Source: Trachythela sp. YZ-2020
Taxonomy: Eukaryota; Cnidaria; Anthozoa; Malacalcyonacea; Clavulariidae
Length of the DNA stretch: 64,000 nucleotides
NCBI GenBank assembly: GCA_016169945.1
Contig: JADLSH010000036.1
Coordinates: 310,001-374,000, forward strand
Direction: 5' to 3'
In this document: piece by piece, positions 1-64,000 of the stretch
Numbering within the stretch: position 1 is the first letter of the stretch
How the letters are laid out: every line of letters begins with the position of its first letter
Made by a program: the position numbers and the translations under genes
Notes under the pieces: generated by a model
The model's input: the letters and a program-made list of their open reading frames with translations, nothing else
Database searches by the model: none
Told to the model about the DNA's origin: nothing

Positions 1-1665
1 AATCGTCGGAACAAACTTGATCGCAAGAACCTTCTTCTCTGCACTCCAACTCTTCGATATCACTTTCCTGCTGTCTGATTCGGTGTCACTTTGAATGTCA
101 TCTATAATGCCAACAGAACGCAAAAGTGCTGTATCTTCGAGCATAGCAAGCGCCAATGCAGCCTCATTGATATCGTTTCCCATAGCCATGGCTTCTTTTA
201 CTTGAAGAATTTTGCTCGCATGATTATCTACACCGTATTCTCTCTTTGCCTCTTTTGCCGACATAGCCCAAGTTGCTACAGCTTTCACTAACTTCCGATC
301 GGTCTCTGTCGATGCCAATTCACAAAAGGATTCGAGGGTCTGCTTATTCAATATTCTTCGTTGGCATAATGTTTACGATCCATCCAAGCATTGTCGAGTA
401 ATGTACGTCAGGTCTGTGTTCTGTAACAAACAGCTGTTCGTGCATAAAAATTACTGCTGGGAGTTGCATCAATCTCCTGACTGCTTTATCAGACTTGTAC
501 TTGCATGTCGGACTAGAAAAAATACCGTCTGTTAAAATGCATGATGCTGCTTGTATCAAAGCCGTACATTCTGTACATATCTCATTGTGATACCTTGTAC
601 AATACTCGGCCCTGTATATAACAAACTTTTCTAAATTAACTGACGTCATCAACGAAATGGACATTCCATCACTTGCGCACTTGCTTAAATCACTCAAACA
701 AATGCGAGCGTTGTGGGAAAATCTAGTAAACTTTTCTTCATCCAATGTTCCTGTTATTCCCAACGGGTTAGTCCCACTGGCGTTTTGTAAACCAGTGGGA
801 TTCACTAAATTCCTTTTCGTTTTCACTTTGGTCGCAATGATTATCTTTGGTGCTGGTTTCTTGATCAGAAGTTGCCGTCAATGTATCATCTTTCTCTGGG
901 GCTGGAAGTGATTCTTGTGAGGTCTGCTTTGTGTCTTCGCGGAGGTCAATGCTTTCCTCGTTGTCTGAAGGTTGCTGATTGGAATGTAGTTGGTCAAAAC
1001 TGTCATCAGTGACTTCTTTTCCTGCAGAAACATCACTTGAATTGGTGGATCCAATTTTCTTGTAGACAAAATTATGCATGCGCTGATTACTTCTTTCAGG
1101 TAAGCCCTTTGTTTTGCCTTTTTTTGTAAACATTTTTTGACGCGTTTGTTTAACGATTATTTTTTCTGCAGTAACGCTATCTCTTCTGGATATTTTATTT
1201 TCTTCTGGCGGAGCTCTTCCATTTCTTTTGACACCTCAACGGCTTTCGTAAAGTTATTCACATTAGCACATCTCTCACGCTGCCAGGATGCGTAGCCCAA
1301 CTGCAACTCCATTTCTTTTAATTCTCCTTCCACATGACTGAGACGTTGCTGTCTCATTTCCTCTCCTAGTTTTTCCCTTTTTGGCTTCTTCTCTACGGTA
1401 GACGTTTTTCCAAAATATTTTGACCTGGACTCCCTCTTTTTGTAATCAAAACCTGATTCATGTAATCGTTCTCTTGCTAGCTTTTGTAATTCAATTTTTG
1501 AAGCAAGCAAATGGGGTTTTCTATTGCAACAGCAAACGCCTTTTCATTAATAGCACGGTGGTAATCCAAGAGCTTATCATCTGGATTCAGCATGTATATC
1601 TGCGATTCCCTTTTTATCTTCTCTATATCAACAGTGATCGTTTCTTTGGATGTAGTAAAACTTAA
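1..1665 (-). pseudogene. Decayed coding region of unknown function
   Basis: Read on the minus strand, a chain of open segments runs from about 1660 to the window start, but in changing frames: 1660-1512, 1510-1157, 1133-768, 826-344 and about 343-1. The second segment (117 codons) is Lys/Glu-rich with heptad-like spacing, so a coiled coil is likely. The third is acidic and Ser/Thr-rich. The fourth has several Cys (for example CTECTALIQAASC) and a hydrophobic stretch near its end. The last reads without a stop (for example KREYGVDNHASKILQVKEA) and runs off the window. Frame changes near 1511, 1145, about 800 and about 360 are most simply single-base indels, since the protein sense resumes directly in another frame; introns are a weaker option. 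A possible acceptor AG lies near 1665. I do not recognise the family. The decay and setting suggest a TE-linked or multicopy gene. Confidence 0.5.
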
Positions 1666-2235
1666 CTGTGGCTTTAAAAGAATATTTCAAAAGTTTTATT
1701 AACTCTAAAGTTTCCTCATGACAAGTATTTATTACTTGGCAACCGAGAAATAAATTTAAAATCATTGATATATATTACTGTATCTCTTATTATTTCATGA
1801 TCGAGTTGGTTTTCTTTGATGAGCCGCGGGTTGCATATTATATATATGCAATATTGCATACAACCCTTGAAATAGTGATTTTGAAAAACTCTTTAGGTGG
1901 CTATCGGGTTTTAGCATGATTTCAGCAGCAAATAGTGTTTTTCCACCAGTTTTCCGGCAATATTTACTAGTCTGGCTTTTTTTCAAAATGGCTTCCCAAT
2001 GTCGTTTTTGACTTTTTATACTTTTGACGAAATTGAACATGAACAAAAACAACAATTAAGCTTTCCTAAACGTTTTAAATTGTGTGAGTTACATGATACA
2101 TGATTCTTGTTCTAAATTTGAAGCATGTTCAGCGCCATTTTACAAACTTCGATTACGAACTTTTTAGATCGAAGTACATGCTGCATTTATATTATAAAAC
2201 TTTAATATGCATATTTTACTACTGAAATTATGCTA
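1666..2235. other. AT-rich sequence without a supported gene
   Basis: Only short ORFs with no domain or compositional support. Nothing identified. Confidence 0.5.
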
Positions 2236-2398
2236 AAACAATTAATCCCTCAGGCTCAGTGACTATGGTGAATATTCACTTCGACTTTGTCTCGGTAAAT
2301 ATTCACCGATAATCACTCCGCCTTTGGCGAATAATTGTTAAATAATCACCTGAACGGCAACCAATCAGCGTTGAGAATTTTCAATAATCGCCTATGTG
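2236..2398 (-). repeat. MITE-like repeat, family A copy 1
   Basis: It contains self-complementary blocks (CTCAGGCTCAGTG, GGTGAATATTCAC, CCGCCTTTGGCG) and a segment, AACCAATCAGCGTTGAGAAT, followed by TTTTCAATAATCGCC. That segment recurs in reverse complement at 58260-58300, next to the same GGTGAATA/TATTCACC blocks. Two copies about 56 kb apart in opposite orientation indicate a dispersed short DNA repeat, probably a non-autonomous transposon. It has no coding capacity. Confidence 0.6.
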
Positions 2399-3247
2399 AT
2401 ACTTATAGTTTATATTAATTTTGTAGACGCTTACGTATTCACCTTTTTTATTTGCGTAGATAAATACCTCTATCTGATTCTAGTAGAAAATTTCTTGCAC
2501 TTTCAAAGCTTTCCTACATTTCTTATACATTATACCATTCATGTAATGTAGCACTTATAAATGCAATAGGGTGCACTGGATAAAGCTGTCTGTTATCCAG
2601 TCAAATACTGGATTGTTACTGAGATATTTTAGCCAATAAAAATATCAATAAAACTTTATTCTAAAGACTACAAACACCTTACCTCCACAACAGGTCCAAT
2701 TGATAGTTTGCCATGATTAATACACAATGTTGCCTGTTTTGCATCGGATACTGGAAAAAGTTAGACAATTTATAAAATAAGCAAAAATTGTCCCTAGATT
2801 TGAAGATTACTTAATAACTCATGCATTTTATTAAATTATAATTTGTATGTTCTCTAGAATTAATATGTGTATTTTGAACTTTCGAACCAGTACTGAAGTA
2901 CTTAATTAATGAAGCTCAATATAAAGAAGAGTTGTCTGATGACTGGATATGGATATTTTTGAATTTTGCAACAAATTTGGAAAGTTTGGATCAAAGTACA
3001 ATTGGTCGGTTACACTTCAGAATTATGAAGTTGCAATCATAGGTGTAGATTATGGGGAGGGGAGGGGGCTGAGAGGCTTGAGTATTAAAAGATTAGCTAG
3101 GTTTGACTTACCATACCTTTATTACCACAGGTAATCTGTATCTCCGTGCTCTGTTCCAGCCAGGGCCTTTTTTAAGAAATCGTTAGTGGGGGGCCATAAT
3201 CGAAAGGGGACGTAACAAGTAGTTGGTGTATTACAGGTGTGGGAAGC
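2399..3247. other. No supported gene; possible short repeats
   Basis: AT-rich sequence with a small motif cluster around TTATCCAG/ATACTGGAT at 2590-2615 that may belong to a dispersed repeat. No coding sequence supported. Confidence 0.4.
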
Positions 3248-3522
3248 TTAAGGGGTTTCTGGGGGGGAAACCTGTGAGGTAGATGTTGGCTCCTCAGAGT
3301 ATTTTGATGTTTGTCCCAGAATGTACACATTAACTTTTTCCTTATCAGCAATATCCTTAGTATCTACAGCTATCCATTCTCCCCAAGAATCATTATATTT
3401 TTGAAAAATAATTGATTCCGCTGTTGCAATATTAAAGCTGTGCTTCACTTTTTGAAAAATATCATCTTCGGTATTGTAAATATTTATGATCTTTCTGCTG
3501 TCTTGATTATTGAAACAACACC
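3248..3522 (-). CDS. Orphan 3' exon, hypothetical protein
   Basis: On the minus strand a polypyrimidine tract ending TTTTTCAG sits immediately upstream of about 3522 and looks like a 3' splice acceptor. The open frame that follows runs about 90 codons to a stop at 3248. It contains IINIYNTEDDIFQKVKHSF, then WGEWIAVDTKDIADKEKVNV, and a Ser/Thr/Pro-rich tail. The alternation of hydrophobic and charged residues looks like a real folded segment; the hydrophobic residues upstream of the acceptor (3523-3631) do not and are probably intronic. The pattern resembles a ubiquitin-like or CAD-like module, but that is a guess. I found no partner exons, so it may be an isolated relic. Confidence 0.4.
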
Positions 3523-6320
3523 TGAAAAATTGAGAATATTGACAATGTCTAGTCATGCATATCAAAATATGGATATGAAAATGTAAATAAATATGCAAAT
3601 ACAAAATGTAAATTATGCCAAATATATCCAAACAATGGAAAAGGCGATGCCTGATGCTTTAATATTGAATATTAACAGCAACGGATGGCTGAGTATTAAG
3701 TATAAAAAATAAAGTTTCAAACGCACGTACCTACCGAACAAGTTTTTCGCCAATCGCCATTTCCGTCTTTATGACTCCATCCAGTCATACTAGGGAGATG
3801 CCAAGCATCTTGGGGCGAGCATGAGCAAGAGCAATAATATGCGAGCAAAACATGTGTCAGTTTTTTACTTTACTATGATTCAGTGCACATCTCCGCACGA
3901 TTTGTGTATAATACCCGTTTTAACGGCTTTATATAATATGAACATACATTTTCAGAAATTTCCAGAAAGTGCTATACAATTGCAGCAAGTAATATTGATG
4001 CTATAGTTTGATGAAAAATCGGATACGCTCATGCTGCTAGAAGTGTGTCAGAAGTCCGAACTGTAAATGAAATAAAAATGACAATAGCAAGAGGAATATA
4101 ATACACTTTGCGTCGTATACACTTCTGTGCCTATGGTGTTTGTCACGCGATCTAAAAATTAAATACCAGATGTAAACAAAAGAAATTTTAAATTCAATGC
4201 TTAGAAAATGATCTTAAACCGAAATAAAGTTAGAAATAGAAACTAAAAGCTTGAATTAACAATCACGATAAAAGGGGAACAGGAAAATCTATCTCGCCAA
4301 ATAGTCAATCATTTAAAACTTGGAAGAATCATACATGTATTCGTTAAAATTCGCTAACTGCAGATCAGATGTGTCAAATCTGCTTCCGCTTCAATAAGAC
4401 AATATTAATAGAATCCGGACATAGTACAATTTCATCAACACTCTTGTTTGTCAAACTCTATATTATGAATGTTACAATATAAAGGTAATAATATCTGTTC
4501 AACAAATCACACAAATCACACAAATGAAGGTTATATAAAACCTACTTGTAAACTGGTCGCGCAATTTTGAAAACGGGTAATAAGACACCGACCACTGTTG
4601 TGACATGTGCACACTACTTTATACGAATTTACAATCTAAACTTTAAAGAAATATCTTTTGTCTTGAAAGTTTCTTTTGTTATATCATTAATCAGCATGCA
4701 TTTCCATTTGTTATTTGTGCGGATCAGTGGCTCCTTTTGAGTTTCTTTACATAAATGTGGCTATATTTTCGATCGCATTTAAGAATATATTTCATCACAT
4801 CAGAGGAGGTTGGACAGCTGTCACGTGAATTTCTCGACCAATGAAATTGCGCTATTTTTCCATCGTGTTTGTGAAGATTTTAGGCTGCCTAATTTTCATT
4901 GGGCGCAGAAACACTTGAAAAATACATACTAATATTTTACAAATTATATAAAAAAGCAAGCGTGGCCTTAACATTATGCAAGAACTTGTGGTATCTGTAA
5001 AAATTTCTGAGGTAAGTATTATTGTTTAAACTTATTTTGATGATTAAAGTTCGTCGTGTCATCGCAACGTAATGACTCGAGGCCGCGTCTGTTTACAACT
5101 TTCAAACTAAAATATCTGGAGTTCCCATGGTTCGATTTTCGTAATGTTTGCAAAAAAATCAAGATAAATGTATATACTAAAAGCAGCTGGAGGGATCCCG
5201 GGGATCCCCCTACACTTTTCGAGATATTCGGTATTGAAGTGACCATACTCATCTCAACTTTTGCAAAAATGGCACCTTATTGCGCCTGAAGACATTGACC
5301 CACCAAAGCTTGTTTTTCCCAATGAATCTTGAAACTTCTTTAATATAAAGAGCGTTATTCTTTAGAGTAAGCGTTAAAATACTTTTGAATGAATTTTAGG
5401 AGATTTAGGAGTTATTTGCGTGTTGTTTAGAGATTTTATATCTTGGCTAGTGTCTGCAATTTTGTTGTCTGACGGCCCACTCGACTCCCAAATATCGAAT
5501 ATTTTGTCATTGTCATTCAATTTTTTTCCTGGAATGCATCCATGCTATTTCAATAACTATAGATCTACCTATGTGAGCAGTATTTTGTAAGGTAAACGTT
5601 ATTTTGATCTTTTATGTAGGCTGTATGTCGTCATATTGTATTAATCCGATGCCATTTCTCAATTTCATTCAACAATCTTTGAAGTTGAACATCTCGAATT
5701 TGCACAATTGACGCAGTGATTGCTCGTATTTTTCCGAAGAAGTGGACTTTACTGTTTAAAATAAGTGCTGAGTTTTAGAAGAAAATTTTAGAAGTAAAAT
5801 TTGTTGTTTATTTATAGATTTGTATTTTGGTTTGAATTCTATCATTGTATTATTAATTTGCCTTTCTTTATATATGTAGAGAATGAGCAGAGATATTATT
5901 ATATTTTATGTATGTGCTATGTATTTTCAATAAAAATGGAACTGTATATTACTGTAAAGTTTGTTTTGTCTACATTTCACCAGTAATTTCTGTTGCAAAA
6001 GTATATGTTTAATTTAAGCTGAGGAATAGAAGTTCTTTGACAATCCCAATATGGGGGTGTTCAGTGGTCACAATGTGCTATTGGGATAAATAAATAACTG
6101 AATATATATTAACAGTCGAACCTTTGATGCCAGCAGAATCAACCCGGCCAATAAATATTTAGTTAACTGTCTGTACTACACTCCAGACGATCCAGGCAGT
6201 GGGTCAGCTTATGAAATCATTTACTTAAGTATATAAAATGCAACACGTGCAAGACGGAACAAAGTGTCCACAAATGACATATATAATTTTCAACACATGA
6301 ACCACAAGACCACTGAGTTG
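3523..6320. other. Long AT-rich stretch without supported genes
   Basis: ORFs here are under 80 codons, overlap on both strands (for example around 5019-5289) and lack recognisable motifs. The only notable short signal is a CACGTG box next to an inverted CCAAT box at 4821-4845, reported separately. Confidence 0.5.
4821..4845 (-). promoter_or_regulatory. CCAAT + E-box (CACGTG) motif pair, copy 1
   Basis: TCACGTGA is followed after a few bases by TCGACCAATGAAA. Read on the minus strand this is CATTGGTCGAGA then TCACGTGA. The same arrangement occurs on the plus strand at 16343-16370. It may be a promoter-like piece carried by a dispersed repeat. No adjacent gene supports a function here. Confidence 0.3.
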
Positions 6321-6461
6321 ATCACACGCAGCCTTTGAGATTTCTGCACAAATAAATCCATTAAACGAACTCAAAGAGCCTTGTTATAGAATCTATAACA
6401 AGGCTCTTTGAGTCCGTTTAATGGATTTATTTGTGCAGAAATCTCAAAGGCTGCGTGTGAT
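6321..6461. repeat. 141-bp near-perfect palindrome
   Basis: Two 70-base arms meet at a single unpaired base (6391). I count one mismatch (in the CATTAAACGAACTC / GAGTCCGTTTAATG region). With essentially no loop, this is a potential cruciform. No coding content and no similar copy seen elsewhere in the window. Either a very young fold-back miniature element or an inverted duplication; an assembly artefact is possible. Confidence 0.85.
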
Positions 6462-7787
6462 GTAGATCGATACACAAACACTATAAAACACATCCATAAT
6501 GATGGCATTGAGTCTTTGTGTCAATATAGCGTCCATTTTCGCAGAATTTGCTATGGCCAGAGATGTTGACTTCACGGCAGTCAACGCATAATTGAGGCCC
6601 ACTTGGAAACATACGCTCGTTACCCACGATGCTTTGCGGCCTGCTGTCCAACCTCCTCTGCATCGCATGAAAAATTGTCAATTTCACAGAATAGCCGGTG
6701 GGATCACAGGCGGCCCAATCTTACCCTGTGTTACTAATTTATTAAGTTATATCTTTATATAATAGTTTATTCAAAATATCTTTATATAATAGTATATTCA
6801 AAATCATTAGAAAATCCTTTTTGAGAACTTACATGTGTTTCCTGAAAGATTTTAACGAGAACCGGCCAAGGTTGGGGTTGACATGGGGATTAGCAACAGC
6901 AAATAATACAAGGCTGGAGACTTTGACGGTTAATTGGACTAATTGGGACAAACGCTGACAGAAATCAATCGAATAATGCGAATTTCGGCTGTCGTATCGT
7001 TGCCAAATTACGTTACATCGGAAGAGCGTTAATTTTTACATAACATACGTTTTCTTTAAGAGAATTTAACAATATCTTCCCGCATAAAATGCCAACTGAA
7101 ACTTACAAATATCTAATCTTCCGACGGTTGTGCCCTGCTTGAATTCACGGCCTTTAAATTCGAATTACACACTGCATTGTCATTGGCCGGCTTTCAAAAC
7201 AACAACAGGCCATTTCCGGTAAGAGAGCGAACGTTTGGGGAGGCAATCGCGACGTGACCCGGGGGGTATTCGCCATACAAGAAATCTTTGCTCCATTGTG
7301 TCGACTGTCGTTTTGTTTTCATAATTATCATGAATTCCAAGTTGTCCGATTACACCGTAAACTTCATACAATGGAAAATGTGGTAAGTAGTCTCCACTTT
7401 ACATGCTTTAATATGTATGAAGTTGTATAAACAAACGCGATATATATCTATTTCAGACAAGTATTTATATATATTGTAAGTTTCAGTTGGCATTTTATGC
7501 GGGAAGATATTGTTAAATTCTGTTAAAGAAAACGTATGTTATCGCTCTTCCGATGTAACGTAATTTGGCGGCGATGCGACAGCCGAAATTCGCGTTATTC
7601 GATTGATTTCTGTCAGTGCATGTTTGTCCCAATTAGTCCAATTAACCGTCAAAGTCTCCAGTCTTGTATGATTTGCTGTTGCTAACCCCCATGTCAACCC
7701 CAACCTTGGCCGGTTCTCGCTAAAATCTTTCAGGAAACACATGTAAGTTCTCAAAAAGGATTTTCTAATGATTTTGAATATACTATT

Positions 7788-9163
7788 TATTTATTTACTT
7801 TTGTCGTTTTAACACAACTATTAATGTTATATACAAACATGAAAACGACAAGGAACACTAACACAGGGTCAGCCAATTACGTTAGTGACCTTTTACAAAA
7901 CACATATAAACTTCATGTATAATATAATATTAGACAAGATTGCAGCATAGTCCATCTTATATCGAAGGGAGAGCGCATACCTGTCCATACAATATAGACC
8001 AAAAACTATATAATATTAAATTCGATGGATTGTCGGGAGGTACTAAACTATGTCTATACCGATTTTCAACTAAAGCTGCGCTCTATGATTCTCTATTGTC
8101 AAATAAAATAAACTATACTGCAATTAACAACTTTTAAAAACAAAATTTCATTGTTCCAGTAAGCTGTCTAGCTTTATGACACTTTACACAGATTTATTTC
8201 CACGTCTGAATATCATCCTGATCAAATACAGTCAGCGTTGCCGTGTAGTAATACTTGTAAAGACCTGCTTTGAAAGTCCGATATGACATGTCCGGTTTGC
8301 GCAGCTCATCAGCGAGCGTGTTCCACACTCGCGATACTCGTATGAAGTAACTGTTCTGGTGACACAATGTTCTAACTTTAGGGATGTTGTATTTAATTAT
8401 AGCGTTATTCGTTGAGCGGAGATTCAAGGTTGAGGTTAGACTGTCCATTTGTTCAGGTAAGATATCAGTACTAATTAAACCATGCACGCATTTGAACAGA
8501 AAGAGAATGTCCAGGTACTCGTGCCAGTAGCAGAGGGGTAGCAGTTCCAAGGTAGCGAGTCTTGATTTGTACGATATATCCCTTCTGAAGGGAAGAGCCA
8601 GTATAAATTTCGTTGCTCGACGCTGGATTCGTTCCAGCTCCATGCACATGGTGGTATTCTGTGGACTTCAAACTTTTGAGACATATACAAGATGGGATCT
8701 CACCAGTGTAAGGTAGAGACAGCGCCTAGTGTTCACGTTCTTGAGTTTTCCTGATGATCGTTTAACCATACCTAACATGCGATTGGCTTTAGTCACCTGT
8801 TCGTATATGTGCGTGTTCCATTTTAGATGTGAAGAAACAGTCACGCCGAGGTCTTTCTGATTGCAAACATAATGCGGCAAAATTTCACCGTTGATGGAAT
8901 ATTCGGCTACAATACGATGATGCTTTCGTGTGACGCTGAGTACTTTGCATTTTTGGGAGTTGAATTTGAGTCTCCAACTCAGAGCCCATTTCTCCACATT
9001 TCTGGCTTCAGTTTTAAGAGCGCATGCATCAGCCGGAGATTCAACAACAGAAAAGCACTTTGTGTCATCAGCAAACAAGGAGATACCAACAGAGGGTGAG
9101 GATATTGATGTAGGAAGATCGTTTATTATATATACATCATATATCGTTTATGTACATCATCAC
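7788..9163 (-). mobile_element. 5'-truncated non-LTR retrotransposon inserted in the fold-back arm
   Basis: The insertion lies between two copies of CTATT (7783-7787 and 9164-9168), the probable TSD. The minus-strand 3' end at 7788 carries a short TAAA-type tail (TATTTATTTACTT on the plus strand). The element keeps only the end of the RT and the C-terminal region, as expected for a 5'-truncated target-primed copy. Confidence 0.75.
8194..9130 (-). pseudogene. LINE ORF2 C-terminal relic (RT motif C onward)
   Basis: On the minus strand the frame starts near YIINDLP, runs through the RT catalytic box LFADDTK at about 9078-9060, then KWNTHIYEQVTKANRMLG and the thumb. It continues past an in-frame TGA at 8668-8670 (where the family usually has Trp: VW.P) into MELERIQRRATKFIL, VRTLCHQNSYFIRVSRVWN and TFKAGL, ending at 8194. 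This is the usual C-terminus of CR1/Jockey-type RT proteins. The endonuclease and most of the RT are missing, so it is not functional. Confidence 0.85.
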
Positions 9164-9251
9164 CTATTATATAAAGATAATTTGAATATACTATTATATA
9201 AAGATATAACTTAATAACTTAGTAACACAGGGTAAGATTGGGACGCCTGTG

Positions 9252-9771
9252 GTGGAATTTATTCCCAATTTTCCAGAACTCTCGGGACGTTTGTTAATTG
9301 AAAACTATATAATTATTGTAAAATAAGATGAGGGGAAAAGCCGATGGGGTTTAATCACTGCAGTGAAAGTTCCGTATACGTACGGCAACCCATGCACACG
9401 TGCGCACCATAATGCATTGCACTTGAGCTCGATTAGCCACCAAACTATGGGGCTCGCTCAGGCTCGCCCCAATTAAGTCTCCGGTTATCTCCGGTGTATT
9501 TATATATAGTGGCTGTTAAATCGAAGGTCAATTTCCCGGTTATAAAAATATTTAGTTAATTCCACCGCCCTCCGGGGCATAGCACGTTGTTAAATAGCGT
9601 TAAATCCCCGCTAAATTTTGTTAATCCCCCGCTATGTCCCGGGGGTTGGGGGACCGTGGTTTCAAATGAATGAAGCATTAAGATTATACATTTGATATGA
9701 TCAAAATGTTTTTGCTAAAAAATGTACTTAATTTCTGGGCCACAGTTCACAATAGCTTATATTGTGATATC
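9252..9771. other. Repeat-like intergenic sequence
   Basis: Contains a G/C-rich patch at 9555-9660 with repeated elements (CCCCCGCTATGTCCCGGGGG and neighbouring GCTAAAT/GTTAAAT blocks). No coding sequence supported. Confidence 0.4.
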
Positions 9772-9810
9772 TTGCATGAAAAGAAGCAAATTTACATTTA
9801 AAAAGACAAT

Positions 9811-10798
9811 TTGAACCATTGAACTATAATAGACTGGAACGCTAACGCAGGGGGGGGAATTGAAGCCAGCTTAATTCAGTCTTTCTGAGTTTTTAGTTGA
9901 AATACTTAACGCCGAACATTGGGCTGTATATGAAATGGAAGCTATTAAAAAGTTATATTTGATATAAAAATTTCAAGACTTTAGGTAAAAGGGAAATACT
10001 TAAAACTTTGAGGGGAAATTTGCCGTATTTTACAAAATTGCGTTTGTTTTTGTATTTTTTAAGTATTTCCATTTTGCCCAAAGTCTTGAAGTTTTATATC
10101 AAATAGAACTTTTTAAGAGATATAACTTAAGAGCATATGTCTGTATCGGTCGAGAAACTCGAGACAGTTGCGAAAAATCAGACTTGATTTTATTTCACCA
10201 AAAGAACCCTTCTACATAGGTATTTCAGAAAACATGATCAAAAAGTCGCAGCGCGATTTTATTTTTATAAAATTTTCGAAAGTTTAAAAAATCGGTAAAA
10301 ATGTTGGTTTTTTTCTAATTAATATGCACGAATCGAGAGTCAACTTAAATAATCAAAAGACCGCATGGGCATCAACTAACCCAAACCATCTTTTGCGTGA
10401 AACTAACCTAACATTGTGTCTTTCATTTGTACTATTCCATTCTTACCAACTATGACCTAGACATCATATCTTTAGCGTCACCTTCTATATTTTGTAGTCT
10501 ATCGACGGTCAAAATTTTAACAAAATTTAGACTCAAATATCTCTGCTGGTACCTAACAAATCGAAAAGAGAGCTATATTACATTAAAGAATATCTTTTCT
10601 AGTGTCCCTAGACCGAAAGTCAGCTTCTACAAATAAAACGCCAATCGACGAGCGAAGTTTATTGGGAGGTGGTCAAGCATGAAATGTGACTAATTAATTT
10701 CAAGCGCTGACATCAATATGCAAATTATAAGAGAAAACCTTGTCACGTTATATATTTCGTTCACAAAACTGGTTGGTGAAGCAAAATAAAATGTTTTT
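9811..10798 (+). repeat. Left long TIR of the ~8-kb element
   Basis: Inverted counterpart of 17043-17823. It is longer than its partner because about 215 bp (about 9912-10128) containing a hairpin interrupts it. The inner limit is taken where CAAAACTGGTTGGTGAAGC stops matching. Confidence 0.75.
9945..10115. repeat. Hairpin insertion inside the left TIR
   Basis: Arms of about 60 bp (9945-10005 and 10055-10115) are inverted copies, for example TTTGATATAAAAATTTCAAG versus CTTGAAGTTTTATATCAAA. The TIR sequence continues on either side, at ...TACTTAA and ACTTAAGAGC..., and the right TIR lacks this block. CTTAA-type duplicated flanks suggest insertion of a small fold-back element. Confidence 0.65.
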
Positions 10799-11415
10799 GG
10801 GGGGGTTTAAAAGCCATTATATAAATCATTACTCACTATAAATCATGAAAAATGACAATCAAACAGCTACGAGAAAAGCACGCAACCGGCCAAGAACAAT
10901 TTACATTCAAAGGAAGTAACGACGTGTGTAAGTTGTCAGCATTTCACGCTCTAAATCGAAACTATTAACTTTTGTGTTGATAAATATATCAAAGCACAAA
11001 ACAAATACAGATTTACAGTTACATGTTTTACTTAGTGTAAAGTAACAACTCACTAACAAGTAAAAATCTGGAAAAAGCTAAGGAAAGCCAATGAATTAGC
11101 TAGCCTCTACTAGTTGCGTTATAGTAGCTCAGAATTTTCCCACGCTAGTATAAACAGTACGGTAATTTGCTTATTTGACAAATGTCATTTACAATATCGA
11201 CTGGCCCAAATAGTAACTGTTCCTAAAACGTCACAGGTATAGCCCTATATTAATTTGCGAATAAGACGCAATATATTTCTGAATACAACATATACAACTC
11301 AGACAATAACAAACATAACAATCACAATATTAACAATCAAAGTTAATAATTATCTTAGATAAATTTCGGAACTCTCTGCATTTCATAAGAGTTTATACCT
11401 TTTACTGCATGGACG
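10799..11415. promoter_or_regulatory. 5' flank of the transposase-like gene
   Basis: About 600 bp of AT-rich sequence between the inner end of the left TIR and the first supported exon. It probably holds the promoter and 5' UTR, by position only. No specific core promoter motif is convincing. Confidence 0.25.
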
Positions 11416-14400
11416 ATGGCATTTATTTGCGGCTTTTCAGAGCTGGTTGGGGATAGCTCGTGTGGAGTCAGTTCAGAATACCCTGAACAGTTAAAATGCA
11501 TTCTATTGACTGAATGTGAAAAAGATATTTCTAGGCATCTACAGATATACGGTATTTCAGAGGACCGATCTCTTGGTAGTGAAATGATGTTGATTCTTGC
11601 TCGTGCAGGTAACATAACTCATATTTCTAACAATGTCTTTGCCATATGTATTTAATCAACAACATTTTAAATTTCATCAGGTATATTTGCGCTTGATGAA
11701 TCGCACAATTGTATTACTATATGCCCTAAACACCGAAGCGAATACGGGATTCGATGGCGATGCAGTAGAGTGCGATGCTCGGTACCTGAATCCCTGGCTG
11801 CACACAAAAATCCAAATGTGAAAGCCATTAAAAGAATACTGTGCCTGCAATCATCACTGATTTTAGAAAAGACAGGATTACTCATAGCCGTTGGTTCACG
11901 TAAGTAACGTTTTTGTACATTTCCTGCAATGCTTCGATTCCATGCTTGCAAGTTGGTTGCGTGCTCTCCGCCCTAAAATTAAACTGCTTGCATCCATTTC
12001 CCGAATAAGAAATACGTTAAATCCGAAATCGCTGAATATAATTTAAAGGACATAAAACTAATATTTTGTTTTCTGCCTGTAACAGTGGCGGCGGAACAGC
12101 TTTTATTTTTGGGGGCTGGGGGGGGGCTAAATCCCATAATTTTACCAAACTTTTTTTCCCAGAAATGGTGGCGACGGGGGGGGGATAAACCTTTTTTCGG
12201 GTATAACCCCCCTAGCCCCCCGTTCCGCCGCTATTGGTCTGTAATAACTAAAAAACAAAGCAGTGCAAAGAACGAAGAACACGAGCGTTAGCTATGGTCT
12301 CCCCCACAGCCGTTTTGGGTGTCGCCCTAACTTCTAAAATATTGGTTTCAGTAATGTTATGAATAAATAAATATGTGCTCGTAAATTATAATTCCGTTGG
12401 CGCTTGTGCGTATATTTGAATAATATTGATTTATAATAATTATAGGTTTTTTCGTTGTATAGCAATATGCATAACATGTGCTGCCTATCTGAAAAGCTTT
12501 CGAGACAACGAATCTGAAACTGTTAGTGAATCTATGCCAGGTCGTATTGAGGTAAGTAGCTAATTATTGACTGGCCGACCCCAGGCACTAAGTATTTTAT
12601 AAGTCAATGGATTTTATTCGTTTAGGGAAGTAAACCTATGAGTGACGAAGAAAGTGACATCGACTCATGCGATGGAGTAATTCAATCCCTCAGCCAATTA
12701 AGGATTCAAGAAGAAAACTCGCCTAGTCCAGAGACGATGAGCGACGCATCCGGCGATAAACCTGATCCAGGTGCAAAAGTTTCTAATGACACATTCCTCA
12801 GCCCAGACACTGCAAGTATTGGATCTACAAACAGTAGTGAAGAAGTGCCAATACGTCATCACAACAAACCATACGAAAGGTTGAACGACTTTTTAGTTGT
12901 TTCTAATATTCCTCCCATTCAAAGACGATGGATGCGCTGGGATGAAATAAGTGAGAAAACAAGGCAACGATATACAAGGAGAGGTGCTGAAATTGTAGCT
13001 GCTGTTCTCCAAGCCATATCCCCTGAAAATGCTGGACCGATTTGGCAGGCTATAACGTCATCTTCCACAATCAATAGGCTTCTTGGTATAAGTGAAGTTA
13101 CAATGGCTGACCAACGTTATTTAAATGTTTTAGCTGAATCGTATAAGAATGCGTCGAGCTGGGAAACCCGCAAGCAAATCCTATCTATAATGACTGATTT
13201 AGCAAGCTATTCTGTAATCGCATCGTTCATTCCAGGTATTACCAAATACAGGTACACGGCAGCAAATTTACATCGTTTGCAGTTTGGTCGCGGTTTTCCA
13301 GTTCCTGTCCAAACATCCGCTCGAATCAGAGTAGATTTAAAACAACTCGACCACTTTTTATCATTTATAACTAGCCCACATTTGGTTCAAGATCTTCCTT
13401 TGGCCAAAAGCACCTCACGCTTTCATCTGGCAAAATCTTAGAAGTACCTAACGTGATACGTACAATGATACCACGACGGATTGTACAACAGTACAGTAGG
13501 TACTGCGAAGAAACAAATTTTCAACCATTTAGCGAAAGTACAATGGTTCGCGTATTATCAGGGTGCAGAGCTTCTGTCAGGAAATCACTTCAAGGACTTG
13601 ATTACTTCGCTGCAGATGGATCACGGGCCTTTGACGAGTTATTGGCACTAATTCCCAAGCTTGTTGAATATGGTGTTGCGGATAGAGAATGGGAAGTGAA
13701 AATAACAGAGAATCTAAAGACAGCCAGACTTTACTTGAAAGGAGATTATAAGGTACACCAGAAAAATATTATTACCTACATTCCTCAAGAGGGACTGGTA
13801 AAAAAGTACAGGGGATTGGGTCCTAGTCATTCTTCGAAATTTGAAACTGAAAACGTCCCATAACACAGCATTCAACATCCCCCCACCGAAAAAGATTTCT
13901 TTCCCGTCTTTTAAAGTCTCTCTATGCCAGTGGGGTAAGCAGGAAAAAATAAGGAGTAGCCCATCCTTTTTGTGCACAAAAAAAGGGGTGGGTCAGGAAA
14001 CGAAATGCACCATGCCAAAGAGGGGGCATGGGTTATTGATTTTGTGTAATGATTCAAGGGTGGGCCATGTCAAATCATGTACTTAGCAGGAGCTACTGGG
14101 ATACTGAAATTATGCTACAATAATTTTGATTTACCAGCTCACCCTTTGCACTTTATGGACCAACCTTAATTTTTTAAAATCATTTTCACTGCAGGTGCAT
14201 CTTGACAATGCTGATGAAGTAGCAGATCACTGTTTAGTCTTTTCCCTTAGTGACAGTGACGATACGGACTTCCAGGGAAAATGTGATCACAAACATGATG
14301 TTGTTTGCGAGCAGTGCTTGGCCTTTGAAGAAACTTTGAAAGACGTCGAAGGATGCTTCAAAGATGCAGAGTTCCCATCCGTTGATGAGAGAGATGACTT

Positions 14401-16163
14401 GCACTACACTGTACGATCAGCCGTGCTTGCCATCAACTCATGGAGATGCCACATTCTCAGGTCTTCAAAGCAGGATCAAGCACGACTCGATGTTCTTAAG
14501 CTTCTCGATGAGAAGACGGTATTCATTGTCAATGATTGGGCAATGAAATTTTTGCCCCAGAGATATCGAGAATCCCAGCAAGACTGGTTTGCAAAGCGTG
14601 GCATTTCGTGGCACATATCTGTTGTACACAGACGTAAATGTGGAAAACTACAGTGGCAGGGTTTCGTACACATCATCCAATCATGTAGCCAAGACAGTCC
14701 AGCTGTGGTTACCGTAATGCAGGATGTACTTAGAGCCCTGAAGCGAGAATATCCCGAAATCACAACAGCCTACTTTCGACAAGACAACGCAGGTTGTTAT
14801 CACTCCGCGACAACAATCCTCTCTTGCCCTAATATAGCAAAAGCATCTGGAGTGAAGATAGCCCGCATTGATTTCAGCGACCCCCAAGGTGGCAAAGGAG
14901 CAGCAGATCGTCTAGCAGCAACATGTAAAAACCATATTCGCGCTTATATAAATGAAGGCAACGATGTACTTACTGCAAAACAACTCGAGGAGGCCATTCT
15001 CTCACATGGAGGTATAAATGGCGTGCGCGTAGTTTCAATGGAGTCCATTGGAAACACACATGAGTGTAACGAGAAAATCCCAGGTATCAGTAAGATGAAC
15101 AACTACAAATTCATGTCGACCGATAAAATCAAAGTCTGGCGTGCCTATGAAGTTGGTAAAGGAAAGGTTATCAAAACTACAAAACCATCGATAGGTAAGT
15201 TAACTAATTAATCAATCAATTCATTCATTCATTCGTCCGTTTAATCATCGATTCATTCACTCATTTTTTCAGAATCTAATTACAACTGGTTGGAATCAAC
15301 CTTTTCATCGGGTGGATTCAAAACCCTTTCTCAAGAACAAGGCAAGACCCAGCATGAAAAAGATCAGGCTGCGGAGAAACGCACGGACGAGAATAACCAG
15401 AGTAACAGGCAAGCGGTCTACACTTGTCCTCACGATGGATGTGTACGTATGTTCCAGAGACTTGGTAATCTGGAAAACCACCTATCGTCAGACAAATGTA
15501 CGAAGACTTTGGAGAAACACACACTTTAGATCTGGCAAAAATGGGCTACAAATGTTCGTTGGAGGATGGTTTGTAATACCAACTTTACAAGCAAGCAAAG
15601 CAGGCCATGAAGGTAGGAATGCTAGTCCCCTTGCAGAAGGCTGGGCTCTTCGAGCATACAAGAAGACATACCGTTTCAGCGAGAAGCAGAAGGATTACCT
15701 TCTGGCCAAATTCGAAATAGGTGAATCAACTGGTAGAAAGGTCGATGCTACTGTTGTAGCCCAGGATATGAGACGTGTTCGCGGTTCTGATGGCGAAAGA
15801 CTTTTTCAAGCGTCAGAGTTTTTAAGTTCTCAACAGATTACCTCTTATTTTTCCCGACTCGCAGCGAAGCGTCGAAAAGCAGCACCGACTGAATCCGACC
15901 TAACTGCTATTGACGAAGAAATTGGCTTCACGAGGGCAAGAAACAGTATAATGGAATCTATCGGCCTTCAGCACCCCATTGTCTATGGCCAATACAACAT
16001 TTGTGCCATGATAGAAAAGAACACTTTAAAAAACGTGAAACTTGGAATGTTACAAGTCATGACCGAGAATCTTTATCTTCAAGTTCCAAAAAAAACAGCA
16101 AGAGCAAAAGCTCCATATTTGAAACTACTGAACGACGCATTCAAAAGCTGCAGCTGTCAGTAG
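11416..16163 (+). pseudogene. Large transposase-like protein, six exons, frameshifted
   Basis: Phase-consistent exons: 11416-11608, 11681-11899, 12463-12551, 12626-13752, 14195-15194 and 15273-16163, all with GT/AG introns; total about 1,170 codons. Exons 2-3 have a Cys/His zinc-binding pattern (CPKHRSEYGIRWRCSRVRC, then CITC). Exon 4 begins acidic and becomes helical. Exon 5 looks like an RNase H/DDE core: FIVNDWAMKF, strand segments, then YFRQDNAGCYHSATT at about 14770-14810, QGGKGAADRLAATCKNHIR and YINEGNDV. Exon 6 has a C2HC finger (CPHDGC..H.....C at about 15425-15500) and a helical C-terminus (RFSEKQKDYLLAKFEIGE ... QITSYFSRLAAKRRK) that may bind DNA. Lesions: a one-base loss near 13396 ends the exon-4 frame at 13441, and at least one further frameshift plus a stop lie between 15520 and 15575. 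I recall multicopy cnidarian proteins of this kind; the catalytic role is inferred. Confidence 0.7.
12083..12236. mobile_element. 154-bp hAT-like MITE in intron 2
   Basis: TIRs CAGTGGCGGCGGAAC and, at the other end, GTTCCGCCGCTATTG (13 of 15 pair), with G- and C-runs just inside that also pair. Flanks GCCTGTAA (12075-12082) and GTCTGTAA (12237-12244) fit an 8-bp TSD with one difference. A CAGTGGCGG terminus and 8-bp TSD are typical of hAT elements. No coding sequence. Confidence 0.75.
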
Positions 16164-16342
16164 TAAGGGATTTTGCTAGATTTAGCTTACAAAAACGTAC
16201 TTTGTGTTATAAAGCCCCAATCAAACGAGGATGAGAGTGCATGAGAGTTGGCAGTCACGGGACCTTTCCCTTACTAATGAAATAACTAAATAAATAAAAA
16301 TGTTTATTATATTACCAATAGTCAAAGTCCCCATTTCTAGTG

Positions 16343-16445
16343 TTTCATTGGTCGAGAGCGTATCACGTGAGAGTGACGAAATTAGGCTGTCTCCCTCGCA
16401 CCCGGGGAATAACGAAAAAAAATCACGTGCGCAATCACGTGAAGA
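16343..16445 (+). promoter_or_regulatory. CCAAT/E-box cluster, copy 2
   Basis: CATTGGTCGAGAG precedes ATCACGTGAG, and two further ATCACGTG boxes follow at about 16422 and 16435. The first pair matches the arrangement at 4821-4845 on the opposite strand. It could be a bHLH/NF-Y type regulatory site carried by a repeat. Function is inferred from motif only. Confidence 0.3.
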
Positions 16446-16690
16446 TGCGACCTTTGGACGACCTTAATAATTGCAATGTCACCTTTATGGCACCTTTATT
16501 TGTGACTGTTAATTGTTTTGAGTGTTGTGTACTTTTTCACATAATTTGGATGCTGTTTAAAGGATCACAATTTAAACTTTCGCTTTAAGTAACTGCAGTG
16601 TTTAATTTAACGTTTTAACAATAAAATATTTCATGTATTTACGTTCACTTGTTCTTTACTTTGTTGTTCTTTGACTATTGGTATATAATA

Positions 16691-16830
16691 AAATACTTAT
16701 TTACTGGGACCTCGGGAAAGCAGTATGTTTTGTGGACCCTCGACCGTCGACGTTTCCCGAGGCGAAGCCGAAGGTCTCGGGTCCACAAAACATACTGTAC
16801 TTGCTCCCAGTAAATACGTGTTAAGTATTT
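16691..16830. mobile_element. ~140-bp MITE with long imperfect TIRs
   Basis: AAATACTTATTTACTGGGA at the left pairs with TCCCAGTAAATACGTG...AAGTATTT at the right, and TATGTTTTGTGGACCC pairs with GGGTCCACAAAACATA. The centre contains CTTCGGC/GCCTCGGG-type sequence. Nearly the whole unit folds into one hairpin. It is non-coding. Confidence 0.75.
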
Positions 16831-17042
16831 GTTGATGTAAATAGTATTTATATAAAATTTAGAAAGATTTAAACTTTTTCGCACGTATGAAAAATGCTTA
16901 ACTGGAAAGCAGCCTTAACGCACGTCGTTTCTTCCTTTGACATGAAAATTGTTATTTACCGGCCGCGTTTTTCAGTTATAGCTGTCTTATTGTTATTTTT
17001 CATCCAACAACGATGTATATAATAGCTTTTATAACGAGGGAA

Positions 17043-17823
17043 AACATGTTTTTGCTCCACAAGTCAGTTTTGTGACGAAATATATGACGCCACATGTTTT
17101 TTTCATGCTCTTATAATTTGCATATTGATGTCAGCGCTTGACATTAATTAGTCACATTTCATGCTTGACCACCTTCCATTAAACTTCGCTCGTCGATTGG
17201 CGCTTTATTTGTAGAAGCTGACTTTCGGTCTAGGGACACTAGAAAAGATTTTCTTTAATGTGACGTATCTATCTTTTCGATTTGTTAGGTACCAGCAGAG
17301 ATATTTGAGTCCAAATTTCGTTAAAAATTTGACCGTCGACAGACCACATAATAAAGAGGGTTTTTATGAGGCTAAAGATATGTGTCGAGGAAATAGTTGG
17401 TAAGAATGCATTAGCAGAAATTAAAGATACAATGTTAAGTCAGTTTCACGCAAAACATGGTTTGGATTAGTTGCTGTCCATGCCGTCTTTCGATTATTTA
17501 AATTGGCTCTCGATTCGTGCATATTAATTAGAAAAAAACAACATTTTTACCGATTTTTTAAACTTTCGAAAATTTTGTAAAAATAAAATCGCGCTGCGAG
17601 TTTTTGATCATGTTTTCTGAAATACCTATGTAGAAGGGTTCTTTTGGTGAAATAAAATCAAGTCTGATTTTTCGCAACTGTCTCGAGTTTCTCGACCGAT
17701 ACAGACATATGCTCTTAAGTATTTCAACTCAAAACTCAGAAAAACTAGCTTGGCTTCATCCTATTATCAGGGTTGCCGTATTGAGTTAGCGTTCCAGTTT
17801 GTATATAGTTCAATGGTTTGAAC
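17043..17823 (-). repeat. Right long TIR of the ~8-kb element
   Basis: Inverted counterpart of the left TIR without the hairpin insertion. Its outer end holds GTTAGCGTTCCAGT and a short unmatched segment (about 17760-17785) absent from the left copy. Confidence 0.75.
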
Positions 17824-17850
17824 TTACCGTAAACTGTGTTTTTCATGCCA

Positions 17851-18740
17851 TCTTGAAAACTTTTCCCGCGTTTTTTGTCTTGTTTCAGTTTCATTTCAGG
17901 AAATTTCAATTTAAGGAAATTTCAATTTAAGAAAATTTCCTTATTAATAAACTGAGGAAGTTTTAACTTTGTATAAAAATGATTTTTTAAATAAAAATTC
18001 ATAAAAAATATTTGTTTTGGGCAAAGTCGATATAGTATTTCCAGAGAAAACTGCAGCAAACCGATGCTTGGTTGCTATTCAATGAAAAATTAAAAGCCGA
18101 ACTGAAAGGGGTGAGATTTACAGCTTTTCTTTCGTTATTTATAGTTACAATTTTAATATTTTACTTTTTTAATCAGAAAAGTATAAAACTGCCACGCAGA
18201 AACGTGAAAGATTGAAACCCACCCACCCAGAAACGTCGGATTGACGTTTTCTGTGGCAACTTGAATATGGATGTCGCCCCTAACAAGGTAGCACAGGAGA
18301 AATTTCATAAGCATGTGACATAATTTGACAATTACAACATCTAGCATACTTTAACTATTAATGTTTCAAGTTTTAATAGAACAAAGTACTTTTTCTAGCT
18401 AAAGGCCACGAACAGATTTTTCAAAATTTAAGGAGGAATATGTTCCATTTTTTCAAAATGTATGTTTTAAGACACTTGTGATTCCTGATGAGGAAGGACA
18501 AACAAATTATTGTAAACATACCTGTAGAAACAACTCAGCTTCCATTAACACTAGTAAAATAAGAACACTTGCTTGTTTCCAGATTGCTACATGTATATCC
18601 TGCTGAAATTCTGACAATGAGTGGAAAATTTCTTCTTAAGCCGTAATATCCTTCGGTATAAACACCACAACTTAGTCTTTCAAGAAACTCTTTAATTTCC
18701 GTGAACAGTAAAGTAAAAAAGCAAAAAATCACTTATTTCC
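17851..18740. other. No supported gene; small tandem motif
   Basis: A 16-17-bp unit (AAGGAAATTTCAATTT) is repeated about 2.5 times at 17897-17940. Otherwise AT-rich non-coding sequence. Confidence 0.45.
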
Positions 18741-18966
18741 ATCTAGCAAACTGACGTTACGCAATTTTCCCGATTTTCAAAGATTTTCATATTCGTTTTT
18801 CTTGATTTTTCTTCATCAATTTGGTTAGGGTTAGGTTAGAGTTAGGTTTAGGGTTAGGTTTTGGGTTGGTTAGGGGTTAGGGTTGGTTTTAGGGTTAGGG
18901 TCAGTTACAAAATTTTTAACTTCATCATCAAATTTGAAAAAATGACGTAACGTCAGTTTAGTAGAT
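18741..18966. mobile_element. MITE-like element with a telomere-like core
   Basis: AAACTGACGTTACG at 18748-18761 pairs with CGTAACGTCAGTTT at 18946-18959, and ATCTA/TAGAT extends the pairing outward. The core is a TTAGGG-type array. A TSD is not clear. No coding capacity. Confidence 0.6.
18823..18900 (+). repeat. Degenerate TTAGGG-like array
   Basis: About 78 bp of variant GGTTAGGG/GGTTAGA/GGTTTTGGG units. It matches the metazoan telomere repeat with many variants, so it is an interstitial minisatellite rather than a chromosome end. It occupies the centre of the inverted-repeat element above. Confidence 0.8.
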
Positions 18967-19079
18967 ACATGTGGCGACCAATAAAATGGCGGTTGAAGAA
19001 ATGCGCCCGCTATATTTTAGACAGCGTCTCCCAATGCGCATATACAGAGCGTCCGTTGCGTGCGCCTGGGAGTGGGGAA

Positions 19080-20717
19080 TAGGCCCTTCCCGATTGTGCT
19101 AGTAAAACTGGCACATTATGCACATAGCAATGCTTGTTTTTTCCGAAAATTATGCTCAAATTTATGCTCATTTTTCAAAATTATGCTCATTTGGTTGGAA
19201 AAAAATGCTTGGCTTTATTTAGAAGAGACACATTAACATATGGCACAACATGTGCTTTTCGTTAACTAAAGCTTCATGCAAATATAACGTTAACTTTAAA
19301 ATGTTAAATGTAAGTTATTTTGTGACGCCATTAGCCAGTGCTTCCACTTTCAGATATGTATTTCCGTATGACCGTATCGGCACAGAATACTATACAGAAA
19401 GTCATCTCTAGATTGTTTTTGCGTAAGCGCTATTCGTCATCGATTCGCCACTCAGCAAGTGCTTTTGCTGACTTGCGGCACTTGCTGAGTGGCGAATCGA
19501 TGACGAATAGCGCTTACGCAAAAACAATATAGAGATGACTTTCTGTATAGTATTCTGTGGTATCGGATTATCAGATAACTAGAAATACATTCATGCAGTA
19601 ACCCTCGCCATTAGAACCAAATAATTATTCTCCCGAACAACCCAAAAGTTATTGTAACATGAAGTACTAAACCGTTTACTGTAACCATGGTAACACGCAA
19701 GCGAACACTGTATTTTAAATACTTTTTGTATTTTAAATACTCTTTTCTGTACAAAAAACTGTGATATTTTTACTTTTAACAATAAAACTACCAATTGCCC
19801 AAGTATATAAAGTAGGTATGTTATGTTGTTCTTTTTTGGCTTTGATTAACTGTAAAATTCAATCTTAGACGTCTCACAAACCGTTTCGAAATTGTCATAA
19901 AACTTCAACTGTTTTTTGAACAGTATTTTTATGATTTTTATACTATGAAGTTTTCTAGATAAAATATGTTGTTTCTTTTCTACATAACGCATTTGAATTA
20001 ATACTAAAACAATGTTGTATTGACCACACAGGATGAACTACGCAATTTCAAAACCACAAACTATAGTGCATGCCAATTGACGGTAAAACTGCAAAAAGCA
20101 AGTATGCAAAATAAACACTTACCCGTTTAAAACGCATTAAAACTCGAAAATTCTGTCCTTTCTCGGCTTTTCGACTGCTTTCTTTTCTTATTGACTTTAG
20201 TAAATGAAAGTCCTCTAAAAAATTTTCACTTCTCTTGTTTTGGAGACTTAATATTTGTCTGAATTAATATGTCCCGACTCCAGAGTACAATTTTGAAAAA
20301 AGTTTTCATATAAATGCATTATCAATGCCAAAAATAAAATGCCAAAATGGCAGTTATTTTTCTGACGTATGCATATAAAAACAAAATCGTTGTCTTAGCC
20401 AATCTAACTTGCAGTTTCAAATATCCGACTTTAGTATTTTCTGTGGTATCGGATTATCAGATAATAAAATTAGTAAAACGTACTTTATTTTGACTTTATG
20501 GGGAAATAAAAGATGACATATAGTTTTCCTAAACTCACTAAAACTGCATGAACACCAAAAATATGAAAAGTTTTGCTTTTTAACACCCAAAATTCAGATG
20601 AATTAGCGAAAAATTACTAAATTATGCTAGCAATTCTTTTCTTGAAAAAATGCAAAAAATATGCTCGTTAAGCCAAATTATGCTGAAAATTATGCTAGCA
20701 CAATCGGGAAGGGCCTA
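19080..20717. mobile_element. 1.64-kb hAT-like non-autonomous element with 8-bp TSD
   Basis: Perfect 23-bp TIRs beginning TAGGCCCTTCCCGATTG at 19080 and ending at 20717. GTGGGGAA is duplicated exactly on both sides (19072-19079 and 20718-20725). Subterminal regions on both sides contain several (AA)ATTATGCT motifs (near 19150, 19165, 19182 and 20625-20697), which resemble the subterminal binding-site clusters of hAT transposases. No transposase ORF. It carries an internal hairpin and a 24-bp direct repeat. A P-type element also makes 8-bp TSDs, so hAT is likely but not certain. Confidence 0.85.
19381..19559. repeat. Internal hairpin, 82-bp arms
   Basis: Arms 19381-19462 and 19478-19559 pair with one clear mismatch around a 15-base loop. 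Located inside the hAT-like element. The right arm runs directly into a 24-bp sequence (19555-19578) repeated at 20441-20464. Confidence 0.9.
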
Positions 20718-20725
20718 GTGGGGAA

Positions 20726-22073
20726 GGGTGTTTGTTTTCAACTGCTCGCTTCCGATCGAAGAACAAGACAGCCGCAAAGCCTTCTGTCCACTACAAATTT
20801 GAAGCGACAAAATATGGCATGTGATTGAAACGAAAACAGTTTCGTTGACGACATTTTTAATTCGTTAAACTCAAACGGTTTCGCAGAATTTTGGTCAAAC
20901 TTTTCATGGTATGTATTACTTATCTGCATAATGTTTAATTTTGCGCGGAAATTTCAAATTTAGTTCGATTTGCACATGGCGTGTTGTGTTTGAATTGCAC
21001 GTCTATGTTCGTCTTTGTAAAGGTTTTTACTGTATTGTTGAACAAAATAATACGCAAATATATAAGGGAATAGCCTTTGCTAACTATGGTCAACTTTGTG
21101 GTATTATTTAATTAAACAGCAAGTGATGGCTGAAATTCAAAAGGATTGTAAAGCTCATAAGAGGAATTTAGGCGGGTCAACATAAGTGGCCAGAAATCGA
21201 CAGATCTACTGTAGTCATTAACAAAATTAAACGCAATATTAAAGGGAAATGGTCTTCAATAACTAAGGTTAACTTATTCCTATTAAACAGCAAGTGTTGG
21301 CTGAAATTTCTGATGGATTGAAAAATCTGTGCAGAGACGAAATTTTGCCATTTTGGTCAGCATAAACAATTGCTTCCCTCCCCCCCTGAGGTTGGATATC
21401 CCAATATGTTAATAGATATTCATATGCATATGATATACTGTGTATATATATGTAATATCATATCGTGACATCTTATTTTGCCTGAATTATATCCCTTTAT
21501 ATTTCTATATAGATGAAGCTATTGATGGAGAAGCCTTTTGCTGTCTCACTGACAAAGCGCTAGAGGCTTTGGTCCACAAATGAAACTTCTGAAAGTAATA
21601 AGCCAAATCAAGATTGAAGGATCTTCTAGCGGCATGTCGTCTTGCTCCTCGCCAAGTACTAGTTCTGAGTCTATGGATGAACCTGACATACTCCATAGTG
21701 TAATGGTTTCTGAATGTTTCCCAATAAGGTAAACCTTTTTCATATCAAAGGGAAAATATATAATCTTGTAAAACATTCATGCATCAATCAATTCCATCTG
21801 CGAACATTCTACGCCCCCCCCCCCTCCCCTGGACAGTGTGGGGCATTTGCAAACTAACTTGTCCACAGGCTCGTGCATTTGCAGCTGCACGTTTACCCGG
21901 GGGCCAGGCATTTGTCAACATCGGGTAATGACCCCCCTGGCATTTGTCTTTACGGCAAAAGACGGCTGCCACACGTTTTTGAGTATTCTCAGTGTAGCGT
22001 TTCATGTTGATCAGCAACAACGTTTTGATAAAAACTCTAGGGATTAAATTTTGTTATGTAATGCAACAAACTT
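20726..22073. other. No supported gene
   Basis: Short ORFs without motifs. A C-run at about 21813-21830 and two CCAGGCATTTG / CTGGCATTTG blocks near 21905-21945 are the only features seen. Confidence 0.4.
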
Positions 22074-22529
22074 GCTTAACCCATTAGCAGGCAATGCTCC
22101 CGGATGCGCCCTACTTTAGTATTTTACTCTGTTTAACGCCGGACGATTTTAATCTTCAGTGGTAAAGTCAAGGCTTGAGAATGTCCGCCAGCATGGCAGC
22201 TAGCATGCTGCCAGGAAATCTTTTTGACCTCGCAGGAAATTTTTTGAGGAAAAGCGAGAAATCAAGAATGAAGTTTGACAAATTTATAAGTTCTAACGTT
22301 GTTAGCATTCAACAATGTGGCTTAGTGCCAAAGCGAACAAGAGGCATATTGAAATACAGTAGTAAATTACACGACCATGCATACTGTAATTGCATTGGTT
22401 TTGTTGAAAGCACACACTGTTGGAAGTTAAAATTTGGCAGGGAATTGTTTTGGGTCTGGATGCCTGCTGCCAAGAAGAAAATTTTTTTATCAAGGCTTGG
22501 GTAAAGAACTGCCAGTTAATAGGTTAAGC
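22074..22529. repeat. Dispersed repeat with short TIRs, possible MITE
   Basis: GCTTAACCCATTA at the left and TAATAGGTTAAGC at the right form 13-bp inverted ends with one mismatch. The left part (CCATTAGCAGGCAATGC ... ACTTTAGTATTTTACTCTGT) recurs in similar form at 23150-23205. The ORF inside (about 109 codons) has no recognisable domain. Confidence 0.4.
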
Positions 22530-23149
22530 TCTCTAGCAATAGAAAAGGCATTAATCCTTTGATGCATTCCTGTCTTTTATAATGTGTAAAGTTCTATACT
22601 ATTGGTTTTCAAAAGTAAAAGTTAGAATGTTTGAGAATTCTTCGTTCGATCACTCACATTATTTTTCTTTGTTTAATTTAATTCTATTTTACAACAATAA
22701 ATAATATTAGTTTCTATTTTACAAAATACTATTTTTGTCATGGGCAAATGCTTCACAATGTTTTTGTTAAATTCTTACTAGATAGCGCTTTATTTGAGTA
22801 ACATTTGTGTATTTTTATTTAGCACCAGCAAAGGGGCAACAAAGAGACGAGAGGACCCTTTTTGCCTGAAACTGAAAGGTTTCCACCTTGTGTCCAAGAT
22901 GCCTTGAACAAAGGGATGTTTGCGTGGTTACAATCACCAAGTACCCTTTTTTGGCAGATGTTGGTAGTTATGTAAGTATTATTTTATGATAAGTATTAAG
23001 GTAATAAGCAATCGCCGCATGGTTATGCCAAGTTCACCACTATTTCAAGATCCGGAAACATGAGGTTATGTAAGGTTATGTGCAGGACCAAGTGAGTGCT
23101 GGTTACTCGCTGGTGCTGAAACATGCTTCTCATAACTTTTCAAATTTAA

Positions 23150-23220
23150 TCCATTAGCTTGCAATGCCCCTACTTTTGTATTCTACTCTGTATCCAATCT
23201 TTTGATGGTTAATGCTTTGA
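23150..23220 (+). repeat. Partial second copy of the CCATTAGC repeat
   Basis: CCATTAGCTTGCAATGCCCC ... TTTTGTATTCTACTCTGT parallels the start of the repeat at 22080. Only a fragment is present. Confidence 0.5.
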
Positions 23221-24076
23221 GCAGGGTTCATACAAAACTTCAACATGCAGGAAGGTGAAACTGAAAAGAAAATTTAAAGGCCTTAAAAGTCCTTGACTAT
23301 ATAAGAAGGAGCTTGAATGTCCTTGAAGTGTCCACATTTGGCATGAGTGTTGGACAGCACTGCTAAGTGCTGTGTACTGCTGCCAGCTGAATAGGGTATG
23401 TCAACTCTTTTTTACAGTGAAATTGATTATAAAGTATTTTTATTTTTTCAATAGGTTGGTGATAATGCTGCAGAGGTGACCAAGCAGACGAAAGCTAGTA
23501 TATGTCCCCATTCATTGACTTAGGTGGCAGTATCAATGAGCCTGAGGAATAGATGCTTGGAAGCAGTTCAATCACTGTTGTGCCTGTACTATGCATGCAA
23601 CATCCAATAACCAAAGGAATGTGCGAACACTTATATTTTTCTTTAAAGGAACATTCTGAAAGTGTTTGATAGTCAAAATGTTCCAACGAAAGTTTTAATT
23701 TTAATGTCAGAACTCAGTAAAATTTAGGTAGTTAGGCTTGATTATATGTTAATCCAAGTTTTTGGGATAGATTTTTTAACTATTGATATTTTTGACTCTT
23801 GATATATGTATTATTTCAGATTTGTGATTATTTGTTAGGTATTACATTATTTCCAATCACAATTTGTTTATCTTCTAATTTATTCAAGCATGTAAAGGCC
23901 ATTAATTTTCCACATCAAACGTATGGTAACGTACTGTAGCATTTTCTTTATGTTCAAGTCATTAGATCTAGAAAAGTGCTCAGGAAAAATGTTTTGACAT
24001 GATGCGCTATGTTTTGACATGATGCGTGTGCAGTGGTAAACCGCCTTAATATATACTAATTTGTTAGAAATTCTAT

Positions 24077-24560
24077 ACTTTGAGGTGCAGGTTTACACCA
24101 ACTTGGTGTCTTTTACAGCCAAAAAACCTTTACGCTAACTTGGTGCAAACAAACGCTTGCTACTGTAATTTTATTCTTTGAAGTGTGAATTTACACCATC
24201 TTGGCGTCCAATTGGAGGCAAAACATTTGCGCTCTCTTGGTGTTAAGTAACACTTGCTAGTGTAAATTTATACTCTGAAGAGTAAAATTACACCAATTTG
24301 GTGTAGAAATGAAGGCAAACAATTTACACGATATTGGTGTTAAGAAACACTTGCTAGTGTAATTTTATACTTTGGAGAGTAAATGTACACCAATTTGGTG
24401 TACAAATGAAGGCAAACAATTTTCACCAAATTCGGGTAAATAAACACTTCTTGGTGTATAAAAGCACTTCATGCCAGTGCTAGTTTGCACCCAATTTTGG
24501 TGTTTTTTACACTTGTTTGGTGTTCGAATGGTGGCAAAGATTTACACCGATTTTGGTGGT
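24077..24560 (+). repeat. ~97-bp-period tandem array with palindromic ACACCAATTTGGTGT boxes
   Basis: About four full diverged units starting near 24077, 24175, 24271 and 24368, plus a more scrambled end. Each has a palindromic box (TTACACCAATTTGGTGTA or a variant), then a GGCAAA(C)A block, a second TTGGTGTTAAG box and ACTTGCTAGTGTAA. It is non-coding: frames are interrupted. Confidence 0.8.
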
Positions 24561-27500
24561 GGGTGAACCCTTGTTTTCTTCGACCATAATGCTGTGGGAA
24601 AAATAATCAAACTGAAGATTGCGCTAGATAGTTTTGATCTCTTTTATTTGCTTTATATATCGAGAGTGGAAGGTTTTATGCATATCTGCGAGGTAAATTT
24701 TGGATCTTATATTTTTGCGTTGTTTGATTGAAGTGAAGGTCAGAAGTTTTTGTACCCAGTGAGAAAAGTTTTCGGTAATGGAACGAAATGTCGTGAGCTT
24801 CAACATATTATTATAGGTTTGCACAACCATAAAGACGTTAAACGGAAGAAAATATATATGCGTATACGCAAGCTTAGCAGAAGTATTTGTCACCTGAATT
24901 GCCATGGAAAAGAAAGACACCAGCTTCACACCTGTTTTAAAGTTTTTGCCAAATGAGCCGAAGCTCTGTTGAGAGCTTCAAAATCGGAAGACATATTCCC
25001 AGCTGAGCTAGCATCATGCATGAAAAGGAGTTTTACATCGGGGATATAAAAGAAGATTCCTTATCCCGCAACTAGAAATACTCAAAGTAACTACAATGTT
25101 TTTCTGAAGCCCTAAGCGCCGTGAAAAGCGTGGACAAGAACGCGAGGCAATTCATCAGTGAAGTTATCACCATCTGCAAACTTGTATAGGTTAATTCAAA
25201 AACCAGCGCAACTGGCGAGGGATCTTTCTCTACCGCATGGCACAACGAATAAAAACCTGGCTTACGGAAAATATATCGCAGAAGATATGCAACCATCTGC
25301 CAATGCTGAATGGTCATAAATACAAAGTGCATTGTACGGCTGGTGGACAGGATAAATTTGTTCGCATCAAGGAACTACATATAAGTACATTTGCGGATGA
25401 ATATCTCTGCTATGTCTAAAGCTTATTGTTTACTTAACTCCAACAGGGAATCGTCGGACTTTAATTTGACGCAATTTTCACGTCGTTTTATCAATACAAA
25501 TGTTTTAGGTATTGCGTTAGCCACTTTAGTTATCGTATTTTCTGTCTTGACGGTAAATACTGATTCATCGCATAGGTTTGGTAGTCAGAAGTGGCGTGGC
25601 CTGCAAAACGGAGGTAGGGGGAACAATTTATGACTACATCAAGAAATGTTTGAGTGACCGATGCGGCTAGCGATCGCCGAAGGTGTTAATTTACTCTGGG
25701 ATGTCCTGAGGGCTCTTAAAGTCCAGAGAGGTTGCAAGCTGCTGTAATATTGTGCACACGCCCCCAACATCTCTCACCAAATTTAAACATATCTCGAAGA
25801 TGATACTGAAGGAGAGTGGCTGGAGAATCGTCCCATCAAGCTCCTCGATGGCTCCGGCACTGTTGGTCAGCTGCGTTTTGTTCGAGAAAATATTTGCAAT
25901 GGATTTTGTTGACAATATTCTTAAATGTCTCTATTATTCAGCATTCGTTACTAGTGCCACCGCGCCCTGTAAAATCTTTAGTCTCCCAAGAGCCAGAAAG
26001 CGGTCCCTTTGCCGAGCACGCTTTCACACTCTCTTGTAATTGTATCAAATTGCTATTTTAGCATCTATTGTAAATTGGTCATGAAAAACCGGTTGGGATA
26101 TATAGCTAATAGATTCTGTATGTATGTATGTGTATTCATGTATGCAATAGTAACAAAATTCTTGAATGTTTTATATAGATATCAATGAATGCTTATCATC
26201 CCCCTGTAATCTTACAGTTTCTTACCCTTGCAACAACACCTTAGGTTCCTACAGGTGTATGTGTAAGAAAGGGTTCACTTTTAATGGAGCGAGATGTGTT
26301 GGTATGTATTCTCGTATGTTATTTGCATGGTAACTAATTATCCTTTATCTCCCACCTTCTTAACATTTGTACTCATCCTCACAGCCTTGCTTTCTCTTTG
26401 TGTCGACATTTCTTTCTAAGGTATATGACACAGCGTGGTGCTGTAAGAATAATCTAACCCATGTACGCGAAAACGACGTATATATATTATTCGAATGCTA
26501 TTCTCTGGTATAATACCTGCATGGTATTAATAAAACAGTTTATTATGTTTCAAATTTGCAATATCTAGCTGGAAATACGAGTAACTATTCTAGTATATAT
26601 ATAACGCGAAGTTTTCTGAACTTATAGCTCCTGACATAAAATCAGTATGTACTAGTTATAGAAATATTTGTTTACCTAGGTTTGTTAGAGATATAGCTAT
26701 TTCAATGGGACGTCTCCGTTATTCTATGTTCCTTTATATTTTCCTATAATCAATTTTAAAGTTCACGAGCATATATTTCAGTGGTATTGTATATTGCTTT
26801 GTAGATGCAATTCTGCACCATATTCCTGCACAAATTAATTTTTCGACACGTCTTGTCTTAAATATTTATCGGTGTGCGGGAAATCTAGAAATGTAAATAG
26901 TAAATAGAGTAACTGCATTCAAATGAGTATACTAATGTATAGAATTTCAGAGTCCAGTTCATAACTAAGCATGATAAAGCTGTTCCCTACCATTTGTTAA
27001 CTTATAACTACTGTATTCTTATCTACCTGAAATTATCCTTTCACAACCTGGAATATATTGAATGCATTGAATGCGGGAATTTTTAAGGAATGTTCTATTT
27101 TTCGCGAGTCGCGGAAGGAAAAAAAGGCGGGTATCAAATTTGGCTTTGGCAAAATAATGGCGTGAATTACAGGACATTGGCAACGAAAATGTTTATTGGC
27201 TTATTTAATCTTACTGGACCACCTAACTATGAGAATGTTACTATTTTTTTCTGTAACATTTTTGTTTGCGAGTAAAGTGCAAGTAAAATGTGATAAATTT
27301 GCTCATCGGCCGCCATCTTGGATCAAATCCTCAAAAAATTATCTTTGGGGTCAATGACCTTTGTGACGTCTTAGATGGGTTCGCATCAAAACAACATAAG
27401 GATCTATATTGCGTGAAGGTTTTGGTAACTAAAAATATGTCGTTTTTGCGCGTTATAATGAACAAAAATTCTCACAACCAGGCAGGAGAACTAAGAAAAT

Positions 27501-30412
27501 GCTACACTATCGGGTAAAGCCATATTAAGCGTGTGAGAAGGAAAGGAATGGCGAATTTTACAACTTGAGTGGTTTAATTGTGTCACGCGTTTGTGAATGT
27601 TGGGGTACTATTGAAGCTATAGTATTTACTATTATACTATAGCATTTTGTGTCAATTGAAATTTAACGAGAAACGTAAATGGTCATACACTCTGGAAAAG
27701 GTTTCAGGAACCATCTGTTGTTGTAGGATACATTCTTTAAAGGAAGACACGAGAAGAGATATTTGAAATGTTATATTAACTCGAGACACCGACAAAGGTT
27801 GAACGAATTGTCAACCAGCGATTTTGAGCACCTTGACCTTATCTGGAGCTAAGCTAAAGCCTTGAATGTTACTGAAAATAAATGTGGAGCAGAATTATTG
27901 GATACAAGTAATATTCTTTTGAAAACAATCTATATTCAAGTTCTAATGATTATTAAAGAATAGTTATTCACGCGATTCATATGATTATGAAGTTTTGAGC
28001 TTCTATTGTTTTGACGGGAAATATGAAGCTGTCAATATAGTACATTATTTAGTATATCTAGCTAGTTTATAGAAAAAAGCCGGACTATAGCTATTCTCTG
28101 GCTTAAATTCAGTTTCATATGTGTGGCTAAATAGTTTGGTGAATTATACATGATGAAACTGGTAAAAATATTGCCGAAAATGTAGCGATTCCCATTAGAG
28201 TAATTCAGTAACCATAGTTCTTAATTGCGTCAATACACAATATCAATTATAGAAGTGAGAACTCTAATATTTTTAGATCTTTTAGTTCTTTTGTTATATT
28301 CTTTTTTACGAAAAGTCAAGACGCGCATTTTTTTCAATTTTAAAGAAATATTGGGCAGGGAATAACTGATCATTAAAATAGAAATTAATAATTTAATGCG
28401 TTGCCGCACTGAAGACTTGCTATTAACTGACATATCGGTATTCTCTTCGCTTTTCAAAATGACTGTAGTTGTATTAATCTTGTTTTATTTCAATAATCGT
28501 GGGTAACTTAAATTTGCACTACAAGCGATGAAGCGATATACTCTAGAACAATCAATAATATACCTTGAATACGAATACAGCATGCTATTTGGAGTTTGTT
28601 TTATGTAATAGCGCTTCTTTATACTACACTGTCCAACTGCATTGAAAGTATAAAAGGAGTAGTTCAAATCTCAATGATGAACTATCCAAATTTTTAGGCC
28701 TTTATTCTTGTGTATTTTGAATGTATATATAATTGCGCCAGCTACTTAGGATTAATAGTTAGTATTAGTATAGACTACATTGTGACAATTTTATTTACTG
28801 TTGTATTTTAAATAATAATTGGAACTGGTAACTGAACGTGCTGATAGAGACAATAATAGCATAACATTGCATAAGGATTTCCTATGTGATATTCGAATTT
28901 ATGCGTCTATTTTACACGGAATTGGAAGAAATAGTATCAAAAGTAGTGGCACAAACATGTTACACACTTGTTAAAACCTTTCTGCCGTCTATTTTGCCGC
29001 AACGTTTACCGCGTGTGGTAATACACTGTAGAGTTTATATTAGAGAAATTGTGTCAACCCATCTAATGACGTCATTTAATATATTCATGCATAAATTAGC
29101 ATACGCCGTTTTTTTTCAAAATGGCGGACGACTGTTGAACTTTGTCACAAATTTTCTCAACAACTAAATGCGATGGACAAGGGAAAGTATGAAATTAAGT
29201 ATTCCGTAGGCATGCTCTATAAATATAAGGAATAAAAATTTTCGTTGTCAATGTCCTTTAAACCAATTATATATATTTATATTCTTAAACTCTGGTCACC
29301 CCAAAGACTCATTGTAGCCTATGTTTCCATCCCGCAAGGGTGCACGAGACATGCTAGGAGAGACAAAATGCCCTAGGGGTAAAAACCCCGATAGAGCGCT
29401 GCCCTCAGGGTACCGACCCCTTTACGACATTACCTCATCCAACGGGTGATAATCCCCTTGGACACGGTTCGATTCGACTGATCATATTTCCATTAAATAA
29501 CCTGAGTCTATATGGGCTGAAGTTGACCATTGGGAATATTTCAACCCCACAAATACACAGAATGTGTATTCCCTATAGACGAAGGGACCCATCTCCAACA
29601 AAGCTGTGATCATATAGAAAACAGCTTGTGCCAGATGATAGTAAGACTTCTGTTTGACCATTAGCATCCCTCATACTACAGCTAGAATGTCAGGGAGGCA
29701 GGAAAAACCTGCGATACAGGATACCCAGATGGGACCAAGACAAACAGCAGCTTCCCTCAAAGCTTCTATCTCAAAAGTTCACAGTTGGAGTGTTGGTAAC
29801 ACGACAAACAGAGCTGACTATAACAGCATAATTTCCTTTTTAATTTATTTATATTTATTCTCTATTTTAATATACACCTAATCATCTTTTTCTATTCACT
29901 TTGCCCTGCTTGTGTTGGGATGAAGTACTCTTGTGTTTATGACAAGCGACATCCCTACTCACATTGTACTGAACATACCTAACATTGTACTGAACATATA
30001 ATGGTTGTCAGGGGTCGCGACCCCATGACGTACCTGACCAAGAACACACTTGGGCAATCCCTAGCCTGACCAAAAGGGCATTGACGCCCAATTGGACGGT
30101 CCTTAACCTAACCAAGGTCCACAGAACCGCTTGAACAGTCCCTAATATTTCAATATATATTTCTATGTGACGTAGCTAGAGTCTCTGGGTCTGAAGCTTT
30201 CATCTTGGAATACTTCTTCCCCAAAAAATACTGATTGTTTATTCCCCATAAACGAACTGCCTCAATAGTATATAGAATATGATTCAATATGATATTCTAA
30301 CAAGCAAATATATACTTGCGTTTGGCATGGTTTTAATTGATCAACATTTTTTGGAAACTTGCTTTCTAAAGTTTGATATAGATTAGCTTAAAAATTTATT
30401 TCCTAAGTTGAT
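24561..30412. other. 5.9-kb stretch without supported genes
   Basis: Only short ORFs (under 105 codons) without motifs, plus TATG-type microsatellite at 26115-26145. Two weakly similar direct segments at about 29390-29640 and 29990-30290 (shared CCC-TATAGACGAA / CCCATAAACGAAC and nearby motifs) may be decayed copies of one repeat. Confidence 0.45.
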
Positions 30413-31353
30413 GACAATAGACAATTTGCATGTTAGCAAAGCATCATGGGAAAAATGGTAACCTTCACTTGCGCGCGAAATGGCCGCCGTGGAGCGAGCA
30501 TTTTGCATGTGAGAAATATCGCTTAATTTTAACACTTTTTTCGTAGCGTTTGAAAATTTTAAAATAAGGAACGTCTTTGTAATGCTATATAAAGTTTGTT
30601 TTGACTCAAGTACAGCGAAATCGAACCAAAAATGGACGAGAAAATTCCTGTAGAAGAACCGAAGAGCGAACAATGTGCTCATAAATACGTTCCGAGAGGA
30701 AGGTTCTTCCCAACATTTTAAGGTGAGTACGCTTAGTAAACATCGGACCGCTTACCATTTTGACCTACAAATATGTGCGTGTTGTTTCTCGATGTATATC
30801 TTGTATTTTGACAACGATCGAGTGTTTCCTGCGGATTTTTTCGCTTGTTGAAATCGACTAATTCATGACAAAATGTCTGTCGATCGTTCGATCAGCATGG
30901 CGCTCAAACACAATGTTTTTAAAGAGACCTTAAAATGTTTTGGCGCGAACTAAAAGCAGTTCAAACCGGTTTTTTCTGCCCCGGCTCCGTTACTTTGTAA
31001 AAACGCCAAAGAGAAAGCATTTTGCCTCTGTTGTCGCCTATTTTTCTGCTTCCTTTGTTGTGGTCGGTTTATTTCCTGTCAAAATAAACAAGTAGGTTTT
31101 TAGTATTAAAATATTAGGCTGTAAATATATTAAATTCGTAGATAAAATTAACGTCGGGAAAACTGTTTTAAATTTGCATAGGTAGTAGAATATAATATAG
31201 TCAATTTTTAACATTTAGTTATTTCTTCAGGCTGGCCGTAAGGATTAAATTTGTAAATAGTAAAATACATAATTAAGGTATAGGTTTAAATAATATAAAT
31301 TTTTTGATGGATATTGAGCCGGGAACTTCATCGGTGGGCGGTGGCAGATAAAA
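30413..31353 (+). repeat. Left TIR of the ISL2EU-type element
   Basis: Inverted copy of 34468-35386, including CCGCCGTGGAGCGAGCATTTT, CGTTCCGAGAGGAAGGTTCTT-type blocks and the start-codon region. A segment around 30925-30960 (GACCTTAAAATGTTTTGGCG) is absent from the right copy. It must contain the promoter for the transposase. Confidence 0.85.
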
Positions 31354-32765
31354 GCGAGACAGAAGCTGCATGTTCTGAAAGAAAATATAAAGGAGGTGGA
31401 ACAACTTGCTGTATTCCAGCATGTAGTACCAACACTAAAAGAAATCCTGAACTCTCATTTTACCAAATTCCAACTGACAAAAAGCTCAGAAAGATGTGGT
31501 TGCATTGGATTGGACTAGCTAATTTTACACCAAACAACCATCACAGAGTTTGCTCAAAGCACTTTGTGGGTGGCAAGAAAACATGTCTTCACAATGTTCC
31601 AACTATAGTGCAAAAACTATTACTGCTCACTCAACCGAAACCCAGAACAACATCTAAATGGAGAAATAGAAACAACACAATTGAAGAGAGTCATGAGATA
31701 GAAGATAAGCCAACAACTAGAGAGGACAGAATTTCAGAACTTGAACAGCTGGTTGAAAACCTTCAGCAGAAAGATAAAAAACAACAAGAAGAGATATCCG
31801 ATCTAAAGGGAAAAGTCGAACAGTGCGGTTTTTCTATAGACCACATTAAAAATAATGATAGCGATATTGAGTTTTATACTGGCTTTTCTAATTATGGTAC
31901 ATTTAAGGCATTTTATGACTATCTTTGCCCTGCATGTGAAAGGTTACAATATATTGGATCTTGGAATGCTACAAAGCCGACAGAATATCGACAAAAATGT
32001 GGACCAAGGAGGACATTATCACCAGAGGAAGAGTTATTCTTGTGCCTTGTAAGATTTAGATTGGGTTTGCTCGAGAGGGACTTAGCGAACAGGTTTAACA
32101 TATCCGCATCGCAGGTGTCGAGAATTTGGGTTACCTGGCTTGATTTTTTATATAGACGTTTACGGTCCATGCCCATTTGGCCTTCTCAAAGTTATGTGAG
32201 AGAAACCTCACCACCAAGTTTCAAGGAGAGTTATCCAAACACAAGGGTCATAATCGACTGCACAGAGTTATTCATTGAAACACCTTCTCAACCAAGAAGC
32301 CAAAGTGCTACCTTTTCAACATACAAAAACCATAACACCGGTAAAGGCTTGATTGGCATTTCCCCAAGAGGAGACTTAACATTTGTTTCAGAACTGTATG
32401 CTGGCAATACATCTGATAAACAACTGACAAATGACTGTGGGATCTTGAAATTATTAGAACCAGGTGATGAAGTGATGGCAGATAGAGGATTTGAAATTGA
32501 GAATGATTTACCACCAGGCGTGTCGTTGAACATACCCCCCTTCCTTGGTGAGCAAGCACAATTTTCGAAAGAGGATGAGATTAAAACTAGGAGAATTGCT
32601 AAATACAGGATACATGTTGAGAGGGCTATCCAAAGAATTAAAAGCTTTCGCATTCTCAAACATGACTTGCAGATATCTATGGCTTCAGACTTAAACAAAA
32701 TTTGGGTTATTTGTTCATATTTGACTTTGTTTTTCAGGCCATTAATTCAACTACATGAAGAATGA
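31307..32765 (+). CDS. THAP-domain DDE transposase (ISL2EU / DDE_Tnp_4)
   Basis: The open frame runs to a stop at 32765 with about 483 codons from 31314. The THAP finger is at about residues 31-100: CCIPAC, F.QIP, KMWLHWIGL, VCSKHF and NVPTIV, a C2CH pattern with the C-terminal VPTI box. A coiled coil (EDRISELEQLVENLQQ) follows at about 135-170, then a helix-turn-helix (LLERDLANRFNISASQVSRI), then the catalytic domain with IIDCTE (~316), MADRGF (~400) and HVERAIQRIK (~440) as the D-D-E residues. The ATG at 31307 shared with the other TIR reads MDIEPGTSSV and then shifts out of frame, because CGGTGGG/CGGTGG is tandemly duplicated at 31331-31343 (7 bp more than the right TIR). So this copy lacks a good in-frame start and may be inactive despite the long open frame. 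Confidence 0.85.
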
Positions 32766-32881
32766 ATTATATGTTACTGTCTATGATAGACTCTAGGCAG
32801 TTCAGTGTTTTTCTGACTTTATTAAGTACAGTTAGTAGTGTGTCTACTATTTAAATTATGTTCAGTGAACATATAATTATG

Positions 32882-34506
32882 TTATAATACAGTAACAGTA
32901 TCTGGCATCAGATAATTAAAATAAAAAGTTGTTAGTTCAGGTAAAGTACTCTTTTTCCATTCAACTTTACTAAAATAAATCCTTTCAACATGAACATCAC
33001 TTACAGTATATACAACAAAATCTGCGAAACACAACTGGCAAATAGCCATAACGCCTTGCACTTGAAAATAATATACATGATTATTTTTTAGACACGGCTT
33101 TCCATTCACTACCTCTAAACAAAATAATTTGTCACTGCATGCATTGATGATACTCATCCCAGATTTTGATGCAGGGAATTTTACCTCCACAGCTCCATAC
33201 ATTGACTCTTCTCTCTTATCCAATATGAGAGCATCTGGACTAGCACCAAGCCATGGCCACATTGGATTGACCACTCAACCACAGGCTGAGCAAAGAGCTA
33301 TACGTGCTCGTTGATCTCATCTTTATATTCATGGTACTGTACCAATGCCTTCTGTTCGTTCTCGATTCCCCATTGACAACTTGTATTCTTTATTTGACTT
33401 GGCTTAGTAATCTTGTTCACAATAGTCTTTGGGTAGATTGTTTTTCTCCTCTTCACTACACAACCAAATAATGATGAAGTCAACTGACATTTTCTCTGTT
33501 TATACCACTCTTCGCACTCATTTTGCTTCCGCGTGTTCTTCTCAATCTCTCTGCATCCCTCATTATTAACAAACAATTTCTCCATAATATGTTTTTCACA
33601 ACTTTCTTTGTCTGGAACACAAGTACAATCTAAATTCTGAGTTAATTTTTTTTAGAATACTAGATCTGACCGCTGTTTGGTTCAGTTTGTCACCCACTTC
33701 CCCTGCCTTCATTATGCGCTGTCTAGATGGTAATTCATTTGCAGTAAACTCACAAGGTTCACAATTGGTGTTGCCTAAGATACCAACCAAATGACAAGTA
33801 CTTCCTGCTTTTTCCAAGCTAGTTTTAAGCTACTCCAAGTCATCCTTTGACACCTTCTCTCTTGTTGAACAGTAGTCCTCCCTCTTCCCTTCTGGCACAG
33901 GGCGTTTACGTCCTTTTTTGTCCTTATCATACGAATCCTGGGGGAAAATCAGGTCCTCGAAAAGCAGGGCTGCTTGTGTTGTGTTCTTTCTAGGGACATA
34001 CCACTGTTGTAATTCCTGGCCCTGGGTGCAGGTTTTATCATCTGGTACATCTGAGAGCCAAGTTCAATATAATCGAGAAGCTGATACAAAGTAGCCGCAA
34101 CATGTTTGCAACAGCCACCAGCACCAGCAGGGCAATAGCATTTTGCATAGGCAATATCTCCTGAATGTTGATCAAGGTGGACATAAACAAGGTACTGTTT
34201 TTTCTTCATTTCTGCATTTACATGGCACCGTACAAGAAAATGGACTGCTTCATTTCCTTTCTTTACATTGGGTTTCACCATAAACTGCCTTGGATAACCA
34301 GCTTTAAATAGTTTGTATCCACTTTTCTTGTGTTTAAATGCCTCGGGAGGCTTGCCATCAGGTGTTTGTTTTGCTTCCAGTACCAAATGGTCTTCCAATT
34401 TTTTGTACGAGAATCCAGGAATAAACTTTAAACTCTTTGTCCAACCATCTCCCAATGCTGCAAAATCTTTATCTGCCACCGATGAAGTTCCCGGCTCAAT
34501 ATCCAT
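32882..34506 (-). pseudogene. YqaJ-type nuclease with SWIM zinc finger, broken
   Basis: The start is ATG at 34506 in the right TIR (MDIEPGTSSVADKDFAALG). The first open segment (to 33949) contains the SWIM finger CYCPAGAGGCCKHVAA at about residue 125. The frame then changes near 33995, meets TAG near 33830, shifts again in an A-run near 33650, and meets another disruption plus TGA near 33275-33300. Later segments hold EEWYKQRKCQLTSSLFG and then PWLGASPDALI...GAVEVKFP, the D and E-x-K catalytic motifs of YqaJ/lambda-exonuclease-like enzymes. In the ISL2EU group this partner protein is thought to help transposition. It converges tail to tail with the transposase, leaving about 115 bp between stops. 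Confidence 0.85.
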
Positions 34507-35386
34507 CAAAAAATTTATATTATTTAAACCTATACCTTAATTATGTATTTTACTATTTACAAATTTAATCCTTAGGGCCTGCCTGAAGATTAAAAAACCT
34601 AATACTATAAATAACTAAATTTTAAAATACATAATACTATATTATATTCTACTACCTATGCAAATTTAAAACGGTTTTCCCGACGTTAATTTTATCTACG
34701 AATTTAATATATTTACAGCCTAATATTTTAATACTAAAAACCTACTTGTTTATTTTGACAGGAAATAAACCGACCACAACAAAGGAAGCAGAAAAATAGG
34801 CGACAACAGAGGCAAAATGCTTTCTCTTTGGCGTTTTTACAAAGTAACGGAGCCGGGGCAGAAAAAATCGGTTTGAACTCTTTAAAAACATTGTGTTTGA
34901 GCGCCATGCTGATCGAACGATCGACAGACATTTTGTCATGAATTAATCGATTTCAACAAGCGAAAAAATCCGCAGGAAACACTCGATCTACATATACTAG
35001 ATATACATCGAGAAACAACACGCACATATTTGTAGGTCAAAATGGTAAGCGGTCCGATGTTTACTAAGCGTACTCACCTTAAAATGTTGGGAAGAACCTT
35101 CCTCTCGGAACGTATTTATGAGCATATTGTTCGCTCCTCGGTTCTTCTACAGGAATTTTCTCGTCCATTTTTGGTTCAATTTCGCTGTACTTGAGTCAAA
35201 ACAAACTTTATAGCATTACAAAGACGTTCCTTATTTTAAAATTTTCAAACGCTACGAAAAAAGTGTTAAAATTAAGCGATATTTCTCAAATGCAAAATGC
35301 TCGCTCCACGGCGGCCATTTCGCGCGCAAGTGAAGGTTACCATTTTTCCCATGATGCTTTGCTAACATGCAAATTGTCTATTGTCC
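34468..35386 (-). repeat. Right TIR of the ISL2EU-type element
   Basis: Mirror of the left TIR, ending CATGCAAATTGTCTATTGTCC. It retains the undisrupted start-codon context (TCATCGGTGGCAGATAAA) that shows the 7-bp duplication in the left copy. Confidence 0.85.
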
Positions 35387-35464
35387 ATAGCAGAGGCATA
35401 AAAGTACTAAAGTATACAACTTGGAACAAATCACATCATAACAATTATTTCTAAAGCGGGTAAT

Positions 35465-36223
35465 CAGGGGCGTACATTCCAAAACAGTTTGGGGGGGTGT
35501 CCATTGTTCAGGGACCGACTTTTTATATTTGTTTGACCACATCAAAACATGAATTACAAGGTAATGTAAAAATATGTGTAGTGCCAGGAGTGTAGAAGGG
35601 TTGTTAAAAAATAGGGTGTCGACTCCCACGAGGCGCCACCATGGTTGGTGCCGACGGGAAAAATTTTGAAAAACTTGAATCTGTAGATCGTCGGAAATGG
35701 CATTTTCAGAGTCTTCTCTACCTCTTTCGTTATAGGCCCTTTCATTAATATATATAAGATTTCAAACACTCTAGTTTTGAATTCAATATTTCGCTGCAAT
35801 TTTCTTTAAATGCAGTTATTTAAAGAAAACGCCCCCCAACCTTCAACATCATAAAGACCCAATTAGAAATTGCATTTTTACAACTGAGTTGACTTTACTC
35901 GAGAATACTGACGTGGAAATAGAACGCAGAATGCGGCAGAGCAAAAGTTAGGAGGTTTTGCGCAGTCGTGTATGGCTATATCATCTTACATTTGAGCATA
36001 TTGCTTTAAGAGGAAAATATATCTCTGGGTTTTGCAATGTTGATTTCTTTTATTGACAATTTTTGTATCGTTTATTATACGTTTTTTAGACAGGATGTTT
36101 CGGACCAACTGGGACCGACTTAAGTAGTGTAATTTTACAATTTGGGACCGACTTTTTTGAAAAATTCACAAATGATGGGGGGGTGTCACACCCCCCCCAC
36201 ACCCCCCCTAATGTGCGCCCCTG
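35465..36223. mobile_element. 759-bp hAT-like non-autonomous element
   Basis: Termini CAGGGGCGTACATT and AATGTGCGCCCCTG pair at 13 of 14 positions. CGGGTAAT is duplicated exactly at 35457-35464 and 36224-36231. G-runs and C-runs lie just inside the ends. No transposase; GGGACCGACTT-type motifs recur internally (near 35512, 36112 and 36142). Confidence 0.9.
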
Positions 36224-36231
36224 CGGGTAAT

Positions 36232-36997
36232 AGGAAATACAGATTAATATCTGATCACAACCAGCGAGACACAGGTTGAGGAAGTTTCTGCTCCACTCAT
36301 TTCAAATAGTAGTTTTGGTATAGTGATCGATTTTTAGTAGATAAGTTACAATCCAATTATAGACATATATTGAATTGCCAAATCTCCGTGATATCCATTT
36401 TTAAGTAACTTTAAGCTTAAAGCTGGCTCCATTTCAGCAAATAGACTAATAGAGCAAAACGAAATATGAATAAATTAAGCAGATAATTATGTAAGTTAAC
36501 CCTACTCAAATTTGAAATACTGTATAGTCTATAGTTTTGGTAGTGATATTTAGTAGAGATGTTGCAATATGATTATGGACATCCTATGCTGCTTTTATAG
36601 TGATATCCGGTAGGAACTTTGAGTAAAAAGCTTATATATATCTCCGTTTCGGTAATGCGATATATGAATAAACCAAGCCGATCAATATATGCGTGGTTCC
36701 TATACTATAGCCATATCGACGGCAAAGTCGCCAAACCCATGCCAGCGCAAAATATTGCTCAAATTAAACATACCTCAGTATATATACTTTAAAGTGCCTT
36801 ATAAAACCCAAATAATGCTTTGCCTTTAGCTGTTGAATGCATAAACTACAATCATATTGATGCTCATGTGCTCATAATATATTTATATAATTATATAAAT
36901 CCTTTATTGTAAATAGTTAACTATATGTTTTGTTAGTTGTCTATATTGTCAATTTTGTCAATTGGAGCAGTTACATTATTTCTATAATAACTTTAGA
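36232..36997. other. AT-rich sequence without a gene
   Basis: No coding support. The last part may be the 3' UTR of the LINE tail that follows. Confidence 0.4.
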
Positions 36998-37084
36998 ACA
37001 CACGCCCTTCGTGGAAATCAATATTCTTAATTGACGTAGTTAGCGTGTCAAAATAAAATTTTCTATCTATCTATCTATCTATCT
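36998..37084 (+). repeat. Solo CR1-like LINE 3' end with stem-loop and ATCT tail
   Basis: ACACGCCCTTCGTGG ... GACGTAGTTAGCGTGT folds as a stem-loop, then AAAATAAAATTTT and a (CTAT)n microsatellite. The layout matches the 3' end of the complete LINE at 48842-48936. No coding region is left upstream, so this is a severely 5'-truncated insertion. Confidence 0.7.
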
Positions 37085-39614
37085 AACCGCGGTGTATGCG
37101 GTTTTAGTTCGAGATATATCTCAATTCTTAATCAAATTTGACAAATAGATTATAAACTAAACTACACTTTATCGTTAGTATATTCATGCATTATAAACAA
37201 GATACGTGTAGTCGACATTTTGTGCCTCGCGACAAGGATTAAACTTTGGACTCAATAAATAGATTCGCATCTCACCAGCTGCGCAAGACCAGACCTGCAT
37301 GATATAATTCTCGACAATAATTATAATACCAGAATACTGTGTTATCGAAAGGCAGATATTATATTTAAATTGGTTTTAAAACGAAATATAGCGCAAGCGT
37401 AAAGATCAATCACCGGCATACTTACGATACCCATGCAAGCAAGAGATGTTGAATCCCGCTTTATATTTCAACTTTTGTGTTATATCCAGCAAGCGTCGCA
37501 TGTCATGTTCTTCGGATCTGTTCACTCCTGTCTGTTACGTTAAGTGGGACTAATTTTATACGTATTTGAGCTGCCATATTTCTTTGTCCATGAGAAGAAT
37601 AAAAGCATATGGTTGCTCCGCATAGAGTTTTGATTGAATAAACTGCATACTGCCTTAACTTGAATTTATACATTGTTATCTATAAATTTGCTATAATTGA
37701 AGGAAAATTAAGAAACTCGAATGTTTTGAATATTCCCTGATTTCATTTTCGAATAACCCCAATTTCAAACGCGCGCACTGAGCCCGGCTTTGAGATTAAT
37801 AACCAAAACTCACATCACTGCAGGTAACTTCATGTTAGACTGAGAATGGGGGGGACTTGCTTTTAAATACGTGGTATTAAATTCGCCGAATTTCGCAACA
37901 ACAGAAAATCTAAGTAAGCCGGAGCATTCATTTCTCAATATTGTTAGTTATAGATTAGTTTTATGTAAGGAAATTTCTATATGGCAGTGAATGATCGCAA
38001 AGCCGGCGAATAATTCACGAAGAAATTGTAATTAGCCGTACCAAATTTAGCTAGCCACTATTTTTGCACGCACCCACTCTTTTTATGCGCGACCAGCGCA
38101 AATTTTCACTTTGATTGCCAGACCAACGGCGTTTGTTCCGTTTACTGGTACATAAATATATATTTTTGTGATTTATCTTGGTGGCAGAGATAATAGACGA
38201 TTTTGGCAAATCTATTGTAAAATTTCCTAAGAGACGAAACCAATACAATCCAATTGAGAACTTTTGCGCTTGATTCGGTATAACAACAACGCACCGAGCT
38301 CAAATAATCATTTTTAAACATCACATAAATTTTCTATTGTTCACAATCTATTGTACATCAACAATTCAAGGTCTTGTATCCAAATTTCCACACTCGATAT
38401 TGGTATTGAATTCAAAATTCAAAACCTATAACAGGTCTTGAATCTGATATTCAAGAGATTGGAAGAAACGAAAAGAGAAATAGAATAAACAACCGATAAA
38501 TGTGGATAGGTTCAAGACGAAATGATTACTGCACTAAACTGAATATAACACAAATTAAATTTATCGTCGTTACACTGTTAATCGTGTTATTATGCAGTTC
38601 TAGGTGATGCATGATTTCTAAATACAGCTAGCACATCTATCTCAAATGTCTGAATTGAGTATCAAGCAATACAGTCAAGACAATCAAATATGTCAATATG
38701 AAACGACAGAGATGAAACGAGAAAACAAATTTCACGAAATATTTAAATATTCTCATCATATAATGGTGTATTGTGCGGCGGCTGGGAATCAAACTCCGCA
38801 CAACTTACGTTTCATAGACCAAGAGGAGTATCATGCCACTACAGTAGCATATATTATTCTATTAAATATACGTGCACAACTATATAAAAATTGACTTACA
38901 AACATTTTTAAGAATCCTATTCATATTTTTTTCCGATCCTATTAAGAACCGGACATTTTGAGTACTATAAATGAATCGGGAAGACCAGAAAGTATGTAAT
39001 TTCGAAAACAGTGACAAACACGAAAAAAGAGATTTTTAAAAGTATTTTGCCGCCTCATTAATAATTCCTGCCAACGTTACCAATTTCGAAACTCCCAAGG
39101 ACAAGGAAACAGCGTTCAAATGTATGAAAAACCTGGTGAGGGGTTTTGCATTTAATGCATTTCTGGCAAGTTTTGATATATTTTCTTTTTCCAAATCTTT
39201 ATTAGAACTACAAGTTAAATTTATTAATTTTAATTTAATTTCCAGATGACCACTTTTGCAACAAAAAATAATATTAACTAAATACAGTGTACTGTTTTTA
39301 ATCAACATACTGTATCTAAGCGAAACAAATAACTACCAAATTATAATATATTGAAGTGTAGCTATATCAAATAATTTTACAGAGAACCGAATTACACTAC
39401 TATAGATACATCAATATTTACTAAGTCTGCTTATATAAGGTGCGCACTCATTTGTTCACAAGAGTAATGCGTACTTAATGTTCTATTACGTCATGTTCGA
39501 TATGAATGTTTCCGGTTACTGCATTTCTCCATGCTGCTGAGTTCTTTATTGTTCTTTTCAAACTTTTTAAGCATTTTATTAATCTAATTAGAATATAATA
39601 GCTATCAGAAAGTT
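37085..39614. other. No supported gene
   Basis: Short ORFs without motifs. A weak tRNA-like B-box at 38774-38852 (minus strand) was considered and rejected. Confidence 0.45.
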
Positions 39615-40389
39615 ACATCCCATAACTGTTCATGTTGCGAGGCATCCGACGCTCTCTTGTCGCATAACGTCTGGTCAAACACTTTCGGACGTGGTTGGAG
39701 TCTTATCTCGTATACGATCGTGATGTCGCCTTAGATACAATGTTGGAGTTTTTCATTTCGATTTCTGCCAAAAATGGTCCTCTTTCTTCAATCAGCTAAC
39801 CATGAGAAGACCACAGTTTGGGAGTTAAGCGATCTTGTCTGCAGAGTTGCATCTTGCTCCTTCATTGCTTGTTTACACGTTTGGACAGCACTTTCCACTA
39901 GACCATTGGATAATAGAAGACTCTGGCCTTTTTTGACGTAGCCTATTCCGTTTTTCATCATGGAAATTAGAACCATTATCTGAAACCACCAGGTAATCCC
40001 TGACTACCAAATATCATACGCATTTTCTCACATGTCTTCTTTGCAATACAGAAATTCGTCATGGGGATATCCAACCATTGGGAATGTGCATCGATAATTA
40101 ATAGGGGTGTCTTTTACATTAGCTGAGCACCCTAATCTACGTTAATCCTGGAGCAGTGTTGTTGTGACCGTTCCTATAATGCTAAGACTTTTTCGGTCGT
40201 GTTTTCCGATCTAGCTATCACGTAGAACAGCTTCTAGTCCGATTCTCAATCGCTTTATTCATTGACAAACCAGGCCACCAGACATATCTACGAACCAAAC
40301 CTCTCATCTGAGCCATACTATGATGTGCTTAATTTGTTTCCTTTTTGAGAACCTATCGCCACGCTCGATCTATATAAAAGACAACCTAC

Positions 40390-41040
40390 TTGGAGACTCG
40401 ATTACGCTCGATTTTATCATATTGCGCTGTGTCAGGCTATCTATGCATGATATATTACTGGTACCCATACCAATATATATTTGTAACACCGAATCTTGTG
40501 TTGTTTGATTTTAACTTATTTCACAAGGTGTCATGATCAGCGTTGAACACGGCTCAGGCTTCAACGGAAGTTTGCTAAGGGCGATAGTGGTGCTATTCTT
40601 CTTTCCAAGTCGATAAATTGAATCGTATGCGCAGGCAGTCTTCATCAGTGTCCATTATTGAACTCTGCTTAATGCATCTGTGGGCGGATTGCTCCATTAT
40701 TTCTGAATATTGTCAGTGGTTGTTTGTGAAATGTAGAAGTCTTGGCGTTGGTGCAAAAATTATTTACAGCAAAACTATTGCAAGACCTTCTTTATCTTGC
40801 TGCGAATATATATGTTCTGCCGCTGCCAGAGTTCGTGTCGTGAAGCAAAAGCAAGAGTTTTCACGGTTCTGTAAGGTTATATATTCTATCATGTGGAATA
40901 ACACAGCACTAAAAAATGAGTATGGATGGGAGATGCGTCTAGCTCGCAGCCTTTTACTTCTGAGTTAAACCAGCTATACCGCAGGTCGCGGGCAAGGAAT
41001 TTCTCAGGTTGGGTAACTTCCCTGTGATTGATAGACTTGT
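40390..41040 (+). repeat. Diverged direct duplication, unit 1
   Basis: Parallels 41230-41735: shared TTGCGCTGTG, TTGTAACACCGAATCT, GCAAAACTAT..AAGACC, AAGCAAAAGCAAGAG and AACTTCCCTGTGATTGAT in the same order. It lies between the RT and integrase relics. It shows no clear protein sense and may be a duplicated RNase H/spacer part or a foreign insert. Confidence 0.6.
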
Positions 41041-41229
41041 GTAAGTAGAGAATGTTAAAATTAATCAGCTGATGTTGGCTTTTTTCTCTTACCATCGCTT
41101 AATTAACACACGATTGGCGAAAACCGGGTTTGTTTGAGTTAGACCTGGGTGAAAAATCTTCGTTGTTGTGAGAACACGTTCCAACATGAAGGTGCTGTTT
41201 ATGCAAATTAAACGTTGTTTCGTCTAGAT

Positions 41230-41735
41230 TGGAGTAAAATTGCCCTAGATTTTACCATCTTGCGCTGTGATGGCTTTGCATGGCAAATTGGTACACATAC
41301 CAATGTAAATTGTAACACCGAATCTCCATGTCTGCAAATTGAATCCTATTCGTAAGGAGATGTCATCAAGGCCCATCTTTTAATTATGCTTGAACAATTT
41401 GTGGAATTGCTCGCTCGACTCTGAATATTCCTAGGGGCGGTTTGTATAAGTCGTGAGCTGACAATCATATAGGAATTGGTGGAATTTATTAACTGCAAAA
41501 CTATGGAAGACCTTTTTTATCTAGCTGCGAAATATCTGTTTCGCAGAGTTCGTGAGGCAAAAGCAAGAGGTTAAATACATGTGTCTCCTATCTTGTGGAA
41601 TAACACAGGGACTAGAAATATGCGCGGAATGGAAATGTGGTTAGCGCGCTGCCCTTTACGTCTGAGTTAATCCTGCTATGCAGTATGTCGCAGGCAAGGA
41701 TTTGCTCAGGTTGGTTAACTTCCCTGTGATTGATG
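41230..41735 (+). repeat. Diverged direct duplication, unit 2
   Basis: Second copy of the unit at 40390-41040, about 75% alike by eye and shortened by internal deletions. Confidence 0.6.
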
Positions 41736-43796
41736 CATTACGATAATATTACATAGATACGAAACAATGACAAGGTAAAAAGTATTTACTGTAGACCGAA
41801 CACGGGAAAAGTGCTGAAGATGGTCAACTTCGTTATTTATATGCAAAAAGAAAGGCAATAGATATCAAGTCAGAGTATACACAATTACGGTTAGAATAAA
41901 CATGGAAGGATTTTTTGTTTTGACAATTTATAGTCATTGGTTATAGTGTGCCCATTTGGATACACTAATAGGATAACTATCGATGCAGCATTTAATGGCA
42001 TTAACCTACTGGAGCTTCGTTTACGGCGTGCAGTTTGGTTTCCACATGATAAATGCCTTTTGCATCAATTTGAAAACCTTCACATTTAAGGATGCACTCA
42101 TGAACGACCATTAATTTGGAATTGTTCACATTTAAGCGCCTTCTTCACTTCCTCGAGCTGAATGGCTTGATACTCTTCATCGGTACGTCCAGAGATCAGA
42201 ATGTTGTCAAGAAGAGCTAACATAAAGGGAATCCCGCCTAATAAACCTTCCGATTGTTCCGTATCAAATGCCCTTGGCGGAAGATGCTCCATAAAGTAGA
42301 CAGTTATATCTATACAAGCTACCACGAGTATTGATTGTAACGTTCCTTTCGAGTGATCGTGGAACACCATCAGTTCATACGCATGCCTAAGATCCAGTTC
42401 AGTGATCCAGTTCCAGCTTGTTCTGAATTCAGTTCTGAATTAAATCCAGCTCTGTTATCCAGTTCCAGCTTGTTTACAAATTTATGCAACTTAGGTATAG
42501 GGTACGGATCTAAACGAGAAGCTTCACTCGTCGTTAGTTTGTAGTCACCGGATAATCCCACGCTCCCATCTGGCTTTATAATCGGAACTGCCAAAGTTGT
42601 CAATTTCGAATACTCCACGGCTTCGATTGTCCCCCTCACTTTCCAACCTCTCCAGTTCCTTTGCGATATTGCCTCGCATGGAATATGATACACTGCAAGC
42701 TGGATAGTTTCGTCATTGGGTTGAGATATTCCCTTGCTTTCTTACGACGAAGCATTTTTAAGAAACTCGTACGTAGCCCAGGCGTCGAATCTTCTTTGTC
42801 ACACAGGTCACGTTACGTACCGGCTAACACGTACAGTTGTATTCGATGTGTGCCATATTTCACGGTAACATCTACAGATCACATTAGACATAAACCTCTC
42901 TTTAAATAACAACTTTTCGTTACCTTGGCAAAGACATTCGCGTATTGTACGGTTTGTTCCCGAGAACGAGGCTCTCGTTTCGATTTCCATGGAAACATTT
43001 TATCCATTCATGATGAATTTCTTCACATACGGCGATACTTTTGTCCATCGATTTGATATGTTGAATGAATTATGTGTCTCCTCTGCTAAACTCTCAACTT
43101 GATCTATTCTATTCGCTTGAAAATTCGCCTTGTTTTGAAACTTCGCCTTGTTTTGAAACTTTGGTCGGAGTCTCTTGGTCTTGCTTCGTTATTTTAAGAG
43201 CCACAACGGAACAAACACGAAATCAAGTCATTCTTCGTTCTACTGTGCGATTTGTTCATCACATCAGTTTTCATTTTATCCTGTAATCGATTAATGGGGT
43301 TGTGCTTGTATATTGCATCGCCTTTGAGATCACCTACGTATTTTCAGCATTTTCCATCCCCACGGCAATTTCCAACGCATGTTTTAAATTGAGTATTGGT
43401 TCTGCTAGCAATTGCCTCTGTATGAGAGCTTCGGTAACGCCAGATAATAGCGGTCTATTACAATTTCAATAAAATTCGGGTCCTTAGGAGCAATCTACCT
43501 GAAAATTTCAACAAGATCTTCGACGTTTCGAGCGAAAGCCCTTCGTCTGGAAGCTCCCATCACACTATAGGTATATGTACGTGAAAGTAAGAAATGTGAA
43601 TAGGGAGAATTTTTATATCTTGAAAAACGTCCCTGAAACATTTTCCTTTTAACCGATAGCCCCCTCTGACAAAGTGAAAACATCCGTGAAACCCCAGGCC
43701 ATAGCTCCCTACCACAGGAATGCCCTCACGTAAAGGTTTCCTTGTCGTGCAGTGCAATGCAGAATCTTTAAGTTCATATATTCTTCAACTACATAT

Positions 43797-44114
43797 ACTT
43801 CACTGAGAAGTCTGTTAAAACAACATACATTGTCGGTGACACTATGATTAAGCACTTAGACTGTCATAGGCTAAATCGTTCAGTTCAAAACGGAAACAAG
43901 CGAATCCACGCCAAGACGTCTCGAGGAGCCACTACTGACGCAATGCAGTACCACATTAAGCCATATCTCCAAAGAAAACCAGATGAAATCATTTTACACG
44001 TATGGACAAATGATCTCAAAAACAAAGGCCCATCTGAAGTGGTAAAAGGCGTTCTAAAGGTATGCAATATTATAAAGAAGGAGAGTCCAAAAACTGAAGT
44101 GAGCATACTTCAGA
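43797..44114 (+). pseudogene. LINE2 ORF1 fragment, SGNH esterase N-terminal half
   Basis: TTYIVGDTMIKHL is the esterase block I (GDS in the intact relative, GDT here), then RGATTDAM, then IILHVWTNDL, where the usual GTN is WTN. Both changes hit catalytic-block residues. The reading breaks at about 44114 where LINE1 begins and continues at 48937. Confidence 0.75.
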
Positions 44115-44176
44115 CGTGAGCAGACGTGTGAATTTTGCTCCGCTAACTATAAACGAGAAACATATTCTTACAAGTC

Positions 44177-45790
44177 ATGGCACATAATCCTATGGAAACG
44201 AGTAAAACCACAAATCCGCTAGTTGTTCTTAACAGTGGGAAATTTAAGTGGGAAGGCGATCTTGATTTATTTCAAGAATTTGTCAAAGATGTATTAAAGA
44301 TAAAGGGAAAGTGGACTGTTCCTCGTGGCGGTTGCAAGCAAATAAAAACGAACAACATCACCATACGACTTTATGAAAATGGAAGCATATTGCTAGAAGG
44401 ACCTATGCTTGAGGATTACAGAAAGATACTAGAACAAATAGCAATAATTTCTTCGGATGGCGAGCACAATATGGGTGTTGGCGATATTGAATCTACGCCC
44501 TCGCATATGCCTTCGCTTCAGAATAATTATCTTAATAAGTTCATGGCGAATTCTCCTTTGTCATCCTTAGACGTATCAAACTTGTCAATGGCTCGGTTGG
44601 TGGAATCGGATGGCTCTCACAACAACTCTAAAACCTCTGACGACTTATGTCCTGACGAGTCGACCAAAAAAATTGAGCAAAGGCAAAGCTGCGAAGAACT
44701 CTCTCTTCGCGATGTTACAAGACGGCTGGACTCGCTGACCCATCAATTCGAAAGGCATCAAACCGAATCATCACTCGTCCTAAATGAACTTATAAATACA
44801 CTCGAAGTCTACAAAAACCAGAATGATACAGATCATCTAGTACAGGAAAATACTTCACTGAAACGGGAAAATAAATCGCTCAAAGAAGATTTAGATGGCT
44901 ACAAGAGTGTCATTTCTGAGTTAAACACGAAATTAACAGCTGCTGAAAATGATAAAGCCAGTTTATTGACAGCCATCCGTTTGTTGAACGAAGACCGAGC
45001 ATTCATCCAATCTAATGTAAATAGTGCACACAACACAAAAGAAACCAACCAAGTGGATCAAACATCAAACTCTTGGCGTGCGGCCACTTCAACTTCTATA
45101 AATAAATCCAGTCATTATCATCCCCCATGTCTGAAAAACAAGTACTCTATTCTGCATATAGAGGACGAGGAAATACCGGAGACGAACGTAGACGTAGCTG
45201 TTAAGGAAGGCCTCGAAGATAGACAACCTATAGATGATAAATCAAGTTCGAGAAAATCGGCTGCTGGCAGAAAGGGTGGGCATAATAAGAAAACAAAAAG
45301 TAACACGGTTATTGTCGGTGATTCTATGACCAAATACGTGAAAGGCTGGGAGATGTCAAGTGCGACCAACCGTGTTACGGCTAAATCATTTTCTGGCGCC
45401 AGTATCGAAGATATGACTGACTTTATAAAACCAATTCTTCGAAAGAAACCTGATAAAATTATTCTCCACATTGGGACTAACAACTTACGTAACGATGAGG
45501 CCATGACTGTTGCTGATGGTATAACCAATCTTGCACATTCTATTGAACAACAGTGTCCAGATATTGAGATCATTATTTCGGGGATCATAACAAGATCAGA
45601 TGATATGTCTGCCTCAAGCAGGGTAAGAGAAACGAATAAATTGGTCAAATCTATGTGTGACCAAAATAATTGGTATTTTATAGCAAACTCTAATATTAGG
45701 TCTACACATTTAAATGCCAGAGGATTACATTTAAATCACTCTGGCAGTTTGCTGTTACAAAATAATTTTAAGCTTGCTATTGCAAATTGA
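44177..45790 (+). CDS. LINE1 ORF1 protein with coiled coil and SGNH esterase
   Basis: 537 codons from ATG at 44177, uninterrupted. Residues ~1-100 form a small domain with KWEGDLDLFQEFVKDVL and IRLYENGSILLEGP. Residues ~100-170 are Ser-rich. Residues ~175-275 have strong heptads (VQENTSLKRENKSLKEDL), expected to trimerise. Residues ~370-537 are a GDSL/SGNH hydrolase: VIVGDSMTKYV (block I Ser), SFSGASIEDM (block II), ILHIGTNNLRND (block III) and HLNARGLHLNHSG (block V His). Esterase ORF1 proteins are known in the CR1 group and bind nucleic acid in the ribonucleoprotein particle; the substrate is not established. The intact frame argues for recent activity. Confidence 0.9.
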   Translation: MAHNPMETSKTTNPLVVLNSGKFKWEGDLDLFQEFVKDVLKIKGKWTVPRGGCKQIKTNNITIRLYENGSILLEGPMLEDYRKILEQIAIISSDGEHNMGVGDIESTPSHMPSLQNNYLNKFMANSPLSSLDVSNLSMARLVESDGSHNNSKTSDDLCPDESTKKIEQRQSCEELSLRDVTRRLDSLTHQFERHQTESSLVLNELINTLEVYKNQNDTDHLVQENTSLKRENKSLKEDLDGYKSVISELNTKLTAAENDKASLLTAIRLLNEDRAFIQSNVNSAHNTKETNQVDQTSNSWRAATSTSINKSSHYHPPCLKNKYSILHIEDEEIPETNVDVAVKEGLEDRQPIDDKSSSRKSAAGRKGGHNKKTKSNTVIVGDSMTKYVKGWEMSSATNRVTAKSFSGASIEDMTDFIKPILRKKPDKIILHIGTNNLRNDEAMTVADGITNLAHSIEQQCPDIEIIISGIITRSDDMSASSRVRETNKLVKSMCDQNNWYFIANSNIRSTHLNARGLHLNHSGSLLLQNNFKLAIAN

Positions 45791-45857
45791 CAGTTTGAGA
45801 GTGTGAGTACTGATTCTGGAGAATTTATCTCAAATTTAAATCCGAATTTAATTCCGA

Positions 45858-48670
45858 GTTGTCTTAATACTAGGGGGTTTAAAATGGCATTACTTAATAT
45901 AGTCAGTCTTCCGAAACATGTTGATGAATTGCGCATATCTAGACTCTTTCTCCAATGAAACTAGACTGGATTCATCTATCTCGGATGGTCTAGTCAAAAT
46001 TCGTGGCTACGATATCGTCAGAAACGACAGATCACGTAGAGGGGGAGGTGTTTGTATCTATCTCCGTAGTACTATCAGTTATAAAATCCGAAATGATCTG
46101 GTCCCTGATGATATTGAAGCAATTTGTTTGGAAATTTCTAAACCAAATTCTCGAAACTTTATCGTTGCATCCGTTTATCGTCCACCGAGCTCTACATCTG
46201 AGTTTTTCTTAACATTTGAAAAAATGATTAAAATGATTGATGACGAAAATAAAGAACTTCACATCCTAGGAGACCTAAATTGTAATATGTTGGCGAATAT
46301 TTCTAATCACCCAACTAAAACACTTAAAGGAATTCTTGAAACATATCAATTATCTCAGCTCATTACTGAGGCTACACGAATAACGACTAGTTCCTGCACT
46401 CTTATAGATCATTATATAACATCTATGCCAGAAAAAATTGTTCAGTCTGGAGTAATACACACAGGAATTAGTGACCATGGCTTAATCTATGGTATTAGGA
46501 AAATAAATCCTGTTTTAAGTACCCGAAAAAAAGCTAAAAAGGTCGAAGTTAGAAACATGAAAAGATTTAATGAAGAGCGTTTTAATGAGGATCTTCTTAC
46601 CCAATCTTGGGAACAAATTGTACTAAAGTCAGATACAGATTCTATGTGGGCCTGTTGGAAGGAACTATTTCTGGAAGTTCTTGATAAACATGCCCCAATT
46701 CAACATATTAGAAAACGGTCGTCTAGTGTCCCGTGGGTTACCGCAGATATTAAAAAAACTTATATTTGAAAGAGATAAAAAGAAACGTAAAGCAATGATT
46801 ACTAAACAAAGTACCGATTGGGATGTGTACAAAACATCCAGGAATCTGGTCAATATTGCTTTACGACATGCTAAGGCTGAATATTATCGTAACAAAATAG
46901 CTCAACAAAATAATAATCCTAAAGAGGCATGGAAAACAATCAATGATTTATTAGGCCGATCTTCTAATGAGACCATTGTAAATGAATTAATTGAAGATTA
47001 ATGATTCTAAAATTACTTCTAATGAAGAAATAGCTAATGCCTTTAATGAATATTTCACCAATATTGGCCCTAGCCTGGCTAATTCTGTCGACGAATCCAA
47101 TACCTCGTTTAAAACATTTGTGAAATCTGCTGAATCTAAAATGGATCGTTTTAGGCTGGTGTCAGTGGGTAAAGTAGTTAAGCTTTTGAAAGGCTTATCA
47201 AATTGTAAAGCAGCTGGTCTTGATAAAATATCTGGTAAAATTTTAAAAGTTGCTGCTAATACTATTGCCCCATCACTTACGCATATTTTTAATCATGGCT
47301 TGATTTCAAATTGCTTTCCATATGAATGGAAAATGGCAAGACTTGTACCAATTCACAAAAAAGGCCCGCGGAATTTAACAGAGAATTATAGGCCAATTTC
47401 AATCTTGCCTTCAATTAGCAAAATAATGGAAAGAATAATGTATGACCAGATATACCAATATCTTAGTGACAACTCTTTACTTTCTGAACACCAATTTGGC
47501 TTTCGCTCGGCACTAATAGATAGTACGAACAGTTGGTATGTTAATATGGACCGGAAAAAGTTTAATTTGGTTGTTTTGTTAGATCTTAAGAAGGCATTTG
47601 ATACAATCGACCATGGTATTCTGTTGAGCAAATTAGAACTTTATGGCATAACGGGAAGTGCTCTGTCGATGATACGTTCATACTTATCTGATCGTAATCA
47701 AAAATGTCAGTTGGGTGACCTTATGTCAACTGAAAGGCGTGTTACATGTGGTATTCCTCAAGGGTCTATTCTTGGCCCTCTCTTTTTCCTTGTATACATA
47801 AATGATCTTCCAGAATGTTTAAATCAGGCTACTCCTCCGCTGTTTGCCGACGATACTAATCTTACAGTAGCTGGTGAAAGTATTCAGGAAATTGAGTTGA
47901 ACATGAATAGTGATCTTGCATGCATAAATGAGTGGCTTTTGGCCAATAAACTGAGCCTTAATGTTACAAAAACAGAATTTATACTCATAGGTTCAGCTCA
48001 TAAACTAAACAACCTTGTTACACAGCCAGATCTCAAAATTAATCATAAAAAAATTAAACAAGTCTGTAACGCTACCGTACTTGGAGTAGAACTTGATGAT
48101 AAATTATCTTGGAATAGACACATTAATAAAGTTGCTAAAAAAGTTACCTCGGGAATAGGAGCTATCAGGAAAATTCGTGATTTCGTTGATCGAGACACTT
48201 TGATTTCTATCTACAATGCCTTAATTAATCCTCATTTTGATTATTGCAGTGAGGTATGGGATACCTTGGGTGTCGGACTTTCAAACAGGCTCCAAAAACT
48301 CCAAAATAGAGCTGCTAGAGTCATAATGAACTTTGGAAATGATATTTCTGGACCAGAAGCAATAAAAGGGTTAGGATGGGAAACTCTTGAGACTCGACGA
48401 GCCAAGTCCAAAGCAAAAACAATGTACAAGGTTTTAAATAACCTGGCTCCGACCTCGCTTGCGGAACTGTTTGAACAAAAGAGAAATATTACTCAATACG
48501 ACCTCAGGGGCTCTTCTACCTCGCTGCAGTTGCCTCAACCAAAAACTGAAAAGTTAAAGAAACGTTTCTCATACGATGGAGCTAGAGTTTGGAATTCTCT
48601 ACCTGCAGATGTGCGTAATTCGGATACATTGACAATATTCAAAAACGGAATTCGTGCTCATACCTCCTAA
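45858..48670 (+). pseudogene. LINE1 ORF2: apurinic endonuclease and reverse transcriptase, frameshifted
   Basis: Starts near 45883 (MALLNIVSLPKHVDELRI). A frame change near 45935 leads into FSNETRLDSSISDG. The endonuclease part shows GGGVCIYLR, SVYRPPSS, ILGDLNCN and SGVIHTGISDHGLI (catalytic D, N and H present). A second change lies in an A-run near 46752 and a third near 46990, so the frame from 46991 carries the RT. RT motifs: KAAGLDKISGKIL, LVPIHKKG, ENYRPISILP, LDLKKAFDTIDH, GIPQGSILGPLFFLVYINDL and FADDTN, with the thumb and the RVWNSLP end. The stop is at 48670. It encodes target-primed reverse transcription but cannot give one polypeptide as read here. A sequencing error in the homopolymer is possible for the second site. 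Confidence 0.85.
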
Positions 48671-48841
48671 ATTTTTTTCTAAATTAAATTCTATTCTTCT
48701 GTAATTCAATTTTTAAATTTATGCATGCCTTATTTGTCATACTTGTGTTCAGTATAGCGTATCGTAGATGTGGTTCATTGTACTATATAATATGTATGTA
48801 ATGTATATAATTGTATAATATTATGTTCTTAAATATGTTAT

Positions 48842-48936
48842 TCACACGCCCCTCGTGGAAACCAGCTTTAAAGTTGACGAGGCTAGCGTGTGACTTTTAA
48901 ATAAAGTTTTACTACTACTACTACTACTAAGTTGTG
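48842..48936 (+). terminator. LINE1 3' end: stem-loop and (ACT)n tail
   Basis: TCACACGCCCCTCG pairs with CGAGGCTAGCGTGTGA. AATAAA follows, then ACT triplets. Such structures at CR1-type 3' ends are thought to be recognised by the RT. Similar layouts occur at 36998-37084 and 51554-51612. Confidence 0.65.
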
Positions 48937-51417
48937 ATTTCAGAACTGATAACACGAACGGACTCACCAAATCTTAAAGATCGAGTTAATGAGCTAAATA
49001 GAAAACATTTTACTTACTGTAAATCAGAATAACTGAAACTACATTAGACATAAAAACTTTGGAGTTAATCATCTAAATACATACGGAGTCCATCTTAACA
49101 GGCTAGGGACAGCAACCATGGCAAGGAACATTCTATTATATTTGAACAGTGATAAAAAACAAAATTGAAATTATATCGCTCCTGAGAATTGGCGAAATAT
49201 AAGTCAAACAAATGATAGTGCTAGATATGCTGAATCGGGAGCACCTAAACAAACAATTGCAGTAGAAAGAAAGGCTAATAATACAACTAGATCTAGAATA
49301 ACACAGCAACGACATAAATTATTACCTTGATATCAGAAGCTTAGTTAAAAATATAGGTTAGTTAAAAATATATCATCATCAATGCAAGTTTGATATAATC
49401 TGTTTAAGTGAAACAATGCTTGACGATACAATTCCAGATTATGAAAGTCTTAATGGATACGAAATTATTCGTAAAGATAGAAATCGTAATGGTGGGGGTG
49501 TTGCGATATATATTAGAAATTCTATAAATGATAAATTACGGTCAGATTTAGATCATGCAAATTTGGAATCAATAACAGTTGAAATCTTCAAGCCAAAAGC
49601 AAAGACATTCTTAATCAATACGTGGTATAGACCACCGGGTACAACTCTTGAATTGTTCAGTGATTTTGAGGAATGTATTTCAAAAATGGATTTAGAAAAT
49701 AAAAAAGTTATTACAATTGAATATTTCAAATGTGATTGGAATAATCATAGAAAAAACACAATTTTACCTCTTGTGGATCTTGCTCATTCAATACGACAAA
49801 TTAATTAAAAAATCAAAGAGAATAAATGAAACATCAAGTACATTAATAGACTTGGCATTCAGTAACAAGCCTGAACTGATAATTTATTCTGGCGTGGAAC
49901 ACATAGGAGTAAGCGATCACAGTATGATTTATGTTTGCCGAAAAGTCTCAATTCCTCGAAAAGAGCCAAAAATTGTTAACACAAGACAGTTTAAATATTT
50001 TTATATCAATGCTTTTAGATCAGACTTAAATGAAATTTTGCAAATATAATCAAACATTAATATCTCAAATATACTCTGGGAAGATTGGAAAACAAAATTC
50101 TTGGCGGTTGCTGATTTACACGCGCCACCAATTACACGAAAAGTGAGAAGTGAGTATGCTCCTTGGATTACAGATAACATAAAGAAAAGTATGCAACATA
50201 GAGATTATCTTAAGAAAAAAGCTGTAAAAACGGGATACCAATGAGATACTCACAAGCGAGCAAGCAGGTTTTCGAAAGAATCACTCAACACAATCATCGC
50301 TCCTTCAAGCTACCAATAAATGGTTAATTAATACGGATAATGGGTGCTTGAATGGTGTTATATTTTTGGATCTTAAGAAAGCTTTCGATTGTGTTGATCA
50401 TGATATATTTCTCAAGAAACTACACCTAAACGGGTCTAGCCCATGTACGCTAGAATGGTTTAAGTCGTATTTGTCTAGTAGAACACAAATGTGTAAAATT
50501 GACCAAACGTTGTCAGGAAAACATACTGTACGATGCGGAGTGCCTCGGGGATTTAATTTGGGACCGTTGTTGTTTCTAGTTTACATAAATGATCTTCCAA
50601 GGTGTCTCTCGTATTCGACTACTAGTATGTTCGCCGATGACACAAATCTAACGACAAATGACAGTTCATGTGATGAAGTTATAACTAAACTAAGTGTAGA
50701 CCTAGAAATGTGCATCATTGGTTGCTAGCCAACAAGTTAACCCTTAATAAAGAAAAAACAGAATACATGATTATTGGGTCCAGACAAAGATTAGCCAAAA
50801 TTGAAAACGACCAAGAACTAAAACTTGGGGAAACTAGTATTAATAGGGTAAAACATACTAAAAACTTGGGTATAATCGTTCACGAACAATTATCATGGAA
50901 AAACCAGATTGAAAGCATAGTTAATAAGGCTTCAAAGAGCATCGGAATGTTACGATGCATGAATAAATATGTTCCGACACCAGTTATAGAAAACTTTTAT
51001 AAGGCTATAGCACTGCCTTACTTTGACTATTGCAGTCTAGTTTGGGATAACTGTAGCATGTACCTACAAGATAAATTATAGAAAATGCAAAACAGGGCAG
51101 CTAGAGTAATTACGGGAAAGCCGTACGATACAAAAATAAGCGATATGCTAAACGAACTTGGCTGACAACCATCAGCTGAACGAAGGAGATCTCACAAAGT
51201 AATATTTATGCACAAGGTAAAAACTAACCAACTCCCAGAAAGCATATCTAGCATGTTTAATATTTATGCTGATTATGCACTACCAAGACCAAAAACAAAT
51301 TTTATGAAAAAAAGCATAAGTTATTCATCTGTAAGTCTATGGAATAGCCTTCCTAATTCTGCTACAGAGAACGGAGCTTCAATTCGAAAAATTACAACAA
51401 TTCTCTCGAGCTTGTAA
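48937..51417 (+). pseudogene. LINE2 ORF1 end and ORF2, decayed
   Basis: 48937-49030 continues the esterase (ISELITRTDSPNLKDRVNEL). ORF2 pieces: 49416-49808 endonuclease (GYEIIRKDRNRNGGGVAIYI, TWYRPPGT; the expected GD.N reads IEYFKCD); 49717-50049 (SGVEHIGVSDHSMIYV); and a gap around 50220-50250 where the N-terminal RT motifs are deleted. Then 50348-50728 RT (LDLKKAFDCVDH, GVPRGFNLGPLLFLVYINDL, MFADDTN), 50710-51081 and 51208-51417 (RPKTNFMKKSISYS, LWNSLP). Multiple frameshifts and stops. Non-functional. Confidence 0.8.
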
Positions 51418-51553
51418 CAATGATCGATCGAAACGTGTAAACTGTATAATATAGAACCTAATTAGTAATTATGTCATTTATTTGTAAATAATAGCTTTGT
51501 ATTAGTGTAGTTTTTATTCTTATTTTTTTATGATCGTTTTATTGTATTTCTGT

Positions 51554-51612
51554 AAACGGCCCCTGGGAAATCAGATTATATTAGATCTGAAGGGTTACCG
51601 TTTTCAAATAAG
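51554..51612 (+). terminator. LINE2 3' stem-loop and start of tail
   Basis: AAACGGCCCCTGGGAAA pairs imperfectly with GGGTTACCGTTTT around a second inner hairpin (CAGATTATA/TTAGATCTG), followed by CAAATAAG. It is the same layout as the 3' end of LINE1. Confidence 0.6.
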
Positions 51613-51671
51613 AGTAGTAGTGTATGTGGTTTTCGACCCTTATTTTTGAGAGTGTGCGAGAGTGTGTGAGA

Positions 51672-51845
51672 GTGTGTGACATCATTAACATAATTATGTA
51701 TTGACGTCATAATGATATGCAAGGTGAGTTTGGGCGAAACAGTCATTATGTTGAGTTTTGAGAGTGTGCAACATCATTAACATTCATTAATTATGTATTG
51801 ACGTCATGATGATATGCAAGGCAAGTTTGGGCAAAACAGTCATTA
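51672..51845 (+). repeat. Subterminal ~90-bp direct duplication with CRE-like TGACGTCA
   Basis: Two copies (about 51672-51757 and 51762-51845) of a unit with ACATCATTAACAT, ATGTATTGACGTCATAATG and GGGCGAAACAGTCATTA. Mirrored at about 57993-58166 in the other arm. TGACGTCA is the full CREB/ATF consensus palindrome. It may be a promoter, or an end recognised by a transposition protein. Confidence 0.6.
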
Positions 51846-52616
51846 AGCCGAGCTCAGCATTTTCATCACAAAAAGAGTTAATCCTGACGCTTTTTATAAC
51901 AATAGCTAGACGTTTCTATATATTTTGCCAAGCGTTGTGTTCCAAACACAGTCCGTTTCGACAACGAGTAAATAATATATTCTCGTATCTAATATCACCT
52001 TATACGAAACGCCTTAGACAACTAATATAGCGACGCTTAACCTAGTAAAATATTATTGCCTTATGCGAAATAATAACAAGCAGAAATATAGCTTTCTAAA
52101 ACGAGAAAGGTCTTATAGTCTAAGAAAGGTCTAAAGTCTTATAGAGCAATACAAATATATGTTTGCCAAGGGAATGTTAAAGGGATTTAAACCTTACAAA
52201 GTTTCAAGCGTTTTAGATGTAACAGAATGGGAAAAGCAGTGATTTTTAAGCGAGATTTACAAGCATATACAAACATTGTATATAAACATTTAGCGCTTGT
52301 TAGGTAATTACGGGCAATTAAGATTTTCTAGCTTAAAAATTTGAATAAATTTAGAATATATTATTATCGGACGAGGAAATATTGTACAATGTACATACCA
52401 CACAAACAGAATAAATTTTTAAAACACATTTATTGATTATAATTTCTTTTACAGTGAATCATTGAATCCTAAAATTGAATAATTGAATATCGAGCGAGCC
52501 AACCTCCATATAGAGCGAGCTTATCTTCGAGCCGAACTCTAAGACATAAGGATAGGCCCGAGTCGAGCTCTAACATATAAGGATAGGCCCGAACCAAGCT
52601 TAGTATATATCTCCGA

Positions 52617-52770
52617 TGATATCCTAAGATATTGTATAATATCCTAAGATACTGTATGATATCTTAAGATACTGTATGATATCCTAAAATGATATCCTAA
52701 GATACTGTATGATATCCTAAAATGATATCTTAAGATACTATGTGATATGCTAAGATACTGTATGATATTA
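52617..52770 (+). repeat. GATATCCTAAGATACTGTAT minisatellite, left arm
   Basis: A 20-bp unit repeated about eight times with variants. Non-coding. Mirrored in the right arm. Confidence 0.85.
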
Positions 52771-53186
52771 CAAATTTTGGTCGTATTTTCGCCTATTTAG
52801 CTTTCGTATATTTACACAGCGATAGCGAGGAATCTATTCGACAAAATGGCCGAATCTGTAAACGCTCTTACGAGTGAACTTGATCAAATATTATAAATGT
52901 AAATGATTTTTTGTAATAAAACTTATAAGTATCGTGTGGTTCACTGTGTCCTATTCATTTGCTAGAAAACTAACACAATTCTATACCAGTTGCTATGTGC
53001 TGTTAGGCTGTAACTCATTTGTCAGTCATTAGCGGTAATTAAGATTGTCTAGCTAAAAATTTGAATAAATTGAGAATATATAATTATAGGACGGGAAAAT
53101 ATTGTACAATGTACATTGTTAGTCGATAAATATATACACAGAATTAATTTTTAAACACATTTATTTTATTACTTATTGTCTACAAG

Positions 53187-53585
53187 TTACGTTTGCCACT
53201 TCGTGGACAGTTCTTCTGTGTTGCTACGGTACTTTCGTTTCTTTGTTTTGGATTGTTCGATTTTAGTAGAGGATTTTAATATAGTTTCTTTTTGTGGTCT
53301 ATTCCTAACAGATTTTCTACATTGCACTCTTGCAAAGTTATTAAAGTTTGTTGCCATTTCCGCTTGTCGCTTTATTAGTCTTTCCAGAGTTTTTTCCACA
53401 TGTAATTCTTTATCGTTGGCGATTGCTTCTTGTAAGGGTAGACAAATCCCAATTTTACTCCATTTTAACCATTTAGCACGTTCGTCGGTATCCATACCAT
53501 GGACTTGATCGAGATGATTGGCTAGTCTTACAAGGTTAGTGCTTCCACAACCGAGCACAGGACAGTTCCTCCTTGTACGACCCAT
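53187..53585 (-). CDS. Small C2H2-like zinc-finger protein, left-arm copy
   Basis: 132 codons from ATG (MGRTRRNCPVLGCGS). C-x4-C and H-x4-H (CPVLGC ... NHLDQVH) form one finger at residues ~8-29. A helical basic region follows (KTLERLIKRQAEMATNFNNF), with a Lys/Arg-rich tail (KTKKRKYR) that could be a nuclear signal. Identical in protein sequence to 56235-56633. AATAAA-type signals lie just past the stop. It points outward from the palindrome centre. A DNA-binding role is likely; the exact function is unknown. Confidence 0.7.
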   Translation of the reverse strand: MGRTRRNCPVLGCGSTNLVRLANHLDQVHGMDTDERAKWLKWSKIGICLPLQEAIANDKELHVEKTLERLIKRQAEMATNFNNFARVQCRKSVRNRPQKETILKSSTKIEQSKTKKRKYRSNTEELSTKWQT

Positions 53586-53919
53586 ACTGATCCAGCTCTT
53601 TACTCGATCAATGTTTCTGTGTATTTGAAGTTATTCTAAAATTCATAATGTTTTTATATGGCCCGATTTGATTAGACCCGATTTATGGTTAGGCACATCG
53701 TTGCCCAGTCATGTTGTTTCCGAGATCATTGTGTGTCAATGCTGCTTGGGAAAATTGTCTTACAAAAGTTCGGGAGCTAGCGTTATGAGAAGAAAGTAAA
53801 AACAGAGAATTATATTTTGGGAAACAGATTTATTTCGATTTAGAACTTACAAGTAAAGGTAATATACTTCTAAGAGTATACAGTTTATAGGTAGTTTATT
53901 TAAGCGTGTACAAGACTTA

Positions 53920-54405
53920 TTAAGAGTCATTGTCACTATTTTCGTGTGCATCAGGATAATGTTGGTCTTTGAAAATTCTTTTCAAAAGAAATTTTCTTTT
54001 ATCAATAGCAGCCTCTAATGCTTCTTCAGGGTCAAAGTTATCATCGCTCACAAATGCATCCCTCGTTTCCATAATCTTTTTGTGTATTGGATCTCTCTTA
54101 AGGTCCCTTATCCATAGTAGACGTTCCAGATAAATATTTTGCAAGTCTTCACGAAGCTTTGGTAGGATAAGTAAGTACGCCTTACTCTTAGCTTCTTCTT
54201 CAGCAAGACCATCTGCAGTGAAGTTCTGCGTTAGCTCTTCGAATTCTGCTAAATTTCGTTTTGACACTTCCTCTTTTAAAGGTGCCCATGGATCGCTTTC
54301 ATATTCACCATCTACTTCGCTGTCAGTATTATCTAAACTATCCAAATCACTCTCTGGCGAAGCATCAGTTTCCACTTCATTGTCTGTATTATCTGAATTA
54401 TTACT
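53920..54405 (-). CDS. Acidic helical protein, left-arm copy
   Basis: An open frame of about 160 codons with no in-frame ATG: it opens after a stop at about 54406 with SNNSDNTDNEVE. An ATG nearby (MGRKRKYVPV) is in another frame, so splicing or a frameshift, the same in both arms, must be invoked for a full product. Features: Asp/Glu/Ser-rich N-terminus, then DPWAPLKEEV, EEEAKSKAYLLILPKLRED, YLERLLWIRDLKRDPIHKKI and FDPEEALEAAIDKRKFLLKR. It is mostly helical with no known catalytic motif. I recall similar multicopy proteins in cnidarians but cannot name a function. Confidence 0.65.
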   Translation of the reverse strand, partial: SNNSDNTDNEVETDASPESDLDSLDNTDSEVDGEYESDPWAPLKEEVSKRNLAEFEELTQNFTADGLAEEEAKSKAYLLILPKLREDLQNIYLERLLWIRDLKRDPIHKKIMETRDAFVSDDNFDPEEALEAAIDKRKFLLKRIFKDQHYPDAHENSDNDS

Positions 54406-54785
54406 CTACAGGTACGTACTTTCTTTTTCTACCCATCTCTGCACTGTGATCTGAGTCAGATTCTGCTGCTGAGTTGTGATCTCGCAGAGTATATAGTATT
54501 CCTTTCGCGTCTTCTTATGTTAAACGAACGATTAAGCGATAGCTATAGCTCCCACCTTCATCGAAGCTAACCAGTGAATGTTTCATTTTAAGAACAACAT
54601 AACATTTTATAATTATACTTATACATAATTCATAATGGCCCGAACGAACAGGCCCGATTTTACCCGATTAGGCACTATCAAGCCCGATTATGCACTATCA
54701 GGCCCGATGGCCCGATCCTTGGTCGGGCATACCTCTCCAACCAACATTTTGTGCCTTGTCTACCCTTTTGGCCCGACAGATCTCT

Positions 54786-54916
54786 TTCTTCTAGAGAGAG
54801 GGTTAGGGTTAAAGAGAGGGTTAGGGTTAGAGAGAGGGTTATGGTTAGGGAGAGAGAGGGGTAGGGTTAGAGAAAGCGTTAGAGTTAGAGAAAGAGGTAG
54901 GGTTAGGGTTAGAGAA
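54786..54916 (+). repeat. GGGTTAG/GAGAGAG array, left of the palindrome centre
   Basis: Units such as GAGAGAGGGTTAGGGTTA with many variants. Frames stay open only because the short repeat lacks stops, so no protein is inferred. Pairs with 54957-55078. Confidence 0.85.
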
Positions 54917-54956
54917 GGAATCTTGTACTTTGTAAAATTAAGTGAGAAAACCCGCT
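54917..54956. other. Unpaired centre of the 6.6-kb palindrome
   Basis: About 40 bases (starting AGGAATCTTGTAC) separate the two GGGTTAG/CTAACCC arrays and have no complementary partner. Confidence 0.7.
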
Positions 54957-55078
54957 CTCTAACCATAACCCTACCTCTTTCTCTAACTCTAACGCTTTCT
55001 CTAATCCTACCCCTCTCTCTCCCTAACCATAACCCTCTCTCTAACCCTAACCCTCTCTTTAACCCTAACCCTCTCTCT
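54957..55078 (-). repeat. CTAACCC array, right of the palindrome centre
   Basis: Reverse complement of 54786-54916, with small unit-level differences. Confidence 0.85.
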
Positions 55079-55412
55079 AGAAAGAGATCTGTCGGGCCAA
55101 AAGGGTAGACAAGGCACAAAATGTTGGTTGAGAGGTGTATGCCGAAGAGGATCGGGCCCATCGGGCCTGATAGTGCATAATCGGGGGCCATTATGCCTAA
55201 TGTATAAGTAAAATGTTATGTTGTTCTTAAAATGAAACATTCACTGGTTAGCTTCGATGAAGGTGGGAGCTATAGCTATCGCTTAATCGTTCGTTTAACA
55301 TAAGAAGACGCGAAAGGAATACTATATACTCTGCGAGATCACAACTCAGCAGCAGAATCTGACTCAGATCACAGTGCAGAGATGGGTAGAAAAAGAAAGT
55401 ACGTACCTGTAG

Positions 55413-55898
55413 AGTAATAATTCAGATAATACAGACAATGAAGTGGAAACTGATGCTTCGCCAGAGAGTGATTTGGATAGTTTAGATAATACTGACAGCG
55501 AAGTAGATGGTGAATATGAAAGCGATCCATGGGCACCTTTAAAAGAGGAAGTGTCAAAACGAAATTTAGCAGAATTCGAAGAGCTAACGCAGAACTTCAC
55601 TGCAGATGGTCTTGCTGAAGAAGAAGCTAAGAGTAAGGCGTACTTACTTATCCTACCAAAGCTTCGTGAAGACTTGCAAAATATTTATCTGGAACGTCTA
55701 CTATGGATAAGGGACCTTAAGAGAGATCCAATACACAAAAAGATTATGGAAACGAGGGATGCATTTGTGAGCGATGATAACTTTGACCCTGAAGAAGCAT
55801 TAGAGGCTGCTATTGATAAAAGAAAATTTCTTTTGAAAAGAATTTTCAAAGACCAACATTATCCTGATGCACACGAAAATAGTGACAATGACTCTTAA
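55413..55898 (+). CDS. Acidic helical protein, right-arm copy
   Basis: Mirror of 53920-54405; I see no difference in the predicted protein. The frame opens after TAG at 55410-55412. The upstream ATG at 55382 (MGRKRKYVPV) is out of frame. An AATAAA lies at about 55917, soon after the stop, supporting a real transcription unit directed away from the centre. Confidence 0.65.
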   Translation, partial: SNNSDNTDNEVETDASPESDLDSLDNTDSEVDGEYESDPWAPLKEEVSKRNLAEFEELTQNFTADGLAEEEAKSKAYLLILPKLREDLQNIYLERLLWIRDLKRDPIHKKIMETRDAFVSDDNFDPEEALEAAIDKRKFLLKRIFKDQHYPDAHENSDNDS

Positions 55899-56234
55899 TA
55901 AGTCTTGTACACGCTTAAATAAACTACCTATAAACTGTATACTCTTAGAAGTATATTACCTTTACTTGTAAGTTCTAAATCGAAATAAATCTGTTTCCCA
56001 AAATATAATTCTCTGTTTTTACTTTCTTCTCATAACGCTAGCTCCCGAACTTTTTGCAAGACAATTTTCCCAAGCAGCATTGACACACAATGATCTCGGG
56101 AAACAACATGACTGGGCAACGATGTGCCTAACCATAAATCGGGTCTAATCAAATCGGGCCATATAAAAACATTATGAATTTTAGAATAACTTCAAATACA
56201 CAGAAACATTGATCGAGTAAAGAGCTGGATCAGT

Positions 56235-56633
56235 ATGGGTCGTACAAGGAGGAACTGTCCTGTGCTCGGTTGTGGAAGCACTAACCTTGTAAGACTAGCC
56301 AATCATCTCGATCAAGTCCATGGTATGGATACCGACGAACGTGCTAAATGGTTAAAATGGAGTAAAATTGGGATTTGTCTACCCTTACAAGAAGCAATCG
56401 CCAACGATAAAGAATTACATGTGGAAAAAACTCTGGAAAGACTAATAAAGCGACAAGCGGAAATGGCAACAAACTTTAATAACTTTGCAAGAGTGCAATG
56501 TAGAAAATCTGTTAGGAATAGACCACAAAAAGAAACTATATTAAAATCCTCTACTAAAATCGAACAATCCAAAACAAAGAAACGAAAGTACCGTAGCAAC
56601 ACAGAAGAACTGTCCACGAAGTGGCAAACGTAA
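56235..56633 (+). CDS. Small C2H2-like zinc-finger protein, right-arm copy
   Basis: Mirror of 53187-53585. Starts at ATG 56235 with C-x4-C ... H-x4-H at residues 8-29 and a basic tail. About 335 bp downstream of the acidic ORF in the same direction. An AATAAA at about 56655 follows the stop. Preservation of both frames in both arms suggests selection, recent duplication or gene conversion. Confidence 0.7.
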   Translation: MGRTRRNCPVLGCGSTNLVRLANHLDQVHGMDTDERAKWLKWSKIGICLPLQEAIANDKELHVEKTLERLIKRQAEMATNFNNFARVQCRKSVRNRPQKETILKSSTKIEQSKTKKRKYRSNTEELSTKWQT

Positions 56634-57050
56634 CTTGTAGACAATAAGTAAGCAATAAATGTGTTTAAAAATTAATTCTGTGTATATATTTATCGACTAA
56701 CAATGTACATTGTACAATATTTTCCCGTCCTATAATTATATATTCTCAATTTATTCAAATTTTTAGCTAGACAATCTTAATTACCGCTAATGACTGACAA
56801 ATGAGTTACAGCCTAACAGCACATAGCAACTGGTATAGAATTGTGTTAGTTTTCTAGCAAATGAATAGGACACAGTGAACCACACGATACTTATAAGTTT
56901 TATTACAAAAAATCATTTACATTTATAATATTTGATCAAGTTCACTCGTAAGAGCGTTTACAGATTCGGCCATTTTGTCGAATAGATTCCTCGCTATCGC
57001 TGTGTAAATATACGAAAGCTAAATAGGCGAAAATACGACCAAAATTTGTA

Positions 57051-57226
57051 ATATCATACAGTATCTTAGCATATCACATAGTATCTTAAGATATCATTTT
57101 AGGATATCATACAGTATCTTAGGATATCATTTTAGGATATCATACAGTATCTTAAGATATCATACAGTATCTTAAGATATCATACAGTATCTTAGGATAT
57201 TATACAATATCTTAGGATATCATCGG
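57051..57226 (-). repeat. ATACAGTATCTTAGGATATC minisatellite, right arm
   Basis: Mirror of the array at 52617-52770, with one or two more units. Confidence 0.85.
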
Positions 57227-58248
57227 AGATATATACTAAGCTTGGCTCGGGCCTATCCTTATATGTTAGAGCTCGACTCGGGCCTATCCTTATGTCTTAG
57301 AGTTCGGCTCGAAGATAAGCTCGCTCTATATGGAGGTTGGCTCGCTCGATATTCAATTATTCAATTTTAGGATTCAATGATTCACTGTAAAAAAATTATA
57401 ATCAATAAATGTGTTTTAAAAATTTATTCTGTTTGTGTGGTATGTACATTGTACAATATTTCCTCGTCCGATAATAATATATTCTAAATTTATTCAAATT
57501 TTTAAGCTAGAAAATCTTAATTGCCCGTAATTACCTAACAAGCGCTAAATGTTTATATACAATGTTTGTATATGCTTGTAAATCTCGCTTAAAAATCACT
57601 GCTTTTCCCATTCTGTTACATCTAAAACGCTTGAAACTTTGTAAGGTTTAAATCCCTTTAACATTCCCTTGGCAAACATATATTTGTATTGCTCTATAAG
57701 ACTTTAGACCTTTCTTAGACCATAAGACCTTTCTCGTTTTAGAAAGCTATATTTCTGCTTGTTATTATTTCGCATAAGGCAATAATATTTTACTAGGTTA
57801 AGCGTCGCTATATTAGTTGTCTAAGGCGTTTCGTATAAGGTGATATTAGATACGAGAATATATTATTTACTCGTTGTCGAAACGGACTGTGTTTGGAACA
57901 CAACGCTTGGCAAAATATATAGAAACGTCTAGCTATTGTTATAAAAAGCGTCAGGATTAACTCTTTTTGTGATGAAAATGCTGAGCTCGGCTTAATGACT
58001 GTTTTGCCCAAACTTGCCTTGCATATCATCATGACGTCAATACATAATTAATGAATGTTAATGATGTTGCACACTCTCAAAACTCAACATAATGACTGTT
58101 TCGCCCAAACTCACCTTGCATATCATTATGACGTCAATACATAATTATGTTAATGATGTCACACACTCTCACACACTCTCGCACACTCTCAAAAATAAGG
58201 GTCGAAAACCACATACACTACTACTAATAAGATTAAATAATAAATATT

Positions 58249-58540
58249 AGTAAAATTACATAGGTGATTATTGAAAATTCTCAACGCTGATTGGTTGCGC
58301 TACCTCGGATTAATACGCGATAATCACCTAAAACGTTTTTAAGCCGCTTTTATCGTAAATATTCATATAAAATATTTTTGAAATGTGCATTTTTTATTTT
58401 TTCCAAATAATCACCTATGTAATTTTACTAAAACAATTATTCGCCTCAGGCTCGGTGAATATCGGTGAATAAAAACCTCGACTTCGTCTCGGTTTTTATT
58501 CACCGATATTCACCTCGCCTTCGGCGACTAATTGTTAAAT
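58249..58540 (+). repeat. MITE-like repeat, family A copy 2
   Basis: AGTAAAATTACATAGGTGAT (58249) pairs with ATCACCTATGTAATTTTACT (58415). A second hairpin follows: GGTGAATATCGGTGAATAAA with its complement around ACTTCGTCTC, flanked by ACAATTATTCGCC / GGCGACTAATTGT. Shares a segment with 2236-2398 in reverse orientation. Non-coding. Confidence 0.7.
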
Positions 58541-58554
58541 AATAATAATAATAA

Positions 58555-58724
58555 CTACTATTTCGGTTCCCATATGTAAGACTGAGTATGGTATCAAGCG
58601 CAGTTTCACTTGTGCTCTTCGCATCTACTGCATCTCATGTGGTAGATGTGGCATGCTTTACATTGGTGAAACAGGAAGATGTTTCAGGCCAAGGTTTGCT
58701 GAGCGTCGTCATTGCACACCATAT
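58555..58724 (+). pseudogene. GIY-YIG endonuclease relic
   Basis: A short frame reads SFTCALRIYCISCGRCGMLY, then IGETGRCFRPRFAERRH, to a stop at about 58724. The Y(C)I.C..C....YIGETGR pattern is the start of the GIY-YIG fold found at the C-terminus of Penelope-like and some other retroelements; Tyr, the YIG-type triplet and the following Arg are visible. No RT is adjacent and the Glu-containing part is missing, so this is a fragment. Confidence 0.6.
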
Positions 58725-58869
58725 TTCAAACGATAATTCATTACTAAATAGTCTTGATCCAGATACGAATTTGGTAAATTCACCGCGAACCAGCAAATAT
58801 ATGGTTGGGGATGGATTTAATAATCTAAATAATTTTCATCAGTTTGATTCACTCTTTTGCATTATGTAA

Positions 58870-59395
58870 ATTGACATTCGCGGTTTAGTAGGTAATTTTG
58901 ATAAGTTAAAATCCATGCTTGCACATTTGCACAAACCATTTTCCGTAATTGGTATAGCTGAGACATGGTTGAAAGACAAAACGGCAGATTTAGTAAATAT
59001 TCCTGGTTATAACTTCGTGTCTAACCATCGTAGATATAGATGTGGTGGCGGAGTTGGACTTTCTTTGCACATTTACCCATTCTTGCTGTTTTTGCTGATG
59101 AGGCAATGCCTGAGAAAACACCCAAAGAAGTAACCTTCCGAGATTTTAATAACGCTAATCGGGAAACGTTCATGAGGTGTCTTATTCAAATAGATTGGCT
59201 TAATATAATGAATGATAGCGAAGATCCCAATGAATCATTCGCTAATTTCTTATCTGAATATACTAAACACTTTGAAACTTGCTTTCCAGTCAAAAAGGTC
59301 AAGAGAAATAAACAGACACCAAAAACATCTTGGATTAGTAACAGTCGGCTGGTTCCTGTCTGGAAAAAGAATAGGTTATACAGAGAATTTGTTAG
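58870..59395 (+). pseudogene. LINE3 ORF2, endonuclease part, deleted
   Basis: IDIRGLVGNFDKLKSML, PFSVIGIAETWL and VNIPGYNFVSNHR...GGGVGL are the first endonuclease motifs. The reading then jumps frame near 59090 and the middle of the endonuclease (GD.N and SDH motifs) is missing. The linker EVTFRDFNNANRETFMRCL and SWISNSRLVPVWKKNRLYR follows. Non-functional. Confidence 0.8.
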
Positions 59396-59536
59396 TGTTG
59401 TAGCTATTTGTACTCTTAGCGTATGGTATTTATGACTTTTGGCGTATGGTATATTACGCCGTATGTTGTGTTTTCATATGATTAAAAGAAGTTGTACGCA
59501 CACGTTGTTTGTGTTTATTTGATCCGTATTACAACA
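59396..59536 (+). repeat. 5' LTR (141 bp)
   Basis: Begins TGTTGTAGCTATTTG, ends CGTATTACAACA. Contains TCATATGATTAAAAG and GTACGCACACGTTG. Nearly identical to the 3' LTR apart from a few substitutions and one 10-bp length difference. Confidence 0.93.
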
Positions 59537-59556
59537 TTTGGCGACGAGTTCGAAGC
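59537..59556 (+). other. Putative primer-binding site
   Basis: TTTGGCGACGAGTTCGAAGC starts right after the 5' LTR, at the position where a tRNA 3' end would anneal. The matching tRNA was not determined. Confidence 0.4.
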
Positions 59557-59560
59557 AGTT

Positions 59561-62500
59561 ATGGCTTCAAAAGGACCCAAGTTAAAAGTACTACCCTTCG
59601 ATCCGCACGGAGACCGTTTAGATCTCGGGAAACGATGGTAAAAATGGTTTGAGCGTTTCGAAAGAGACTTAAAGTACAACGGATGTGATCCGGCTAAAAA
59701 AACCCGATGTGGCTAAAATGGCATTGTTAATTTACGCGGGAACTGATGTTGAGGATTTGCATGACACTTTACCCGAGCCTGTTCGACCCGAAGGTATGCA
59801 AGAATCGGCATGGACCGAGTACGAACAGTCAAAAGCTAAATTGGGAATTCATTTTTCACCGAAGCGTTGCAACGATTTTGCGTTGTTTGAATTAATGAGG
59901 ACTAAGCCCGAGCCATTGGAGAGTGTCACGAATTATGCAATGCGTCTACGAAAGGCGGCCAACAAGTGCGATTTCACAAACTGGTCTGCAGCAAAAATGA
60001 TCAAAAGCCTCATCATTAGCAATATGAGCGATGATTCACTCCGACTCAAATTCTTACAGAAGGACAGAACACTTGACGAAATCCTTGACATTTCAAGAAA
60101 AAAAGAGGATGCTGTGGCCCGGAGCAAAATCATGGACAGAGAGCCTCGGGATCAAGGGGTGGTTGCCAAGGTGGGCGTGGGTGTTAAGAAGGACCCCCCT
60201 GCATCAAAGGAAGAGCAGTGCAACAAGTGTGGACACGAGAAGCATTTTTCTGGTTCGGAATGCCCTGCTATTTCAAGAACCTGCAACTATTGCAAGAAGA
60301 AGGGACACTATGCCAGTAAATGTTTCAAAAAACAGCAAGAAATGGCAGGTGCCAACCTGGTCGACGAAGACCATGGAGAAACATCAGGAAGTGACACTGA
60401 TTCAGACACCGATACGTATGAGGTATCTAAGATTGTTAATCATGTCAACTTGCGGAAGAAACCGTCACTGATGAGAGTCCTTACTAATGGCCAGGAAGTT
60501 CTGTGGCAAGCGGATACAGGGACTCAGCGGAACGTTTGGGATAAGAAACAGTTCCACAATTTCGAGAAGAAGTGCAGAAAGGGAACAATCTCATTGTCGC
60601 CAACAAGCACGAAACTGTTTGCATATGGTAGTGACAAACCACTAACAGTCATCGGCTCTTTTAAGGCAGTCTTAGCAGCAGGCGAGCACCAGTTCAACAC
60701 CGAGATATATGTTACATCGGAATCATCGGCATACCCGTTGCTATCCGAACAGTCCGCAAGAGCACTCCAGTTGATCCATTACAATGGACGTTTTCTCGTT
60801 CAACAGGTTGCTGAGCCGAGTCAGAAGGTATTAGCCGCTGCTAAACGCCAAGAGATAGCAGACATGATCTCTGCCAATCCAGAAGTGTTCACAGGCAAGA
60901 TCGGCAAAGCGAAGACGAAGGAAGTGTCTCTAATGATAGATGATATAGTACAGCCAGTGGTCCAGAAACAATGCCGGGTACCTTGCAACCTCATGGATCG
61001 TGCTGAAAACAAGATAAAAGAGCTTCTCAGTCAATATATAATAGAGCGGGTACCTGATGACCAACCCAGAAGCTGGGTAAGCCCTCCAGTCATCGCACCA
61101 AAACCAGAATCCAAGGACATCCGTTTCTGTATCGACATGCGCATGGCAAATAAAGCAATACAACGGCCATACACACAGATACCAACCATGGCTGATATCG
61201 TGAACAACTTCCAGGGCGCAGAAAGGTTCACCAAGCTGGACCTGAAAGAAGCCTACCACCAGTTCGTGTTGGATGAATCATCACGTAACATCACAACATT
61301 CTATGGCCCGGATGGTCTCTACCGATACAAGCGCCTGAATTATGGGACCAAGTCAGCACAAGATATCCTCCAGCTAGAGATGCACAAGATGCTGTCCGGC
61401 ATCCCAAACCAAGTAAACATTGCAGACGATATCCTGATTGGCGGGTCAGTTGAAGAACATGATGCCACACTTGAACAAGTTCTGTCAGCAATGAGAAGCA
61501 ATGGTGTAACAGTGAACCCCTCGAAGTGTGTATTTGATGTAGAAGAAGTAAGTTTCGTCGGATTGATGTTCAACAAGCATGGTATCAAACCCGACCCAAA
61601 GAACGTCAGAAATCTGCAGGAAGCAACCCGACCAACGAGTAAAGCGGAGTTACGATCGTTTCTTGGAATGGCAGGTTTCAGTGAGCGTTTCATCCCGAAT
61701 TTCGCAAGTATTGTCTACCCACTGAGGCAGCAAATGAAAGAGACATGTTGGTCATGGGACCACACATGTGAAGAAGCATTCGTGAAACTGAAAGAGTCGC
61801 TCAGTGAGTACTCACTACTTCATCACTATGTTATCGGTCGGGAAACGGAACTCGTAGTGGATGCAAGTATCACAGGCCTCGGTGCTGTTCTTGTCCAGCG
61901 AGCGTCAAAGGCGGAACGCTTCCATCCAGTCATGTATAAGTCGCGTTCTCTGAAAGAAGTCGAAACTAGGTATTCTCCAACGGAGCGAGAAGCGTTGGCA
62001 GTTCGATGGGCATGCAAGAAGCTCAGAAAATACCTGCTTGGCGCTCCGAAATTTCGCATTGTTACGGATCACCGCCCGTTAACCTACATGTTTCACTAGT
62101 TGTGTGGGGAGCTGCCACCTAGAGTTGAAAAGTTTGTCATGGACGTGCAGGAGTATGAGTATCAAGTTGTCTACCGTCCAGGAAAGACATGTATTGCGGA
62201 TTACATGTCACGGCACCATGTCAAACGCGAGGGATCAAGTCGAGCATCCGAGATCGAAGCAGCCGTGCACAGTGTTATCGAGTCAGAATGTTGTCATGCC
62301 CTAAACGAGCATAGAGCAGTGTCAGTTGTGGATATCAAAGAGGAAGGGGAAAGATGTGAGGTCTACCAGCGACTTATCAAAGCTGTCCAATCAGGGGACA
62401 GCGACGATGATGGGGAACTGAAACCTTATTTCGCACCGGAAATCAAGCATGAGCTGAGCGTCATTGATGGAATTGTATGCAGAGGTTCCCGTGTTGTTGT

Positions 62501-63293
62501 GCCTGTTGCTTTACAAAGCCAGGTTGTCGAACTGAGTCACAAAGCGCACCAAGGGATGAGCAAGACGAAGAATCTCCTGCGAACATTTTGTTGGTTCCCA
62601 GGTATGGATAAAGCAGTGGAGACCCAGGTACGAGAATGCCTTCCATGCCAAGCCGTATTACCAGCAAGGAACGAACAGCCAGTCAAACCATCAGAGCTTC
62701 CAAGGGGACCCTGGCAGTATGTAGAAATGGATTTCCAGGGCCCTTACCCTAACGGAGAGTATATCTTCATAATGATCGACCGCTACAGTCGATGGCCAGA
62801 GATGGCGTTCTTCCGGAACGCACCTACTGCGAAGACTACAATAGCAGCCATGCACTCGATATTTGCAAACAAAGGTGTCCCAGAGGTGTGTCAATCGGAC
62901 AATGGCTCACCATTCCAGTCACAAGAACTGGCACCACATACCTTATGCGTCGACGATACTGTAATCGTGAAGCAGAAAAAGACCAACAAGTTAACGCCAA
63001 CGTTCAACCCTACACCTCTACGCATTACTGGTGTCAATGGATCAATGATAACAGCTAGAGAGATCGACGGGACGTGGGCGACCACGCGGGATGCTTCTTA
63101 TTTCAGAAAGATCAAGAACAAACCGACCAAGGACGATGGAGTGACGAGTGACAGCGATACAGCAGACGAGAACGACGGAGCAGAACCTGAAGCTAAGGAG
63201 CGGGAAGTGCATGGAAATGGCCACGAACATATGCGACGGGAATCGCGGCGTAAAACTCGGATACTCGGGTATCTGAAGGACTATGGCATTTAG
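59561..63293 (+). pseudogene. Gypsy gag-pol polyprotein, broken
   Basis: ATG at 59561 (MASKGPKLKVL), an early TAA at 59639, a frameshift near 59700, then open from 59685 to TAG at 62097 and onward in the same frame to 63293. Order: capsid; two zinc knuckles (CNKCGHEKHFSGSEC; CNYCKKKGHYASKC); protease (QADTGTQRNV); RT (FTKLDLKEAYHQFVLDESS, NIADDILIGG, PSKCVFDVEEVSFVG); RNase H (VVDASITGLGAVL, TEREALAVRWACKKL, TDHRPLTYMF). After the TAG: chromodomain-free linker, integrase zinc module (HKAHQGMSKTKNLL...CLPCQ) and core with MDFQGPYP and QSDNGSPFQ. The core then jumps to PHTLCVDDTVIVK, so the part with the third acidic residue is deleted. No env. Two stops, one frameshift and an integrase deletion make this copy non-autonomous. 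Confidence 0.9.
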
Positions 63294-63328
63294 GCTGGGT
63301 TGGGACATTTATATTTGGTTGGGAGAGA

Positions 63329-63480
63329 TGTTGTAGTTTATTTGTACTCTTAGCGTATGGTATTTATGACTTTTGGCGTATGGTATATTTCGCCGTATGT
63401 TGTGTTTTCATATGATTAAAAGAAGTTGTACGCACACGTTGTTTGTGTTTATTTGATCCGTTTTGATCCGTATTACAACA
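63329..63480 (+). repeat. 3' LTR (152 bp)
   Basis: Matches the 5' LTR, with an extra TTTTGATCCG (a 10-bp duplication of neighbouring sequence) near its end and a few substitutions (for example TATTTCGCC versus TATTACGCC). Confidence 0.93.
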
Positions 63481-63485
63481 GTTAG

Positions 63486-64000
63486 TAAGGCAAATACAAT
63501 GAGTAATGATCGATACAAAGCATATAAGAATAAATTAAATCATTTAATAAGGATAGCAAAGTGAAATTATTACGTAAATAAATTCACCAGTGTGAAGAAC
63601 AATATAAAAGATACTTGGAAGCTAATAAATGAAGTCATAAGGAAGAAGAATGTCAAACGAACACTACCATCAACATTTAAAGTTGATGGCAGGAATGTTT
63701 CTGATTCAAATTTTGCCGACAAATTTTGCAAAAATTTAACTAATTTTGGTATCAATTTGGCAAATAAAATACCATTAGCTAGTACATCTTTTCATACATG
63801 CTTAGGTAAAAGTATTAAGGATTCCATATGGTTAAAACCTGCGACTCTGGCAGAACCTGTATGACGTTTAAATCTGGCAAAGCGCCGGGGTTCGACAACA
63901 TTCCCATGCATATTATTAAGAGTTATTTTATGTATATCTCTGAACCTTTACTGGATATAATTAATTTTTCTTTAACAAAGGAATATTTACAGATCAATTA
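63486..64000 (+). pseudogene. LINE3 ORF2, linker and RT start
   Basis: YKAYKNKLNHLIR, then a frame change near 63563, NNIKDTWKLINEVIRKK and FADKFCKNLTNFG in the next frame, a further shift near 63860, then SGKAPGFDNIPMHIIKS (RT motif 0/1 region) and EPLLDIINFSL at the window end. These are the usual elements between endonuclease and RT. Decayed. Confidence 0.8.

Follow-up and report, generated by a model that had tools for sequence, protein, structure and literature searches.

The 64,000-nucleotide stretch of Trachythela sp. YZ-2020 DNA analysed here (hereafter the window) carries at positions 51613-58225 a near-complete palindrome of 6.6 kb, which is probably a non-autonomous Polinton/Maverick derivative, palindromic over its whole length, that arose by fold-back and was moved by the enzymes of a full-length Polinton. 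The sequence-only reading had described arms of about 3.3 kb around a 40-bp centre, and both the arm coordinates (Table 1) and a self-complementarity of 96.8% over the whole element bore this out. The AATAAG duplication was exact on both sides, as that reading had stated, and the flanks on the two sides were unlike. Alignment of the arms with the centre excluded (51613-54607 against 55209-58225, ~3.0 kb) revealed 5 substitutions together with 5 gaps that total 24 bases, 20 of them one tandem-repeat unit, and larger indels separated the arms within the central ~600 bp, in agreement with the claim that the arms differ in several non-coding places. The ends, the target-site duplication (TSD) length and the mirror structure all recur elsewhere in the same genome, and the pattern is therefore far beyond chance.

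Table 1. Features of the palindromic element, in window positions.
Feature	Position	Strand	Remark
Left TSD	51607..51612	.	AATAAG
Right TSD	58226..58231	.	AATAAG
Left arm	51613..54915	+	
Asymmetric centre	54916..54955	.	40 bp
Right arm	54956..58225	-	
(AGT)3 terminus	51613..51621	+	Maverick-type end motif
(ACT)3 terminus	58217..58225	+	
Subterminal direct repeat	51667..51845	+	~87 bp, 2 copies
Tandem array, left arm	52616..52768	+	~20-bp units
Counterpart of tandem array, right arm	57051..57223	+	~20-bp units, one unit more
Polinton right-end coding remnant	52773..52896	+	FAYLAFVYLHSDSEESIRQN ... SVNALTSELDQIL; translation matched by eye to C345 right-half ORFs
Mirror copy of coding remnant	~56943-57066		right arm
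C2H2-like ORF, left arm	53187..53585	-	132 aa, outward transcription
C2H2-like ORF, right arm	56235..56633	+	132 aa, outward transcription
Acidic helical ORF, left arm	53920..54375	-	151 aa, GTG start, frameshift at the 5' end compared with related copies
Acidic helical ORF, right arm	55443..55898	+	151 aa, 5' end changed identically

The sequence-only reading had pointed to full-length elements with the same ends and polymerase or integrase genes, and two such Polintons, with rve integrase and polymerase sequence, were found at C345:292053-305979 and C30:5421618-5435579. Both end in (AGT)3 like the window element, (AGT)3//(ACT)3, and their terminal ~355 bp are ~93% (C345) and ~90% (C30) identical to it; each is flanked by the TSD GACCTA, 6 bp as in the window, in different flanks. 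C345 also contains an ORF resembling the adenovirus protease and a frame that is ATPase-like. In the full-length relatives, Pfam matched DNA_pol_B_2 (E 7e-4, middle polymerase ORF), rve (6e-15), Peptidase_C5 (0.004) and a GRF zinc finger (3e-19), and a PHROGs search with seven C345 proteins matched the integrase and nothing else. The C345 ORF that we take, from its position, to be a capsid candidate had no PDB match of note; the last polymerase ORF, which served as the polymerase query and is presumably polymerase from its Pfam-matching neighbour and from sequence motifs, had neither a PDB match of note nor a Pfam match. Polymerase and integrase lay 5-12 kb apart, in the relative orientation of C345, at 37 loci, including three that look mirrored or recombinant (C52, C267:2026 and C106). 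No full-length Polinton with both window genes was present among the loci examined; C135 and C106 have such genes near integrase or polymerase, in loci that look recombinant.

The window element shares its ends with autonomous-type elements of this genome and has lost the core genes: PolB of the protein-primed type, RVE integrase, ATPase and cysteine protease were all absent from its ORFs of at least 80 aa, which comprise the two genes, frames antisense to them and, in the centre, two low-complexity ORFs (the Pfam search covered the two genes). Nucleotide alignment of its arms with the full-length elements is limited to the terminal ~355 bp, and the remaining link runs through related palindromes and the protein remnants matched by eye. 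The shared ends, the TSD length and the two relatives support the earlier proposal of a gene-carrying palindromic derivative that depends on Polinton-type enzymes. We infer that these enzymes act on the palindromes in trans and that, since the core genes are missing, the palindrome would need a helper for replication and packaging.

A search of the 578-Mb host genome with the terminal 200 bp gave at least 44 matches (4 partial, 2 the window's own; 40 of 1,016 candidates scored). Seventeen elements were read to both ends, a count that omits L028 (one end), L030, L031 and L032 (both ends not read), five single ends and the pairs C197 and C255. Of the 17, 16 had a TSD of 6 bp or more; two of these lie inside simple repeats where its length is uninformative, and that of L029 was read by eye. 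L016 had none. Copies with the same ends and such TSDs, on which the sequence-only reading had staked its proposal, therefore exist. Eight of the 17 were palindromic at about 85% or more, and where palindromes were followed to their ends the mirror symmetry went no further than one TSD pair. Polinton right-end sequence amounts to 0.6-1.3 kb in L012 and L017 (94-96% identity), and L015 and L029 contain it in pieces (outermost parts 87-93%). Co-linearity of the arms with the parent is accordingly partial in these four (0.6-1.3 kb), and in the window element it consists of the terminal ~355 bp and the by-eye protein remnants. In an arm-by-arm comparison of four palindromes, the window element among them, the closest sequence to an arm was its own partner. 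For L015 the advantage of the partner arm was tiny (98.7 vs 98.6). Arm likeness could also mean that each palindrome formed separately and recently. One array, (ATGACTW)n inverted, is shared by the centres of L015, L017 and L029; it was looked for and not found in the centre of the window element, and it could mark a hot spot of fold-back rather than inheritance.

The mirrored structure was also observed with either Polinton end. C230 is a mirrored left half (TSD GTCCTA), the sole young centre read letter by letter, in which the arms pair up to a 4-nt loop and are co-linear with the parental left half at 98.6%. Its polymerase copy (88%) has nine stops, most simply explained by small indels, since the arms differ by 20 substitutions (15 near the centre) and twelve gaps of 1-3 nt. 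C267:2026655-2039781 is bounded by two 3.4-kb right-end arms (TSD TACGTA), so that the mirrored part is the left in C230 and the right in C267. Close pairs of the acidic gene were divergent (-,+) in 29 of 30 cases, with one (--) and no (+,-), among 150 matches scored of 1,336 candidates. C2H2-like close pairs numbered 14 (-,+) and 4 (++) among 63 typed of 151, weak matches being left out. Integrase gave 3 (+,-) and 1 (++) pairs (62 typed of 135) and polymerase 2 (+,-) pairs (49 typed of 103), a typing that leaves out distant copies, the ~59% group and the majority of fragments. Tandem integrase pairs lie at C106 (++) and C390:10389439/10398164 (--), the latter in the untyped 59% group. The close-pair orientations fit derivation by fold-back.

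Both arms carry the two ORFs in outward orientation, as the sequence-only reading stated; its description of both as intact held for the C2H2-like ORF, which stays open in both arms, and failed for the acidic ORF, which lacks an ATG and is 23 nt shorter at its 5' end than its relatives, identically in both arms. Translation from the ATG at 55382 would end at a stop codon 11 codons on. The 23-nt loss was absent from L012, L029 and L030 and, judged by length, from L015 and L017; the L029 and L030 copies have a 179-aa ORF starting from ATG. Among the 150 of 1,336 candidate acidic matches that were scored, 117 were free of stops. In a dN/dS comparison of five copies, which is saturated between subfamilies (dS about 2), the window-L030 pair showed one nonsynonymous and no synonymous change. 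The C2H2-like protein had 107 homologues, and a distant match to it (38-48% over 40-63 residues) lies between the polymerase and the ATPase-like frame of C345. The AlphaFold model of the acidic protein was all-helical (pLDDT 82.8), and that of the C2H2-like protein was poor (pLDDT 65). Pfam gave nothing convincing for either protein and weak zinc-finger matches only for their families. In PDB sequence searches the C2H2-like protein matched ETV6 fusion constructs (best E 2e-4), and the acidic protein had no significant match. Relatives of either protein were absent from the scanned viral contigs, as was the acidic family from GTDB genomes and the acidic protein from phage records.

Four other explanations were weighed. 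The palindrome of a Polinton derivative may have formed when two replicating Polinton molecules recombined, with no single strand folding back; this is unlikely, as the C230 arms pair right up to their loop, as fold-back predicts, although in the C267 element a long right-end arm is joined to an inverted right end that is shorter and lies far from a common centre. It is less likely still that palindromes arise in the chromosome, through head-to-head insertion or a fold-back or inversion that duplicates one end after integration. Chromosomal fold-back is reported to yield long inverted repeats in other systems, and L030 (C135) and L032 are complex rearranged copies in line with such an origin; however, the mirror halts at one TSD pair, and L015, L017 and L029 share one type of centre while the TSDs of their sites differ, as though they had moved when already palindromic. 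A DNA transposon of the fold-back or MITE-like kind, with no relation to Polintons and using another transposase, is suggested by the long inverted arms and small size, which recall fold-back elements generally, but is very improbable, being largely refuted by termini shared with Polintons: the (AGT)3 ends, the terminal ~355 bp (~90-93%) and the TSD length are common to elements with integrase and polymerase. IS3EU and GingerRoot, which also make 6-bp TSDs, end in TA..TA or TG..CA (PMC10045372) and were set aside, the termini of the window element being AG..CT; IS481EU was considered and likewise set aside. The palindrome can hardly be a sequencing or assembly artefact derived from a palindromic read, for although twelve of the C230 arm gaps are of a size that long-read errors can have, the unlike flanks with a matching TSD argue against this, the pattern recurs across many contigs, and a 20-bp unit and indels near the centre distinguish the two arms of the window element.

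Under the preferred reading of fold-back derivation, a linear, protein-primed Polinton DNA would fold back on its nascent or displaced strand and be copied, giving a product with the same end on both sides, in this lineage the right end with accessory genes. The polymerase of a full-length Polinton would then copy the palindrome from its two identical ends, its integrase would insert the copy, and copying of arm into arm would keep both arms alike. The repeated terminal triplet is the only feature of the sequence that suggests protein-primed replication; sliding or jumping back is described as general in protein-priming systems (PMC3480470). More tentatively, with the odds somewhat against it, the palindromes may be self-propagating Polinton satellites, in which the palindrome would be the replicating form, favoured because it has the same origin at both ends and a self-annealing strand; every round of copying would keep the arms alike, and the acidic protein would be under selection and act on the helper Polinton or the host.

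Defective inverted-duplication forms occur in protein-primed linear DNAs such as those of adenovirus and yeast linear plasmids. The window-type elements resemble these in the apparent mirroring of one end, the loss of core genes and the presumed fold-back centre, but they are integrated with TSDs, are present in many copies and have some ORFs still open. Galileo and similar fold-back elements also have very long inverted arms, whereas their ends, TSD and enzyme class differ. A paper listed among the references of PMC11071308 names, in its title, a kalilo deletion derivative with hairpin and duplex forms; mitochondrial linear plasmids are used here purely as an analogy. Vertebrate Mavericks share (AGT)n//(ACT)n ends (most commonly (AGT)2//(ACT)2), terminal inverted repeats and a 6-bp TSD (PMC8097293). 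The full-length relatives in this genome have polymerase and integrase as well as protease-like and ATPase-like sequence. The window element differs in lacking any core gene, in size (6.6 kb vs 12.7-24.6 kb) and in its inverted repeat, which spans the whole element (3.3 kb vs 46-1,447 bp). It would resemble virophages and other satellites (PMC4028283) in depending on the machinery of another element, but has no capsid or replication gene that we could see and no known particle. Among the titles and opening abstract lines of the top-ranked literature, no description of palindromic Polinton derivatives was found.

Polintons are regarded as virus-like elements with protein-primed replication, and to our knowledge their free replicating forms are hardly known. 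Mirrored part-genomes with one TSD pair each are the residue expected of defective replication products after integration, and the palindromic copies offer a countable record of Polinton copying. They also account for a class of palindromes that is abundant and might be mistaken for assembly errors, and provide a way to test whether an endogenous virus-like element has satellites.

The inverted arms of about 3.3 kb around a 40-bp centre and the exact AATAAG duplication outside them, described in the sequence-only reading, were all recovered at 51613-58225. Outside the centre, alignment of the arms showed 5 substitutions and 5 gaps in ~3.0 kb, and larger indels separate them across the central ~600 bp. 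Each arm carries two ORFs that read outward, a C2H2-like one of 132 aa and an acidic one. The two ORFs had also been read as intact in both arms; their presence and orientation held, but the acidic gene is damaged, with 23 nt missing near its 5' end in both arms compared to its relatives and a stop after 11 codons in the ATG frame. At two other host loci, L029 and L030, this ORF starts with ATG and encodes 179 aa. A hairpin-forming stretch just right of the palindrome (58432-58543) and a stretch near the window start (2267-2346) are copies of a short repeat (84%). Among the other elements in the window, the direct repeats flanking the Gypsy-like ORFs are perhaps short LTRs.

Other element-like features in the window
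Feature	Position	Strand	Remarks
Element-like stretch	10125-17720		Inverted ends ~0.8 kb, 87%; ORFs inside, two of them without a Pfam match
Stretch with transposase ORF	30413-35385		Inverted ends ~0.9 kb, 92%
DDE_Tnp_4 transposase ORF	31494-32765		Inside 30413-35385
SWIM-domain ORF	33949-34506	minus	Inside 30413-35385
Gypsy-like ORFs (by eye)	59405-63464		Between 126-bp direct repeats, 98% alike

We searched the host assembly (578 Mb, 396 contigs) with the terminal 200 bp of the palindrome and obtained at least 44 matches (40 of 1,016 first-look candidates scored). Four were partial and lay inside other ends; of the remaining 40, two being the window's own, 32 formed inverted pairs spaced 2.3-33 kb apart. 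Seventeen elements, including that of the window, were covered end to end, four of them (13-14 kb) as two stretches each; 16 came from the end search and L029 from the acidic-gene search. All 17 had (AGT)3-type ends (in L029 the first triplets contain a C), and 16 had an exact target-site duplication (TSD) of at least 6 bp, within simple repeats in two cases. The TSDs included AATAAG, CACGTC, TATATG, ACCATG, GACCCT, AGTATG, AAGGTA, CAGATG, ATCGTA, GACCTA (twice), GTCCTA and TACGTA. That of L029 (GAATAC) was seen by eye, the scripted comparison, with the end placed one base off, having given none; no TSD was found at the ends of L016. Other host copies with the ends of the palindrome and 6-bp TSDs exist.

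The sequence-only reading had suggested dependence on Polinton-type enzymes, and two elements with the same ends, C345:292053-305979 and C30:5421618-5435579, carry both polymerase and integrase genes. C345 (13.9 kb, terminal inverted repeats (TIRs) of 313 bp) encodes an rve integrase (E 6e-15), an adenovirus-endoprotease-like ORF (E 0.004), a GRF zinc finger (E 3e-19) and a polymerase region of three ORFs, the middle one matching DNA_pol_B_2 (E 7e-4) and the outer two giving no match. By eye, a C2H2 frame is followed by one that we take, from a sequence motif, to be ATPase-like; further ORFs are candidate capsid genes by position only. C30 is co-linear with C345, with the same integrase and polymerase. 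The full-length relatives of the window element are Polintons. PMC8097293 gives (AGT)2//(ACT)2 as the commonest end of vertebrate Mavericks and 6-bp TSDs for intact copies; AGT-triplet ends and 6-bp TSDs are common to these and the host elements. The integrase query gave 135 host matches (one near-identical group, another at ~59%) and the last polymerase ORF 103; among the 62 integrase and 49 polymerase matches typed, 37 pairs had the relative orientation of C345 at a spacing of 5-12 kb; some of these loci, among them C52, C267:2026 and C106, look mirrored or recombinant. One of the 37 pairs, a Polinton polymerase and integrase at C275:253430-261076, lies on the window's contig, ~100 kb from the palindrome.

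Palindromes are common in the Polinton family of this host. Eight of the 17 elements were ~85% or more palindromic: those of the window, L011, L015 and L026 (100%), L017 (97%), L029 (90%), L012 (86%) and C230, whose halves match at 99.5% or better over 6,363 + 77 bp. L009, L013, L014 and L016 (47-62%) and C267:2026655-2039781 (3.4-kb arms) were intermediate, and C345, C30, L010 and L027 had ordinary TIRs. In C230, the left half of a full-length element occurs as two mirrored copies (98.6% to C345), and the arms pair right up to a 4-nt loop at the centre; both sides of C267 carry the right end, and in L012 the acidic gene lies inside the unmirrored centre. Neighbouring acidic genes less than 10 kb apart were 29 (-,+), 1 (--) and 0 (+,-) among the 150 scored matches. 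Close pairs of the other genes were 14 (-,+) and 4 (++) for the C2H2-like gene (63 of 151 matches typed), 3 (+,-) and 1 (++) for the integrase (62 of 135) and 2 (+,-) for the polymerase (49 of 103), and a tandem integrase pair (--) was seen by eye in the untyped ~59% group at C390:10389439/10398164. Mirrored ends predict inverted orientations only; tandem pairs need another cause.

The acidic protein was predicted to be all-helical (pLDDT 82.8) and had 138 homologues, 120 among the matches listed; 117 of 150 scored genomic matches had no stop codon. Within its subfamily, dN/dS was 0.24-0.36 for five of six pairs and undefined for the sixth (one nonsynonymous change, no synonymous); to L031 it was 0.16-0.19, with dS saturated. 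The C2H2-like gene (107 homologues) was open in the window and at some loci, and seems less well kept than the acidic gene because it has stops at many others. Four contigs apparently common to both homologue sets (by eye) and the protein P0106, a fusion of the two types, indicate that the genes occur together elsewhere too. In the internal stretches covered of L031 and L032, the mirrored gene belongs to a second acidic subfamily, at 52-54% identity and with an N-terminal C2H2 finger of its own; its neighbours there are an ATPase (L031; Pox_A32, E 7e-7), GRF (L032) and weakly Bcl-2-like ORFs; the latter lie at 1106-1489 in L031 (Pfam E 0.009) and 1843-2211 in L032.

At the nucleotide level, the window arms matched the full-length elements over the terminal ~355 bp only. 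The Polinton right end is present in L012 and L017 (0.9-1.3 kb at ~96%) and in L015 and L029 (~0.6 kb at 94-96%, outer parts less alike at 87-93%), and short pieces of the ORFs of this end were recognised by eye in the window. We therefore place the window arms, on sequence likeness, as probable derivatives of the Polinton right end that gained accessory genes. In L030 (C135), a capsid-side Polinton stretch (99.1%) is joined to the C2H2-like gene and an arm of the window type, after which comes another arm of that type. The centres of L015, L017 and L029 have in common an inverted (ATGACTW)n heptamer array of varying length, absent from the window centre, and all three have the same inner arm boundary as the window; this common array and boundary suggest descent of the four from one palindrome, and a fold-back hot spot could also produce them. 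In all four palindromes compared, each arm was closest to its own partner (own arm versus best other: window, 100/98.5%; L029, 100/99.2%; L017, 99.7/99.2%; L015, 98.7/98.6%), and the 23-nt loss of both window arms occurs in none of five relatives. We prefer to explain this likeness by one arm having been copied onto its partner; the alternative is that each palindrome formed recently and on its own.

Such copying would be allowed by a self-annealing strand, and fold-back is the probable origin of the palindromes. Comparable defective inverted-duplication products occur in adenovirus and yeast linear plasmids; our literature search found no paper on these among its best-ranked matches. No palindromic Polintons were described in the titles and abstract starts of the 15-20 best-ranked of 22-92 papers per query, most subscription journals lying outside the scope of the search. 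Window-type elements would probably be copied by protein priming; their terminal triplet repeats fit the sliding or jumping-back start that PMC3480470 describes as general in protein-priming systems. Polymerase and integrase would be supplied in trans by helper Polintons, for which the full-length elements of the same genome are candidates.
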